A DNA stretch of 64,000 bases, taken from positions 156,574,368 to 156,638,367 of the forward strand of contig CP092886.1 in NCBI GenBank assembly GCA_030710605.1, written 5' to 3'. Numbering within the stretch: the first letter of the stretch is position 1; every line of letters begins with the position of its first letter. The stretch is from Cordylochernes scorpioides. Its lineage: Eukaryota; Arthropoda; Arachnida; Pseudoscorpiones; Chernetidae. This document shows, piece after piece, positions 1 through 64,000 of this stretch. The notes below the pieces were generated by a model that worked only from the letters and a program-made list of their open reading frames with translations, was not told the DNA's origin and did no database searches. The position numbers were made by a program, and so were the translations under genes.

Positions 1-888
1 TCATTATATATAGAAGGCTTAGAAATAAATATTGAATATACGGGGTATATATTGGAGGATTTATGTATGTATAATATACATGTAAACACTCTTTATAGCG
101 TGATGCTTCTTTTAAAATAAAACAACCTTCTACTACCCTTACTGCAATAATAAATTTAAATATATATATATATACATGTGTATAGATATATTAAAAGTAT
201 AGAATTTTTTTCAGCACACACACTTAAAATATAATGAAACTATTTTTAAAAACTATTGGTTTTTTGAACGTTTTTTTGTTATTTTTTTAGGGGGGGGGGG
301 GCGACGATGGTATATTAGAAATATAGAACATACAATTAGGTAACTTTACCATTTAAAAAATTATAGTCAAATTATACAATATTTTAGTAATAAAACCAGA
401 AATTAAAAATAAATCTCCAGCTCACGCCATCTTGGAACGTGTTTACTGTTAATTTAGCTTTGGCAAGGACCTTCCGTCGAATTCCTGCAAACAGATATTG
501 ATAACAAAGTGGTGTTTGTGAAATTTTAGCCATTCACAAATTTGTGACTAGCTCATCAATTGGATAACTATCAAATAAGACATAAAAGCGGAGAGAGAAT
601 CTCCAAGTATAAAAATACAATTTCTGACATGTTTTCGTGGAACATTGTAAAATTACCATCGCCGGGAATCGAACCTAAACACTATTATCGATCTTGAACA
701 AGCTTAATGTTCACAAAGATTTCTTAGGGATAAAAGCGATCAGCTTTTCTAAACATTTAGCTTTTTCGGTCATAAAGTAATGTACAAAAATATACATTCA
801 TTTATAAAATATTTTATTCATGATCCGCTATAAATCGTGCCTATTTAAAAAAAAATAATAAACCCTAATTATTACAAAATGAACTCTA

Positions 889-1078
889 AATACTATAGAA
901 TAAAGCGTTAGGAGAAAATAATTTTTAATAATCGACTACACGAGCTTTCGGGCAGTCACGCCCTTCAACTGGTAATGATATATGATGGCAATAGGCCTTA
1001 AATAGGATTCCCTCTCCGAAAGCTCGTGTAGTCGATTATTAAAAATTATTTTATCCTAACGCTTTATTCTATAGTATT
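889..1078. mobile_element. MITE with 63-bp terminal inverted repeats, copy 1
   Basis: The arms 889-951 and 1016-1078 are reverse complements with a single visible difference. They enclose about 64 bp that contains a small GC-rich hairpin. Long arms, small size and no coding capacity fit a miniature inverted-repeat element. The outermost bases read AATACTATAG. The same element lies at 8705-8894 in the second copy. The superfamily is not recognised. Confidence 0.7.
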
Positions 1079-1620
1079 TATAATTCAAGGAGAAAGTTTC
1101 CATGTTTAAAAAAATGAACTTTATTTATGAAAATTGTATTTCTTAAGAAACAGTTTCTAAGATTGTGTGTCGATAGAGAGAGGACCCATTGCAGTCCGAG
1201 ACTGGGGAAATCATGACGTAATTCCTTTATAATTATGAAAATTCCAATCCACAAGAATTCAAATAGTAACTGACGCACTTTTGGGAAATCTACAGACACA
1301 ATTTTATTTAATTCTCTCTGACACAAAGTAATCTCATTAAGATGTCTCAACAAACTCTGCTAATGATGTTGTCAGCTTACGAGGGAAGGGGCAGACAAAT
1401 TTACAAAATTGAAGTTTGGGCATTTATGTCACCAAAATAACCGAACAATAATCTGGAGAGCATTGATTGAACGAGCAGTTGGTCCTGTTGTCGTGGTTGA
1501 CATTACCATCGATCGATAAATATATACATATATATTATACTTACTTATAAAAAATATGTTTATTTCATATCATTGAGAGATTAATAAAGATCAATTACTA
1601 GTAAATATATAAGTATATAT

Positions 1621-1737
1621 GAAAAAACAATAGAAAAAAATAAAAGATAAGTGGGTCAGGTGTTGATATTAAAAATAAAGAAGGCATCTCCTGACCACGA
1701 GCACATGTGCTTTTTAGATGGCAGAGCGCCATATATA
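1621..1737 (+). repeat. Fragment of hammerhead-unit family M2
   Basis: About 117 bp present only in copy 1 of block A. The sequence (AAGTGGGTCAGGTGTTGATA and what follows) matches the first part of the units at 35261 and 62610. It stops before the hammerhead core seen in those units, so it is a truncated M2 copy. Its absence from 9437 marks a difference between the two locus versions. Confidence 0.65.
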
Positions 1738-1854
1738 TCCCTATCACAGACCCCCTATAATATTAAAGGTAAATAGCATTACACATGCTTCTCTCTCTTT
1801 CTCTCTCTCTCCGAACTAAACCTGTTGGAGCTTGTGCGCCATTAGGTTAAATTT

Positions 1855-2125
1855 CAGCTCCTCACGGATGAGAAAAACGCGTACGGCTGGAGAGATGTCG
1901 CCAACTAAAGCATAGGGCCACTAGTCAGCGATGGGAGCATGTGCTCTTCACGGACGAGAAGCTGCTCACCCCCGAGAAGGCGCACAACCACCAAAACGCA
2001 GGAACTGGTCCGCTGAGACTTTTTGCTATTTGATGTACCGTCGACTTGCTTATGTCGGTCTCACGGGCGAATTTTCTCATGGACACCCTCGAATATCGTT
2101 GAGGTCACTTTTTGATGATCTTACG
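1855..2125. pseudogene. Tc1/mariner transposase remnant, halves in opposite orientation (copy 1)
   Basis: Bases 1855-2013 on the plus strand encode a transposase middle segment with the hallmark LFTDEKLLTPEKAHNHQN, where D is the first catalytic aspartate of the DDE/D domain. Bases from about 2014 to the gap encode, on the minus strand, part of the N-terminal helix-turn-helix region (ARETDISKSTVHQIAK). An intact gene would have these in one orientation, so one part was inverted. Stops and frameshifts rule out function. The matching copy is at 9540-10157. Confidence 0.7.
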
Positions 2126-2225
2126 NNNNNNNNNNNNNNNNNNNNNNNNNNNNNNNNNNNNNNNNNNNNNNNNNNNNNNNNNNNNNNNNNNNNNNNNNNN
2201 NNNNNNNNNNNNNNNNNNNNNNNNN
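2126..2225. other. Assembly gap, 100 N
   Basis: Exactly 100 N, a conventional size for a scaffold gap of unknown length. The left flank ends in CTTACG. In the intact copy (9811-9816) CTTACG is followed by GTTGACGG, which is exactly the sequence that resumes after the second gap at 42763. Confidence 0.99.
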
Positions 2226-2425
2226 TTCTGTTCATGCAACTAAACGTTGCTGATGGCTTGGGCCATCTATCAAAATGGAAATTAACTAATCATTGTATTT
2301 TTTCCAGAATATTTGCCACAAATAAGCTTTATTGATAATAATTATTTTGATAGAGATTTATTCTGAAGAGGATGGCGCAAGCCATCAGCAACATTCAGTT
2401 GCATGATATCAGGAGTTGGTGTTTT
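2226..2425. repeat. Degenerate M1 foldback repeat
   Basis: Imperfect inverted arms contain GTTGCTGATGGCTTGGGCCA near 2250 and its near reverse complement near 2385. They resemble the arms of the M1 elements at 16757 and 28068. The central hammerhead is missing. It begins at the contig edge, so the left end may be truncated. Confidence 0.55.
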
Positions 2426-3167
2426 CTTACTGTGAAAAATCCACTAAAATCAATATACCTGATTTTTACTGAATACGTCATATAAATACTACATGATATT
2501 CAAAGAAATTAATTTTTTTTTAATTTATGGGAAAAAAATAATGGCAGGAAGCGTTTATGATAATATTTATCGTCTAGGGGTAGAAGGCTGGGGTTGTGTT
2601 CTGGTACTACCTGCGAGTAGGGACATGAGGCGGTGGGTTGGTCTGTCTGGAAACAAGTACTTGGGGCTTGGACCTTGGGGCTTGGACGTGTTCTGGTAGT
2701 TTGGTGTGACAGTCGGAATATTCCTTGTTTCTCTTGTTTCTGGAGTATAGAATAGTGTGGCGCTTTGAATAGACTTTTGAATTTTTCAACACGTTCCTAA
2801 TAATTCTTCCCAAAAGAGTCCAACTTCTTGCACATGACAAGGAACTCGTTTGGTCGTTTTAGGAGAGTTTAATTAGAGAGAGTGTAAACGAATATTCTTT
2901 TCTCAATCTCCCAATAACATATTTGATTTTCACCTCTTCTTCCATTGAAGGGTTAACCTTGTTGCAAATACCATGGATGTCTTCCGCGAACCTGATAGCT
3001 GGTTCATTCCAGTGTTTCATTCTGTTTAGCTTCATTCTCAATTCTTCTTTAGTAAATTAAATTTTATTGCCCTCTATCGTTAAAATTTTACACAAATAAA
3101 TTAACTGGCAATGCGTTTCTTTTTTAAATCTCTACAGACCTTACTGCAATGATATGATTTAATGAAT

Positions 3168-3233
3168 GAGAGGGCTTGGCTCATCAGTAGTGAACCCTCT
3201 CAGCGGTTTCGCCAAATTAATCTCTAGACCGCT
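3168..3233 (-). ncRNA. Strand-permuted hammerhead motif, instance A1
   Basis: On the minus strand the order is AGCGGU plus C (stem III strand and cleavage site), UAGAG (stem I), UUUGGC-GAAA (stem II strand and core), CCGCU (stem III), GAGAGGG (extra helix), CACUA (stem I), CUGAUGA core, GCCAAG (stem II), CCCUCUC (extra helix). Stem II has 5 bp, stem III 6 bp, the extra helix 7 bp. Stem I has only 3 bp plus a mismatch. All hammerhead core bases are present, but the order of strands is not that of known hammerheads. Confidence 0.5.
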
Positions 3234-3535
3234 CTACTATTGTATTGGACTGGTTTTGTTATATACCCTGCATTTTCTATGGAAGGCAGCTAAATGGTGT
3301 TTAGTGAACTATGGACATAAGCTTATAGGTCTGTAGAGGTACATACATATAAATTTCAAGGTATTGCATCGAGCAAAGCTCTTCCGCGCAAAACATGTTT
3401 TCATAACCATTATATATTAGTAAATTAAATTTTATTGCCCTCTATCGTTAAAATTTTACACAAATAAATTAACTGGCAATGCGTTTCTTTTTTAAATCTC
3501 TACAGACCTTACTGCAATGATATGATTTAATGAAT

Positions 3536-3601
3536 GAGAGGGCTTGGCTCATCAGTAGTGAACCCTCTCAGCGGTTTCGCCAAATTAATCTCTAGACCGC
3601 T
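3536..3601 (-). ncRNA. Strand-permuted hammerhead motif, instance A2
   Basis: Identical to the motif 368 bp upstream, in the second tandem unit. In a minus-strand transcript of both units, the GAAA strand here can pair with the cleavage-site and CUGAUGA strands of the unit at 3168-3233. That makes a planar, canonical hammerhead with cleavage predicted between 3227 and 3226. Confidence 0.5.
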
Positions 3602-3843
3602 CTACTATTGTATTGGACTGGTTTTGTTATATACCCTGCATTTTCTATGGAAGGCAGCTAAATGGTGTTTAGTGAACTATGGACATAAGCTTATAGGTCT
3701 GTAGAGGTACATACATATAAATTTCAAGGTATTGCATCGAGCAAAGCTCTTCCGCGCAATTTCCATAGTTCACTAAACACCATTTAGCTGCCTTCCATAG
3801 AAAATGCAGGGTATATAACAAAACCAGTCCAATACAATAGTAG

Positions 3844-3909
3844 AGCGGTCTAGAGATTAATTTGGCGAAACCGCTGAGAGGGTTCACTACTGATGAGCCA
3901 AGCCCTCTC
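3844..3909 (+). ncRNA. Strand-permuted hammerhead motif, instance A3 (inverted unit)
   Basis: The same motif in the inverted partial unit, now on the plus strand. AGCGGT is at 3844-3849, the GAAA core near 3867, CTGATGA near 3890 and CCCTCTC at 3903-3909. All helices match those of the direct units. Confidence 0.45.
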
Positions 3910-4290
3910 ATTCATTAAATCATATCATTGCAGTAAGGTCTGTAGAGATTTAAAAAAGAAACGCATTGCCAGTTAATTCAATTCTTCTTTATTCGCGTCC
4001 AAAGAAAAATCCTGAATGAGGCGGCTCTTGATATTTTCCAAGTTGGTAAAGTTTGCCTTGTGTAGCTTCAGTTATATTTTGGCGCTACCAGTGATGCTCG
4101 TGAATACATAGCCGCGAACTATATATTCTGTCCAGTGGTAAAGGAAACCAATCTCTTCAAAGGACTCGACCCATGGGCGAGGGTCTTCTGTCCCATTATA
4201 CTTGGGAATTTCGATGTTAGCGCTCAAAACAACTGGGTCGGACTTGCATCTCTGCCAATTGTTACACTGCGTTGAAGTTTTGCGGGTCAT

Positions 4291-7116
4291 CGACCTTGGA
4301 TTATTCCTTCTTTATGTTATATACGTTTACCGAGAGGAATCTGCATACTCAAGACAAATTAAAAAATGTAAATAATGAAATAATTACCTTTAAAAGTTGT
4401 TTTGTTTTTCTATTCGTTATATTCTTCATAGTTAGTGATCCTAAGTCTTCGCGTCCGTGGCTCCTGCCTAAATTGTTGTGTGTCCTCACGCCAACATTTA
4501 AAGTTGTTTGTAGTTTCAGAGAGAAAGTAGTGTTAAATTACATATAATAATAGTAATAATAATAATAAATATACATACACTCTGTTGCTGTTGTCGTGTC
4601 CAATGAAGAGCCTCAGATGTTTCCATGCATCTCTATCACAGCAGTCGCAATGTCCTCTATCTTTGCTCCTCATTGGAAAATGGATGCCGTTGCCACGTTA
4701 GTCACCTTAGAAACGAACCAGAATTTGGTTGAATATTCCAAGAGTCCAGGGGGGACCGCAGGGAGGTCTGGTCGGACTTCTCCCCCATACACTCTGTTGA
4801 AAAAATATATAATACATAATTAAAAAAATGAAAAGAGTAAAAAAATATATTTTTTAATTTAATAAAATTTAAAACAATATTATAATTTTGTTAGAAAAGA
4901 GGGTGTATAAGTAAACCATTATTCAGCAATATATTACTAATAGATTACACAATTGTCCCATTAGATTTGACAAATACTAAAATATATGCATTAACTAATT
5001 GAAGAAGGAAACCATTTTGTAAAGTAGGTAAGAAAGAGTTGAAAGAGCGAGAAAGAGGCGGAATATATAAAAATGACTTCTCCTCATTAGCAAACACATT
5101 ACTCCGGGGAGACAGGAATTGTCAGCTCTTCTTTATATTACCCGGGGACTCCGATCATTAAAACCGGACAAATCAGCGCTGAGGTTTAATGGCCAAGTAA
5201 GAGACGGATTAAGCTAAGCTCGTCTCATTAGTTGAAGTGCTTTCGTCAAATTGGTCTTTAGAGGGTTCATTGTCAAGCGAATTCGATGCCGGTATGCTAA
5301 AGTTGGTTTTAAAATCTACTTCTCAATAGGAAGTTCAACTTCAAGATTATTCTCGCACCAATTCCGACTAATAGTCTTAAGAAAGTTGTTAGTGTTTTCC
5401 AGGAGTGAGAAATATAATCAGATCAATTAATAAATTTTAAAGTTTTTACCGAGCGTGTCTTTTGACCAGAAATAACTTGTTTGTCGAGATATGAGTTATA
5501 TGAAATATTTAGAATATTTGAAAACTGAATATATATATATTTTTCTAATAAAATGTTTTCTAATGAAAATAAAAACTTATAAAAAGTTACCGAACCTAAT
5601 CCCAACAACCTGTAGAAGACGCAAGAAAGTAAAGTGTGGAGCAGCGTATGGACAATTTTAATGACATTTCATCTCGATCTGAAAGTTGCGTAGAGCTTTC
5701 TTAGGAATCGAACCGGAAAAGTAAGTCTTTCTTCATTTATCGTACAAAGCATGACCTAGAATTGGTTCAAGAATATTGAAAGCATCGACATTTCTTCCGA
5801 GATCTAAACCGGATAAGACAAAATCTGAGTCCTTTCCATGTAAAGAATGGTTGAAAAATTTGTGTTGTGAAATAACTTCTCGAGTTTTTTTCAAGCGCTA
5901 AACATTTAAGATATATTTCCCACACAACTTGTAGTATTTATCATAGTAGCTATATACATAGCGCGACCGTTTATTTATATAAAAAAGAAATTTTCTACTG
6001 CCCTTACTGCAATGATAAGCTATTGAGAATACCTGGTTGATTTCTAAATACGCGCTAAATGCATAAAATTTAAACATTTAATATTTTAATGTTTATTTTT
6101 TTTATGAATTCTGCTTTCTCTTTCTCTCTTTGAATCTTCTAAACAAGCTTTATAGTATTTTCTACTTTTAGAGGCTTTAACTCTACGCCGCTGATGAACT
6201 TTATATAGAGTGTAAAACCACTGAATCACAATCTGCGGCTATACAAGTATAATTCCCCACATCTCTCTTTAGAACACTATTCCTGGTCGACATTTCTTCT
6301 TGAAATTCGGACAAATGCTCGATTTTCTTTGGCTACGCTTTAGAAAGTGTCGCCATCTTAATACATTTGGAGTCGTTCCTTGACGTATTTCGTCTGAGCC
6401 GCTTAATGGCCAGACTCGAAAGGCCTGCTCTTTCCTGATATAATTATTACATATTTTAAAACATAATGGATGTAAATATTTTAAATAGGGAATAGTGTTT
6501 AGTAAAAATCGATACTTCCTTTTTTAACTTTCCTCTGGGATCTTCATCCGTCGATTAGGTTGTCATGAAGTAAGGGGAAGGTCACCGAAATCACAATAGG
6601 ATGATATGGAGAGCTATGGGTCACCCTACTAGACCGTTGTGTTTCAGACTTTCGTGTGTTTGGACTTTTCATGAAAGCGCTGAAAAACGACTCTTTGTCG
6701 TCGGGGCTGCGGCTAAAGGATTTCTTCATTCATTACTAAGTGACTTTATGAACAGGGCGTTAAGACGCTTGTCAATATTTGACAGAATTTTTAGCTCTCA
6801 TAATGATGACAATGTCTGAAATAAATTATTTTGACCTGACATTTTAAAAAATATATATTTTGTATTAATACGGACCTTTTTTCTTATTTAGATGCCTTTA
6901 TATTGCGTGATTTGCAAAGTTTACATTCATACTACTCGCGTACGATGAATTCTGCACGTGACTAATTCAGTTAAATATTATGTGAATATTATATACTATC
7001 AATGTGTGTATCGTAATTATTTATTCTGCTATCGTTTTCGAATCAAGCACTCTCTCTCTCTCATTCTCCCCTTTGATATATAGATCCTCCTTCTATATAG
7101 TGAAGTATTTTAAATA
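4291..7116. other. AT-rich region without recognisable genes
   Basis: No reading frame resembles a known protein. Visible items are an AAT microsatellite near 4548-4570, one isolated pol III B-box-like sequence on the minus strand (GGTTCGATTCC near 5705-5717), and a fragment containing CTGCCCTTACTGCAATG at about 5999-6015. That fragment belongs to the small repeat family with the permuted hammerhead. Frames at 6544-6819 are not convincing. Confidence 0.6.
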
Positions 7117-7573
7117 CAGGTAACTCTCGATAATTTGAAACTCGTTAATTTGAATCTCTCGATAATTATATTTTTCCCGGTCTCTTGAAAAATACTCAAT
7201 AAGTTTAATAAATCATTATTAATTGGTCCCCTCGGTAATTTCAGTTGAAGGAATAATATCTTGCCACAAATGAACATTTGTGAATAACTTACAAATGTTT
7301 AAAATAATAAATCAAGAATTTTTTGAGATCAAACTCTTATTTGAGAAAAGGCAAGACCCCAAAGCTCTTAATAAATGTATTACTTTAAAAACTTGCGATA
7401 AGTCACTTATTTAATCTTGTATCAACAATGTATGTATAAACTGCCAAAACTTCAAAATCTTGTTTTCTTGATTTTTTCCTCCCTCTTAGTTGTTTAAACT
7501 CCTGTTATTTTGAACTTGATAAATTGAAAATTTACCCTAGTCCCTTGAGTTTCAAATTATCGGGAGTCGACTG
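7117..7573. mobile_element. pogo/Tigger-type MITE
   Basis: The left end reads CAGGTAACTCTCGATAATTT and the right end is its imperfect complement, so both ends contain CTCYCGATAATTTGAAACTC inward of a CAG start. The CAGT...CGATAATTYGAA ends are typical of pogo/Tigger-class elements. The interior is AT-rich and non-coding. A TA dinucleotide precedes the left end, but the right flank is TG, so the target duplication is not clean. Confidence 0.55.
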
Positions 7574-7812
7574 TGCTTTTAGAAGGATTGAAGTTTACTT
7601 AAAAACCTCGGAAATCCGAACGCGAAGCGCATGGCTCGCCCGTCAGTTCCGAGATGAACGATGGAAGTTCGGGTTACAAACCGCCCATAATAGGAGGTCC
7701 TGGGATTATTTGCGATATTTGATATGGCCATTATCTTTTTACAATAGCAATTTAATTATAATTTGTTTAAAATTTCCTCTAACTCTCCCTAATGGAAAAA
7801 TTCTAAAATTTT
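7574..7812. other. Unassigned spacer before block A copy 2
   Basis: The segment contains a short open frame with no recognisable similarity. It shows no repeat structure. I see nothing that supports a gene. Confidence 0.5.
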
Positions 7813-9815
7813 ACTATATATAGAAGGCTTAGAAATAAATATTAAATTTACGGGGTATATATTGGAGGATCTATGTATGTATAATATACATGTAAACTCT
7901 CTTTATAGCGTGATGCTTCTTTTAAAATAAAACAACCTTCTACTACCCTTACTGCAATAATAAATTTAAAAATATATATATACATGTGTATAGATATATT
8001 AAAAGTATAGAATTTTTTTCAGCACACACACTTACAATATAATGAAACTATTTTTAAAAACTATTGGTTTTTGAACGTTTTTTTGTTATTTTTTTAGGGG
8101 GGGGGGGGGGGGGGCGACGATGGTATATTAGAAATATAGAACATACAATTAGGTAACTTTACCATTTAAAAAAATATAGCCAAATTATACAATATTTTAG
8201 CAATAAAACCAGAAATTAAAAATAAATCTCCAGCTCACGCCATCTTGGAACGTGTTTATTGTTAATTTAGCTTTGGCAAGGACCTTCCGTCGAATTCCTG
8301 CAAACAGTTATTGATAACAAAGTGGTGTTTGTGAAATTTTAGCCATTCACAAATTTGTGACTAGCTCATCAATTGGATAACTATCAAATAAGACATAAAA
8401 GCGGAGAGAGAATCTCCAAGTATAAAAATACAATCTCTGACATGTTTTCGTGGAACATTGTAAAATTACCATCGCCGGGAATCGAACCTAAACACTATTA
8501 TCGATCTGGAACAAGCTTAATGTTCACAAAGATTTCTTAGGGATAAAAGCGATCAGCTTTTCTAAACATTTAGTTTTTCGGTCATAAAGTAATGTACAAA
8601 AAATATACATTCATTTATAAAATATTTTATTCATGACCTGCTATAAATCGTGTCTATTTAAAAAATAATAATAATAAACCCTAATTATTACAAAATGAAC
8701 TCTAAATACTATAGAATAAAGCGTTAGGAGAAAATAATTTTTAATAATCGACTACACGAGCTTTCGGGCAGTCACGCCCTTCAACTGGTAATGATATATG
8801 ATGGCAATAGGCCTTAAATAGGATTCCCTCTCCGAAAGCTCGTGTAGTCGATTATTAAAAATTATTTTCTCCTAACGCTTTATTCTATAGTATTTATAAT
8901 TCAAGGAGAAAGTTTCCATGTTTAAAAAAATGAACTCTATTTATGAAAATTGTATTTCTTAAGAAACAGTTTCTAAGATTGTGTGTCGATAGAGAGAGGA
9001 CCCATTGCAGTCCGAGACTGGGGAAATCATGACGTAATTCCTTTATAATTATGAAAATTCCAATCCACAAGAATTCAAATAGTAACTGACGCACTTTTGG
9101 GAAATCTACAGACACAATTTTATTTAATTCTCTCTGACACAAAGTAATCTCATTAAGATGTCTCAACAAACTCTGCTAATGATGTTGTCAGCTTACGCGA
9201 GGGAAGGGGCAGACAAATTTACAAAATTGAAGTTTGGGCATTTATGTCACCAAAATAACCGAACAATAATCTGTAGAGCATTGGTTGAACGAGCAGTTGG
9301 TCCTGTTGTCGTGGTTGACATTACCATCGATCGATAAATATATACATATATATTATACTTACTTATAAAAAATATGTTTATATCATATCCTTGAGAGATT
9401 AATAAAGATCAATTACCTGTAAATATATGAGTATATGTCTCTATCACATACCCCCTATAATATTAAAGGGAAATAGCATTACACATATTTCTCTCTCTCT
9501 CCGAACTAAACCTGTTGGAGCTTGTGCGCCATTAGGTTAAATTTCAGCTCCTCACGGATGAAAAAAACGCGTACGGCTGGAGAGATGTCGCCAACTCAAG
9601 CATCGGGCCACTAGTCAGCGATGGGAGCATATATGCTTTTCACGGACGAGAAGCTGCTCACCCCCGAGAAGGCGCACAACCACCAAAACGCAGGAACTGG
9701 TCCGCTGAGACTTTTTGCTATTTGATGTACCGTCGACTTGCTTATGTCGGTCTCACGGGCGAATTTTCTCATGGACACCCTCGATTTCGTTGAGGTCACT
9801 TTTTGATGATCTTAC
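7813..9815. repeat. Duplicated block A, copy 2
   Basis: Colinear with 1-2125. It lacks the M2 fragment inserted at 1621-1737 and has an 18-G run at 8097-8114. It continues without interruption into block B at 9816, giving the natural junction that is split by gaps in the other version. Confidence 0.85.
8705..8894. mobile_element. MITE with 63-bp terminal inverted repeats, copy 2
   Basis: Counterpart of 889-1078, with the same arms and the same loop. In this copy the right arm reads TTTTCTCCTAACGC and is the exact complement of the left arm. Copy 1 has one change there (ATCC instead of CTCC). Confidence 0.7.
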
Positions 9816-10157
9816 GGTTGACGGTGTGTTGGCGGTGCGCTTCTTTCTCTTCCGGCACGCTGGCCAAGCTCATTGAAGCGATAGATGGCCTTGTACACAG
9901 TTTGTTGAGGAATTTGAGCAGCCGAATAATTTCACATTGACGTTTTCCTAAATAAAACAACTCAATCATTGCACTACGTTTTTTTGACCTTATAAAAACA
10001 CGACAAAATAAGTTAGCACAAAGTCAAAACATAACATAATGGTACATAAAAACATTGAAAATCCGACTAAACATAAAGTAATTTATTATGGTTCAATTAT
10101 TTTGTGTTAGGATAAATTAAACATTATTTCAGTATTTTGGGACACCCTGTATATATC
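9540..10157. pseudogene. Tc1/mariner element remnant (copy 2), fuller
   Basis: Bases 9540-9700 on the plus strand encode the LFTDEKLLTPEKAHN region. Bases 9705-9960 on the minus strand encode the N-terminal DNA-binding part (IELFYLGKRQCEI, then ARETDISKSTVHQIAK). Downstream on the plus strand, 10135-10157 (TTTTGGGACACCCTGTATA) is the terminal inverted repeat of a widespread IS630-Tc1-mariner type. The element is rearranged and broken by stops, and only one terminal repeat is visible. Confidence 0.7.
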
Positions 10158-11356
10158 CCCGATTGAAAACCGTCAAATTGTTCGAATCATTAAGGTAAAC
10201 CTTCAAACCAAGATGTTCTGAAAATACGGATGTAAAAAAAAAATATTAATGAGTTAATTTGGGTTTCAAAAAGTATACATAGTACGCCATTTTCTAAGTT
10301 AAGAGAGTTCTGAAGTAAAATATTCAACATTGTAAAGAAATTTTCACGTGTTCTTGAAGAAAAATGATTAAGGGGGTTGTGGGAAGGTAGGCGATTGTTC
10401 GAACGAAAACAAAAATCAAACGCCTGAAGACAATGTTTAAGAATAAAGACGGAATTTCCAAAAGAACAAAGAATGTTTTAGTTTGATATTATTCAAGAGA
10501 CTTTGAGGAAAAAGGTATTATTGAAATATAGCGATAGCAAGAGATTCAGTTCGAAACGAAAGCCAGATATCTTTGTGCGAACGAATAATGTGTAAAGTTT
10601 CTAGATTATGACTTCATTTTGGACGATGAGTCAATTTTTGCTCTTTCCCAATCCCGGATCATTAAAAATGGTGATTTCTAAACCTCCATCTACTTGCTGA
10701 CGTCAAATTTATCCAGGGAAAATTTTCAAAAAAAAAAAAAAGGTTCTGGTATGTGAATCGCTATCGGTCTCGTGGACTCAGTTACCAATTCCTCAAATCG
10801 GGGTTCGCCATCAATGCTAAACGATATCGGGACCAAGGTCCAAGTATCATGATGTTTTCATAGAACAATCAGGACTCTAATAATATTTTTGTATTTTGAC
10901 CAGACTAATTTAACGATAAGGCAGACAGTAGCTGGAACAAGCGTGGACGCTGTCAACACCCTGGAGGGGGCTGTGAGATGTAAATGTATTGCCATTGTGA
11001 AAGGAGGGGGGATTGGCAACATGATTGATTTTATTCCGAACGAGGGCACGTGAGGAGGGCACGCGCGTGACGCGAGGCGGCCGATTGTTCCCCTCGAATT
11101 CAACGACTCGCTCGCTTTGAAAAAATATTAGAATTAACTCTGTTTAAAATATTGTATTCAGTATATGTGAAATTAATTATTATATATATAGATGGAAAAT
11201 TTGCCGGGAGGAAATTAATCCATGGAAGCAATGGTCGTCTCTCCCGTCAAAATAAACGTCAGAATCTGACGCCATCTATTGACCGTCGCCGCAACTAGCG
11301 GCATCGGGTCGGTGACAAAGCCACAACACCAACTTTGGCAAACTGATAAGCGTCCA

Positions 11357-11400
11357 CCTAGAGACCATGGTTTCGGGCTAATGGCCCTCGTCAGTCTAGG
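11357..11400 (-). ncRNA. Hammerhead ribozyme, type I, complete
   Basis: Minus-strand order: stem I strand CCUAGA, core CUGACGA, stem II GGGC/GCCC with loop CAUUA, core GAAA, stem III ACC/GGU with a 2-nt loop, cleavage triplet GUC, stem I strand UCUAGG. Every invariant core base is present. Stem I is extended outside by GUCC/GGAC. The tiny stem III is typical of hammerheads in Penelope elements and retrozymes, which work best as dimers. Predicted cleavage lies between 11363 and 11362. Confidence 0.85.
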
Positions 11401-11670
11401 GCGGACTTTATTCCATGAGATCCACACGGGATCTAATGGAATCCTCACAATCTACCAAAGAGGTGTTTTGCTGGCAATGTGGCGTCAGATTCTGACGTTA
11501 ATTTTGACGGGAGAGGCGACCATTGCTTCCGTGGATTAATTTCCTCCTGGCAAATTTTCCATCTATGTTTTGTCAATAGATTTGGCCCAGCCATTGCCAG
11601 CAAAACACCTCTTTGGTAGATTGTGAGGATTCCATGAGATCCCGTGTGAATCTCATGGAATGAAGTCCGC

Positions 11671-11714
11671 CCTAGATTGACGAGGGCCATTAGCCCGAAA
11701 CCATGGTCTCTAGG
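11671..11714 (+). ncRNA. Hammerhead relic, core C3 changed
   Basis: This is the inverted partner of 11357-11400. Stems I, II and III and the GUC site are intact, but the core reads UUGACGA instead of CUGACGA. C3 is catalytically essential in hammerheads, so it is probably inactive. Confidence 0.75.
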
Positions 11715-12779
11715 TGGACGCTTATCAGTTTGCCAAAGTTGGTGTTGTGGCTTTGTCACCGACCCGATGCCGCTAGTTGCGGCGACGGTCAACAGATGGC
11801 GTCAGATTCTGACGTTTATTTTGACGGGAGAGGCGACCATTGCTTCCATATATATATGTTATTGTGTCGGATATACATTAAAGCTTTTGTTTTCCGAGAC
11901 TTGGAGTATCGTGTATCTTATTCTACTCTACAATATAAAAATAATTCGAGTTAAATAAATTATAATCCCATTTATATTTAATTTAAATGAGTATTAAGCC
12001 ATCCCCCCAGAGAGGGATGTGTTTTTATAAATATTATATTTAATATTTAGATTTCGGGCTTACAGAAGACCCTTCTACGGGATAATTATATCAACCTCAC
12101 GTGATAATAAACCAAACATTTTAACGTTTGAAATTATAGTTCCTGGCACATTAAGTACGTCCCCGAACCTTCCATTATGCAACTCTCATGAGAATAGACT
12201 AATCAAAAAGAGACCTAAGAAATAAAAAATACATAATCATTTCAAAATCAGATACGGGAGGACAAACAGTTATCCTAGACAAAAATGATTACCATATTAA
12301 AATGCAAAATTTTCTTAATGATAAAATAACGTTTACTAAATTTACAAATTCAATTGACATATCTCTCTATCGATTAAATTTGTAACAATTAAATTTACTG
12401 GCAATGTATTTCTTTTTAATAATATCATAAAATAACGCTTACACCCATTTCCGAAAAGAAAAAAAGGGAGGAGGGAGGCAAGCCTACACTTCATAAAAAA
12501 ATTAAAACCTTATTAGAATTCATAAGGACCGTACAGTTTCGAAAGAAGAACCCAAACCAATGACCTATGCCTAAATATATCATCTTCCGAGAATACACAA
12601 ACCAGACGCCCTATCCCCCTCCTCCAAGAGCCTTTGTGTCCTTTTACCTTTCCCCAGCAGCTCCCCTTTCCAAAGCCATCTGGTCGAACCAGCTGTCGGG
12701 TCACCGGCAATACAGGATGTACCCCTCTCAGCGCTTCTTAAAAAGAGAGTCCGCTTAAATTGTTGTCGTGAACATCAAT

Positions 12780-13270
12780 TCTGGACTCTGTATTAGAAAG
12801 TCCACGTTCTCTTCAGTGACGAGTCAAGGTTCAGTGTGGATTCTCAACGAGGCATTATTTGAAGAGCACCTAGGATTGGTTTCCATTCCTACTAACATCA
12901 GAGAAAGAGATCGCTTTAGCAGATGGCGTCGTATGGTCTGAATTTCGAAAAGGTGCATACCTCTTCACAGGTTTGAGGAAGACACATTGACTGCTCAAAG
13001 ATACTTGAACGAGATTCTTGGGCGCTAGGTGAGGTTTTTCAGGAGATCATTGGACCCTAGTTCATTTTTATTTGTCCACATAGACAGTGATATTTAATAA
13101 TTTCCTTGAGAGTGATGGTATTTAGAGAGCTCATGGGCCAGTAGAACGCCCCAGAACATGTCTGAAATGACAAAGGTAGACGCACTGGAGCTCGTTAGCC
13201 CCTCCCAGAACCCTCGTCAATATAGAAGCAGCTCTTTTTAAGTAGTAAGGTTTATTGTCCCAAGACCTCT
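12780..13270 (+). pseudogene. Tc1-like transposase relic (copy 1)
   Basis: Across shifting frames the plus strand encodes pieces of a Tc1-family catalytic domain: FSDESRFSVDSQRG near 12812 (first catalytic D), then NIRERDRF, then LTAQRYLNEIL near 12990. A segment resembling FLESDGI follows near 13100. Many stops and frameshifts are present. It is unlike the transposase at 9540 and represents a second Tc1 lineage. The matching copy is at 45728-46215. Confidence 0.65.
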
Positions 13271-14139
13271 CCTTCAGAGACTGTTTATCAGCAAGAAATT
13301 TCGTTGTGAGAGTTGTATAGCTGTTAGAGGTGACCATACTCCCTAGATCAATATTTCTTCGAAATATGCTGCCTGCCATTCATTTTACCTATTTATTTAT
13401 TTCAACATCAAAGCGCTATGCCTCGCAAGGAACATTTTCGCCTAGTAGAACACAAGCATTACACAATCATTTTTTCACATTATCTACATCAGTTATAAGA
13501 AATTAGAGTCTATTTTATTATAATAAAAATTTTGAAAGGATTAATCGTCTTAAGTCTATTTTATGTCCAATTTTGCCAACGGAAATTAATATATATGAAA
13601 ATATTAAAATATTCACAAGACAATGAATACAGTAGATTTAGATTAAAACCCTCTTATCTGTACATACAAATAGAAGAATAAAAGAGAATAATTACCCTAT
13701 TAAGAGCTTATTTACAAAAAGAGTTAAAATTTATGCATAGGAGTATTTGCCGGACATCAGTCTGCTCTCTCTTTCTAAGTTCAGATCCTATTATTACATT
13801 TTGAAATATTGGACCGAGTCCAGCAACAGATGTCTTGAAGTTTGTTTTATCAAATCCACATAAACATCTCGAATCTTCCACTATTTGAATTCTTTTTTAA
13901 AAACTTCCCTAAAGTTCCCATGATTTTTAATAAACGGTAGGCTATAAAAATTAAGTCGAAAATATTTTAAAATACATTGTGAAAAAAAAACTTTGGAGTA
14001 TAGCGATCAAATTGTGGAGAAACATATTTGATCAAATTATTGATTTTATGGAATATTCACAATCTGCCATAGAGATGTTTAGCTTGAAAAGTAGCTAGGC
14101 CAAATCTATGTCCAAAATATAAATGAAAAATTTTCCGGG

Positions 14140-14560
14140 AGAATATTGATCTATAAAAATAAAGGACACTTCTCCCGTCAAAACAGATTTAAAAACTAAA
14201 CTCCATCTATGTTTTGATGGGAAAGGTGAGCTTATTTTTTAATATTGTATATCAATATCCTCCTGGCAAAATTTCCATCTGTATTTTGGCCACAGATTTG
14301 GCCTAGCCACTTTGCAAGCTAAACACTTCTTTGGAAGATTGTGAAGATTTCATTGGATCCCTTGTGGATATAATGGAATAAAGTCCACCCTGGACTAAAG
14401 AGGACCATTAGCCCGAAACCAGGGTCTCCAGGTGGACGCTTCTCAGTTTGCCAAAGCTTAGTTGTGACTTTGTCACCGACCCGAGGCCGCTAGTTTGCGG
14501 CGACGGTCAATAGATGGCGTGTAGTTTTGAGGGAGGGGTGGTCTTTATTTTTATATGTTT
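14140..14560 (+). repeat. Degenerate H3-type hammerhead unit (copy 1)
   Basis: The segment shares CTTCTCCCGTCAAAA, ATAGATGGCG and the AAACACTTCTTTGGA...GCCAAAGC landmarks with the element at 11190. It is more diverged. The hammerhead within it (14389-14432) has lost a core base. Confidence 0.6.
14389..14432 (+). ncRNA. Hammerhead relic
   Basis: Stem I CCUGGA/UCCAGG (6 bp), stem III ACC/GGU and triplet GUC are intact. Stem I differs from 11357 by paired changes (CCUAGA/UCUAGG). The core reads CUAAAGA rather than CUGANGA and stem II has an A-C mismatch, so it is probably inactive. Confidence 0.65.
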
Positions 14561-15289
14561 TTTTATCTATTAAATAATTTACCTGGATAGCAGCCTGAGC
14601 ATATGACTGTCGTAATGTCGGTGTTGCCTTGAGTATTTTCATCGAATTTTTATATATTACTTTATCAATAGTATCTGTTTTATTTTTCTAAAGTGCTTTC
14701 TTTGTATCGCGATTTCTGACAGCGAATCTACTCCGTTTTTAATCTGCTGTATCTGATAGAAGACAGATGTCAAATTATATTTGTTTAACTTCTTGGTAGC
14801 TTTTACAATTTTTATTGAAAACTATTTCGTCAAGTATTTACTTTAAGGTATCGCACAAAAATAAAGAGAAGCGAGAGAGAGAGAGGGAAGATTTGTGATT
14901 TAAAATATTTTATTGATATCATACAAGTCTATATATATTTAATACCATTATGAGAATCTCAAAATTTATAAAATTTGTTATTTAGTTTAAACATGTGAGG
15001 TTTGTTTTTATTTATGTAATGAATAAGTAGTTAGCATATAGTAGTATAAAGAGAAAAAAAAGTAACATCAGCAAAACATCGGCGGTTAAACGTCATAGGC
15101 TGGGTAAAAAAAGGAACAAGCGAAGAGAAAGTTTTATAGAAAAGAGCAAAGACAGAACCATGATAATTTTTCAAAAATAAAAAATTAAGCTAATTAGAGA
15201 AAGAGAAGTATTTTTCCCCTATTTTCTCTCTCGGTTGAGAAAGATAGATTTCAAATTTATTTTTGTGAAGATATATATATATTTAATTT

Positions 15290-15370
15290 TTTAAATGATA
15301 TTTTGATCCAATATATGCCTTTTTATTTAAAGATTTATTTATGGATTGCTCTATTTTCAAAACAATATAT
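15290..15370 (-). repeat. Penelope 3-prime tail fragment (copy 1)
   Basis: Read on the minus strand, GAGCAATCCATAAATAAATC followed by AGGCATATATTGGAT matches 63255-63305 and 24603-24620, which flank Penelope coding fragments. No coding sequence accompanies it. A similar fragment is at 48185-48250. Confidence 0.5.
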
Positions 15371-16756
15371 ATATATATGTGGTGACATAGATAAAATAAA
15401 ATATATATAAAAAGAAAGTGAGAGAGTTAAAAATAAAAAGAAAGGTTAAAAATTAAAAATAAAAGAGGAAACTAAGAGAGAGAGAGAGAGAATCCATTTT
15501 TTATTTATTTTCATAAAAGTAAACTGTCAATTTTGTATATGAGTAATAAAATGATCAAATTGAATTCTTCGAGTTAAATATAAGAAACATATCAAATTAA
15601 ATCTAGGTAGTCACAATTGATTAAAATGCCTTTAGATGGGATTAAAATAAAAAATATTCAGTAGCACAATTAAGATACCGCCATTTTTTAAAAGATATAA
15701 AATTTTTTCATTAATAAAATAAAAAAAAAACGTTAAATACTTAGATAAACTAGATGACGTCTAGTTTTGACGTCTATTTTGATGGGAGAGGCGACCTTTG
15801 TCACTTTAGATCAATATCCTCCCGGGAAAAATTCCATCTATAGCTAAATGTGGTTAAATATCATAAAGATAGAAGCTGCCTGGCCGGCATTCATAGTTCT
15901 TCAAATTAAAGATACTTCGGCCAGTAAATCTTTTTTATTGTCTCATTACTGGCCGAAGTGTCTTTTATTTGAAGTAGTTAAATATATTCAAATAAGAGTA
16001 AAAATAAACATACAAATTATATTTAAGGAAAATATGGGTCTTTTAAATATATCAGAAGAATTAACGCGACATAATATAAATATTTTATATTTTATTCATA
16101 TTTTAAAAAATACATAGGAATGATTATAACATATTGAATAGACTATATGTGAACCAAATTTCCTCATTTAAAAAAGTATTTATTTAAAAATCTACATTTT
16201 TTGCTTGTTTACCTATTTTGTGCACCAGTCTAATTATAAAATGTATAGAATAATTTCTAAAAGGTAGAAGAACAAAATAGAGGTCTTAACACTTCACAAG
16301 AATAGCTAAAATTAAAAATAACAATAGAGAGCTAAGAACTTCAACTAAATTATTTATGAATAATTAATTTTTTGTTGTGTTGTGTGTTGAAAGCATAAGC
16401 CGAAATCAATAGAACGTAATCCTTAGTTGCCAAGAAGCCGGCAGAATCCTAAACCTGCCAGTGAGGCATCCTTTCTCTGAAGTTAATTGAAGAAGCTTCA
16501 AAATACAAATTACTTGGGGGAGAACTAGAATAGCTTAATGAACTTTTTCTGGGAGCAGAGAATAGCTTCTTTTATTCAAAAGGATTTGTTGTTTTAGTAT
16601 ATAGATTTATTTTGGAGAGTAAAGTCTTGCAATTTTTACATCTAAATTTACCTTTAATTATGATACAAAAAAGAATAAATAAATAAATAAATATATATAT
16701 ATATGGAAAAAAAAATAGTACAAATGTGATATTGTACTGGGATAAGGTGCATAATT

Positions 16757-17083
16757 ATGAAAAAAGAGCATCTCCTTATCGTGCAACTGAAAGTTGCTGA
16801 TGGCTTGCGCCATCTATCGGAATAAATATCAACTATTCTCGTTGATTTTTAATTATTCCAGAATTGGCCAAATTTGGTCGTTGAGGTACAGCTTGCACCA
16901 CGCTGATGAGGGCCAACAGCCCGAAACGCGTCCGTGGTTAGCTTTTCTTGATTAATCAAGAATGGGTATTTGGCCAATTCTGGAATAATTAAAAATCAAC
17001 GAGAATAGTTGATATTTAATCCGATAGATGGCGCAAGCCATCAGCAACTTTCAGTTGCACGATAAGGAGATACTCTTTTTTCA
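16757..17083 (+). mobile_element. M1 foldback element with hammerhead
   Basis: Inverted arms of about 100-130 bp start and end with CATCTCCTTATCGTGCAACT-type sequence and contain GCGCCATCTATCGG. The asymmetric centre carries a complete hammerhead (16898-16937). Other M1 copies are at 28068, 29272, 55383 and 56624. A motif with GTACAAATGTGATATTGTAC precedes it. No coding capacity. Confidence 0.7.
16898..16937 (+). ncRNA. Hammerhead ribozyme, type I, complete
   Basis: Stem I CCACG/CGUGG, core CUGAUGA, stem II GGGC/GCCC with loop CAACA, GAAA, stem III ACG/CGU with no loop bases, triplet GUC with cleavage after 16932. A zero-loop stem III cannot close in one molecule, so activity would need a dimer, as is known for short-stem-III hammerheads. 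All core bases are intact. Confidence 0.82.
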
Positions 17084-17668
17084 TATATATATTAAAGCAA
17101 TTTTTTATATTTGGAAAATAGAGGAAAAGTAAACTATTATGAACTACAGATTTTGAATTAATTTTGAGTCAGAACAGCAAGCTAATTCTGTATTAAATAG
17201 TATAGTCATGAAAAATTTTGAGATTAATACATTTTTTAAAAATTTAATTTAAATGTGTGAGGTTTTTATTTTTTATTTTTTGTAATAAATAATTAGTTAG
17301 ATTATATTAAAAAAAAAAGAAAAAAAAAGGTAACACCAGCAAAGCATCGGCAGTTACGCGTCATAGGCTGGGTGAAAAAAGGAATAAGCGAAGAGAAAGT
17401 TTTAAAGAGAAGAGCAAAGACAGAACCATGATAATAATTTTCCAAATATAAAATAAAGCTAATTAGAGAGAGAGAAGTATTTTTTGCTCTATTTTCTCTC
17501 TTGATGAGAGAAGATAGATTTTTGTGATTTTTTTTTGTGATTTTTTTTTTTAATAAGCTTATTTTAAAGACAATCTAGTGTAAATGTGGAGGACACGATA
17601 AGGATAATATATTAAATTAGGAAGGATGAAAACCTTTTAGGGTTAGACCAGATGGAAAGAGGATGGTA

Positions 17669-17730
17669 CTCAGGCGGGCCTCTTCAGATGAAGACCTGAG
17701 CAGCAGTTTCGGCCCTTACTCCATTACTGC
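17669..17730 (-). ncRNA. Strand-permuted hammerhead, instance C (left arm)
   Basis: Mirror copy of 18318-18379 on the opposite strand, with the same sequence through all helices. See that entry for the pairing. Confidence 0.6.
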
Positions 17731-18317
17731 CAAACCATGCCTCTTCGACCAAATAGAAAGCAAATTTAGGTTGGAAAGGAGATAGGGTAATAGTTGAGTC
17801 TCAGATACTACATAAATCAACTAATGAACTAAGACAGTATCATCTTCTGCACTTTCAAACCTAACTCAAAAAATGTTTTTTTCCAGTTCAGAAGTTAAAT
17901 TTATTCGGCTCCCTAGACTTAATCAGATTGATACATACTTATCCCTTAGTGTTAAACTTTAAATCAAATTGTGTTTTTATTCTTTTTGGGTATAAGGACT
18001 GTAAGAGACTGATAATAAATTAGTAATCAGTCTCTTACAGTCCTTATACCCAAAAAGAATAAAAACACAATTTGATTTAAAGTTTAACACGAAGGGATAA
18101 GTATGTATCAATATGATTAAGTCCAGAGAGCCGAATAAATTTAACTTCTGAACTGGAAAAAAAAACATTTTTTGAGTTAGGTTTGAAAGTGCAGAAGATG
18201 ATACTGTCTTAGTTCATTAGTTGATTTATGTAGTATATATATTCTAAGGCTCAAATATTACCCTATCTCCGTTCCAACCTAAATTTGCTTTCTATTTGGT
18301 CGAAGAGGCATGGTTTG

Positions 18318-18379
18318 GCAGTAATGGAGTAAGGGCCGAAACTGCTGCTCAGGTCTTCATCTGAAGAGGCCCGCCTGAG
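18318..18379 (+). ncRNA. Strand-permuted hammerhead, instance C (right arm)
   Basis: Order: GCAGU + A (stem III strand and GUA cleavage triplet, 18318-18323), AUGGAG (stem I, 18324-18329), GGGCC-GAAA (18333-18341), ACUGC (stem III, 18341-18345), CUCAGG (extra helix, 18348-18353), CUUCAU (stem I, 18355-18360), CUGAAGA (18361-18367), GGCCC (stem II, 18368-18372), CCUGAG (extra helix, 18374-18379). Stem I is 6 bp with one G-U pair, II is 5, III is 5 and the extra helix 6. It is the best-formed member of the permuted group. Confidence 0.6.
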
Positions 18380-18850
18380 TGCAATCCTCTTTCCATCTGG
18401 TCTAACCCTTAAGGTTTTCATCCTTCCTAATTTAATATATTATCTTATATCGTGTCCTCCACATTTACACTAGATTGTCTTTAAAATAAGCTTATAAAAA
18501 AAATAATAAAATATATATATATATATATATAACAAAAATCTATCTTCTCTCATCAAGAGAGAAAATAGAGCAAAAAATACTTCTCTATCTCTAATTAGCT
18601 TTATTTTATATTTGGAAAATTATTATCATGGTTCTGTCTTTGCTCTTCTCTTTAAAACTTTCTTTTCGCTTATTCCTTTTTTTCACCCAGCCTATGACGC
18701 GTAATGCCGATGCTTTGCTGGTGTTACTTTTTTTCTTTTCTTTTTTTAAATATTCTCTAACTAATTATTTATTACAAAAAAACCTCGCACATTTAAATTA
18801 AATAAAAAGATTTATTAATCTTAAAATTTTTCATACTATATATATATATA

Positions 18851-19144
18851 TGACATAATAAAAATATGATTTTTATTATTCATTAATATAATTATAATTC
18901 AAATAATCATAGAATTAACACAGAGTTAATTCTTTAAAATCCTTAACAAAAGGAGTACAACCCAAGATGTTTTTTGTATATACTTAGATTATATTTATAA
19001 AATTATATGTATGCAAACTTTTTGTTCTTAAAATATAATCATTAAAAAAAATACAATTTGGAATATAAAAGTTATCATTTCACTTCAATCCACGACTGCA
19101 TGAATGAATTGGTAACGTACCTAAAATACATCTTTTTTATGACA
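18851..19144 (+). repeat. 5-prime LTR, 294 bp
   Basis: Starts TGACATAATA and ends TTTTTATGACA. By eye it is base-for-base the same as 24289-24582. The LTR is very AT-rich. No clear TATA box or poly(A) signal can be singled out in such sequence. Confidence 0.92.
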
Positions 19145-19216
19145 ACTTTTTAATAGTCGACAGGATGTATTTTAACCCTGTACGAGAAGATTTCCAATAG
19201 ATTTCCAAGCCATATA

Positions 19217-20455
19217 TTGCAACTAAGATATTTGGGAAAAGATATAGATAAAAGAATAGCAATTATGGAAGTCGAAACTTTAATTAAGAAATTAAAAAGG
19301 ATAAAAAAAAGTATAAAAGGCATTGAAGAAAATATCGAATCCATTGTGTCTATGGTAGATGTAAATGCAACGAAATGCAAACTAGAGTATGCAAATAAAG
19401 ATTTGATGAAAATGAGTGATATTTTCTTGCAGAAACTTGAGGATGAGGATTTGAATGACGAAGTGGAAAATTGCATAGATAAGTGTATAAGATTAAAGTG
19501 TGATTTGGATTTAAGGCATAATGGGCAAGAAACATCTGAAAAAAAAGTAAATTTACATGTTAAAATGCCTAAACTTGAATTGCCAACTTTCGATGGTAGA
19601 TTAGAATCATGGCTTTCATTTAAGGATTTATTTTATTCTGCAATTGGTTCTAATTCACAAATACCGGAAATTGAAAAGTTACAATATTTGAAAGGCCAAC
19701 TGAGAGGCGAAGCCCTAAGACTGGTCAACGCATTTCCAATTACAGCCGATAATTATGTTGAGGTTTGGCAAACCTTATTAACAAGATATGATAATCCAAA
19801 GGATCTGATTTTCACCCAAATAGATAATGCATTAAGATTACCAAAGTTAGCCGATGACAACCATAAGTCAATGTTTAAACTTCTAGATAGTTGCAACGAG
19901 ATAGTAAGAACAGTGAAGGTATTAGGTTACCAAATCGATAGTTTATCTGATGTGTTTTTCGTCGAGATCATACAAGATAAGCTTGATAAAACCACAAGAA
20001 AACAGTGGGAATTGCAGAACAACCCAAGGGTTGTGCCTTCAATTAAGGATTTAATGGAATTTCTAGAAATTCGCGCAAAAAGCTTGCAGAATTTGCCAAA
20101 TAAAGATGCAAATGTGGAGAAACATTCAATAAGAAGGGAATCACATAAGGAAATGGAGGAGTCATCTATTAAAAGGGAAACAGCCCCAAGAATGGAAGTA
20201 CAACAAAAGCAATGGGGACATCCAGGTAGAAGCCCTATGGACTATAGTTCTAAAAGACGTCCTTGCCGAATTTGCCTGAACCGGGGACATGCCGGACGCT
20301 TCCATCCTGAGAATAGGTGCTGGTTTCGCGAGAGGGCCGTGCAAGCCCCCCCCGCTGCAAGCTTCATGTCCGTGCCGTCTCGATCCATGGACACCTTGAC
20401 GCAGACAACAGCCCCTTCGAGCGAATGCCGACCAGCTCCGCCTCAACACTCCTGA
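19217..20455 (+). CDS. gag: gag polyprotein, DUF1759-type
   Basis: A 412-residue frame. Residues 1-100 are lysine-rich and likely coiled-coil. Residues 118-200 (PKLELPTFDG, then LRGEALRLVNAFPI and TRYDNP) match the DUF1759 capsid-like domain usual in BEL/Pao elements. A zinc-knuckle-like C-x2-C-x4-H-x4-H-x4-C lies at residues 350-368. The last ~65 codons are markedly GC-richer than the rest of the element. The frame ends in TGA followed by C, and pol continues in the same frame. Translation could start at 19217 or at the methionine at 19265. Confidence 0.85.
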   Translation: MQLRYLGKDIDKRIAIMEVETLIKKLKRIKKSIKGIEENIESIVSMVDVNATKCKLEYANKDLMKMSDIFLQKLEDEDLNDEVENCIDKCIRLKCDLDLRHNGQETSEKKVNLHVKMPKLELPTFDGRLESWLSFKDLFYSAIGSNSQIPEIEKLQYLKGQLRGEALRLVNAFPITADNYVEVWQTLLTRYDNPKDLIFTQIDNALRLPKLADDNHKSMFKLLDSCNEIVRTVKVLGYQIDSLSDVFFVEIIQDKLDKTTRKQWELQNNPRVVPSIKDLMEFLEIRAKSLQNLPNKDANVEKHSIRRESHKEMEESSIKRETAPRMEVQQKQWGHPGRSPMDYSSKRRPCRICLNRGHAGRFHPENRCWFRERAVQAPPAASFMSVPSRSMDTLTQTTAPSSECRPAPPQHS

Positions 20456-20482
20456 CGCCAAGGTCTGTATATAAATCTAAAT

Positions 20483-22816
20483 GTGAATAATAACAGTATT
20501 GTAGCTCTCATGGATACTGGCTGTACCTTCTCTATAATTCCTCAACATATGATAGATAAGATTCAACCAAACTATGTTGTTTTTAATAATTTCCCTCTTA
20601 TTAAACAGACATCCGGTATGCTAAATATAAATTCAAAAATTAATGTTAATACAACTATAGGATTTATTACTAGAGATATTGATTTTTATTCCTCTGATAT
20701 TAATTTGCCATATGTATTGCTTTCTTTACACCATATAAGATTATTTAAATTAGACATTGATTTTCAAAGTTTTACAATTACTCAATTTGGTAGAATTCTT
20801 AATGTTAATTACCATAACCCTAATAATAATAATTATACACATCATAATGTAATTCCTTTATTTAAATCTATTATTCCTCCTAATGAAAATGATTTTAGAA
20901 ATTTTAATAGTGTAGAATTTGATGAAAAACTTTCACCATATGAAAAATCTGATTTAATTAAATTAATTAAGGAAAATAAGGAAGCGTTTGCTGCCCATAA
21001 AATGGATATAGGACATATTAAAGCAGATCCAATTAGAATTAAACTTACCTCACAAACACCTATTTCATTAAAGCCTTTTAGACCTTCCTTCTCGGACAAC
21101 ATTGAAATTAAAAGACAGATTGAAGAACTTTTAAAATATAATGTCATTAGACCATCTTATTCCTCCTATGGATCCCCTGCTATGTTGGTGAATAAGCGAA
21201 ATGAAGGTAAAATTCGACTAGTAATAGACTACAGAAAATTAAATGATATAATAAAAAGAGATTCTGAGCCCATACCAAGAATAGATTCTATATTAGATAA
21301 GCTTTCAGAAGCTAATATCTTCACTACACTAGATCTTTTATCAGGTTATCACCATTTAGATATACACCCAGATGATAAAGAATACACAGCTTTTACTACC
21401 ACTCACGGACTTTACGAATTTAATAAATTATCTTTTGGATTAAAAAATAGTCCAAGTCAATTCCAAAGAGTTTTAAGGCAAATTTTAAATAAATATGATG
21501 TTGATTTTTGCATGAATTACTTCGATGACTTCATTATATTTTCAAATAATTTTCAGGAACATTTGACCCATTTAAAAGTAATTTTAGATATTTGCATAAA
21601 GGAAAATATTAAGCTAAAACTAAGTAAATGTAAATTCGCTACTTATCAGATTTCTTTTCTAGGATATGAAATATCAAACCATCAATTTTCACCCAGCACT
21701 AATAATATAGAAACGATTAGAAAATTGAATTCCCCAAGGAATAAAAAGGATTTACAACGAGTTTTAGGATCTATTAACATTTACTCGAAATTTATCCCTA
21801 ATTATGCTAAACTCAGACTCCCTTTGAATAATTTGTTGAAAAAAGATGTAAAATGGAAATGGGATGAAGAATGCGAAACCGCATTTTCTAAATTAAAAAA
21901 TATGATAACCTCAAAACCTATATTAGCTATCTATAATCCCAAATATCCTATACACCTTTACACGGATGCTAGCCAAGAACAGATCGGATCTATCCTAAAA
22001 CAAGAACAACCCGATGGGCTTTTAAAGCCAATAGCGTATAGAAGCCGTAGAATGACATCTTATGAATCAAACTATTGTGTAACTGAGCAAGAATGCCTTG
22101 CTATTATTGATGCTGTGGATTTCTTTTTACCCTACTTAGATGGCGTGCATTTCACCATCCATACAGACCATGCTTGTCTAAAGTATTTGAAGAACATAAA
22201 GAACCCAAAAGGACGATTATTTAGATGGAGCTTAAAGCTCTCAATGTTTGACTTTGAGATAAAACACATAAGAGGAACTGAAAATAAAGAAGCTGATTTT
22301 CTCAGCAGATACCCCATAGCTCATTTTGTTTCTGACCCAGAACTAAAACAAGCTCAATTTGATGATAACATCAATGATAGGAAATATACTAAATTTAATG
22401 GACTTTTAACAATAAAGAAAAAAGGATTAATCAAAAGTGTTGTTCCACCATCATTAAGAGAAAAAGTATTAATAAGAGCTCATCAAGATTACGGCCATAT
22501 AGGAGTATCTAAAATGTTAAATCTAATTTCCCCTATCTATTATTGGCCCTACCTAATTCAAGATATTTCTAATTATGTAAAACACTGTGAGGTGTGTCAA
22601 CTCAATAAAATATCTCACCAGAAGAAATTTGGTCTGTTGGAAAGTCTCCCCCCAGCTAAGGATCCTTTTGATCTTGTGTCTATAGACACAGTAGGTGGAC
22701 TAAATTACTATAATTCCACAAAGAAATTCCTTCACATCATCGTAGATCATGCTACTAGATACATTTGGGCTTTCCCCTCAAAAAGTCAAACTACTGACTC
22801 ATATATAATTGCCTAA
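20483..22816 (+). CDS. pol: pol: protease, reverse transcriptase, RNase H, integrase N-terminus
   Basis: 777 codons in the same frame as gag, separated by one TGA (20453-20455); the first in-frame codon usable as a start is GTG at 20483. Aspartic protease signature ALMDTG at residues 8-13. Reverse transcriptase with YFDDFIIF near residue 346, the Ty3-type active site. RNase H with YTDAS near 492. Integrase HHCC zinc domain (H-x4-H about 667, C-x2-C about 703) and first catalytic D in SIDTVGG near 733. Expression probably needs stop readthrough. The frame then breaks near 22800. Confidence 0.85.
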   Translation: MNNNSIVALMDTGCTFSIIPQHMIDKIQPNYVVFNNFPLIKQTSGMLNINSKINVNTTIGFITRDIDFYSSDINLPYVLLSLHHIRLFKLDIDFQSFTITQFGRILNVNYHNPNNNNYTHHNVIPLFKSIIPPNENDFRNFNSVEFDEKLSPYEKSDLIKLIKENKEAFAAHKMDIGHIKADPIRIKLTSQTPISLKPFRPSFSDNIEIKRQIEELLKYNVIRPSYSSYGSPAMLVNKRNEGKIRLVIDYRKLNDIIKRDSEPIPRIDSILDKLSEANIFTTLDLLSGYHHLDIHPDDKEYTAFTTTHGLYEFNKLSFGLKNSPSQFQRVLRQILNKYDVDFCMNYFDDFIIFSNNFQEHLTHLKVILDICIKENIKLKLSKCKFATYQISFLGYEISNHQFSPSTNNIETIRKLNSPRNKKDLQRVLGSINIYSKFIPNYAKLRLPLNNLLKKDVKWKWDEECETAFSKLKNMITSKPILAIYNPKYPIHLYTDASQEQIGSILKQEQPDGLLKPIAYRSRRMTSYESNYCVTEQECLAIIDAVDFFLPYLDGVHFTIHTDHACLKYLKNIKNPKGRLFRWSLKLSMFDFEIKHIRGTENKEADFLSRYPIAHFVSDPELKQAQFDDNINDRKYTKFNGLLTIKKKGLIKSVVPPSLREKVLIRAHQDYGHIGVSKMLNLISPIYYWPYLIQDISNYVKHCEVCQLNKISHQKKFGLLESLPPAKDPFDLVSIDTVGGLNYYNSTKKFLHIIVDHATRYIWAFPSKSQTTDSYIIA

Positions 22817-23579
22817 ACAAATTTTTCAAATACAAAAACCCAAACAATTTTTAAGTGACAGGGCACCATCATTTACTTCACCAAGATTTAGAAAATATTT
22901 GATTAACAATAACATTAAACAATTATTGACTTCATCATCAAGACCTCAGTGTAATGGGTTAAATGAACGACTTAACCAAACTATAATAACCAGGTTAAGA
23001 TGTAAATTCAATAACTTGAAAGGAAAATCAATACCATGGACGAAATTGTTAGATTCAGTACTAAATGAATATAATAATACTCCCCATTCCATAACAGGCT
23101 ATACTCCTACTTACCTTTTGTATGGTAAGCTCCCTTATGATCCCCCCTTAAAAGAATCAGAATTTTACCCCCCTATAGACACTGCCAGAACAAATGCCTA
23201 TAATAATACATTAAAATTTCATCAGATAAATAAAATTAGATATGATCAACATTATCAACCTTCCACCTTTAAAGTAGGCGATAAAGTTTGGTTACAAACC
23301 TTTTACCATCCAGATAACCGAAAATTAATGCCTCCAATGTCTGGGCCATTTACAATCTTAAAACAGATATCCCCAGTCAATTATGAAATTGATAAACCCG
23401 AATCTAATTTAGGAAAAACTACCATGGTAATTCATTCATCCAAATTGAGGCCATACTACTCAAAAGAAGGATTTGAGTTAAAACTGACAAAAAGTAAAAT
23501 ACCCACTTTAGAGAAAAAAACAAACCAACAAGTGGCACCTAAGGTAGTGAAAAGTAGAATCCCTCTTCTTACTAAATAA
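22809..23579 (+). CDS. pol: Integrase C-terminal part, frameshifted from pol
   Basis: A 256-residue frame, shifted relative to the preceding pol frame. It holds the second catalytic D (SDRAP, residue 17) and the E (NGLNERL, residue 53), separated by 35 residues as in DD35E integrases. A GPF-type C-terminal domain follows (VGDKVWLQTF, then MSGPFTIL). The shift lies within 22795-22850, where the expected sequence is split over all three frames, so at least two indels exist. The element is probably defective here unless this is an assembly error. Confidence 0.8.
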   Translation: MPKQIFQIQKPKQFLSDRAPSFTSPRFRKYLINNNIKQLLTSSSRPQCNGLNERLNQTIITRLRCKFNNLKGKSIPWTKLLDSVLNEYNNTPHSITGYTPTYLLYGKLPYDPPLKESEFYPPIDTARTNAYNNTLKFHQINKIRYDQHYQPSTFKVGDKVWLQTFYHPDNRKLMPPMSGPFTILKQISPVNYEIDKPESNLGKTTMVIHSSKLRPYYSKEGFELKLTKSKIPTLEKKTNQQVAPKVVKSRIPLLTK

Positions 23580-24276
23580 TGGTAGGGAAATCTTAATATA
23601 AATAAGACAATACCAAAAATAACTACGCCTAAAAATTAAGCCTTGAGAATATAATTTTTGTGCACACATAAGATATAACTTGACACTTTTCTTTTCAATT
23701 GTTGTAAATATTTTACATTTTGATTTTATTTGTTGAGAAATTCACTCATATGATTCTATATATTTTTCCCTCACAAACTTTATATGGAACATTTCATATT
23801 CGAACATTCTTTTTTATTTAATGTAAATAGTAAAACTTCATGTGTAAATATTTTTCATTATGTGGAAGTAAATAACCCATTATTTTATGTTTTTATTCTG
23901 ATCAAACCAAATAAATGTGAAACAAGATGTTGGATACCACTCGTCATTATGAGAAATAAATTTGTGATTTTCAAAAATATATTTTTTGGCATGTGGCAAA
24001 ATACCTTTTGAATCTTGAGAGCCTGAGAAGGCCTACTCAATTCATGAGGTAAATCCCCTTATGAATTATAGGAAGGAGACACCTATAAATTCAAATAAGA
24101 TAGGATAATTTTCAGCTACTGTCAAGAAAAAATGTACCAATAGGAATATGTAGAAGGAATAAAGAGCATCATTGATATAGTTTCAATTGGTATCCTCCAT
24201 CTTAATTGATAATCTATGTAAATAATAATGATACTTTTTTTTTTACTTTGAAAATTACTCCCTAATTTTTATCCTT
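23580..24276. other. Non-coding 3-prime region of the LTR element
   Basis: About 700 bp between the end of integrase and the polypurine tract. Short open frames (for example 23784-24011) have no recognisable domain or membrane-protein pattern. No envelope-like gene is visible. Confidence 0.6.
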
Positions 24277-24288
24277 GGAGGGAAGAAA
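24277..24288 (+). other. Polypurine tract
   Basis: GGAGGGAAGAAA lies immediately 5-prime of the TG that begins the 3-prime LTR. This is the position expected for the plus-strand DNA primer. Confidence 0.8.
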
Positions 24289-24582
24289 TGACATAATAAA
24301 AATATGATTTTTATTATTCATTAATATAATTATAATTCAAATAATCATAGAATTAACACAGAGTTAATTCTTTAAAATCCTTAACAAAAGGAGTACAACC
24401 CAAGATGTTTTTTGTATATACTTAGATTATATTTATAAAATTATATGTATGCAAACTTTTTGTTCTTAAAATATAATCATTAAAAAAAATACAATTTGGA
24501 ATATAAAAGTTATCATTTCACTTCAATCCACGACTGCATGAATGAATTGGTAACGTACCTAAAATACATCTTTTTTATGACA
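24289..24582 (+). repeat. 3-prime LTR, 294 bp
   Basis: Same length and, by eye, same sequence as 18851-19144. Followed directly by TATATATA, as is the left flank. Confidence 0.92.
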
Positions 24583-24638
24583 TATATATATTAGATAATA
24601 AAAAGGCATATATTGGATTTAATAAAATATTTATTTTG

Positions 24639-24682
24639 CCAATATTTTGGCTGGCCGAACGCCAACCTTTATCGAGGCATTA
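24639..24682 (-). ncRNA. Hammerhead-like hairpin in Penelope 3-prime region
   Basis: Minus strand: GCCUCGAUAAAG, a 7-bp hairpin GGUUGGC/GCCAGCC, then AAAAUAUUGGC. The layout matches the core-stem II-core part of Penelope hammerheads, but the core bases are degenerate (CGAUAAA for CUGANGA, AAAA for GAAA). The other Penelope copy at 63322 keeps the flanks with a different stem. Confidence 0.45.
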
Positions 24683-25429
24683 CATTTTTGTATACACAAA
24701 CTCAGCGCCGCATAGTGTTATAATATCACAGTTGAAATCAATTAAAATAAAAAGTAGGTGGGAGAAATTTGTGCATGAAAAAAATATTATAAAAATTGCA
24801 ATCAAATATGTAAAATATCTTAAAATATTAAAGGAAAAAAAGAGTTCTATCTTATATTTAAAAAAATTGTAATAAGTCCCAAAAAAATTAATTAATAATT
24901 CATTAAGAAATAAATGTAAAAATATATGTATCTATTAAAACATTTGAAAATAAATTTTAAATGATTTAAACAATAAACAGTAAGAACTTTTTTTAAAAGT
25001 TTAACAATAAAATGTATGTATTTAAAAATTCATTTTAAAATTTATGGAGATCGATTTATCTATAAGTGAACAAATTATTTCATAAAAATGCATCAAAATG
25101 GAATTTGAAATAAATTAGGAAGAATATATGAAAAAATTAAATAAAAAAGTGGAAACTAAAAATGTTTAATGTATTGCATGTAATATGTTATATATTTAAT
25201 GTATCAATACTTTTGCGTTTTGAAGCGATAAATGTAAAAATAATTAAACAAGTGGTGTGTATTAATTACAGGTTATTACTAATGTGTGAAAATATAATTT
25301 AAGAAATCGCGGGTATTACAACAAAATTTAAAAATTCATTAAATCAAAAAAAAATAATAATAATAAAGCAAAGTCATGTATTTTAAAAAACGGCACCTCT
25401 TCCTTTAAAATAGTATATAATAAGTCAAT

Positions 25430-26287
25430 TTAAAAATAAAAATAAACTACTGGAATTAAAATAATTTGAAAAAATATATTTTTTAAAGAAGATTTAAATG
25501 GTGTGTAAATGTCTGGTAAATCAATTTTCCTATTTATACTTTCTTTGTCTTTTGCAGAGGCCCAGCTTTCTAAGAACAATCGGCAGTGTTTTTCTTTAAT
25601 GTTCTGGTATAAAATAGTTGTATTTTCAAACTCCGGAGTGTGGTTGTTTTTCAGTGCATGATCTACAAGGAGAGACAGAGGGTTGTAATTCCTTAATCCT
25701 GATTTGTGTTGATTTAGACGATCTTTGAGTGGTTTGCTGGTTTCCCCTATATAATTAGCTTGATAATTGTTACAAGGTATTTTGTAAATTACGTTGATTT
25801 TGTTTTCCATTTTGTTAACTTGCTTAGTGTCTGGATAGCGTAGGGCCTTTTTTAAATTTAAAGATGATTGATAGGTAGTTGTGATGTTGTATCTCTTTAG
25901 GACTCTGGCGATGCGTTCAGAGCCGTAGCTGTAGGGGAAGGAGCAATAAAGATTTTTTGATTGATCAGGGGTGTTATTGAAAGGTGGAGATTTTGGTTTA
26001 TAAAAATGTTTTTCGATAAATTTGCTTGGGTACTTGTTTTTTATTTCACTGAAGATTCTATTTCTCTCCACTATATCATTAATTTTTGACGAGCAATGTG
26101 TATCTAATCTTTTGGAGGGAGCTTTAACCACAGCGATTTTATGATGAACTGGGCCAAAAGAATTGAAATTCAAATAATAACCTGTGTGGGTTGATTTTCT
26201 AAAAATACTAGTTTCTATTTGGTTAAACTTTCTTTTAAGCTGTAAATCGAAAAATGCCAGAGAATTATTATTTTCAATTTCATGTGT
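25430..26287 (-). pseudogene. Penelope-like reverse transcriptase C-terminus with GIY-YIG endonuclease
   Basis: An open frame of 299 codons. The first ~14 codons are non-element flank; element coding starts at HEIENNNSLAFFDLQL, the region after the RT catalytic motif. The GIY-YIG nuclease lies at residues 178-210: VIYKIPC at 179-186, YIGET at 193-197, R204 and H208. The tail SINRKIDLPDIY matches the fragment at 63681. RT motifs up to and including the YIDD box are missing, so it cannot be autonomous. The remaining frame is open throughout. Confidence 0.85.
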
Positions 26288-26740
26288 AGGGTGGCTGAGT
26301 GAAGTTACAAATTCGTTTTTTTTTTTCAAAAAAAAAAAAAAAATGCCAACACATCAAATGCGCTGTGTATGAGCGGATATGGTCACAATGAAGGATCTAA
26401 TTACCATTATAAATATAAATAAATAGACGCATTTGAACTATATGAATTGAAATAAATCGGCAAAGTGTGGTGTGTATATACATGAGTAAAATGTTTTGAT
26501 ATTTATGTAAAAGAAACATTCTTGATGTTTTTATTTGCTGTATAAAGATGGAGCATTATTGCCTTACATGAATGAAATGTTACAAAGATGAGATGCCATG
26601 TAGATATATGAATGTATTTCCACCACTGCAAACCAGAATCTGTTCAAAAGAAGATGAAGATCAGCGAGATTTCAGAACGGAACCAGGAAAAAATGGAATA
26701 AACGAGGACGTTATAACGATGTTTAACTAAATATTTTTTA

Positions 26741-27066
26741 TACATAAAGTTGTCCAAAAAATTCGTGTTTTTATTAAAAAGTTGTTTTTCTTATTACTTG
26801 GCGAATAATATTATTACGGCGAATACATAATAAAACATAATACAATTATGAAAATTCGAAACTATTATAGACGTGTATGATTCTTAAAAAAAAAAAAATG
26901 TCGACTGCCCTTACTGCAATGGAAAAATTAACAGATGGCGCGCTAATGCATCATAATATAATACAAATACGTTATATATAATACAAAGGCATTATACATA
27001 ACGGCGAATAATATTGGTATTTCAATTTTTTTGCAAATGTTTACCAACTTTTGGGACAACCTTGTA
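26741..27066. mobile_element. Mariner-type MITE (copy 1)
   Basis: The left end ACATAAAGTTGTCCAAAAAA and the right end TTTTGGGACAACCTTGTA are imperfect inverted repeats of mariner type, next to TA. The interior carries a fragment of the small ribozyme family (CTGCCCTTACTGCAATGG, then AGATGGCGCGC at 26933) from which the hammerhead part is missing. Confidence 0.6.
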
Positions 27067-27728
27067 TTTGTAGAGATTTTAACAATCTAACACCGGAGAA
27101 TGGGCTGGATATCAATACAACTTAGCCTCGCGATATGCCGGGCGGGAGGTCCCAGTGCTAGAGGAGATAAAGAGACGCAATAACCTGGTGGCACTATCCA
27201 CCTGGGTGGGCAATTTGGGCGCTTATTGAAATCCTTCCTCCCCGTTCAACTTCTCCTTTTTAATACTCTGTCTTGTTAACTCCTGTTGTGTTTTTAATTT
27301 TAAAATACACATCTCTCATTTAATTAAAATTCTTCCTACCTTACAAACTTGCTTTGTTAAAGACAAAAATTTTAACACAAATAGCGGAATGAATTCGATG
27401 TACAGGATTCACGAACCAAACGACTGTAAACACTTTGATATCAATTAATCATTTATCACATTGGGACTTTAGTATTTATCACATCAAATTTCAAAGGGTA
27501 TATCTATTTTCATTTTTGTGTGTTTAGAGTAAGATAGAATTTTCTTATTTTAATTATTGTAGCTAAATATATTGCAAAATGTTTTTTTTTTTTAAGACCA
27601 GCGGTATTAATTGAATTCAGTGTGGGAAAATGAGTAAATATGTTTGTTAATGTGTGTAAGCACTGAGAATAATAATAAATAAATCACCAATAAAATGTCG
27701 GGAGTTTAAATGAAAAGATTAAAGTCCG

Positions 27729-27776
27729 TCTCCTGGATGGACGATGGCTATCAGATGAAACCAGAGTCTTGAGGAG
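27729..27776 (+). ncRNA. Hammerhead relic
   Basis: CTCCTGGA and TTGAGGAG form a weak stem I around GGACGA...ATGAAACC. Position and flanks (a GGTGATGTGGCTTTG tail, then ATAGATGGCGC) match the H3 units. Both core boxes are altered. Confidence 0.4.
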
Positions 27777-28067
27777 GGCGTTCTGAATTCACCAGAGCTG
27801 GTGATGTGGCTTTGTCATCGATCCAAGTCTGATAGAATGCAGAGACTATCAATAGATGGCGCATAAGTTCCACGTCTATTATGATAAGAGAGGTGACGTT
27901 TAATATATATATATATATATGTCTTTTTTAAGGGGAGAGATTCATATAATCTTATTAACATTCAAATCTATAAAATTTCTCAAACAACCAGTACTGTGCA
28001 TTGTTTCCCACCCCCTCCCCCATTCGGACTAGTTATTTCAATATAACATTTATAAAATATTATGAAA

Positions 28068-28283
28068 AAAGACATCTCCTTATCGTGCAACTGAAAGTTG
28101 CTGATGGCTTGCGCCATCTATCGGAATAAATATCAACTATTCTCGTTGATATTTAATTATTCCAGAATTGGCCAAATACCCATTCTTGATTAATCAAGAA
28201 AAGCTAACCACGGGCGCGTTTCGGGCTGTTGGCCCTCATCAGCATTTATTCCGATAGATGCACGATAAGGAGATGCCTTTTTT
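28068..28283 (-). mobile_element. M1 foldback element, internally deleted (copy 1)
   Basis: Left arm CATCTCCTTATCGTGCAACT is present, and the right arm is shortened to CGATAGATGCACGATAAGGAGA. The centre holds a hammerhead relic on the minus strand. The counterpart at 55383-55634 keeps the full right arm, so the deletion is specific to this copy. Confidence 0.65.
28208..28243 (-). ncRNA. Hammerhead relic with altered cleavage site
   Basis: Core CUGAUGA, stem II GGGC/GCCC and GAAA are intact. The triplet is GCC instead of GUC, and the 5-prime stem I strand is replaced by AAAUG. Predicted inactive. Same in 55530-55564. Confidence 0.65.
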
Positions 28284-28879
28284 CATAATTTTGTACCTTA
28301 TCCCAGTACAATATCACATTTGTACTATTTTTTTCACATTTATAAAATATTTATTAAATATTTCACAATTATATGAAATTATAATATACTATTTATATTT
28401 ATGATTAATTTGTTAATATGAAACTCCTGTTGAAGGACTGACAAGTCCGAAAGCTTGAAAATAAAAGGTTTGCACAATAAACTCAACCCTGGAAGCTTTA
28501 TTTATTTTATTATAATGAGTATTTAATCAACTCTTTCGCAAATATTATAAATAGCTTGGTTAAATTTAATCGTGGTTCTATCTTTAGCTCGTTTTCTACT
28601 TTTTCTTCATTTTTTTTGTTTCGTATCTATAACGTATAACTGACGAGGCCTCCGCGTGAACACTGATACAGCCTATTTTGTTTACAGTAAAATATAAACT
28701 ATTTTTGACAACTCTAAATAAATATATGTGCATATTTTCTTGTTTCATCTTTAAAAAGGTAGAATTTTTCTTTTTAAACAGAATTATTTTAAAATACATT
28801 TTATTACATTCTCAATATGGATTGCTGTTATGACAAACTATATCATCCTTCCGCAACTTTAGGTATTAATATTGCCTGG

Positions 28880-29095
28880 AAATCAGCCCTTGTCACTTCA
28901 CCAGCTTAAACACCTGTTTGATAAATTCGACCGATTTCATAATCCTTCTCGTAGGATGTTATGAAATCGAAGCCGCCCCTGTATTGATGAAGGCCATAGC
29001 CCGAAATCATGGTATACAGGTTGGCTTTTGTCTGAATTTACCAAAACTGGTGTTTCGTGGCTCATTCATCATCATCACTAGTAAAGTAATTAGTA
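28880..29095 (+). repeat. Hammerhead unit family H4 (copy 1)
   Basis: AAACACCTGTTTGATAAATT pairs with AATTTACCAAAACTGGTGTTT around a hammerhead, the same closing-stem layout as in H3. The hammerhead at 28978-29020 has U for core C3. The tail GTGGCTCATTC recurs at 36710, 37050 and 39380. Confidence 0.6.
28978..29020 (+). ncRNA. Hammerhead relic (H4, copy 1)
   Basis: Stem I CCUGUA/UACAGG and triplet GUA are present. The core is UUGAUGA and GAAA is followed by U, which weakens stem III. The allelic copy at 56330 has both positions in the canonical state. Confidence 0.7.
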
Positions 29096-29271
29096 AAGAT
29101 TATTAGATGAAAAAAATAAACTTCTTTAATCAATTAACCCAATATTGCGATTATTTATGAATAGATCTAAAAATAAGTGATGAACTGTGAAATTTGGATA
29201 ACAATGTTATTACTATGTGAAAAAACAGTACAAATGTGATATTGTACTGGGATAAGGTGCATAAATTATGA

Positions 29272-29526
29272 CAAAGGCATCTCCTTATCGTGCAACTGAA
29301 AGTTACTGATGGCTTGAACCATCTATCGGAATAAATATCAACTATTCTCGTTGATTTTTAATTATTTAAGAATTGGCCAAATGGCCCCTTTTCTTGATTA
29401 ATCAAGAATGGGTATTTGGCCAATTCTGGAATAATTTAAAATCAACGAGAATAGTTGATATTTATTCCGATAGATGGCGCAAGCCATCAGTAACTTTCAG
29501 TTGCACGATAAGGAGATGCCTTTTTC
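29272..29526. mobile_element. M1 foldback element without hammerhead (copy 1)
   Basis: Arms CATCTCCTTATCGTGCAACT and its complement surround a symmetric centre TCTTGATTAATCAAGA. The ribozyme-bearing asymmetric centre of 16757 has been replaced by arm sequence, making a near-perfect palindrome. The counterpart is at 56624-56878. Confidence 0.65.
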
Positions 29527-30019
29527 ATAATGTCATTACTGTTTTTAATCAATCGACCAATATAGTAATATTATAATAGACATGATAAATTCATGGTTTT
29601 TGAATGTACTCATAATTTATATTAAAAAAAGGCACATATTGATAGGTTTTATTATAAATATACACCATGTTACTATATGTTGATATGTTGATTGCAATTC
29701 GAACTGCTTGATAATTGTCATTGTATATATATACTAATGTTTGACATTACACATAGAGTATTCATACACGGTTGCTCCTTTTAAGAAAAGCCCTTAATAT
29801 TGATAGAATATGTACACACACATACTCTCTAGAAAATACACATAAACACACACACACAAAAAAACACATACAACACACACATATACAAATTAACATACAC
29901 ACACAGTGTCATAATTCCAACCACCCAAAACAAAAACGATATTTTATTAATTTTTAAATCTTTTTTCTACTCTTTCTTTTATTTAAATTCATAAATTCAT
30001 TGGTCGAAGAGATTGGTAG

Positions 30020-30080
30020 GGGAGTCAAGCAGCAGGGATGAAACTCCCGCCGGGTTTACCTTTGATAAGTCCCGGCCCGG
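30020..30080 (+). ncRNA. Strand-permuted hammerhead relic, instance D (copy 1)
   Basis: GGGAGU + C, then GGGAU-GAAA, ACUCCC, CCGGG, UUGAUAA, GUCCC, CCCGG. Stem III is 6 bp, stem II 5 bp with one G-U pair, and the extra helix 5 bp. The core box UUGAUAA has two changes from CUGANGA and stem I is poor, so it is probably inactive. Homology to instance C is clear from the flanks (ATTGGT and TTCGACCA boxes). Confidence 0.45.
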
Positions 30081-30282
30081 TACCAATCTCTTTCATCCTG
30101 GTTTAACCATTATGGTTTCCATTAACACAAGACAAACAAATTTGACTCTATTTTACACTAAAAAATATATTATTAAAAGTGTTATCAACACAAAAAAAAA
30201 AAAACATAAAAATTAAAAAAAAATAATTTTTAAAAAATTTATTCATTTTTTCTTTTTAACTTTAAATGTTTGATAAAAAGAT

Positions 30283-30415
30283 AACATGGTTCTGTCTTTG
30301 CTCTTTTTCTTATTCTAATACCTTCAATTATTCCTTTTTTTCTATGTTCTGCTTACATGACGCGTAACTGCCGAGGCTACAGCGTGAACTTGTTATAACC
30401 CTATGTTGTTACTTA
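30283..30415 (+). repeat. Conserved box pair of the C/D repeat family
   Basis: GGTTCTGTCTTTGCTCTT is followed ~60-90 bp later by ACGCGTAACTGCCGAGGCT and GCGTGAAC. The same ordered pair is at 18628-18730 and on the minus strand at 17325-17440. Diverged versions are at 15048-15180, 28567-28660 and 47935-48050. Function is unknown; it may be a processing or primer site of the small element. Confidence 0.5.
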
Positions 30416-30546
30416 TATAAAAAAACCGCCTTTTTTTGATACCCTAAAAGTAATATTTTCATAATATGTTTTTAATTATCATTACTCATTCTCTAATACA
30501 ACTATCTTTCATATAAATTATATTTAATTCTACTTATTAATATATA

Positions 30547-31305
30547 TCCTTATATATCTATAAAAATGAAATCCAAAATCGAAGTTTGTTATCGCGTTGC
30601 GCAAAATCTACAGAATAATTATTATGAAATTTCGCATGTAGGTATCTGAAGATTTCGTTTAACATATAGGCTATTCAAAAAACTAAAAAGGATAATGTGC
30701 TTTTTTTTTAAAATATAAAACCAAAAAGCGTTAGTTCCAGCCTTTTACCGCTTGGGCGCAGCACTGGTCGCGACGATAAATGAATTTGATTGGTTAATAA
30801 CTTACACGTGGTTTGTTTACACGATGAATGTTAGTTTGATTACAGGATGAATGTTTTTAAAAGGTAAGATTATCCAATCGCCGTGAAACTTTAGTAAGTT
30901 ATTTACTATACTACTGGAAAGGTTTCTGGCTTGAATTTGATTTGAAATAAATATTCTTTTCAAATTTATTTGCAAATTTTATACTTTCACTCGCAAGCAG
31001 CGCCTCTCGCGGTTTCTGGTGAAATTATATTTATAAATTGTAACAATGCTGAAAATGTGTTCTAATTATGATAAATTTAATTTGAGAATCTATTCTATCT
31101 ATATATATATAAAATTGATTGTCTGTCTGTCTGTATGTTTGTACTCTATAGATTCAAAAACCATACATCCAATCACCGTGAAATTTTGGGATATTATTAG
31201 GTATATCCCCGGGAAGGTTTTTGAAAAATAATTTATTGAATATCCTTAGAGTTATTTGCAGATTTGTAGATTTAACTCGCAAGCAGCGCCCCCATTGCGA
31301 CGATG
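30547..31305 (+). mobile_element. Helitron 5-prime end fragments, two in tandem (copy 1)
   Basis: The first begins A-TCCTTATATATC, the same 5-prime end as the tRNA-bearing Helitron at 49838-50594, and shares about 230 bp with it. The second, from about 31094, begins TCTATCTATATATATA and continues with GATTGTCTGTCTGTCTG, a classic Helitron 5-prime terminus. Neither has a 3-prime hairpin or CTAG nearby, so both are truncated. Confidence 0.6.
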
Positions 31306-31720
31306 ATAACAAGTTTTTCTTTGTAACGTATTATATTCCCCTTCTTGAAGCATTTATTCTCGGGTAATAAATGGTCGAAGTTGAGATATGTGATATCGTA
31401 GGTTACGTCAGATATCCTATTTTTTAAAATGACAAATGGTCCTTCATAGTTCGATGATGTCTTGATGAGACGAAAATCGTCGTAGGCAATTTTTCTCATA
31501 ACTAAGTCTCCTTTAAAAACATACTTGGCTATCGTGTTTAAACTCCCATTTTTTTAAATTTTGGAATGTGGGTCCATTTCAACCTGCCAATAACCCCATG
31601 TAACATCGAGGGTAGAGAAGAATCTGGATCCATGCGATCGATCAAACATGTCTTGTATGTGAGATAGGGGTCGCCTGCCATCCAAATCTGTGATGCAATG
31701 TTTATTTTTTATCCCTTTTA
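31272..31720 (-). pseudogene. Ty3-type deletion derivative: RT fragment joined to integrase C-terminus (copy 1)
   Basis: Minus strand: 31700-31580 encodes an RT motif (SRFFSTLDVTWGYWQVEMDP). This runs after a short interval into 31499-31272, an integrase C-terminal domain (YEGPFVILKNRISDVTY, ending in KGNIIRYKEK). Everything between RT and the integrase tail is missing. The same junction exists at 42335-42662 and 58628-59075, so the deleted form has itself been copied. Confidence 0.6.
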
Positions 31721-31739
31721 AGGAACATATTGGACACCA

Positions 31740-32515
31740 GAATGGGCAAACATTTTTCTATTATCATTATTTTTTCATTGTAAGACGTACCATTAAAGGA
31801 TTGATAGCTCTACAGGAATATTCCGGCGAAAAATCTCACGCCGCTTAACACCACTACTACTGAAGCAGTGAAAAGGCAATACGACATGATAATGAAGAAA
31901 CATGAAAATATATTCGAATACACAGCGCAAAAAATATATTTTCCATATGATGACATCCAGATAAATAACCCAAACATCGCAAATTTGTCGAGCATCAAAC
32001 TTTAGGAACCTGAGACCATCCCTTTCCGGACTAGTAGTAGTAGTAGTGAGATAAAGGTAGCATTGAATAACTTTAGCACCACCGATAAAAACGAAATAAG
32101 AAACGCAATATCTAATAAACCGAGAATAAATTAACCTCAAGCATGTAAACTAATGGACAAAACTTAAGGAAGTGGAGTGACTTTGATGTTCGGTCCTCTG
32201 TTTTTTTTTTTTTTTGAAGGAAGTAGAGACAATTTTGTTCACACTTGGTTATCTCGTGTGTCTTCAATAAAGGTCACTGTGAATCAAATATCTTTCAGAG
32301 TTATTATCTGAATACCGATTTACATGCTAAAAGGTACAGCTTCCTTAGGCTTTGTAATGAGTGTAAAAAAAGAGAATATATTGATACCAGAATGTCTAAG
32401 AAAGAGAATAATGACATAATCGTACCCAAGTCAGACGAGGGATCAAATACCGTAACAAGGAGAGGAATGATTATTGCGATAAGATAAAGGAAATTCTGGG
32501 GCGGGCTCCCAAACC
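31740..32515. other. Unassigned segment between Ty3 fragments (copy 1)
   Basis: Includes frames at 31793-32140 (minus) and 32245-32487 (plus) that persist in both copies of block C but resemble no protein I recognise. A TAG trinucleotide run lies at 32031-32046. It may be an untranslated or LTR part of the flanking Ty3 element. Confidence 0.4.
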
Positions 32516-32519
32516 TTTA

Positions 32520-34865
32520 GAACCTTGGGTAGCTTATTCCTTCTTCTGATGACGAAACATCCTTTCTCTCCATACTTCTCCTCATATAGTTAGTGTGTAC
32601 TTTCTTTTCAATTCCATCAGTTTCTATCATACAGCTGTTGCTTCCTACTATTCTCTTTACAATCCCAAATATCCATTTCGGTTTTCCTCTTTCCATCCAT
32701 CTGTATCTTATTCTATCATTTATTTTGTAGCTATTGCTCTGTTTTTTTATTATTCAATCTCCCTACTCTTACTGATTTCTTGCTCAACATGGAAATCTTC
32801 GTTCTAATCTCGCGATTTAAAAATATTCCAGCAGGGGATTTTTCCGTTCTAGTCAAAGGACTCAATCTATATGCATATAATGCCTTTATCAAAGCAAACT
32901 CAAGGGGTAATTCTCTTTCCTCCGAAATAATTCTTCTCATAGCTTTTTTTTTATCTCTCTTACAGACACTTCCGCTAGTCCGTTGCTCTCTGGATGGTAG
33001 GCGGGGCTAAACATCGCATGTATGCCGTTTCTTTCGAAAAATGTCTTCATTTCATAACTTCTAAACGGGGGCCCATTATCCATTACCGCCACCTCCGGGA
33101 TACCATATCTCGCTAAACATTCTCTCAAAAAGTCTATGCAGAATCCCGCCGATGTATTTGGAACCATTTGACATTCTATCCAATTAGAATGCGCATCCAC
33201 TAATATCAAAAAGGTTTTTCCCGCAAAATAGAAATAGTCAAGATGAATCCTCTTCCAAACTTTGTTTGGTGGAGTCCACTCAGTAAATTCCTGGTTTGGC
33301 AGCTTTGATGTGTTTTCCATACAAATGCTATAGCTTTTAGACAATTTTTCAATTTGCTCATCTATTCCTGGCCAATAGACAGAACTTCTGGCCAGAGTCT
33401 TCATTTTATTTATTCCAATATGATTTTCATGAATGATATTCAAAACATATTCTCTTAAGGAATCGGGGATTATCATTCTATTTCCGAAAAATAGGCAATT
33501 TCTTACTATTGTTATCTCGTTTTTAATTCTAATATAAGGTTTTATATCTACATCTGAGTCAATATCATACTTATCATACTTGACTAATTTATATAGTTTT
33601 CTAAGAGTTGGATCTTCTTGGGTTTTGTCCGATACCAAGACGTAATCTAATATTGAATTTTCTATTAATAATATTTCTCCCATTTCCTCTTCCTTCTCCC
33701 CTTTTTCAGGATTTGGAAATCTTGAAAGAAAATCTGCAAGAGGTATTTCAGTTCCCTTAGTATATTTAATTTCAAAATTAAAACTTGATATTGAGAGTGA
33801 CCATCTATGTAATCTATTTGCCACTAAGGCTGGTAAATTATTTTTATCGCCAAAAATGGCTAGTAATGGTTTGTGATCTGTATTAATAATGAAATTTCTT
33901 CTGTATAGAAATTGTTTTAGCCTGTTTAAGGTAAAGAATATTGATAAACCTTCTTTTTATATCTGGGAATATTTTATTTCTGTGTCATTTAGTGTTCTCG
34001 AAACAAAAGTAATTGGTTTCTCAATGCCGTTTACAATATGGGAAATATACCCTCCTATACCATAGTTTGATGCATCACAAGTAACATAAAGAGGTAAATC
34101 TTGCGAATAATGCGTCAAACAAGTTTTTGTATTAATCAAATTTTTACATTTTTCGAAAGCCTGATCATGTTCTTTTATCCAATTCCAATTATTACTTATT
34201 TTCAATAAAGAGAATAAAGGATTTGCATGTATGGATAAATTTTTAACGAATTTACTGTAAAATGACAACATGCCCAAGAAAGATTTCAATTCTGAAATGT
34301 TACTCGGTTTAGGACATTTTTTTATACTGTCCAATTTATCCTCAAGGGGATAGATTCCATTTTTATTTATTTTATATCCCAAATAATTGATTTCATCAAC
34401 AAAAAAACAGAGATTTTTCTTTATTAATTGAAAAATTAAAATTAGATAATTTATTCATGACTCTCTCTCTCTCTCTGTCTCATTATCTGAATTATGCTCA
34501 TTTACATCAGACGATGCTATAAGAATATCGTCTAAATATATTATTACATTTTTAAGACCGGAAAAAATATTGTCCATAGTTCTTTGGAAAATAGTCGCTC
34601 CGGACTTGATACCGAAGGGCAGCCTTTTATATTTAAAAAGGCCTTTATGGGTAGAAATAACTGTCAATTTTTGAGATTCCTCGTCTAGAAGTATCTGATG
34701 ATATGCGCTTGAAAGATCAATTTTACTAAATATACTTTTACCAAAAAAAGAATGTAAAACATTATCGATGTTCGGTATCGGATATTTAACATCTTCGATA
34801 AATGGATTTAAGGTTCTTCTTTCATTATATATGGTTCGAACGAAATCCTCGTCGCCATTGTTATT
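32520..34865 (-). pseudogene. Ty3/gypsy-type pol pseudogene (copy 1)
   Basis: Minus strand, in order: RT starting near 34862 (SKIDLSSAYHQ, then the catalytic YLDDI near 34540), thumb and RNase H (34382-33957, DASNYGIGGY), integrase (33824-32937) with catalytic D in HLDYFYF, D in MDNGPPF, E in NGLAEV, and an integrase C-terminus to about 32560 (GKPKWIFGIVKRI). Breaks include a CT-repeat expansion at 34460-34480 that shifts the frame and a stop near 33957. Gag, protease and the RT N-terminus are missing. Confidence 0.85.
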
Positions 34866-35337
34866 TTGCTTATTAAATAATTTATTTGAAATAGTATAAA
34901 CACATTTATATTAAACAAAATAAAAGATGTCAGAACTTATAAAATAAAAGAAGTTTATTTATATTCTTTAAAAATATTCACATAAAAAACAATTTAACAA
35001 AACAAATTTAATCCAAAAATTAAACAATCAAAATTTACGTATTTCACGACAGAATGTATTTACTTTTACTTCGACAAAATCCAAAAAATAATAAATTAAT
35101 TAATATTTAATTATTTAATTATTATTTATATTTTATATATTTATATTATATATTTATATATATATTTTATATTTATATAATATTATTTAATATTTAATTA
35201 TTTTTATAAGTCCATTTACATCAATATATATATATGAAAAAACAATAGAAAATAAAAAATAAGTGGGTCAGGTGTTGATATTAAAAATAAAGAAGACATC
35301 TCCTGACCAGGAGCACATGTGCTTTACAGAAGGCAGA

Positions 35338-35351
35338 GCACCATCTGGTGG
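35338..35351 (-). promoter_or_regulatory. CTCF-like motif in M2 unit 1
   Basis: The reverse complement reads CCACCAGATGGTGC and fits CCASYAGRKGGC of the animal CTCF core. Its presence in a transposable unit parallels CTCF sites carried by rodent B2 SINEs. Binding is not shown. Confidence 0.4.
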
Positions 35352-35432
35352 AACAGAAATCAACAAAACATTGATTTAGCCTGTTCCCTGATATTTGGCG
35401 ACCCACTTATTTGATAAATCAAGAAAAGCCAT

Positions 35433-35472
35433 CCACGAACGCGTTTCGCGCTGTAGGCGCTCGTCAGCGTGG
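35433..35472 (-). ncRNA. Hammerhead ribozyme, type I, GUU triplet
   Basis: Minus strand: stem I CCACG/CGUGG, core CUGACGA, stem II GCGC/GCGC with loop CUACA, GAAA, stem III ACG/CGU without loop, triplet GUU. All core bases are present. U at position 17 is allowed but usually slow. Stem II differs from the M1 ribozyme (GGGC/GCCC) by paired changes, which supports the structure. Confidence 0.78.
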
Positions 35473-35690
35473 AGTAGGCTGTACCACTGCGATCAAAAGG
35501 AATTTTGGTCCCAGAGGCTTCTTGAGAGACCAAGAAATAGGTATTTAAGACCAAATTTGCGCGTAAATACGCTTAGCACTTGAAAAAAACAATTTAAAAT
35601 ATATATAATAAGTGGGTCAAGTGTGTGTTGATATTAACAATTAGGAGAGCATATCCTGACCAGGAGCACATGTTATTTACAGAAGGCAGA

Positions 35691-35704
35691 GCGCCATCTG
35701 GTGG
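35691..35704 (-). promoter_or_regulatory. CTCF-like motif in M2 unit 2
   Basis: The reverse complement is CCACCAGATGGCGC, matching all 14 positions of CCASYAGRKGGCRS. It is the strongest match in the window, shared with 63037-63050. Confidence 0.45.
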
Positions 35705-35786
35705 AACAGAAATCAACTAATCATTGATTTAACCTGTTCCCTGTTATTTGGCCAACCCAATTTCTTGATAAATCAAGAAAAATCAT

Positions 35787-35811
35787 CCACGAATGCGTAT
35801 CGTCAGCGTGG
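35787..35811 (-). ncRNA. Hammerhead relic lacking stem II
   Basis: CCACG and CGTGG of stem I flank CTGACGA joined directly to stem III sequence. Stem II and GAAA are deleted, so it cannot cleave. Same in 63133-63157. Confidence 0.6.
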
Positions 35812-35967
35812 AGTAGGCTGTATCACTGCGACCAAAAAGAATTTTGGTCCCAGAGACTTCTTGAGAAACCAAGAAATGGGTTTATATATATATAAACCAA
35901 TAACCAAAGCATATATATAAACCAATAAAAAGGTGTTATTAATTATATTTCATTATGAATATATATA

Positions 35968-36322
35968 CTAGACAAATAGCCTGGCTTCGCCCCGGTTTAT
36001 TTCCAAGTAAATGGTATTGATTTAACTAATGCTATTTTATTATGATTATATTATTGATTCTATAAATATTTCTCTCAGTAATAGTATTGAGATGAAAATA
36101 GGTTAATATTCTATTTTATTATCACCATAAAATTTTACAACTAAAAATTAATCCAACAATTCTTTTTAACCATCAGTTTGTAAAGAATTTTTATAGCCGA
36201 TATGTAATCTAAATCATTTAAGCTACTGACATATTAGGAATTTCACATAGATTGATTAAGCGTTATGGTGGAGAACAGTAACAAACACATCTCTCTCGAT
36301 ACTTTTACATATATATAAAGGG
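35968..36322 (-). mobile_element. Short Helitron (non-autonomous)
   Basis: On the minus strand it ends with a hairpin (CCGGGGCGAAGCCAGG region), then CTAG followed by T. The 5-prime side starts near TCCCTTTATATATATG, similar to other Helitron ends here. The base before TC is T rather than the expected A, so the 5-prime boundary is less certain. No helicase gene. Confidence 0.5.
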
Positions 36323-36361
36323 AATAACCTCACCGTTCACATGAGCATTTTAGATTCCAGA

Positions 36362-36374
36362 GCGCCATCTAGTG
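36362..36374 (-). promoter_or_regulatory. CTCF-like core in a further repeat
   Basis: The reverse complement CACTAGATGGCGC matches the CTCF core (SYAGRKGGCRS) and lies outside the M2 units, in a short repeat fragment beside an A-tract. Confidence 0.3.
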
Positions 36375-36579
36375 AAACAAAAATAAATTCGAAATTAAAA
36401 AAAAAAAAAAAATGTTTTTTTTTTCTCTACAGATCCAGGTACGCTCTTTTTTATATAAAATAAATTCGCTTCTGTGAGCGGTCAGGTTATTTCCTTTTTA
36501 TTTTCAAAATCAAGACCTGACATTTTCTATTTTTGTTATTATTTTTCATATTAAAATATGTACCCAATGATTCACCTCT

Positions 36580-37160
36580 CCCCTTAAATTTGCATTAAAA
36601 ATGGGTTTGGCTCATCACCCCAGTACAAAACGTAAAGGTGGTGATAAGGAAAGAGCCACAACACCAGTTTTGACAAATTCAGACAAAAGCCAACCTGTAA
36701 TACCATGGTTAGTGGCTCATTCCTTTTACAACCTTTACGTTGTGTACCAGGGTGATAATCCATATGCATTGTTTTAATTAATATTTAAAGGGACAGGTGG
36801 TTTTTTTATTACATGCTGCTAAAGTTATTCAATGCTACCTCTATCTCACTATTACTAGTCCGAAAAGGAGATGGTTTCAGGTTTCGAAAGTTTGATGCTC
36901 GACAAATTTGCTAAGTTTGGGTTATATAAAACTATTTGTTATGTATTTAAAACAAACATTTGTGGAATTCATTTACCAAAAGAGGCATTTCTTCCTTCAG
37001 TATATAGGTTGAAATTTTATCTGAATTTTCTAAAACTGGTGTTGTGAGGCTCATTCCTCATCATTACCTTTGCGTTTTATGTATTGGGCTGTTAAACCAA
37101 ATTATTTTTTCTAATGAATTTTTAAAGATAAGGGCGCCTCTTTTGGTGCATATAGAGTAC
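36580..37160. repeat. Degenerate H4-type hammerhead unit fragments
   Basis: Contains GCCACAACACCAGTTTTG (36656), ATACCATGG (36699) and GTGGCTCATTC (36711) on one side, and AAACTGGTGTTGTGAGGCTC near 37033. These are the tail and stem pieces of H4 units in both orientations, without an intact hammerhead core. No gene is visible. Confidence 0.5.
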
Positions 37161-37567
37161 TAGCCGAATGACCCGGGCAACGCCCTTGTTTTACCCGATT
37201 GAATGTTTTGATTCAAATACTATTTGTTACAATTATAATTTGGCGCCTTAAATAAATGCATATGTTAGTTAATAAGTATAGCCTATGTGCTTTATCTGTC
37301 TATGTACTGTTGGCTTCCGTAGGCGTCTCTTACTGGGAAAAAGAAAGAGAGGATTCCATTTGGTTATTAACTAATATATGCATTTATTTAAGGAGCGACC
37401 CGCTCCAACACAATAGTTACAAAATGGGGGGGGGGGGGGGGGGGGGGGGGGGGAGGCAAAGGTGACGTGATCGTAGCCGACTAATAGGAGGGCGCCATTC
37501 CAAAAAAAAAAAAAAAAGCAAACCGTGACAGAGGCGACGAAGAATGACGCTCGTAACTGTATATAGA
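37160..37567 (-). mobile_element. Non-autonomous Helitron with 28-G run
   Basis: The minus-strand 3-prime end is clear: a GGGCGTTGCCC hairpin, a 9-nt spacer, CTAG (37160-37163), then T. The 5-prime end may be TCTATATACAG near 37567 but lacks the preceding A. A run of 28 G at 37426-37453 lies inside. The same 3-prime end family occurs at 49838 and 41176. Confidence 0.55.
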
Positions 37568-37681
37568 ATATTGTTGCATCATGGCTAATGCACCTACTTT
37601 AATTTGTAAGATTATTTTTCATATATATTTTAAATTCAATTTATATTTCATATTTATTTATTTTATTAAACAGAATATATA

Positions 37682-39005
37682 CGAGGTGTGTTCAAAAAGT
37701 ATCGCGACTTTTGTGTTTTTCAAATATTATTTATTTATTCATGAATATCTATTTTGTCCCCTTCAAAGTAATCCCCATGGGATATTATACACTTGTGCCA
37801 ACGGTTTTTCCAATCTTCGAAGCACTTCAAAAAATCATTTTTTAAAAATCTTTTTCAGCTCCTCCTTCGATGCTGTCTTTATCTCGTCAAGCGTAGCGTA
37901 ACGTCGTCCTTTCATGGGCCTCTTCAGTTTAGGGAACAAGAAAAAGTCACAGGGGGCCAGATCTGGGGAATACGGTGGCTGCGGCATCATTAGTGTGTTG
38001 TTTTTGGCCAAAAAGTCGCGCACAAGCAACGATGTGTGAGCAGGGGGCGTTATCGTGGTGCAAAAGCCAATTTTTGTTCTTCCACAAATCCGGGCGTTTC
38101 TGGCGGATTGCTTCGCGCAAATTGCGCATAACTTGCAGGTAATATTCCTTATTGACCGTTCTACCCTGTGTCAAGAACTCATGATGCACCACGCCCCTGC
38201 AATCGAAGAAAACTGTCAGCAAAACTTTCACATTCGACCGAACTTGGCGCGCTTTTTTCGGTCTTGGTTCGTGCGGCAGCTTCCATTGAATGATTGAGCT
38301 TTGGTTTCCACGTCATAACCATAAACCCCACGCTTCGTCACCAGTTTATGACCCTCTGGAGCAAATTTGGGTCGTCGCGGACAGAGTCCAACATCTCATT
38401 AGCAATGTTCATGCGATGCTGTTTTTGGTCGCAATTGAGCAATTTTGGTACGAATTTCGCGGCGACCCGTCTCATGCCCAAATCATTGATAAAAATCGAA
38501 TGGCACGAGCCAATCGATATGTTTAGGCCCTCAGCAACTTCTCTAACGGTGATTCGACGATTGGCCAATATCATTTTCTCCACTTCATTAATTTTTTCGT
38601 CTGTTGTTGAAGTGCTCGGGCGTCCGGCACGCTCTTCGTCGTTCACATCTTCTCGGCCTTCTGAGAACATTTTGTACCACCGATAAACGTTGCTTCGGTC
38701 CAAGGTAGCTTCTCCGTATGCCACAGTCAACATTCGGAATGCATCCGCGCACTTAATTTCGTTTTTCACACAAAATTTGATACAGGTTCTTCGATCCATT
38801 TTTTTAATAGGTAAAAATCGAAGACGATCCAAAACACCTGCAAGCAAAGCAGCTGTCAACAATTAAGGGAACGTTCAAAATGGCCGAGCTTGTCGGCATA
38901 AGTGAGAGACCATGAGTACCAACATAAAACCACAAAAAGATCGAAATTCGAATATACGTAACCCGCGAAAATTCAAAAGTCGCGATACCTTTTGAACACA
39001 CCTCG
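37682..39005 (-). mobile_element. Full-length mariner element, inactive
   Basis: A 1324-bp element flanked by TA on both sides. The ~33-bp terminal inverted repeats start CGAGGTGTGTTCAAAA and differ at one visible base. One transposase gene runs on the minus strand. It lies in DNA unique to contig 2. Confidence 0.9.
37735..38799 (-). pseudogene. mariner transposase (DD34D type), frameshifted
   Basis: Starts at MDRRTCIKFCVKNEI (38799). Two helix-turn-helix regions follow (WYKMFSEGREDV, then ITVREVAEGLNISIGS). Catalytic residues are recognisable in GDEAW (~38337), HHDNAP (~38045) and YSPDLAPCDFF (~37960), the three aspartates of mariner transposases. The reading is split over three frames, with breaks near 38340 and 38000-38040, so no full protein can be made. 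Coding would end near 37735. Confidence 0.88.
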
Positions 39006-39284
39006 TATATATATATTATTAACAGATTTATGTATTATAAAATCACCATTTGTATCTTGGTACACTATGTGACTTGACTGCTCTCTTTGATGTAAGATAT
39101 AAATAAATCATTCTGGAGGCTACTTAAAGTAGAGTTATCTCATTATTCCCTTATCTAACCTTGTAGGATGGTTGAAACACGTTCTGGTAAGATGTAGACC
39201 CGGCACAGGAGAGAATCAAGGTTGAAGAGTTTGCCAAGCCGCAACCTGGTGCAACAATATAGGGAGAGGTGTATATACATTGAA

Positions 39285-39791
39285 AAAGAGGCACCTCTTC
39301 CTTTAATTAGACATCAGAACGATTCATTATTTGTATCACCCTAGTAAAAAACTTTACTAGTGATGATAAAGAATGAGCCACAACACAAGTTTTGCCAAAT
39401 TCAGACAAAGAGCAAATCTGTATACCATGGTTTCGGGCTATGACTCTCATCTGTACAGGGGCGGCTTCGATTTCATAACTCCCTACGAGAGGGGCAATGA
39501 AATCGGTCGAATTTACCAAAAAGGTGTTTAGCCTGGTGAAGTGGCAAAGGCCGATTCTAATGCTAGAATTCAACATAAAATATCGGGATGATGATATTCA
39601 TGTACCTAAAGAGGCACCTCTCCCTTTAATTATGCATCGGAACGATATTTGTTGTTTATAACCTTAGTAAAAAACTTTGATGGTGGTGGTTGATGGTGAT
39701 AGAGAATGAGCCATAACACCAGTTTTGGCAATTTTAAACCAAACGCCAAACTGTATTCCGTGGTTTCAGGATGATAAACATAATGCATCCT
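39285..39791 (-). mobile_element. Tandem dimer of H4-type hammerhead units
   Basis: Two units with a ~322-bp period start AAAGAGGCACCTCTYCC at about 39286 and 39608. Each carries, on the minus strand, GTTTTGGTAAATT-like and GGTGTT closing-stem pieces and a hammerhead region. The first has a relic (39418-39459); the second (near 39755) is more decayed. No coding capacity. Confidence 0.6.
39418..39459 (-). ncRNA. Hammerhead relic (core U4 changed)
   Basis: Stem I CUGUA/UACAG, GAAA, stem III ACC/GGU and triplet GUA are intact. The core reads CAGAUGA and stem II is disrupted (GAGUC against GCCC). Predicted inactive. Confidence 0.6.
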
Positions 39792-39815
39792 TCTGATACA
39801 TATTTAAATTGTATA

Positions 39816-41176
39816 TCTACTTATATATTTGCCTTATTCTGTCTGTTTGTTTGTCTGTTTGTTTGTCTGAAGCTCACGGATAGAATGCGCGCCCATTGGC
39901 TGCCAGCAAACACGTGACCTCCCTGCCCGCCCCCCTCTAGACAACCCTGTTATCAGCTGTGTGATACATACACCTGTCTATAGCGGCCATTCTAGACAAC
40001 CTGTTATCAGCAGTGTGTTACATCCACCTGTCTATACAGACCACCCTGTCTATAGCGACCACTCTAGACAACCCTGTTATCAGCTGTGTGATACATACAC
40101 CTGTCTATAGCGGCCATTCTAGACAACCCTGTTATCAGCAGTGTGTTACATCCACCTGTCTATACAGACCACCCTGTCTATAGCGACCACTCTAGACAAC
40201 CCTGTTATCAGCTGTGTGATACATCCACCTGTCTATACAGACCACCTGTATATAGCGGCCATTCTAGAAAACCCTGTTATCAGCTGTGTGATACATACAC
40301 CTGTCTATAGCGGCCACTCTAGACAACCCTGTTATCAGCTGTGTGATACATCCACCTGTCTATACAGACCACCCTGTCTATAGCGGTCACTTTAGGCAAC
40401 CCTGATATCATCAGTGTGTTACATTCACCTGTCTATACAGACCACCCTGTCTATAGCGACCACCCTAGACAACCCTGTTATCAGCAGTGTGTTACATCCA
40501 CCTGTCTATACAGACCACCCTGTCTATAGCGGTCACTTTAGGCAACCCTGTTATCATCAGTGTGTTGCATTCACCTGTCTATACAGACCACCCTGTCTAT
40601 AGCGACCACCCTAGACAACCCTGTTATCAGCTGTGTGATACATCCCACCTGTCATATACAGACCACCCTGTCTATAGCGACCACTCTAGACAACCCTGTT
40701 ATCAGCTGTGTGATACATCCACCTGTCTATACAGACCACCTGTATATAGCGGCCCATTCTAGAAAAACCCTGTTATCAGCTGTGTGATACATACACCTGT
40801 CTATAGCGGCCACTCTAGACAACCCTGTTATCAGCTGTGTGATACATCCACCTGTCTATACAGACCACCCTGTCTATAGCGGTCACTTTAGGCAACCCTG
40901 TTATCATCAGTGTGTTACATTCACCTGTCTATACAGACCACCCTGTCTATAGCGACCACCCTAGACAACCCTGTTATCAGCTGTGTGATACATCCACCTG
41001 TCTATACAGACCACCCTGTCTATAGCGACCACTCTAGACAACCCTGTTATCAGCTGTGTGATACATCCACCTGTCTATACAGACCACCCTGTCAATAGCG
41101 ACCACCCAAGACAACGTTTTTAAAATATATTCGCACTCGGGTAAACCCCGGGCGTTGCCCGGGCCCTTTCGTCTAG
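39816..41176 (+). mobile_element. Non-autonomous Helitron carrying a minisatellite
   Basis: Begins TCTACTTATATATTTG after A (39815), followed by repeats of GTCTGTTT. Ends with a perfect 7-bp hairpin (CCCGGGC, loop GTT, GCCCGGG, 41147-41163), a 9-nt spacer and CTAG (41173-41176) before T. These are the standard Helitron termini and A/T insertion site. About 86% of the interior is a tandem array. There is no Rep-helicase gene. Confidence 0.85.
39935..41110 (+). repeat. 73-bp minisatellite array, ~17 units
   Basis: Units of mostly 73-75 bp are built from CTAGACAACCCTGTTATCAG, then TGTGTGATACATCCACCTG, then TATACAGACCACCCTGTCTA. Shorter ~50-bp units lack the third part. Variants (ATCATCAG, GGTCACTTTAGG) recur in a higher-order pattern. 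Open frames in the array result from the period not being divisible by three plus low stop content, and are not genes. Confidence 0.9.
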
Positions 41177-41270
41177 TATTAATATATACACACAAAGCCT
41201 TTATTAAGGCACCAGTCTTATACAGATTCTCCGTTCTCATTGCCGACTTGCAACGATATCCTCACGATGA

Positions 41271-41600
41271 TCAATCACTATCATGTAGTGGTGAAGAAAA
41301 CGAGATAAAATCTAAGTTCCTTTTCCTGCTTACAGCTTTGTAAAAGTTGTATAGGGACAGAGCAACCGTTCGACTTGATATGGCGCTGGTTATAAATACT
41401 TTGCACTGCGGTAAGTTGGCTGTCGTTACCTTTGAGAAGAACGTCTCTCTTTCTTCGCTAATATACTGGCACTTGAAGGTGTAATGAGATATTTCAATTT
41501 TACATTTTTTCTTTGCAAAGATGGCATAAAGAATCCCCTTCAATGAAGATTTTGGTATCGTTTTCCTGAAAAAAACTAATGGAGTATCTCACTGGTGTGC
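41271..41600 (-). pseudogene. LINE reverse-transcriptase C-terminal fragment
   Basis: Minus strand, frameshifted: DSLCHLCKEK, then ISHYTFKCQYISEERETFF, resembling the C-x2-C...H...C zinc-finger tail that follows RT in many non-LTR retrotransposons. About 50 further codons end at 41271. There is no RT core. The family assignment is tentative. Confidence 0.4.
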
Positions 41601-42224
41601 AATTAAGCGTTTTACTGGTAACGGAAGGTCGCTAAATAACTTTCAGTAAAAATGAACTATGTAAGTGCTTATAGTGAGAATATAATTTTATATATCAATA
41701 CATATATTTATTGCGACCTTTTACCGTAACTTTTAATTTTGTAAACCTTTTTTTTTGTAGTTGTTGTTTTAAATGGGAAGAGTTTGTTAACAAAATAGCA
41801 TTTTTGTTTAATCTCGTTTATTGCTGCTTTCTTTTACGAGCAGTTTAATGTTTCTTTTTACATATCAATTTTGATTAAGTATTATTAAATTAGTATATAT
41901 ATAATTGACTTTCAATGAGTTCAAAATGAATAAAAACACACAAAATATTAAAGTAACATTTTAAAATAATTATGTATAATTATTATTATTTTTTTTTTGC
42001 TTATCCCTAGTACACGTGGTACAGGCCATGATAATCATGGTGGGTAGTTAGCGACTGCTTTTTACTGTAAGCGCACCACATGTCTACACATGTGTAAGCA
42101 GTTCGACTTTGCACTTACAAATGTGCCAGAGCCCCGTTTGGTTACTTGCACTCGCTGGTGGGGTTGGACTTTTGCAAGAATCGGGGGGCCATTGGAGCAT
42201 TTTTTTTTTTTTTTTTTAAACAGA

Positions 42225-42310
42225 AAAAAGTGTCCAATGCGGGGATCGAACCCGGGTGGTAGTGGTCGTAAACCAAACGGTTTAACCAGCCTTCCACCGA
42301 CCCCCCATGT
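42225..42310 (-). repeat. tRNA-derived SINE head or tRNA pseudogene
   Basis: The minus strand shows an A-box-like GGTGGAAGGCTGGTTAA and a B box GGGTTCGATCCCC, spaced as in a class II (Ser/Leu-like) tRNA, with an acceptor-like GGTCGG. The acceptor ends do not pair well. A T-run follows downstream. Best read as a SINE head or a dead tRNA copy. Confidence 0.5.
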
Positions 42311-42334
42311 ATAATTATAAATTGTTTCTTTATT

Positions 42335-42662
42335 TTTTCTTTGTAACGTATTATATTCCCCTTCTTGAAGCATTTATTCTCGGGTAATAAATGGTCGAAG
42401 TTGAGATATATGATATCGTAGGTTACGTCAGATATCCTATTTTTTAAAATGACAAATGGTCCTTCATAGTTCGATGATGTCTTGATGAGACGAAGATCGT
42501 CGTAGGCAATTTTTCTCATCATTAAGTCTCCTTCTTCAAAACATACTTGGGTGATGGCTATCGTGTTTAATCTTCCATTTTATTTGGAAATTTTGGAATA
42601 TGGGTCCATTTTAATCTGCCAATAACCCCATGTAACATCGAGGGCAGAGAAGAATCTGGATC
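42335..42662 (-). pseudogene. Ty3-type deletion derivative (third copy)
   Basis: Same joint of an RT fragment (DVTWGYWQIKMDP) with an integrase C-terminus (MMRKIAYDDLRLIKTSSNYE, GPFVILKN) as at 31272 and 58628, diverged by a few percent. It has a few more bases at the joint (CCTTCTTCAAAAC). It runs into the second gap. Confidence 0.6.
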
Positions 42663-42762
42663 NNNNNNNNNNNNNNNNNNNNNNNNNNNNNNNNNNNNNN
42701 NNNNNNNNNNNNNNNNNNNNNNNNNNNNNNNNNNNNNNNNNNNNNNNNNNNNNNNNNNNNNN
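42663..42762. other. Assembly gap, 100 N
   Basis: Exactly 100 N. The right flank GTTGACGGTG is the direct continuation of the left flank of the first gap. The left flank (AGAATCTGGATC) continues in 31633 and 58983 as CATGCGATCG. Confidence 0.99.
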
Positions 42763-44302
42763 GTTGACGGTGTGTTGGCGGTGCGCTTCTTTCTCTTCCG
42801 GCACGCTGGCCAAGCTCATTGAAGCTATAAATGGCCTTGTACACAGTTTGTTGAGGAATTTGAGCAGCCGAATAATTTCACATTGACGTTTTCCTAAATA
42901 AAACAACTCAATCATTGCACTACGTTTTTTTGACCTTATAAAAACACGACAAAATAAGTTAGCACAAAGTCAAAACATAACATAATGGTACATAAAAACA
43001 TTGAAAATCCGACTAAACATTAAGTAATTTATTATGGTTCAATTATTTTGTGTTAGGATAAATTAAACATTATTTCAGTATTTTGGGACACCCTGTATAT
43101 ATCCCCGATTGAAAACCGTCAAATTGTTCGAATCATTAAGGTAAACCTTCAAACCAAGATGTTCTGAAAATACGGATGTAAAAAAAAATATTAATGAGTT
43201 AATTTGGGTTTCAAAAAGTATACATAGTACGCCATTTTCTAAGTTAAGAGAGTTCTGAAGTAAAATATTCAACATTGTAAAGAAATTTTCACGTGTTCTT
43301 GAAGAAAAATGATTAAGGGGGTTGTGGGAAGGTAGGCGATTGTTCGAACGAAAACAAAAATCAAACGCCTGAAGACAATGTTTAAGAATAAAGACGGAAT
43401 TTCCAAAAGAACAAAGAATGTTTTAGTTTGATATATTCAAGAGACTTTGAGGAAAAAGGTATTATTGAAATATAGCGATAGCAAGAGATTCAGTTCGAAA
43501 CGAAAGCCAGATATCTTTGTGCGAACGAATAATGTGTAAAGTTTCTAGATTATGACTTCATTTTGGACGATGAGTCAATTTTTGCTCTTTCCCAATCCCG
43601 GATCATTAAAAATGGTGATTTCTAAACCTCCATCTACTTGCTGACGTCAAATTTATCCAGGGAAAAGTTTCAAAAAAAAAAAAAAAAGGTTCTGGTATGT
43701 GAATCGCTATCGGTCTCGTGGACTCAGTCACCAATTCCTCAAGTCAGGGTTCGCCATCAATGCTAAACGATATCGGGACCAAGGTCCAAGTATCATGATG
43801 TTTTCATAGAACAATCAGGACTCTAATAATATTTTTGTATTTTGACCAGACTAATTTAACGATAAGGCAGACAGTAGCTGGAACAAGCGAGGACGCTATC
43901 AACACCCTAGAGGGGGCTGCGAGATGTAAATGTATTGCCATTGTGAAAGGAGGGGGGATTGGCAACATGATTGATATTATTCCGAACGAGGGCACGTGAG
44001 GAGGGCACGCGCGTGACGCGAGGCGGCCGATTGTTCCCCTCGAATTCAACGACTCGCTCGCTTTGAAAAAATATTAGAATTAACTCTGTTTAAAATATTG
44101 TATTCAGTATATGTGAAATTAATTATTATATATATAGATGGAAAATTTGCCGGGAGGAAATTAATCCATGGAAGCAATGGTCGTCTCTCCCGTCAAAATA
44201 AACGTCAGAATCTGACGCCATCTATTGACCGTCGCCGCAACTAGCGGCATCGGGTCGGTGACAAAGCCACAACACCAACTTTGGCAAACTGATAAGCGTC
44301 CA

Positions 44303-44346
44303 CCTAGAGACCATGGTTTCGGGCTAATGGCCCTCGTCAGTCTAGG
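44303..44346 (-). ncRNA. Hammerhead ribozyme, type I, complete (copy 2)
   Basis: Same as 11357-11400: stem I CCUAGA/UCUAGG, core CUGACGA, stem II GGGC/GCCC, GAAA, stem III ACC/GGU, GUC. No change in any core or helix base between the two copies. Confidence 0.85.
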
Positions 44347-44616
44347 GCGGACTTTATTCCATGAGATCCACACGGGATCTAATGGAATCCTCACAATCTA
44401 CCAAAGAGGTGTTTTGCTGGCAATGTGGCGTCAGATTCTGACGTTAATTTTGACGGGAGAGGCGACCATTGCTTCCGTGGATTAATTTACTCCTGGCAAA
44501 TTTTCCATCTATGTTTTGTCAATAGATTTGGCCCAGCCATTGCCAGCAAAACACCTCTTTGGTAGATTGTGAGGATTCCATGAGATCCCGTGTGGATCTC
44601 ATGGAATGAAGTCCGC

Positions 44617-44660
44617 CCTAGATTGATGAGGGCCATTAGCCCGAAACCATGGTCTCTAGG
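44617..44660 (+). ncRNA. Hammerhead relic, core C3 changed (copy 2)
   Basis: Counterpart of 11671-11714. The core reads UUGAUGA, sharing the U at position 3 but differing at the neutral position 7. All stems are intact. Confidence 0.72.
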
Positions 44661-45727
44661 TGGACGCTTATCAGTTTGCCAAAGTTGGTGTTGTGGCTTT
44701 GTCACCGACCCGATGCCGCTAGTTGCGGCGACGGTCAACAGATGGCGTCAGATTCTGACGTTTATTTTGACGGGAGAGGCGACCATTGCTTCCATATATA
44801 TATGTTATTGTGTCGGATATACATTAAAGCTTTTGTTTTCCGAGACTTGGAGTATCGTGTATCTTATTCTACTCTACAATATAAAATAATTAGAGTTCAA
44901 TAAATTATAATCCCATTTATATTTAATTTAAATGAGTATTAAGCCATCCCCCCAGAGAGGGAGGTGTTTTTATAAATATTATATTTAATATTTAGATTTC
45001 GGGCTTACAGAAGGCCCTTCTACAGGATAATTATATCAACTTCACGTGATAATAAACCAAACATTTTAATGTTTGAGATGATATTTACTGGCACATTAAG
45101 TACGTCCCCGAACCTTCCATTATGCAACTTTCATGAGAATAGACTAATAAAAAAAAAGAGACCTAAGAAATAAAAAATACATAATCATTTCAAAATCAGA
45201 TACGGGAGGACAAACAGTTATCCTAGACAAAAATGATTACCATATTAAAATGCAAAATTTTCTTAATGATAAAATAACGTTTACTAAATTTACAAATTCA
45301 ATTGACATATCTCTCTATCGATTAAATTTGTAACAATTAAATTTACTGGTTATGTATTTCTTTTTAATAATATCATAAAATAACGCTTACACCCATTTCC
45401 GAAAAGAAAAAAAGGGAGGAGGGAGGCAAGCCTACACTTCATAAAAAATTTAAAACCTTATTAGAATTCATAAGGACCGTACAGTTTCGAAAGAAGAACC
45501 CAAACCAATGACCTATGCCTAAATATATCATCTTCCGAGAATACACAAACCAGACGCCCTATCCCCCTCCTCCAAGAGCCTTTGTGTCCTTTTACCTTTC
45601 CCCAGCAGCTCCCCTTTCCAAAGCCATCTGGTCGAACCAGCTGTCGGGTCACCGGCAATACAGGATGTACCCCTCTCAGCGCTTCTTAAAAGGAGAGTCC
45701 GCTTAAATTGTTGTCGTGAACATCAAT

Positions 45728-46215
45728 TCTGGACTCTGTATTAGAAAGTCCACGTTCTCTTCAGTGACGAGTCAAGGTTCAGTGGGGATTCTCACCGAGG
45801 CATTATTTGAAGAGCACCTAGGATTGGTTTCCATTCCTACTAACATCAGAGAAAGAGATCGCTTTAGCAGATGGCGTCGTATGGTCTGAATTTCGAAAAG
45901 GTGCATACCTCTCCACAGGTTTGAGGAAGACACATTGACTGCTCAAAGATACTTGAACGAGATTCTTGGGCGCTAGGTGAGGTTTTTCAGGAGATCATTG
46001 GACCCTAGTTCATTTTTATTTGTCCACATAGACAGTGCTATTTAATAATTTCCTTGAGAGTGATGGTATTTAGAGAGCTCATGGGCCAGTCAGAACGCCC
46101 CAGAACATGTCTGAAATGACAAAAGGTAGACGCACTGGAGCTCGTTAGCCCCTCCCAGAACCCTCGTCAATATAGAAGCAGCTCTTTTTAAGTAGTAAGG
46201 TTTATTGTCTCAAGA
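45728..46215 (+). pseudogene. Tc1-like transposase relic (copy 2)
   Basis: Counterpart of 12780-13270. FSDESRFS region near 45760, NIRERDRF near 45847, LTAQRYLNEIL near 45940. A few bases differ from copy 1, including one-base indels, and it carries the same disabling lesions. Confidence 0.65.
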
Positions 46216-47289
46216 CCTCTCCTTCAGGGACTGTTTATCAGCAAGAAATTTCGTTGTGAGAGTTGTATAGCTGTTAGAGGTGACCATACTCCCTAGATCT
46301 ATATTTCTTCGAAATATGCTGCCTGCCATTCATTTTACCTATTTATTTATTTCAACATCAAAGCGCTATGCCTCGCAAGGAACATTTTCGCCTAGTAGAA
46401 CACAAGCATTACTTAATCATTTTTTCACATTATCTCTACATCAGTTATAAGAGATTAGAGTCTATTTTATGTCCAATTTTGCCAACGGAAATTAATATAT
46501 ATGAAAATATTAAAATATTCACAAGACAATGAATACAGTAGATTTAAATTAAAACCCTCTTATCTGTACATACAAATAGAATAATAAAAGAGAATAATTG
46601 TCCTATTAAGAGCATATTTACAAAAAGAGTTAAAATTTATGCATAGGAGTATTTGCCGGACATCAGTCTGCTCTCTCTTTCTAAGTTCAGATCCTATTAT
46701 TACATTTTGAAATACTGGACCGAGTCCAGCAACAGATGTCTTGAAGTTTGTTTATCAAATCCACATAAACATCTCGAATCTTCCACTATTTGAATTCTTT
46801 TTTAAAAAGTTTCCCTAAAGTTCCCATGATTTTTAATGAACGGTAGGTTATAAAAATTAGGTCGAAAATATTTTAAAATACTTTGTGAAAAAAAAACTTT
46901 GGAGTATAGCGATCAAATTGTGGAGAAACATAATTAATCAAATTAATGTTTTTATGGAATATTCACAATCTGCCATAGAGATGTTTAGCTTGAAAAGTAG
47001 CTAGGCCAAATCTATGTCCAAAATATAAATGAAAAATTTTCCCGGGAGAATATTGATCTATAAAAATAAAGGACACTTCTCCCGTCAAAACAGATTTAAA
47101 AACTAAACTCCATCTATGTTTTGATGGGAAAGGTGAGCTTTATTTTTGTAGATCAATATTCTCCTGACAAAATTTCCATCTATATTTTGGCCATAGATTT
47201 GGTCTAGCCACTTTGCAAGCTAAACACTTCTTTGAAAGATTGTGAAGATTTCATTAGATCCCTTGTTGATCTAATGGAATAAAGTCCAC

Positions 47290-47333
47290 CCTGGACTAAA
47301 GAGGACCATTAGCCCGAAACTATGGTCTCCAGG
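47290..47333 (+). ncRNA. Hammerhead relic (copy 2 of 14389)
   Basis: Stem I CCUGGA/UCCAGG intact, core CUAAAGA, GAAA followed by CUAUGGU, so stem III is weakened further. Probably inactive. Confidence 0.6.
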
Positions 47334-48733
47334 TGGACGCTTCTCAGTTTGCTAAAGCTTAGTTGTGACTTTGTCACTGACCCGAGGCCGCTAATTTGCG
47401 GCGACGGTCAATAGATAACGTCTAGTTTTGACGGGAGAGGTGGTCTTTATTTTTTATCTATTAAATAATTTACGTGGATAGCAACCTGAGCATATGACTG
47501 TCGTAACGTCAGTGTTGCCTTGAGTATTTTTATCTATTACTTTATCAATAGTATCTGTTTTATTTTTCTAAAGTGTTTTCTTTGTATCTCGATTTCTGAC
47601 AGCGAATCTACTCCGTTTTTAATCTGCTCTATCTGATAGAAGACAGATGTCAAATTATATTTGTTTAACTTCTTGGTAGCTTTTAAAATTTTTATTGAAA
47701 ACTATTTCGTCAAGTATTTACTTTAAGGTATCGCACAAAAATAAAGAGAAGCGAGAGAGAGAGAGGGAAGATTTGTGATTTAAAATATTTTATTGAGATA
47801 TCATACAAGTCAATATATATATAATACCGTTATGAGAATCTCAAAATTTATAAAATTTGTTATTTAGTTTAAACATGTGAGGTTTGTTTTTTATTTATGT
47901 AATAAATAAATAGTTAGCATATAGTAGTATAAAGAGAAAAAAAAAGTAACACCAGCAAAACATCGGCGGTTAAGCGTCATAGGCTGGGTAAAAAAAGGAA
48001 TAAGCGAAGAGAAAGTTTTATAGAAAAGAGCAAAGACAGAACCATGATAATTTTTCAAAAATAAAAAATTAAGCTAATTAGAGAAAGAGAAGTATTTTTC
48101 CCCTATTTTCTCTCTCGATGGAAAAAGATAGATTTCAAATTTATTTTTGTGAAGATATATATATATTTAAATTTTTAAATGATATTTTTTTTTGATCCAA
48201 TATATGCCTTTTTATTTAAAGATTTATATATGGATTGCTCTATTTTCAAAACAATATATATATATGTGGTGACATAGATAAAATAAAATATATATAAAAA
48301 GAAAGTGAGAGAGTTAAAAAAATAAAAAAGAAAGGTTAAAAATAAAAAATAAAAGAGGAAACTAAGAGAGAGAGAAAATCCATTTTTATTTATTTTCATA
48401 AAAGTAAACTGTCAATTTTGTATATGAGTAATAAAATGATCAAATTGAATTCTTCGAGTTAAATATAAGAAACATATCAAATTAAATCTAAGTAGTCACA
48501 ATTGATTAAAATGCCTTTAGATGGGATTAAAATCAAAAATATTCAGTTGCACAATTAAGCTACCGCCATTTTTTAGAAGATATAAAATTTTTTCATTAAT
48601 AAAATTAAAAAAACGTTAAATACTTAGATAAACTAGATGGGGTCTAGTTTTGACGTCTATTTTGACGGGAGAGGCGACCTTTGTCACTTTAGATCAATAT
48701 CCTCCCGGCAAATTTTCCATCTATAGATAAATG

Positions 48734-48918
48734 TCAAATTACAAAACTATTTTAGACGCGTAATATTCTTTTTAATATAAAACAATTTCAACTGCCCTTA
48801 CTGCAATGGAAAAATTAAAGGGAGGGCCTGGCTCATCAGTGGTGAACCCTCCCAGCGGTTTCGCCAGTTTAATCTACCATTGGTACCAATGGAACAGATG
48901 GCGCGCTAGTGCATCGTA
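48734..48918. mobile_element. 185-bp ribozyme-like insertion with 11-bp target duplication
   Basis: Flanked by ATAGATAAATG at 48723-48733 and 48919-48929. The other block B copy has the single empty site ATAGCTAAATG at 15840-15850. The insert contains CTGCCCTTACTGCAATGG, a strand-permuted hammerhead motif, the palindrome CCATTGGTACCAATGG (48877-48892) and AGATGGCGCGC. It is the clearest evidence that this small family moves. Related sequence without the ribozyme part is at 26836-26955 and 53735-53850. Confidence 0.8.
48820..48881 (-). ncRNA. Strand-permuted hammerhead motif, instance B
   Basis: Homologous to instance A with paired changes. Extra helix GGGAGGG/CCCUCCC (A has GAGAGGG/CCCUCUC). 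Stem II GCCAG/CUGGC (A has GCCAA/UUGGC). Cores CUGAUGA and GAAA are intact. Stem III is reduced to ACCG/UGGU and stem I does not form, so cleavage is doubtful. Confidence 0.45.
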
Positions 48919-49837
48919 ATAGATAAATGTGGTTAAATATCGTAAAGATAGAGGCTGCCTGGCCGGCATTCATAGTTCTTCAAATTAAAGATACTTCGGC
49001 CAGTAAATCTTTTTATTGTCTCATTACTGGCCGAAGTGTCCTTTAATTTGAAGTAGTTAAATATATTCAAATAAGAGTAAAAAATAAACATACAAATTAT
49101 ATTTAAGGAAAATATGGGTCTTTTAAATATATCAGAAGAATTAACGCGAAATAATATAAATATTTTATATTTTATTCATATTTTAAAAAATACATAGGAA
49201 TGATTATAACATATTGAATAGACTATATGTGAACCAAATTTCTTCATTTAAAAAAAGTATTTATTTAAAAATCTACATTTTTTGCTTGTTTACCTATTTT
49301 GTGCACCAGTCTAATTATAAAATGTATAGAATAATTTCTAAAAGGTAGAAGAACAAAATAGAGGTCTTAACACTTCACAAGAATAGCTAAAATTAAAAAT
49401 AACAATAGAGAGCTAAGAACTTCAACGAAATTATTTATGAATAATTAATTTTTTGTTGTGTGTTGTGTGTTGAAAGCATAAGCCGAAATCAATAGAACGT
49501 AATCCTTAGTTGCCAAGAAGCCGGCAGAATCCTAAACCTGCCAGTGAGGCATCCTTTCTCTGAAGTTAATTGAAGAAGCTTCAAAATACAAATTACTTGG
49601 GGGAGAACTAGAATAGATTAATGAACTTTTTCTGGGAGCAGAGAATAGCTTCTTTTATTCAAAGGGATTTGTTGTTTTAGTATATAGATTTATTTTGGAG
49701 AGTAAAGTCTTGCAATTTTTACATCTAAATTTAGCTTTAATTATGATATAAAAAAGAATAACTATATTTATATATACATATATGAAAAAATATATATATA
49801 TGTTATACTAAAATATTTTATTTAAAATTATGTTATA

Positions 49838-50594
49838 CTAGCCGAATGGCCCGGGCAACGCACGGGTTTTACCCGATTAAATGTTTTTATTCAAATAATA
49901 TTCGTTACAATTATAAATTGGCACCGTGGATGTCACTCTTGTGAAACGTCCCGCTCCAAACTTTGTGTCTGAGAAGCGATATTTTTATAGAAAGATGATC
50001 TGGCTTTTGTTTTCTGCTCGAATGAATGTTTTTTCTGTTAGAATTTTGTTCCTGCGTACAAAATAATGAACTGGTTTCACCCGTGGTCTCTGCTTTTTGG
50101 AATTTTTCCCGATATAATTATGTATCTAATAATCAAACATGATACAGCAATATCGTCATCATCATTTTCTGACTAAAAATATATAGTTTTAATAATTGAT
50201 TTGATTAATATAGTTGATATAATAATATATATTTATATTATATATAATATAAATGAGTTTTAAAAATTGTAAAAAAAAAAATGCATCGGCCGGGAATCGA
50301 ACCCGGGCCGCCCGCGTGGCAGGCGAGCATTCTACCACTGAACCACCGATGCTTAAAAAAATGGCCATCGTCGCGACCAGTGCGGCGCCAAGCGGCAAAA
50401 GGCGGGAACTAATCCATTTGAGTTAAATAATTAAAAAAAAAGTACATTAACTTTTGTAGATTTTTGAATAGCCTATATGTTAAACGAAATCTTCTGCTAC
50501 CTACATGCGAAATTCCATAATGATTGAGTCAGTAGATTTTGCGTGATGCGATAACAAACATCGATTTCGCATTTCATTTTTATATATATAAGGA
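49838..50594 (-). mobile_element. Helitron carrying a tRNA-Gly gene
   Basis: Minus-strand element beginning TCCTTATATATATAAAAATG after A and ending with a CCCGGGC-type hairpin and CTAG before T. The uninterrupted repeat R at about 54830 shows the empty site GTTATA-TTAAAG, so both ends are confirmed to the base. It shares ~230 bp of 5-prime sequence with 30547-30780, then differs: here that part is followed by a tRNA gene. Confidence 0.85.
50282..50352 (-). tRNA. tRNA-Gly(GCC)
   Basis: A 71-nt cloverleaf: acceptor GCATCGG/CCGATGC with discriminator A, A box TGGTTCAGTGG, anticodon GCC in loop CTGCCAC, T arm CCGGG/CCCGG with B box GGTTCGATTCC. A T-run (50271-50281 on the plus strand as A) immediately downstream is a pol III terminator. 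The sequence looks like a standard animal tRNA-Gly with no disabling change, so it may be functional although it lies inside a Helitron. Confidence 0.95.
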
Positions 50595-50761
50595 TTAAAA
50601 TATTATTTTATTTAAAATTATATATCATAGATTAAAATATTCTGTTAAATCGACCGCCAGAGGTCACGCTTTGCATATAAAAACTCGTTGTTGTTTTATC
50701 CCGATGACGGAGACAATTTTTAAAGAATTTAATAGGGGTGGTAACATTTTTCATTAATAAT

Positions 50762-51949
50762 ATGCCACCGATTGTAATTAAATCGACGATCGGACCAACC
50801 GGCGAGAAACTATGCATAATCGAAGCCTCCTTAATAACGAAGATCCTAGACAAATGTGGAATCGAGTATAAACTTGAGGAAACGGTTCAATCAAAGAAGA
50901 GAACTCGCGGCTCCCAATAGGATGACTCAAGATCGCCAACTAGGAGCGAGCGTAATCTGAAGACGCCTAGAATGGACATCGACGAACAAAGTCCCGCCAC
51001 TGGAATTTCACAACAAATGAACGCAGCTCACCCACCGCAAGACGATGAAGAAAATAACGACAACGATGGCCCATGGACCACAGTCACTAACGTGAAAAAA
51101 CCGAGAATTCCTCCTGTTATTGCAGAAAATGTAGCAGATTGGAAGCTTCTTTGCCAAGAACTAAAAGACTTGTGCATGGAACCATTCCAAGTCACGATTT
51201 CTGGCAAAAAGCACATAATTAAATCGAAAAACATAGGCGACTTCAAAAAAATCAGGGAGTATGTACAGAAAAATAATGGAGGATATTCCTACCGACTACA
51301 GGAGGAAAAACCACTGAAAGTGGTATTGAAGGGGGTATCAACAGCCTTCAAAGAAGAAGACGTCGTAACTGAACTGGTCTCAATGGGCTTCACTGAGGTC
51401 ATTGTCAAAAGACTCCATAGACAATCGACCAAAATACCGATGAATATAGTCCTAGTAGAGCTACCGAAAAATGAACAAAATAAACGAATCTATGGAATAA
51501 CCGAAATACTTTACCAAAAAATAGTCGTGGAATCATTCAGGACTACAAGACGAGTGACCCAATGCTTTAACTGCCAGGGTTTTGGGCATGGCCAGCTAAA
51601 CTGCTTTTTGAAGCCCAAATGCGTCAAGTGTGCTGAAGAACACCATTCGAAGGATTGTCCAAGAAAGTCGAAACAGCTCCCACCAAAGTGCGCTAACTGT
51701 GGAGAGGCGCACACAGCCAATTACCGCGGATGCCCAAATTTTCCGAAGCCACAACAACAGCAGCTAAAGCCTCCCAGACAAAATTCCCCTAACACCATAC
51801 CTCAAGCAAGCTCTACTAAAACAGAAGAAGGAACTGTTGAAAAACAAAAGGCAAGTTACGCTGAAACTGCAAAAAAGAAAACTACTCGTTCTGACACCAG
51901 GGAACTGTGCGAAAAGTTATTAGAAATTATCAAAACCTTCTTACAATGA
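50762..51949 (+). pseudogene. LINE ORF1 (gag-like, PRE_C2HC and zinc knuckles) with one in-frame stop
   Basis: From the methionine at 50762 the frame reads to an in-frame TAG at 50918-50920, then stays open to 51949. The longest open part starts at 50972 (325 residues). Its residues ~85-195 resemble the PRE_C2HC domain of Jockey-type ORF1. Three zinc knuckles follow: C198-C201-H206-C211, C217-C220-H225-C229 and C240-C243-H247-C254. The stop codon overlaps the ORF2 start as ATGA (51946-51949). Expected role is RNA binding in the LINE particle. Confidence 0.8.
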
Positions 51950-52155
51950 AAGGCAAATTACCTTTAAAAATCGTTTTCTGGAATTGCAACGGAATCAAAC
52001 TCAAAAAAGAAGAATTCCTACAGTTTTTAGAAGAAACAAAATTCTCAAAGAAGATCTCAACCAGCCTAATATAGAAGAGATTTATCAAGACCCTGCGACA
52101 AGACTATTCTCGCAATTTCAAAAATCATCAAATCCAACTATACAAGAAATTGTTT
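51946..52155 (+). pseudogene. LINE ORF2 remnant: endonuclease start fused to ORF2 tail
   Basis: Starts MKGKLPLKIVFWNCNGIKLK, the first strand of an AP-type endonuclease (WNCNG). After about 25 codons it jumps near 52040 to a tail-like segment (IYQDPATRLFSQFQ) in a shifted frame. The deletion removes roughly all of the endonuclease and RT. Confidence 0.7.
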
Positions 52156-52620
52156 AAAATCAAGGTGACCTCAGCCACCGAATCCGACGACCTGGACCCA
52201 ATGGCTAGCTGACAGCCAAACACCCAACAACTGCCCTCCTATAAGGTTCGGGGGGCCACTCCAGCATTACAACTCGCCATGTGTAAATAATCTGGACAAG
52301 GTGACTCGCGAGCTGTGCTCGAATGTAACACCTGCAAATTGAGATGAAATAAATAAATAAATAAATCCCGATGACCGGCTCAAATCTTTGTACATTATGT
52401 AAATAATCTTTTGTTTTTTTTTGTTCTACTCGCCTTAAGCCAGGCAGTACTTTTGCCAAATTATGTCTTTTATACATTCCTTAGCTCAATTAAAGCAACC
52501 TCTGATCAAAACCATTATTATTTTTATTTCAAGATTTTAAGCACGACTGCATTACCATAGCATAATCTTAACAGTTCTAAAATACAACAGAAATCTTTTT
52601 TTTTTTAATTTATAACATAT

Positions 52621-53210
52621 ATATAATCACATACATGCTTATTATAAAATACTTTATGTTGGATATAAATTTGTTTCGTTTGACTCCTCTAAAATAGCAT
52701 GTCAATGGGACAGAATCGGCAATGTTGTCGAAGACTATTGCTATTTAATTTCACTAGTGACGGGGAAAATGCAATATCAGTTAGAGTGCTCTCGACACTT
52801 CTGCTTGGAAATAAAAACTCGATATTTTTTTAGTGAAGAACCCTGGACAATTTTTTTTTTTCAAAAATATAGAACATCTTATTCAGGTCTGAGGGAAAGC
52901 GTATGCAATGAAATTTCTTTTCTTTTTTTTTCTTTCTGGTAAATAACACAGTGCACCGGATATGCGAAGACGGTTGAAACAAGGAAATTTGACACGATAG
53001 AAAAGTGCTGATGCGGCCGAATGACGTCATAACGCGTGGACCGACGGATGGCGTTGGCGATCCTACGTCTGTCCATCTGTCCATCCTGTTTTCAGGATAC
53101 TCTTGATTCTCCCATATCGACCAGAACTACACTCACGGTGACCGTTTGAAACTTTATCGGGATAGAGCCACATGGACAGCGGAATCTATTACGTGATCTA
53201 TCCGGAGAAT
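52621..53210. other. Unassigned unique segment of version 2
   Basis: Between repeat R and block C. It includes a moderately GC-rich stretch (52990-53200) with no frame I recognise. A poly-T tract lies near 52850. Nothing supports a gene. Confidence 0.5.
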
Positions 53211-53638
53211 AGGGTGGCTGAGTAGGGTTACAAATTCGTTTTTTTTAAAGGCTAACACATAAAATGCGTAGTGTATGAGTGGATATGGTCACGATGAATG
53301 ATCTAATTACCTTTATAAATATAAATAAATAGACACATTTGAACTATATGAATTGATATAAAGCGGGGAAGTGTGGTGTGTATATATGTGTACATGAATA
53401 AAATGATTTGATTTATATGTCTTGATGTTTTGATTTGCTGTATAAAGATGGAGCGTTATTGCCTTACATGAATGAAATGTTACAAAGAATCGATGCCATG
53501 TGGATATATGAATGTATTTCCACCACTGCAAACCAGAATCTGTTCAAGAGCAGATGAAGATCAGCGGGATTTCAGAACGGAACCAGAAAAAAATGGAATA
53601 AATGAGGACGTTATAACGATGTTTTAACTAAATATTTT

Positions 53639-53960
53639 TTATACCTAAAGTTGTCCAAAAAATTCGTGTTTTAATTAAAACGTTTTTCTTATTACTTGGC
53701 GAATATTATTATTAATACATAATAAAACATAATACAATTATGAAAATTCGAAACTATTATAGACGTGTATGATTCTTTTTAAAAATAAAACAATTTCGAA
53801 TGCCCTTACTGCAATGGAAAAATTAACAGATGGCGCGCTAATGCATCATAATATAATAAATTACGTTATACATAATACAAAGACATTATACATAACGGCG
53901 AATAATATTGGTATTTCAATTTTTTTGCAAGTGTTTACCAACTTTTGAGACAACCTTGTA
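53639..53960. mobile_element. Mariner-type MITE (copy 2)
   Basis: Counterpart of 26741-27066. Left end ACCTAAAGTTGTCCAAAAAA, right end TTTTGAGACAACCTTGTA, with the same internal small-repeat fragment. Confidence 0.6.
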
Positions 53961-54797
53961 TTTGTAGAGATTTTAACAATCTAACACCGGAGAATGGGCT
54001 GGATATCAATACAACTTAGCCTCGCGATATGCCGGGCGGGATGTCCCAGTGCTAGAGGAGATAAAGAGACGCAATAACCTGGTGGCACTATCCACCTGGG
54101 TGGGCAATTTGGGCGCTTATTGAAATCCTTCCTCCCCGTTCAACTTCTCCTTTTTAATACTCTGTCTTGTTAACTCCTGTTGTGTTTTTAATTTTAAAAT
54201 ACACATCTCTCATTTAATTAAAATTCTTCCTACCTTACAAACTTGCTTTGTTGAAGACAAAAATTTTAACACAAATAGCGGAATGAATTCGATGTACCGG
54301 ATTCACGAACCAAACGACTGTAAACACTTTGATATCAATTAATCATTTATCACATTGGGACTTTAGCATTTATCACATCAAATTTCAAAGGGTATATCTA
54401 TTTTCATTTTTGTCTGTTTAGAGTAAGATATATTTTTTTCTTATTTTAATTATTGTAGTTAAATATATCGCAAAATGTTTTTTTTTTTAAGACCAGCGGT
54501 ATTAATTGAATTCAGTGTGGGAAAATGAGTAAATATGTTTGTTAATGTGTGTAAGCACTGAGAATAATAATAAATAAATCACCAATAAAATGTCGGGAGT
54601 TTAAATGAAAAGATTAAAGTCCGTCTCCTGGATGGACGATGGCTATCAGCTGAAACCAAAGTCTTGAGGAGGGCGTTCTGAATTCACCAGAGCTGTTGAT
54701 GTGGCTTTGTCATCGATCCAAGTCTGATAGAATGCAGAGACTATCAATAGATGGCGCATAAGTTCCACGTCTATTATGATAAGAGAGGTGAAGTTAT

Positions 54798-55197
54798 ATA
54801 TATATGTTATATTGAAATATTTCATTTAAAATTATGTTATATTAAAGTATTATTTTATTTTAAAATTATATTTCATAGATAAAATACTCTTCTAAAATCG
54901 ACCGCCAGAGGTCACTCTTCCCGTAAAAATATTCATTGTTGTTGTTCCCCGTGGGTCGACCCAAAACATTTGTACATTATGTAAATAATCTTTTCATTTT
55001 TATTCTTACGCCTTAAGCCAGGCAATACTTTTATCAAATTATGTTATTCATATATATTACTCAGCTCAATAAAGCAATATCTGATCAAGACCATTTTATT
55101 ATTATTCTTTCAAGAAATTTAGCTACGACTGCACCACCATAGCATAATCATCAATATGATCCAAAACAACAGAAATCCCATCTTTTTATTTTTTTAA

Positions 55198-55203
<6 letters not shown>
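54798..55203. repeat. Repeat R, uninterrupted copy
   Basis: Present here and absent at the matching position in block C copy 1 (about 27905). It provides the empty-site sequence for both the Helitron and the LINE inserted in the other R copy. It sits within a long (TA)n tract, and a TA run at 55203-55242 follows. Confidence 0.75.
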
Positions 55204-55245
<42 letters not shown>

Positions 55246-55382
55246 TTTTTTAAGGGGAGAGATTCATATAATCTTATTAACATTCAAATCTATAAAATTT
55301 CTCAAACAACCAGTACTGTGCATTGTTTCCCACCCCCTCCCCCATTCGGACTAGTTATTTCAATATAACATTTATAAAATAT

Positions 55383-55634
55383 TATGAAAAAAGGCATCTC
55401 CTTATCGTGCAACTGAAAGTTGCTGATGGCTTGCGCCATCTATCGGAATAAATATCAACTATTCTCGTTGATTTTTAATTATTCCAGACTTGGCCAAATA
55501 CCCATTCTTGATTAATCAAGAAAAGCTAACCACGGGCGCGTTTCGGGCTGTTGGCCCTCATCAGCATTTATTCCGATAGATGGCGCAAGCCATCAGCAAC
55601 TTTCAGTTGCACGATAAGGAGATGCCTTTTTCAT
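55383..55634 (-). mobile_element. M1 foldback element (copy 2, full arms)
   Basis: Both arms are complete. The hammerhead relic at 55530-55564 has core CUGAUGA and GAAA but a GCC triplet and no 5-prime stem I strand. It is the less deleted form of 28068-28283. Confidence 0.65.
55530..55564 (-). ncRNA. Hammerhead relic with altered cleavage site (copy 2)
   Basis: As at 28208: stem II and both cores are intact. U16.1 of the triplet is replaced by C, and the upstream stem I strand is missing. Confidence 0.62.
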
Positions 55635-56329
55635 AATTTTGTACCTTATCCCAGTACAATATCACATTTGTACTATTTTTTTCACATTTATAAAATATTT
55701 ATTAAATATTTTTCACAATTATATGAAATTATAATATACTATTTATATTTATCATAATTTGTTAATATGAAACTCCTGTTGAAGGACTGACAAGTCCGAA
55801 AGCTTGAAAATAAAAGGTTTGCACAATAAACTCAACCCTGGAAGCTTTATTTATTTTATTATAATGAGTATTTAATCAACTCTTTCGCAAATATTATAAA
55901 TAGCTTGGTTAAATTTAATCGTGGTTCTCTATCTTTAGCTCGTTTTCTACTTTCTCTTCATTTTTTTTTGTTTCGTATCTATAACGTATAACTGACGAGG
56001 CCTCCGCGTGAACACTGATACAGCCTATTTTGTTTACAGTAAAATATAAACTATTTTTGACAACTCTAAATAAATATATGTGCATATTTTCTTGTTTCAT
56101 CTTTAAAAAGGTAGAATTTTTCTTTTTAAACAGAATTATTTTAAAATATATTTTATTACATTCTCAATATGGATTGCTGTTATGACAAACTATATCATCC
56201 TTCCGCAACTTTAGGTATTAATATTGCCTGGAAATCAGCCCTTGTCACTTCACCAGCTTAAACACCTGTTTGATAAATTCGACCGATTTCATAATCCTTC
56301 TCGTAGGATGTTATGTAATCGAAGCCGCC

Positions 56330-56372
56330 CCTGTACTGATGAAGGCCATAGCCCGAAACCATGGTATACAGG
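56330..56372 (+). ncRNA. Hammerhead ribozyme (H4, copy 2), near-complete
   Basis: Stem I CCUGUA/UACAGG (6 bp), core CUGAUGA, stem II GGC/GCC with loop CAUA, GAAA, stem III ACC/GGU with a 2-nt loop, triplet GUA, cleavage after 56366. The one flaw is an A-C mismatch where stem II meets the core (normally G-C), which may slow it. The copy at 28978 has also lost core C3. Confidence 0.72.
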
Positions 56373-56623
56373 TTGGCTTTTGTCTGAATTTACCAAAACT
56401 GGTGTTTCGTGGCTCATTCATCATCATCACTAGTAAAGTAATTAGTAAAGATTATTAGATGAAAAAAATAAACTTCTTTAATCAATTAACCCAATATTGC
56501 GATTATTTATGAATAGATCTAAAAATAATTTATGAAATGTGAAATTTGGATAACAATGTTATTACTATGTGAAAAATTAGTACAAATGTGATTTTGTACT
56601 GTGATAAGGTGCATAAATTATGA

Positions 56624-56878
56624 AAAAGACATCTCCTTATCGTGCAACTGAAAGTTGCTGATGGCTTGCACCATCTATCGGAATAAATATCAACTATTCT
56701 CGTTGATTTTTAATTATTTAAGAATTGGCCAAATGGCCCCTTTTCTTGATTAATCAAGAATGAGTATTTGGCCAATTCTGGAATAATTAAAAATCAACGA
56801 GAATAGTTGATATTTATTCCGATAGATGGCGCAAGCCATCAGTAACTCAGTTGCACGATAAGGAGATGCCTTTTTCAT
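56624..56878. mobile_element. M1 foldback element without hammerhead (copy 2)
   Basis: Counterpart of 29272-29526, a near-perfect palindrome without the ribozyme centre. Confidence 0.62.
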
Positions 56879-57372
56879 AATGTCATTACTGTTTTTAATC
56901 AATCGACCAATATAGTAATATTATAATAGACATGATAAATTCATGGTTTTTGAATGTACTCATAATTTATATTAAAAAAAGGCACATATTGATAGGTTTT
57001 ATTATAAATATACACCATGTTACTATATGTTGATATGTTGATTGCAATTCGAACTGCTTGATAATTGTCATTGTATATATATACTAATGTTTGACATTAC
57101 ACATAGAGTATTCATACACGGTTGCTCCTTTTGAGAAAAGCCCTTAATATTGATAGAATATGTACACACACATACTCTCTAGAAAATACACATAAACACA
57201 CACACAAAAAAACACATACAACACACAGATATACAAATTAACATACACACACAGACAGTGTCATAATTCCAACCACCCAAAACAAAAACGATATTTTATT
57301 ATTTTTTAAATCTTTTTTTCTACTCTTTCTTTTATTTAAATTCATAAATTCATTGGTCGAAGAGATTGGTAG

Positions 57373-57433
57373 GGGAGTCAAGCAGCAGGGATGAAACTCC
57401 CTCCGGGTTTACCTTTGATAAGTCCCGGCCCGG
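57373..57433 (+). ncRNA. Strand-permuted hammerhead relic, instance D (copy 2)
   Basis: As at 30020-30080, with one change in the linker before the extra helix (C-T-CCGGG instead of C-G-CCGGG). Stem II, stem III and the extra helix are unchanged; the core is UUGAUAA. Confidence 0.42.
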
Positions 57434-57904
57434 TACCAATCTCTTTCATCCTGGTTTAACCATTATGGTTTCCATTAACACAAGACAAACAAATTTGACT
57501 CTATTTTACACTAAAAAATATATTATTAAAAGTGTTATCAACACAAAAAAAAACATAAAAATTTTAAAAAATTACTTTTAAAAAATTTATTCATTTTTTC
57601 TTTTTAACTTTAAATGTTTGATAAAAAGATAACATGGTTCTGTCTTTGCTCTTTTTCTTATTCTAATACCTTTCTTCAATACCAATTCTTCCTTTTTTTC
57701 TATGTTCTGCTTACATGACGCGTAACTGCCGAGGCTACAGCGTGAACTTGTTATAACCCTATGTTGTTACTTAAATAAAAAAAAAACACCTTTTTTTGAT
57801 ACCCTAAAAGTAATATTTTCATAATATGTTTTTAATTATCATTACTCATTCTCTAATACAACTATCTTTCATATAAATTATATTTAATTCTACTTATTAA
57901 TATA

Positions 57905-58662
57905 TATCCTTATATCTATAAAAATGAAATCCAAAATCGAAGTTTGTTATCGCGTTGCGCAAAATCTACAGAATAATTATTATGAAATTTCGCATGTAGG
58001 TATCTGAAGATTTCGTTTAACATATAGGCTATTCAAAAACCTAAAAAGGTTAATGTGCTTTTTTTTTTAAATATAAAACCAAAAAGCGTTAGTTCCAGCT
58101 TTTTACCGCTTGGGCGCAGCACTGGTCGCGACGATAAATGAATTTGATTGGTTAATAATTTACACGTGGTTTGTTTACACGATGAATGTTAGTTTGATTA
58201 CAGGATGAATGTTTTTAAAAGGTAAGATTATCCAATCGCCGTGAAACTTTAGTAAGTTATTTACTATACTACTGGAAAGGTTTCTGGCTTGAATTTGATT
58301 TGAAATAAATATTCTTTTCAATTTTATTTGCAAATTTTATACTTTCACTCGCAAGCAGCGCCTCTCGCGGTTTCTGTTGAAATTATATTTATAAATTGTA
58401 ACAATGCTGAAAATGTGTTCTAATTATGATAAATTTAATTTGAGAATCTATTCTATCTATATATATATAATTGATTGTCTGTCTGTATGTATGTTTGTAC
58501 TCTATAGATTCAAAAACCATACATCCAATCACCGTGAAATTTTGGGATATTATTAGGTATATCCCCGGGAAGGTTTTTGAAAAATAATTTATTGAATATT
58601 CTTAGAGTTATTTGCAGATTTGTAGATTTAACTCGCAAGCAGCGCCCCCATTGCGACGATGA
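57905..58662 (+). mobile_element. Helitron 5-prime end fragments (copy 2)
   Basis: Counterpart of 30547-31305: a TCCTTATATCTATAAAAATG-type start and a second TCTATATATATAT start followed by GATTGTCTGTCTG. No 3-prime end is visible. Confidence 0.58.
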
Positions 58663-59075
58663 TAACAAGTTTTTCTTTGTAACGTATTATATTCCCCTTC
58701 TTGAAGCATTTATTCTCGGGTAATAAATGGTTGAAGTTGAGATATATGATATCGTAGGTTACGTCAGATATCCTATTTTTTAAAATGACAAATGGTCCTT
58801 CATAGTTCGATGATGTCTTGATGAGACGAAAATCGTCGTAGGCAATTTTTCTCATAACTAAGTCTCCTTTAAAAACATACTTGGCTATCGTGTTTAAACT
58901 CCCATTTTTTTAAATTTTGGAATGTGGGTCCATTTCAACCTGCCAATAACCCCATGTAACATCGAGGGTAGAGAAGAATCTGGATCCATGCGATCGATCA
59001 AACATGTCTTGTATGTGAGATAGGGGTCGCCTGCCATCCAAATCTGTGATGCAATGTTTAATTTTTATCCCTTTT
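58628..59075 (-). pseudogene. Ty3-type deletion derivative (copy 2)
   Basis: Counterpart of 31272-31720, with the same joint between the RT fragment and integrase C-terminus. Confidence 0.6.
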
Positions 59076-59869
59076 AAGGAACATATTGGACACCAGAATG
59101 GGCAAACATTTTTTCTATTATCATTATTTTTTCATTGTAAGACGTACCATTAAAGGATTGATAGCTCTACAGGAATATTCCGGCGAAAAATCTCACGCCG
59201 CTTAACACCACTACTACTGAAGCAGTGAAAAGGCAATACGACATGATAATGAAGAAACATGAAAATATATTCGAATACACAGCGCAAAAAATATATTTTC
59301 CATATGATGACATCCAGATAAATAACCCAAACATCGCAAATTTGTCGAGCATCAAACTTTAGGAACCTGAGACCATCCCTTTCCGGACTAGTAGTAGTAG
59401 TAGTGAGATAAAGGTAGCATTGAATAACTTTAGCACCACCGATAAAAACGAAATAAGAAACGCAATATCTAATAAACCGAGAATAAATTAACCTCAAGCA
59501 TGTAAACTCATGGACAAAACTTAAGGAAGTGGAGTGACTTTGATGTTCGGTCCTCTGTTTTTTTTTTTTTTTTTGAAGGAAGTAGAGACAATTTTGTTCA
59601 CACTTGGTTATCTCGTGTGTCTTCAATAAAGGTCACTGTGAATCAAATATCTTTCAGAGTTATTATCTGAATACCGATTTACATGCTAAAAGGTACAGCT
59701 TCCTTAGGCTTTGTAATGAGTGTAAAAAAAGAGAATATATTGATACCAGAATGTCTAAGAAAGAGAATAATGACATAATCGTACCCAAGTCAGACGAGGG
59801 ATCAAATACCGTAACAAGGAGAGGAATGATTATTGCGATAAGATAAAGGAAATTCTGGGGCGGGCTCCC

Positions 59870-62225
59870 AAACCTTTAGAACCTTGGGTAGCTTATTCCT
59901 TCTTCTGATGACGAAACATCCTTTCTCTCCATACTTCTCCTCATATAGTTAGTGTGTACTTTCTTTTCAATTCCATCAGTTTCTATCATACAGCTGTTGC
60001 TTCCTACTATTCTCTTTACAATCCCAAATATCCATTTCGGTTTTCCTCTTTCCATCCATCTGTATCTTATTCTATCATTTATTTTGTAGCTATTGCTCTG
60101 TTTTTTTATTATTCAATCTTCCTACTCTTACTGATTTCTTGCTCAACATGGAAATCTTCGTTCTAATCTCGTGATTTAAAAATATTCCAGCAGGGGATTT
60201 TTCCGTTCTAGTCAAAGGACTCAATCTATATGCATATAATGCCTTTATCAAAGCAAACTCAAGGGGTAATTCTCTTTCCTCCGAAATAATTCTTCTCATA
60301 GCTTTTTTTTTATCTCTCTTACAGACACTTCCGCTAGTCCGTTGCTCTCTGGATGGTAGGCGGGGCTAAACATCGCATGTATGCCGTTTCTTTCGAAAAA
60401 TGTCTTCATTTCATAACTTCTAAACGGGGGCCCATTATCCATTACCGCCACCTCCGGGATACCATATCTCGCTAAACATTCTCTCAAAAAGTCTATGCAG
60501 AATCCCGCCGATGTATTTGGAACCATTTGACATTCTATCCAATTAGAATGCGCATCCACTAATATCAAAAAGGTTTTTCCCGCAAAATAGAAATAGTCAA
60601 GATGAATCCTCTTCCAAACTTTGTTTGGTGGAGTCCACTCAGTAAATTCCTGGTTTGGCAGCTTTGATGTGTTTTCCATACAAATGCTACAGCTTTTAGA
60701 CAATTTTTCAATTTGCTCATCTATTCCTGGCCAATAGACAGAACTTCTGGCCAGAGTCTTCATTTTATTTATTCCAATATGATTTTCATGAATGATATTC
60801 AAAACATATTCTCTTAAGGAATCGGGGATTATCATTCTATTTCCGAAAAATAGGCAATTTCTTACTATTGTTATCTCGTTTTTAATTCTAATATAAGGGT
60901 TTATATCTACATCTGAGTCAATATCATACTTGACTAATTTATATAGTTTTCTAAGAGTTGGATCTTCTTGGGTTTTGTCCGATACCAAGACGTAATCTAA
61001 TATTGAATTTTCTATTAATAATATTTCTCCCATTTCCTCTTCCTTCTCCCCTTTTTCAGGATTTGGAAATCTTGAAAGAAAATCTGCAAGAGGTATTTCA
61101 GTTCCCTTAGTATATTTAATTTCAAAATTAAAACTTGATATTGAGAGTGACCATCTATGTAATCTATTTGCCACTAAGGCTGGTAAATTATTTTTATCGC
61201 CAAAAATGGCTAGTAATGGTTTGTGATCTGTATTAATAATGAAATTTCTTTGTAAAGAAATTGTTTTAGCCTGTTTAAGGTAAAGAATATTGATAAACCT
61301 TCTTTTTCTATCTGGGAATATTTTATTTCTGTGTCATTTAGTGTTCTCGAAACAAAAGTAATTGGTTTCTCAATACCGTTTACAATATGGGAAATATATC
61401 CTCCTATACCATAGTTTGATGCATCACAAGTAACATAAAGAGGTAAATCTTGCGAATAATGCGTCAAACAAGTTTTTGTATTAATCAAATTTTTACATTT
61501 TTCGAAAGCCTGATCATGTTTTTTTTTTCCAATTCCAATTATTACTTCTTTTCAATAAAGAGAATAAAGGATTTGCATGTATGGATAAATTTTTAACGAA
61601 TTTACTGTAAAATGACAACATGCCCAAGAAAGATTTCAATTCTGAACTGTTACTCGGTTTAGGACATTTTTTTATACTGTCCAATTTATCCTCAAGGGGA
61701 TAGATTCCATTTTTATTTATTTTATATCCCAAATAATTGATTTCATCAACAAAAAAACAGATTTTTCTTTATTAATTGAAAAATTAAAATTAGATAATTT
61801 ATTCATGACTCTCCCTCTCTCTGTCTCATTATCTGAATTATGCTCATTTACATCAGACGATGCTATAAGAATATCGTCTAAATATATTATTACATTTTTA
61901 AGACCGGAAAAAATATTGTCCATAGTTCTTTGGAAAATAGTCGCTCCGGACTTGATACCGAAGGGCAGCCTTTTATATTTAAAAAGGCCTTTATGGGTAG
62001 AAATAACTGTCAATTTTTGAGATTCCTCGTCTAGAAGTATCTGATGATATGCGCTTGAAAGATCAATTTTACTAAATATACTTTTACCAAAAAAAGAATG
62101 TAAAACATTATCGATGTTCGGTATCGGATATTTAACATCTTCGATAAATGGATTTAAGGTTCTTCTTTCATTATATATGGTTCGAACGAAATCCTCGTCG
62201 CCATTGTTATTTTGCTTATTAAATA
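59870..62225 (-). pseudogene. Ty3/gypsy-type pol pseudogene (copy 2)
   Basis: Counterpart of 32520-34865. RT core with YLDDI near 61893, thumb 61732-61514, RNase H 61488-61210, integrase 61174-60296 with the D, D, E residues kept. The CT tract near 61812 is shorter than in copy 1, so the frame after YLDDI stays open longer. Other frameshifts remain near 61520 (T-run) and 61250. A 9-bp deletion near 60926 keeps frame. Confidence 0.85.
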
Positions 62226-62685
62226 ATTTATTTGAAATAGTATAAACACATTTATATTAAACAAAATAAAAGATGTCAGAACTTATAAAATAAAAGAAGT
62301 TTATTTATATTCTTTAAAAATATTTACATAAAAAACAATTTAACAAAACAAATTTAATCCAAAAATTAAACAATCAAAATTTACGTATTTCTCGACAGAA
62401 TGTATTTACTTTTACTTCGTCAAAATCCAAAAAATAATAAATTAATTAATATTTAATTATTTAATTATTATTTATATTTTATATTTATATATTTATATTA
62501 TATATTTATATATATATATATTTTATATTTATATAATATTATTTAATATTTAATTATTTTTATAAGTCCATTTACATCAATATATATATATGAAAAAAAC
62601 AATAGAAAATAAAAAATAAGTGTTGATATTAAAAATAAAGAAAGCATATCCTGACCAGGAGCACATGTGCTTTACAGAAGGCAGA

Positions 62686-62699
62686 GCACCATCTGGTGG
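62686..62699 (-). promoter_or_regulatory. CTCF-like motif (copy 2, unit 1)
   Basis: The reverse complement CCACCAGATGGTGC is the same as at 35338. Confidence 0.4.
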
Positions 62700-62780
62700 A
62701 ACAGAAATCAACAAAACATTGATTTAGCCTGTTCCCTGATATTTGGCCACCCACTTATTTGATAAATCAAGAAAAGCCAT

Positions 62781-62820
62781 CCACGAACGCGTTTCGCGCT
62801 GTAGGCGCTCGTCAGCGTGG
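62781..62820 (-). ncRNA. Hammerhead ribozyme, type I, GUU triplet (copy 2)
   Basis: Unchanged from 35433-35472 in all core and helix positions: CCACG/CGUGG, CUGACGA, GCGC/GCGC, GAAA, ACG/CGU, GUU. Confidence 0.78.
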
Positions 62821-63036
62821 AGTAGGCTGTACCACTGCGATCAAAAGGAATTTTGGTCCCAGAGGCTTCTTGAGAGACCAAGAAATAGGTATTTAAGACC
62901 AAATTTGCGTAAATACGCTTAGCACTTGAAAAAACAATTTAAAAATATATATAATAAGTGGGTCAAGTGTGTGTTGATATTAACAATTAGGAGAGCATAT
63001 CCTGACCAGGAGCACATGTTATTTACAGAAGGCAGA

Positions 63037-63050
63037 GCGCCATCTGGTGG
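63037..63050 (-). promoter_or_regulatory. CTCF-like motif (copy 2, unit 2)
   Basis: The reverse complement CCACCAGATGGCGC is a full consensus match, the same as at 35691. Confidence 0.45.
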
Positions 63051-63240
63051 AACAGAAATCAACTAATCATTGATTTAACCTATTCCCTGTTATTTGGCCA
63101 ACCCAATTTCTTGATAAATCAAGAAAAATCATCCACGAATGCGTATCGTCAGCGTGGAGTAGGCTGTATCACTGCGACCAAAAAGAATTTTGGTCCCAGA
63201 GACTTCTTGAGAAACCAAGAAATGGGTTTATATATATATA

Positions 63241-63738
63241 TATATTTTAAATATTGAGCAATCCATAATAATATCTATAAATAAATATAAAGCATATATT
63301 GGATATAAATTTATTAATCAGCCAATATTTCTAGGGGCAACACGCCTCTCTTTATCAAGGCTTTTCTTTGATTTGAACTAAATCACGTGGGCATGTGATC
63401 CACTCACGCTATACAAGACCAAAGTAAGAAACCATCTAATGAAAAATTCACTGTATATAAAATGTATTTACAATTGCTATATTTAATAATAATTAAAAGA
63501 GTATATAATTAAATAACCATTTGATTAAATAAATGAAGAGACTGATAAATATTAGAAAATAAAATGAGTGAGGATTATGATTCAATATGTTGTGTTGATA
63601 TATATAAATAAAAATATATTACAAGTATAAATATATACAAAAATAATGAAATAAAAAATAATAAATAAATAAATAATTTAGGAAGATATAAATTCTCTGT
63701 AAATTTCTGGTAGGTCAATTTTCCTATTTATTGCATTG
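63241..63738 (-). mobile_element. Penelope-like element, 3-prime end
   Basis: Minus strand: the last 19 codons (AINRKIDLPEIYREFISS, stop near 63678) followed by an ~440-bp 3-prime region ending in GCATATATTGGAT and GAGCAATCCAT. The coding tail matches that of the element at 25430. A degenerate hammerhead-like hairpin lies at 63322-63364. It joins a plus-strand RT fragment at 63739. Confidence 0.75.
63322..63364 (-). ncRNA. Hammerhead-like hairpin in second Penelope 3-prime region
   Basis: Minus strand: GCCUUGAUAAAG, hairpin AGAGGC/GCCCCU, then AGAAAUAUUGGC. Flanks equal those at 24639, while the stem differs. This copy keeps GAAA but has UUGAUAA for the first core box. Confidence 0.45.
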
Positions 63739-64000
63739 GCAAACATTTTCATGAATGAAATAGACAAAATTATTACTGAAGCAAATAATTTAAAAGTTTT
63801 ATTATGGATGAGATATATAGACGACGTATTTTGCATAACTGAAACAGAAATTGATACTTTCCTATATTTTCTGAATAATCTCAAACCTTATTTGAAGTTC
63901 ACACACGAAATAGAAAACAATAATTCTTTAGCATTTTTAGACATTCAACTAATAAGAAAAGAACTTCATATAGAAACCACCATATACAGAAAACCTACGC
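63739..64000 (+). pseudogene. Penelope-like reverse transcriptase core, inverted relative to its 3-prime end
   Basis: The plus strand encodes ALANIFMNEID, the catalytic YIDDVF box (about 63820-63837) and HEIENNNSLAFLDIQL, continuing past the window edge. It overlaps in content the region just upstream of the fragment at 25430. The opposite orientation to 63241-63738, with a direct joint, suggests twin priming or a similar inversion. The frame is open as far as visible. Confidence 0.8.

Follow-up and report, generated by a model that had tools for sequence, protein, structure and literature searches.

The 64-kb window (the whole stretch of 64,000 nucleotides of Cordylochernes scorpioides DNA that was analysed) carries at positions 18316–18379, on the plus strand, a genuine type-SGC hammerhead, with a cut predicted from its sequence between A18323 and A18324. 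What is new here is the place in which this hammerhead is found: animal chromosomes, and within them two families of repeats (A and B), one of which is organised like a retrozyme. Our preferred reading, to which we give a probability of roughly 0.8, is that the segment at 18316–18379 would act as a self-cutting hammerhead within a reverse-transcriptase (RT) retroelement of family A, and that members of family B would cut their tandem transcripts, form circles and be reverse-copied.

The earlier note had reported, at 18318–18379, all the parts of a hammerhead, a fourth helix and a G-U pair in stem I. Each of these elements was confirmed in the sequence at its given position, and the core is complete. 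The strand order on the plus strand is cleavage site, GAAA, CUGAAGA, or in terms of blocks S-G-C, where S comprises stem III, GUA and stem I, G comprises stem II, GAAA and stem III, and C comprises stem I, CUGAAGA and stem II. The 5' part of block S (18316–18323) holds the 5' strand of stem III and the GUA triplet (18321–18323), and the cut is placed 3' of the H in the GUH triplet by analogy. It is followed by the stem I strand 3' of the predicted cut (18324–18329), which pairs with 18355–18360 and includes the one G-U pair, by a three-base linker, UAA, leading to stem II (18330–18332; position 18330 varies freely among copies), and by a stem II strand (18333–18337) that pairs with 18368–18372. 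GAAA (18338–18341) and the 3' strand of stem III together occupy 18338–18347; the stem III pairing, 18318–18322/18341–18345, is extended by two wobble pairs to 18316/18347. The 5' strand of the fourth helix (CUCAGG, 18348–18353) pairs with its 3' strand (CCUGAG, 18374–18379), and between them lies block C (18355–18372) with the stem I strand, CUGAAGA (18361–18367) and the stem II strand. In family A, 2 nt separate stem III from the fourth helix. The order had been held to be unlike that of the known types I, II and III, and it is indeed not a circular permutation of theirs, but according to the available text of Eckert et al. (2023; PMC10085705) it has already been described, tested and named "type-SGC"; the order itself is therefore not new.

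Stem III and the fourth helix are adjacent hairpins and stems I and II join their loops, which reduces the unusual order to a pair of hairpins with doubly paired loops. In the proposed fold, the neighbouring hairpins would form and their loops would pair twice, as stems I and II, which would place CUGAAGA, GAAA and the GUA triplet next to one another in the manner of an ordinary hammerhead. Nested folding of 18300–18400, by a program that cannot score the pseudoknot, was no better than that of shuffled sequences (z −0.06), and the nested minimum-energy fold contains both the stem III and the fourth-helix hairpins. The stacking sum of the four family A helices is −44.5 kcal/mol against −20.9 kcal/mol for the nested fold; the former leaves out loop and pseudoknot penalties, is not a folding energy, and shows merely that the proposed fold is not absurd. 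The loop of the family A fourth helix is able to pair with itself in the nested fold, which may slow cleavage. Two other candidates were judged by eye: an HDV-like fold of the 18316–18379 region was dropped for lack of a fitting P3 helix, and a tRNA-derived repeat was rejected as well, the only tRNA given by ARAGORN being a tRNA-Gly at 50282–50352.

Beyond what the earlier note described, the motif has an inverted twin, occurs in high-copy retroelements and is accompanied by three more SGC copies at 3168–3909. It lies in one of two head-to-head family A retroelement 3' parts, which make up an inverted repeat at 17191–18850 (91% identical), and the other arm holds the second family A hammerhead, at 17669–17732 on the minus strand, with motif letters identical to those of 18316–18379. 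A first reading of this palindrome, as a DNA transposon with long terminal inverted repeats, was dropped because one-arm copies exist, with a constant 3' end, and an RT lies upstream. In such single-arm copies elsewhere the 5' extent is variable. The RT open reading frame was found at locus L053 (2098–2988; RVT_1, E 1.4e-7), about 2 kb upstream of the motif, and broken relatives of it occur in L051, L055 and L056. It matches the C. scorpioides protein LAZ67_15002817 (66% identity over 38% of the query); its matches in the PDB, to a maturase RT and to telomerase RTs, are weak (E 0.004–0.007). A GIY-YIG domain was absent from the 16 distinct ORF pieces scanned in L051, L053 and L056, where the copies are broken and 5'-truncated, and a search for family A target-site duplications in the window and at L046 found none. 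The right family A arm is adjoined by an LTR retrotransposon (18850–24582, plus strand) whose 295-bp LTRs are identical and which contains Gypsy-like domains, a DUF1759 ORF, and RT, RNase H and integrase domains. A GIY-YIG-domain ORF at 25430–26329 (minus strand) is possibly the endonuclease of a Penelope-like element. More hairpins were seen by eye at L053 3900–4000 and 4370–4440, with the hammerhead-like words CTGATG, CCGAAACGTC and CTTCAGAC/GTCTGAAG; both fail the hammerhead scan.

Family A copies were collected by similarity to query sequences from a genome of 2,619,359,433 bases in 24 contigs; with a 201-bp query the best 40 of 1217 candidates were scored, and with the other queries the best 40 of 1138 and the best 40 of 1197. 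The resulting alignment of 67 copies consists of the two window arms, 38 copies from earlier loci (two of them at L037) and 27 further ones, while a previous alignment (A1) held 30 of the 40 copies available at that stage. Among the 67, the core and all 23 pairs are intact in 52. The 12 core positions differ in only 1 of 804 cells, the G of GAAA, which one copy has lost; differences amount to 46 of 402 cells in the linkers, 38 of 2948 in the stems and 30 of 2479 in the flanks, so that the core varies less than the flanks. Variants shared by at least three copies occur at the linker positions 18330, 18347 and 18373. Within the stems, a standard pair is kept where the G-U pair at 18327 becomes A-U in five copies and where the C-G pair at 18337 becomes U-G in eight, the exception being a ninth copy with U.U at 18337. 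The common breaks, at 18344 and 18356, are found in two copies each, 27 and 64 kb apart, and these copy pairs are probably local duplicates.

No pair was altered on both sides among the 67 family A copies, and the covariation score on 25 distinct rows was not above that of shuffles (0.048 vs 0.050). Since the copies had been found by query similarity, their divergence is low and this test of covariation is weak. These data bear on the possibility that the motif of family A was once an SGC ribozyme but is now inert in an ageing repeat, while family B may stay active. The lack of both-sided change, at a divergence that gives little power, and the competing self-pairing within the second hairpin are compatible with such decay, but 52 of the 67 copies retain the core and every pair, and the core is less variable than its surroundings. 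We consider inertness of family A unlikely.

A scan of 12 ten-kb loci around family A copies identified three more SGC sites with other letters, two in L055 and one in L056. They define family B, in which a fourth helix (GGGAGGG/CCCUCCC) is present although it was not a search criterion, the linker from stem I to stem II is about five bases, and 0 nt lie between stem III and the fourth helix. In the window, a family B array at 3052–3977 is flanked by 14-bp target-site duplications (3038–3051 and 3978–3991) and, besides two minus-strand tandem units, contains an inverted part-unit. The tandem units have a period of 368 bp and are identical over the 343 bp compared. The hammerhead at 3844–3909 (plus strand) has a predicted cut after C3850 and one A.A mismatch in stem I, and its motif is identical in the hammerheads at 3536–3601 and 3168–3233, both on the minus strand. 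A broken copy without a proper cleavage-site strand lies at 48816–48890 (minus strand).

Further loci also bear on family B as a mobile element. In L055, a family B copy lies within a family A element and has a 14-bp target-site duplication when compared with the empty site in L053. An array at L081 2401–5577 is made up of two opposed tandem runs with a period of 371 bp and eight units in all, seven of them passing the scan, and has a 17-bp target-site duplication; between the opposed runs there is a different, 90-bp tandem repeat (3799–4255). For the family B copy at L078, no convincing target-site duplication was seen when one was sought. Eight 8-kb regions were sampled at round coordinates chosen beforehand: SGC sites passing the scan occur in two of them (L078 and L081), and family B sequence was identified by BLAST in five (L078 and L081, and also L080, L082 and L085). 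This suggests that SGC/family B sites number in the tens of thousands genome-wide, a rough extrapolation from 64 kb. A sub-family of B has GUA for GUC and closes the outer end of stem II with C-G instead of U-A; it had 211 candidates, of which the best 40 were scored. Eight loci (L113–L120) were added after the counts; the pattern parsed seven of them and missed L114.

The covariation of family B was assessed in an alignment (A2) of 20 of its 24 distinct rows; the other four (L049:8066, L055:9552, L085:803 and window:48816), which have no cleavage-site strand, and further family B BLAST fragments were excluded. Paired letters occupy 92.8% of 497 cells, a value that falls to 32–54% when the columns are slid by 1–3. 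Both-sided changes, 10 cells in all, affect five pairs: stems I and II contribute two each and the fourth helix one. Neither these 10 cells nor the covariation score was reached by any of 500 shuffles, which leave relatedness in; five both-sided pairs were reached by 11 of the 500, and the count of pair types by 220. Sliding the alignment by +1 likewise shows five both-sided pairs (5 cells). In stem I, one of the pairs does not form in 12 of the 20 rows, and L078 shows an additional both-sided change in stem II. In stem III there is no both-sided change among the 20 rows of family B; such change appears between families A and B. When one representative string per family was compared, with the register set by hand and the six inner pairs of the seven in B's fourth helix, 12 of 23 pairs differed on both sides, two on one side, and none was broken. 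In a joint alignment of both families (A3), the S block was out of register, and this alignment was kept out of the counts.

Covariation is hence seen for stems I and II and the fourth helix within B and for stem III between A and B. Compensatory changes, which the earlier note had looked to as a check, exist in family B and between the families but not within family A. Its reading of a non-circular order with a fourth helix and a pseudoknot gained support from a second family in the same genome with other helix letters, and from the covariation in that family. The two hairpins might still be a conserved signal for another role, such as RT binding, with hammerhead letters that have no role in cleavage; the nested fold, which lacks stems I and II, does contain stem III and the fourth helix. 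Yet both families preserve stems I and II in different letters, B shows both-sided changes in them, and CUGANGA, GAAA and a GUH triplet are likewise preserved in A and B, which makes a signal of this kind decidedly improbable.

An order-free hammerhead scan of the window found only 18318–18379 and its inverted twin, with stems I/II/III of at least 6/5/5 bp down to 4/3/3. In 400 dinucleotide-shuffled windows, both strands included, there were no matches in any order at 6/5/5, 5/4/4, 4/4/4 or 4/4/3, and 10 at the laxest setting of 4/3/3. With one stem I mismatch tolerated, the window yielded five SGC and two canonical (CGS) sites, and 600 shuffles yielded eight matches in any order, a single one of them SGC and lacking a fourth helix of at least 6 bp. 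A chance resemblance within a GC-rich repeat patch has in its favour that a repeat multiplies any chance site and that a 2.6-Gb genome is large, but the shuffle counts argue against it, and the recurrence of all four helices in an independent family makes it very unlikely. Rfam at gathering scores gave no hammerhead match anywhere in the window, and a permissive Rfam scan of 17800–18900 gave 21 matches, none of them over 18318–18379; Rfam likewise reported no hammerhead in L078 or L081, though SGC copies are plain there.

Canonical type I (CGS) hammerheads with a short stem III were detected by scan in repeats at 16897–16938 (plus strand) and, on the minus strand, at 35432–35473, 62780–62821, 11357–11400 and 44303–44346, none of which is reported by Rfam at gathering scores. 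A sixth CGS match, at 37828–37931, resembles chance. The presence of type I hammerheads in the window and the palindromic locus might suggest a type I hammerhead scrambled by a local palindrome or by misassembly, but the same order in 67 aligned copies from many contigs, some of them without the palindrome, and again in family B, leaves this idea with almost no credibility. Type I and SGC repeats share near-end words such as AGATGGCGC or CGCCATCT, as seen by eye in the window at 16810–17050, in L055 at 2350–2950 and in L056 at 1850–2400, and these could reflect a common mobilising enzyme. As to other repeats of the window, long direct repeats at 27903–35894 and 55225–63240 are 98% identical over 8 kb, those at 9817–15851 and 42763–48734 are 95–98% identical over about 6 kb, and the segment at 39932–41115 is self-similar with many offset matches and is probably a satellite array.

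The occurrence of the motif in many copies inside mobile elements suggests a part for the ribozyme in the RNA processing of such elements. For the self-cutting hammerhead that we favour, we infer cleavage of these copies, RNA circles and a Penelope-like RT as partner. Family A RNA would cut itself between A18323 and A18324. In family B, transcripts spanning tandem units would be cut by this fold to lengths of 368–371 nt; the pieces would circularise, and a reverse transcriptase, perhaps Penelope-like, would return them to AT-rich sites as DNA copies. The RT of family A is a candidate enzyme for copying family B. On a wider scale, it is possible, and we propose it tentatively, that chelicerate chromosomes carry SGC retrozymes at tens of thousands of sites which cut and close their own RNA, and that the SGC RNAs of environmental samples are their RNA-stage relatives. 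Type-SGC hammerheads, previously without known hosts, now gain a host and a mobile-element setting, and their many diverging copies offer a natural series for tests of covariation and activity. If our reading holds, a multiply pseudoknotted permutation would be seen to survive rounds of retrotransposition. The origin of non-circular permutations also becomes testable, because type I and SGC sites coexist in one genome, and even in one 64-kb window.

Among the publications searched, which leave most subscription papers outside, "type-SGC" hammerheads were found in PMC10085705 alone, and later work may exist. In the same literature hammerhead ribozymes of non-circular permutation are mentioned in three papers, this one among them; we found no paper linking a hammerhead ribozyme with a pseudoscorpion, and none that combined any three of hammerhead ribozyme, retrozyme, arachnid and spider. 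In the available text of PMC10085705, five type-SGC RNAs cut as predicted, and in one tested RNA stems I–III and the helix joining I and II were each required and were rescued by compensation. The linker from stem I to stem II is typically three bases there, with the other sides joined by a stem, and 0–44 nt lie between stem III and the stem that joins I and II. Family A shares with this type (the HRIMA-1 motif and its variants) the block order, the core letters of CUGAnGA, GAAA and GUH, stems I, II and III, the three-base linker and the tying fourth helix, and the gaps between stem III and the fourth helix (2 nt in A and 0 in B) are within the published range. Apart from a type-GCS candidate in Caballeronia peredens, the same text describes no such permuted ribozyme in the genome of any known organism, whereas here there are two retroelement families in animal chromosomes, known from their sequence. 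The type I hammerheads of the window share the core letters of the SGC site and lie in repeats of the same genome; they differ from it in their canonical order, short stem III and lack of a pseudoknot.

A Penelope-like element with a hammerhead, a tandem arrangement and AT-rich targets is described in the available part of PMC11167929. Compared with Penelope-like elements that bear type I hammerheads, family A likewise has an RT (with weak matches to maturase and telomerase RTs), 5'-truncated and inverted copies, and a hammerhead outside the coding part; it differs in the SGC order, and in that no GIY-YIG endonuclease or flanking pseudo-LTRs were found in the copies examined. Animal non-LTR retrozymes, as given in the accessible text of PMC7229834, carry type I hammerheads, form dimers up to multimers of 150–450-bp units and have target-site duplications of more than 4 bp. 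Family B resembles them in its tandem units of 368–371 bp, each with a hammerhead, and in target-site duplications longer than 4 bp (14 in the window, 14 in L055 and 17 in L081), and departs from them in that its hammerheads have the SGC order instead of type I. Family B would hence extend retrozyme-like elements beyond type I and type III hammerheads.
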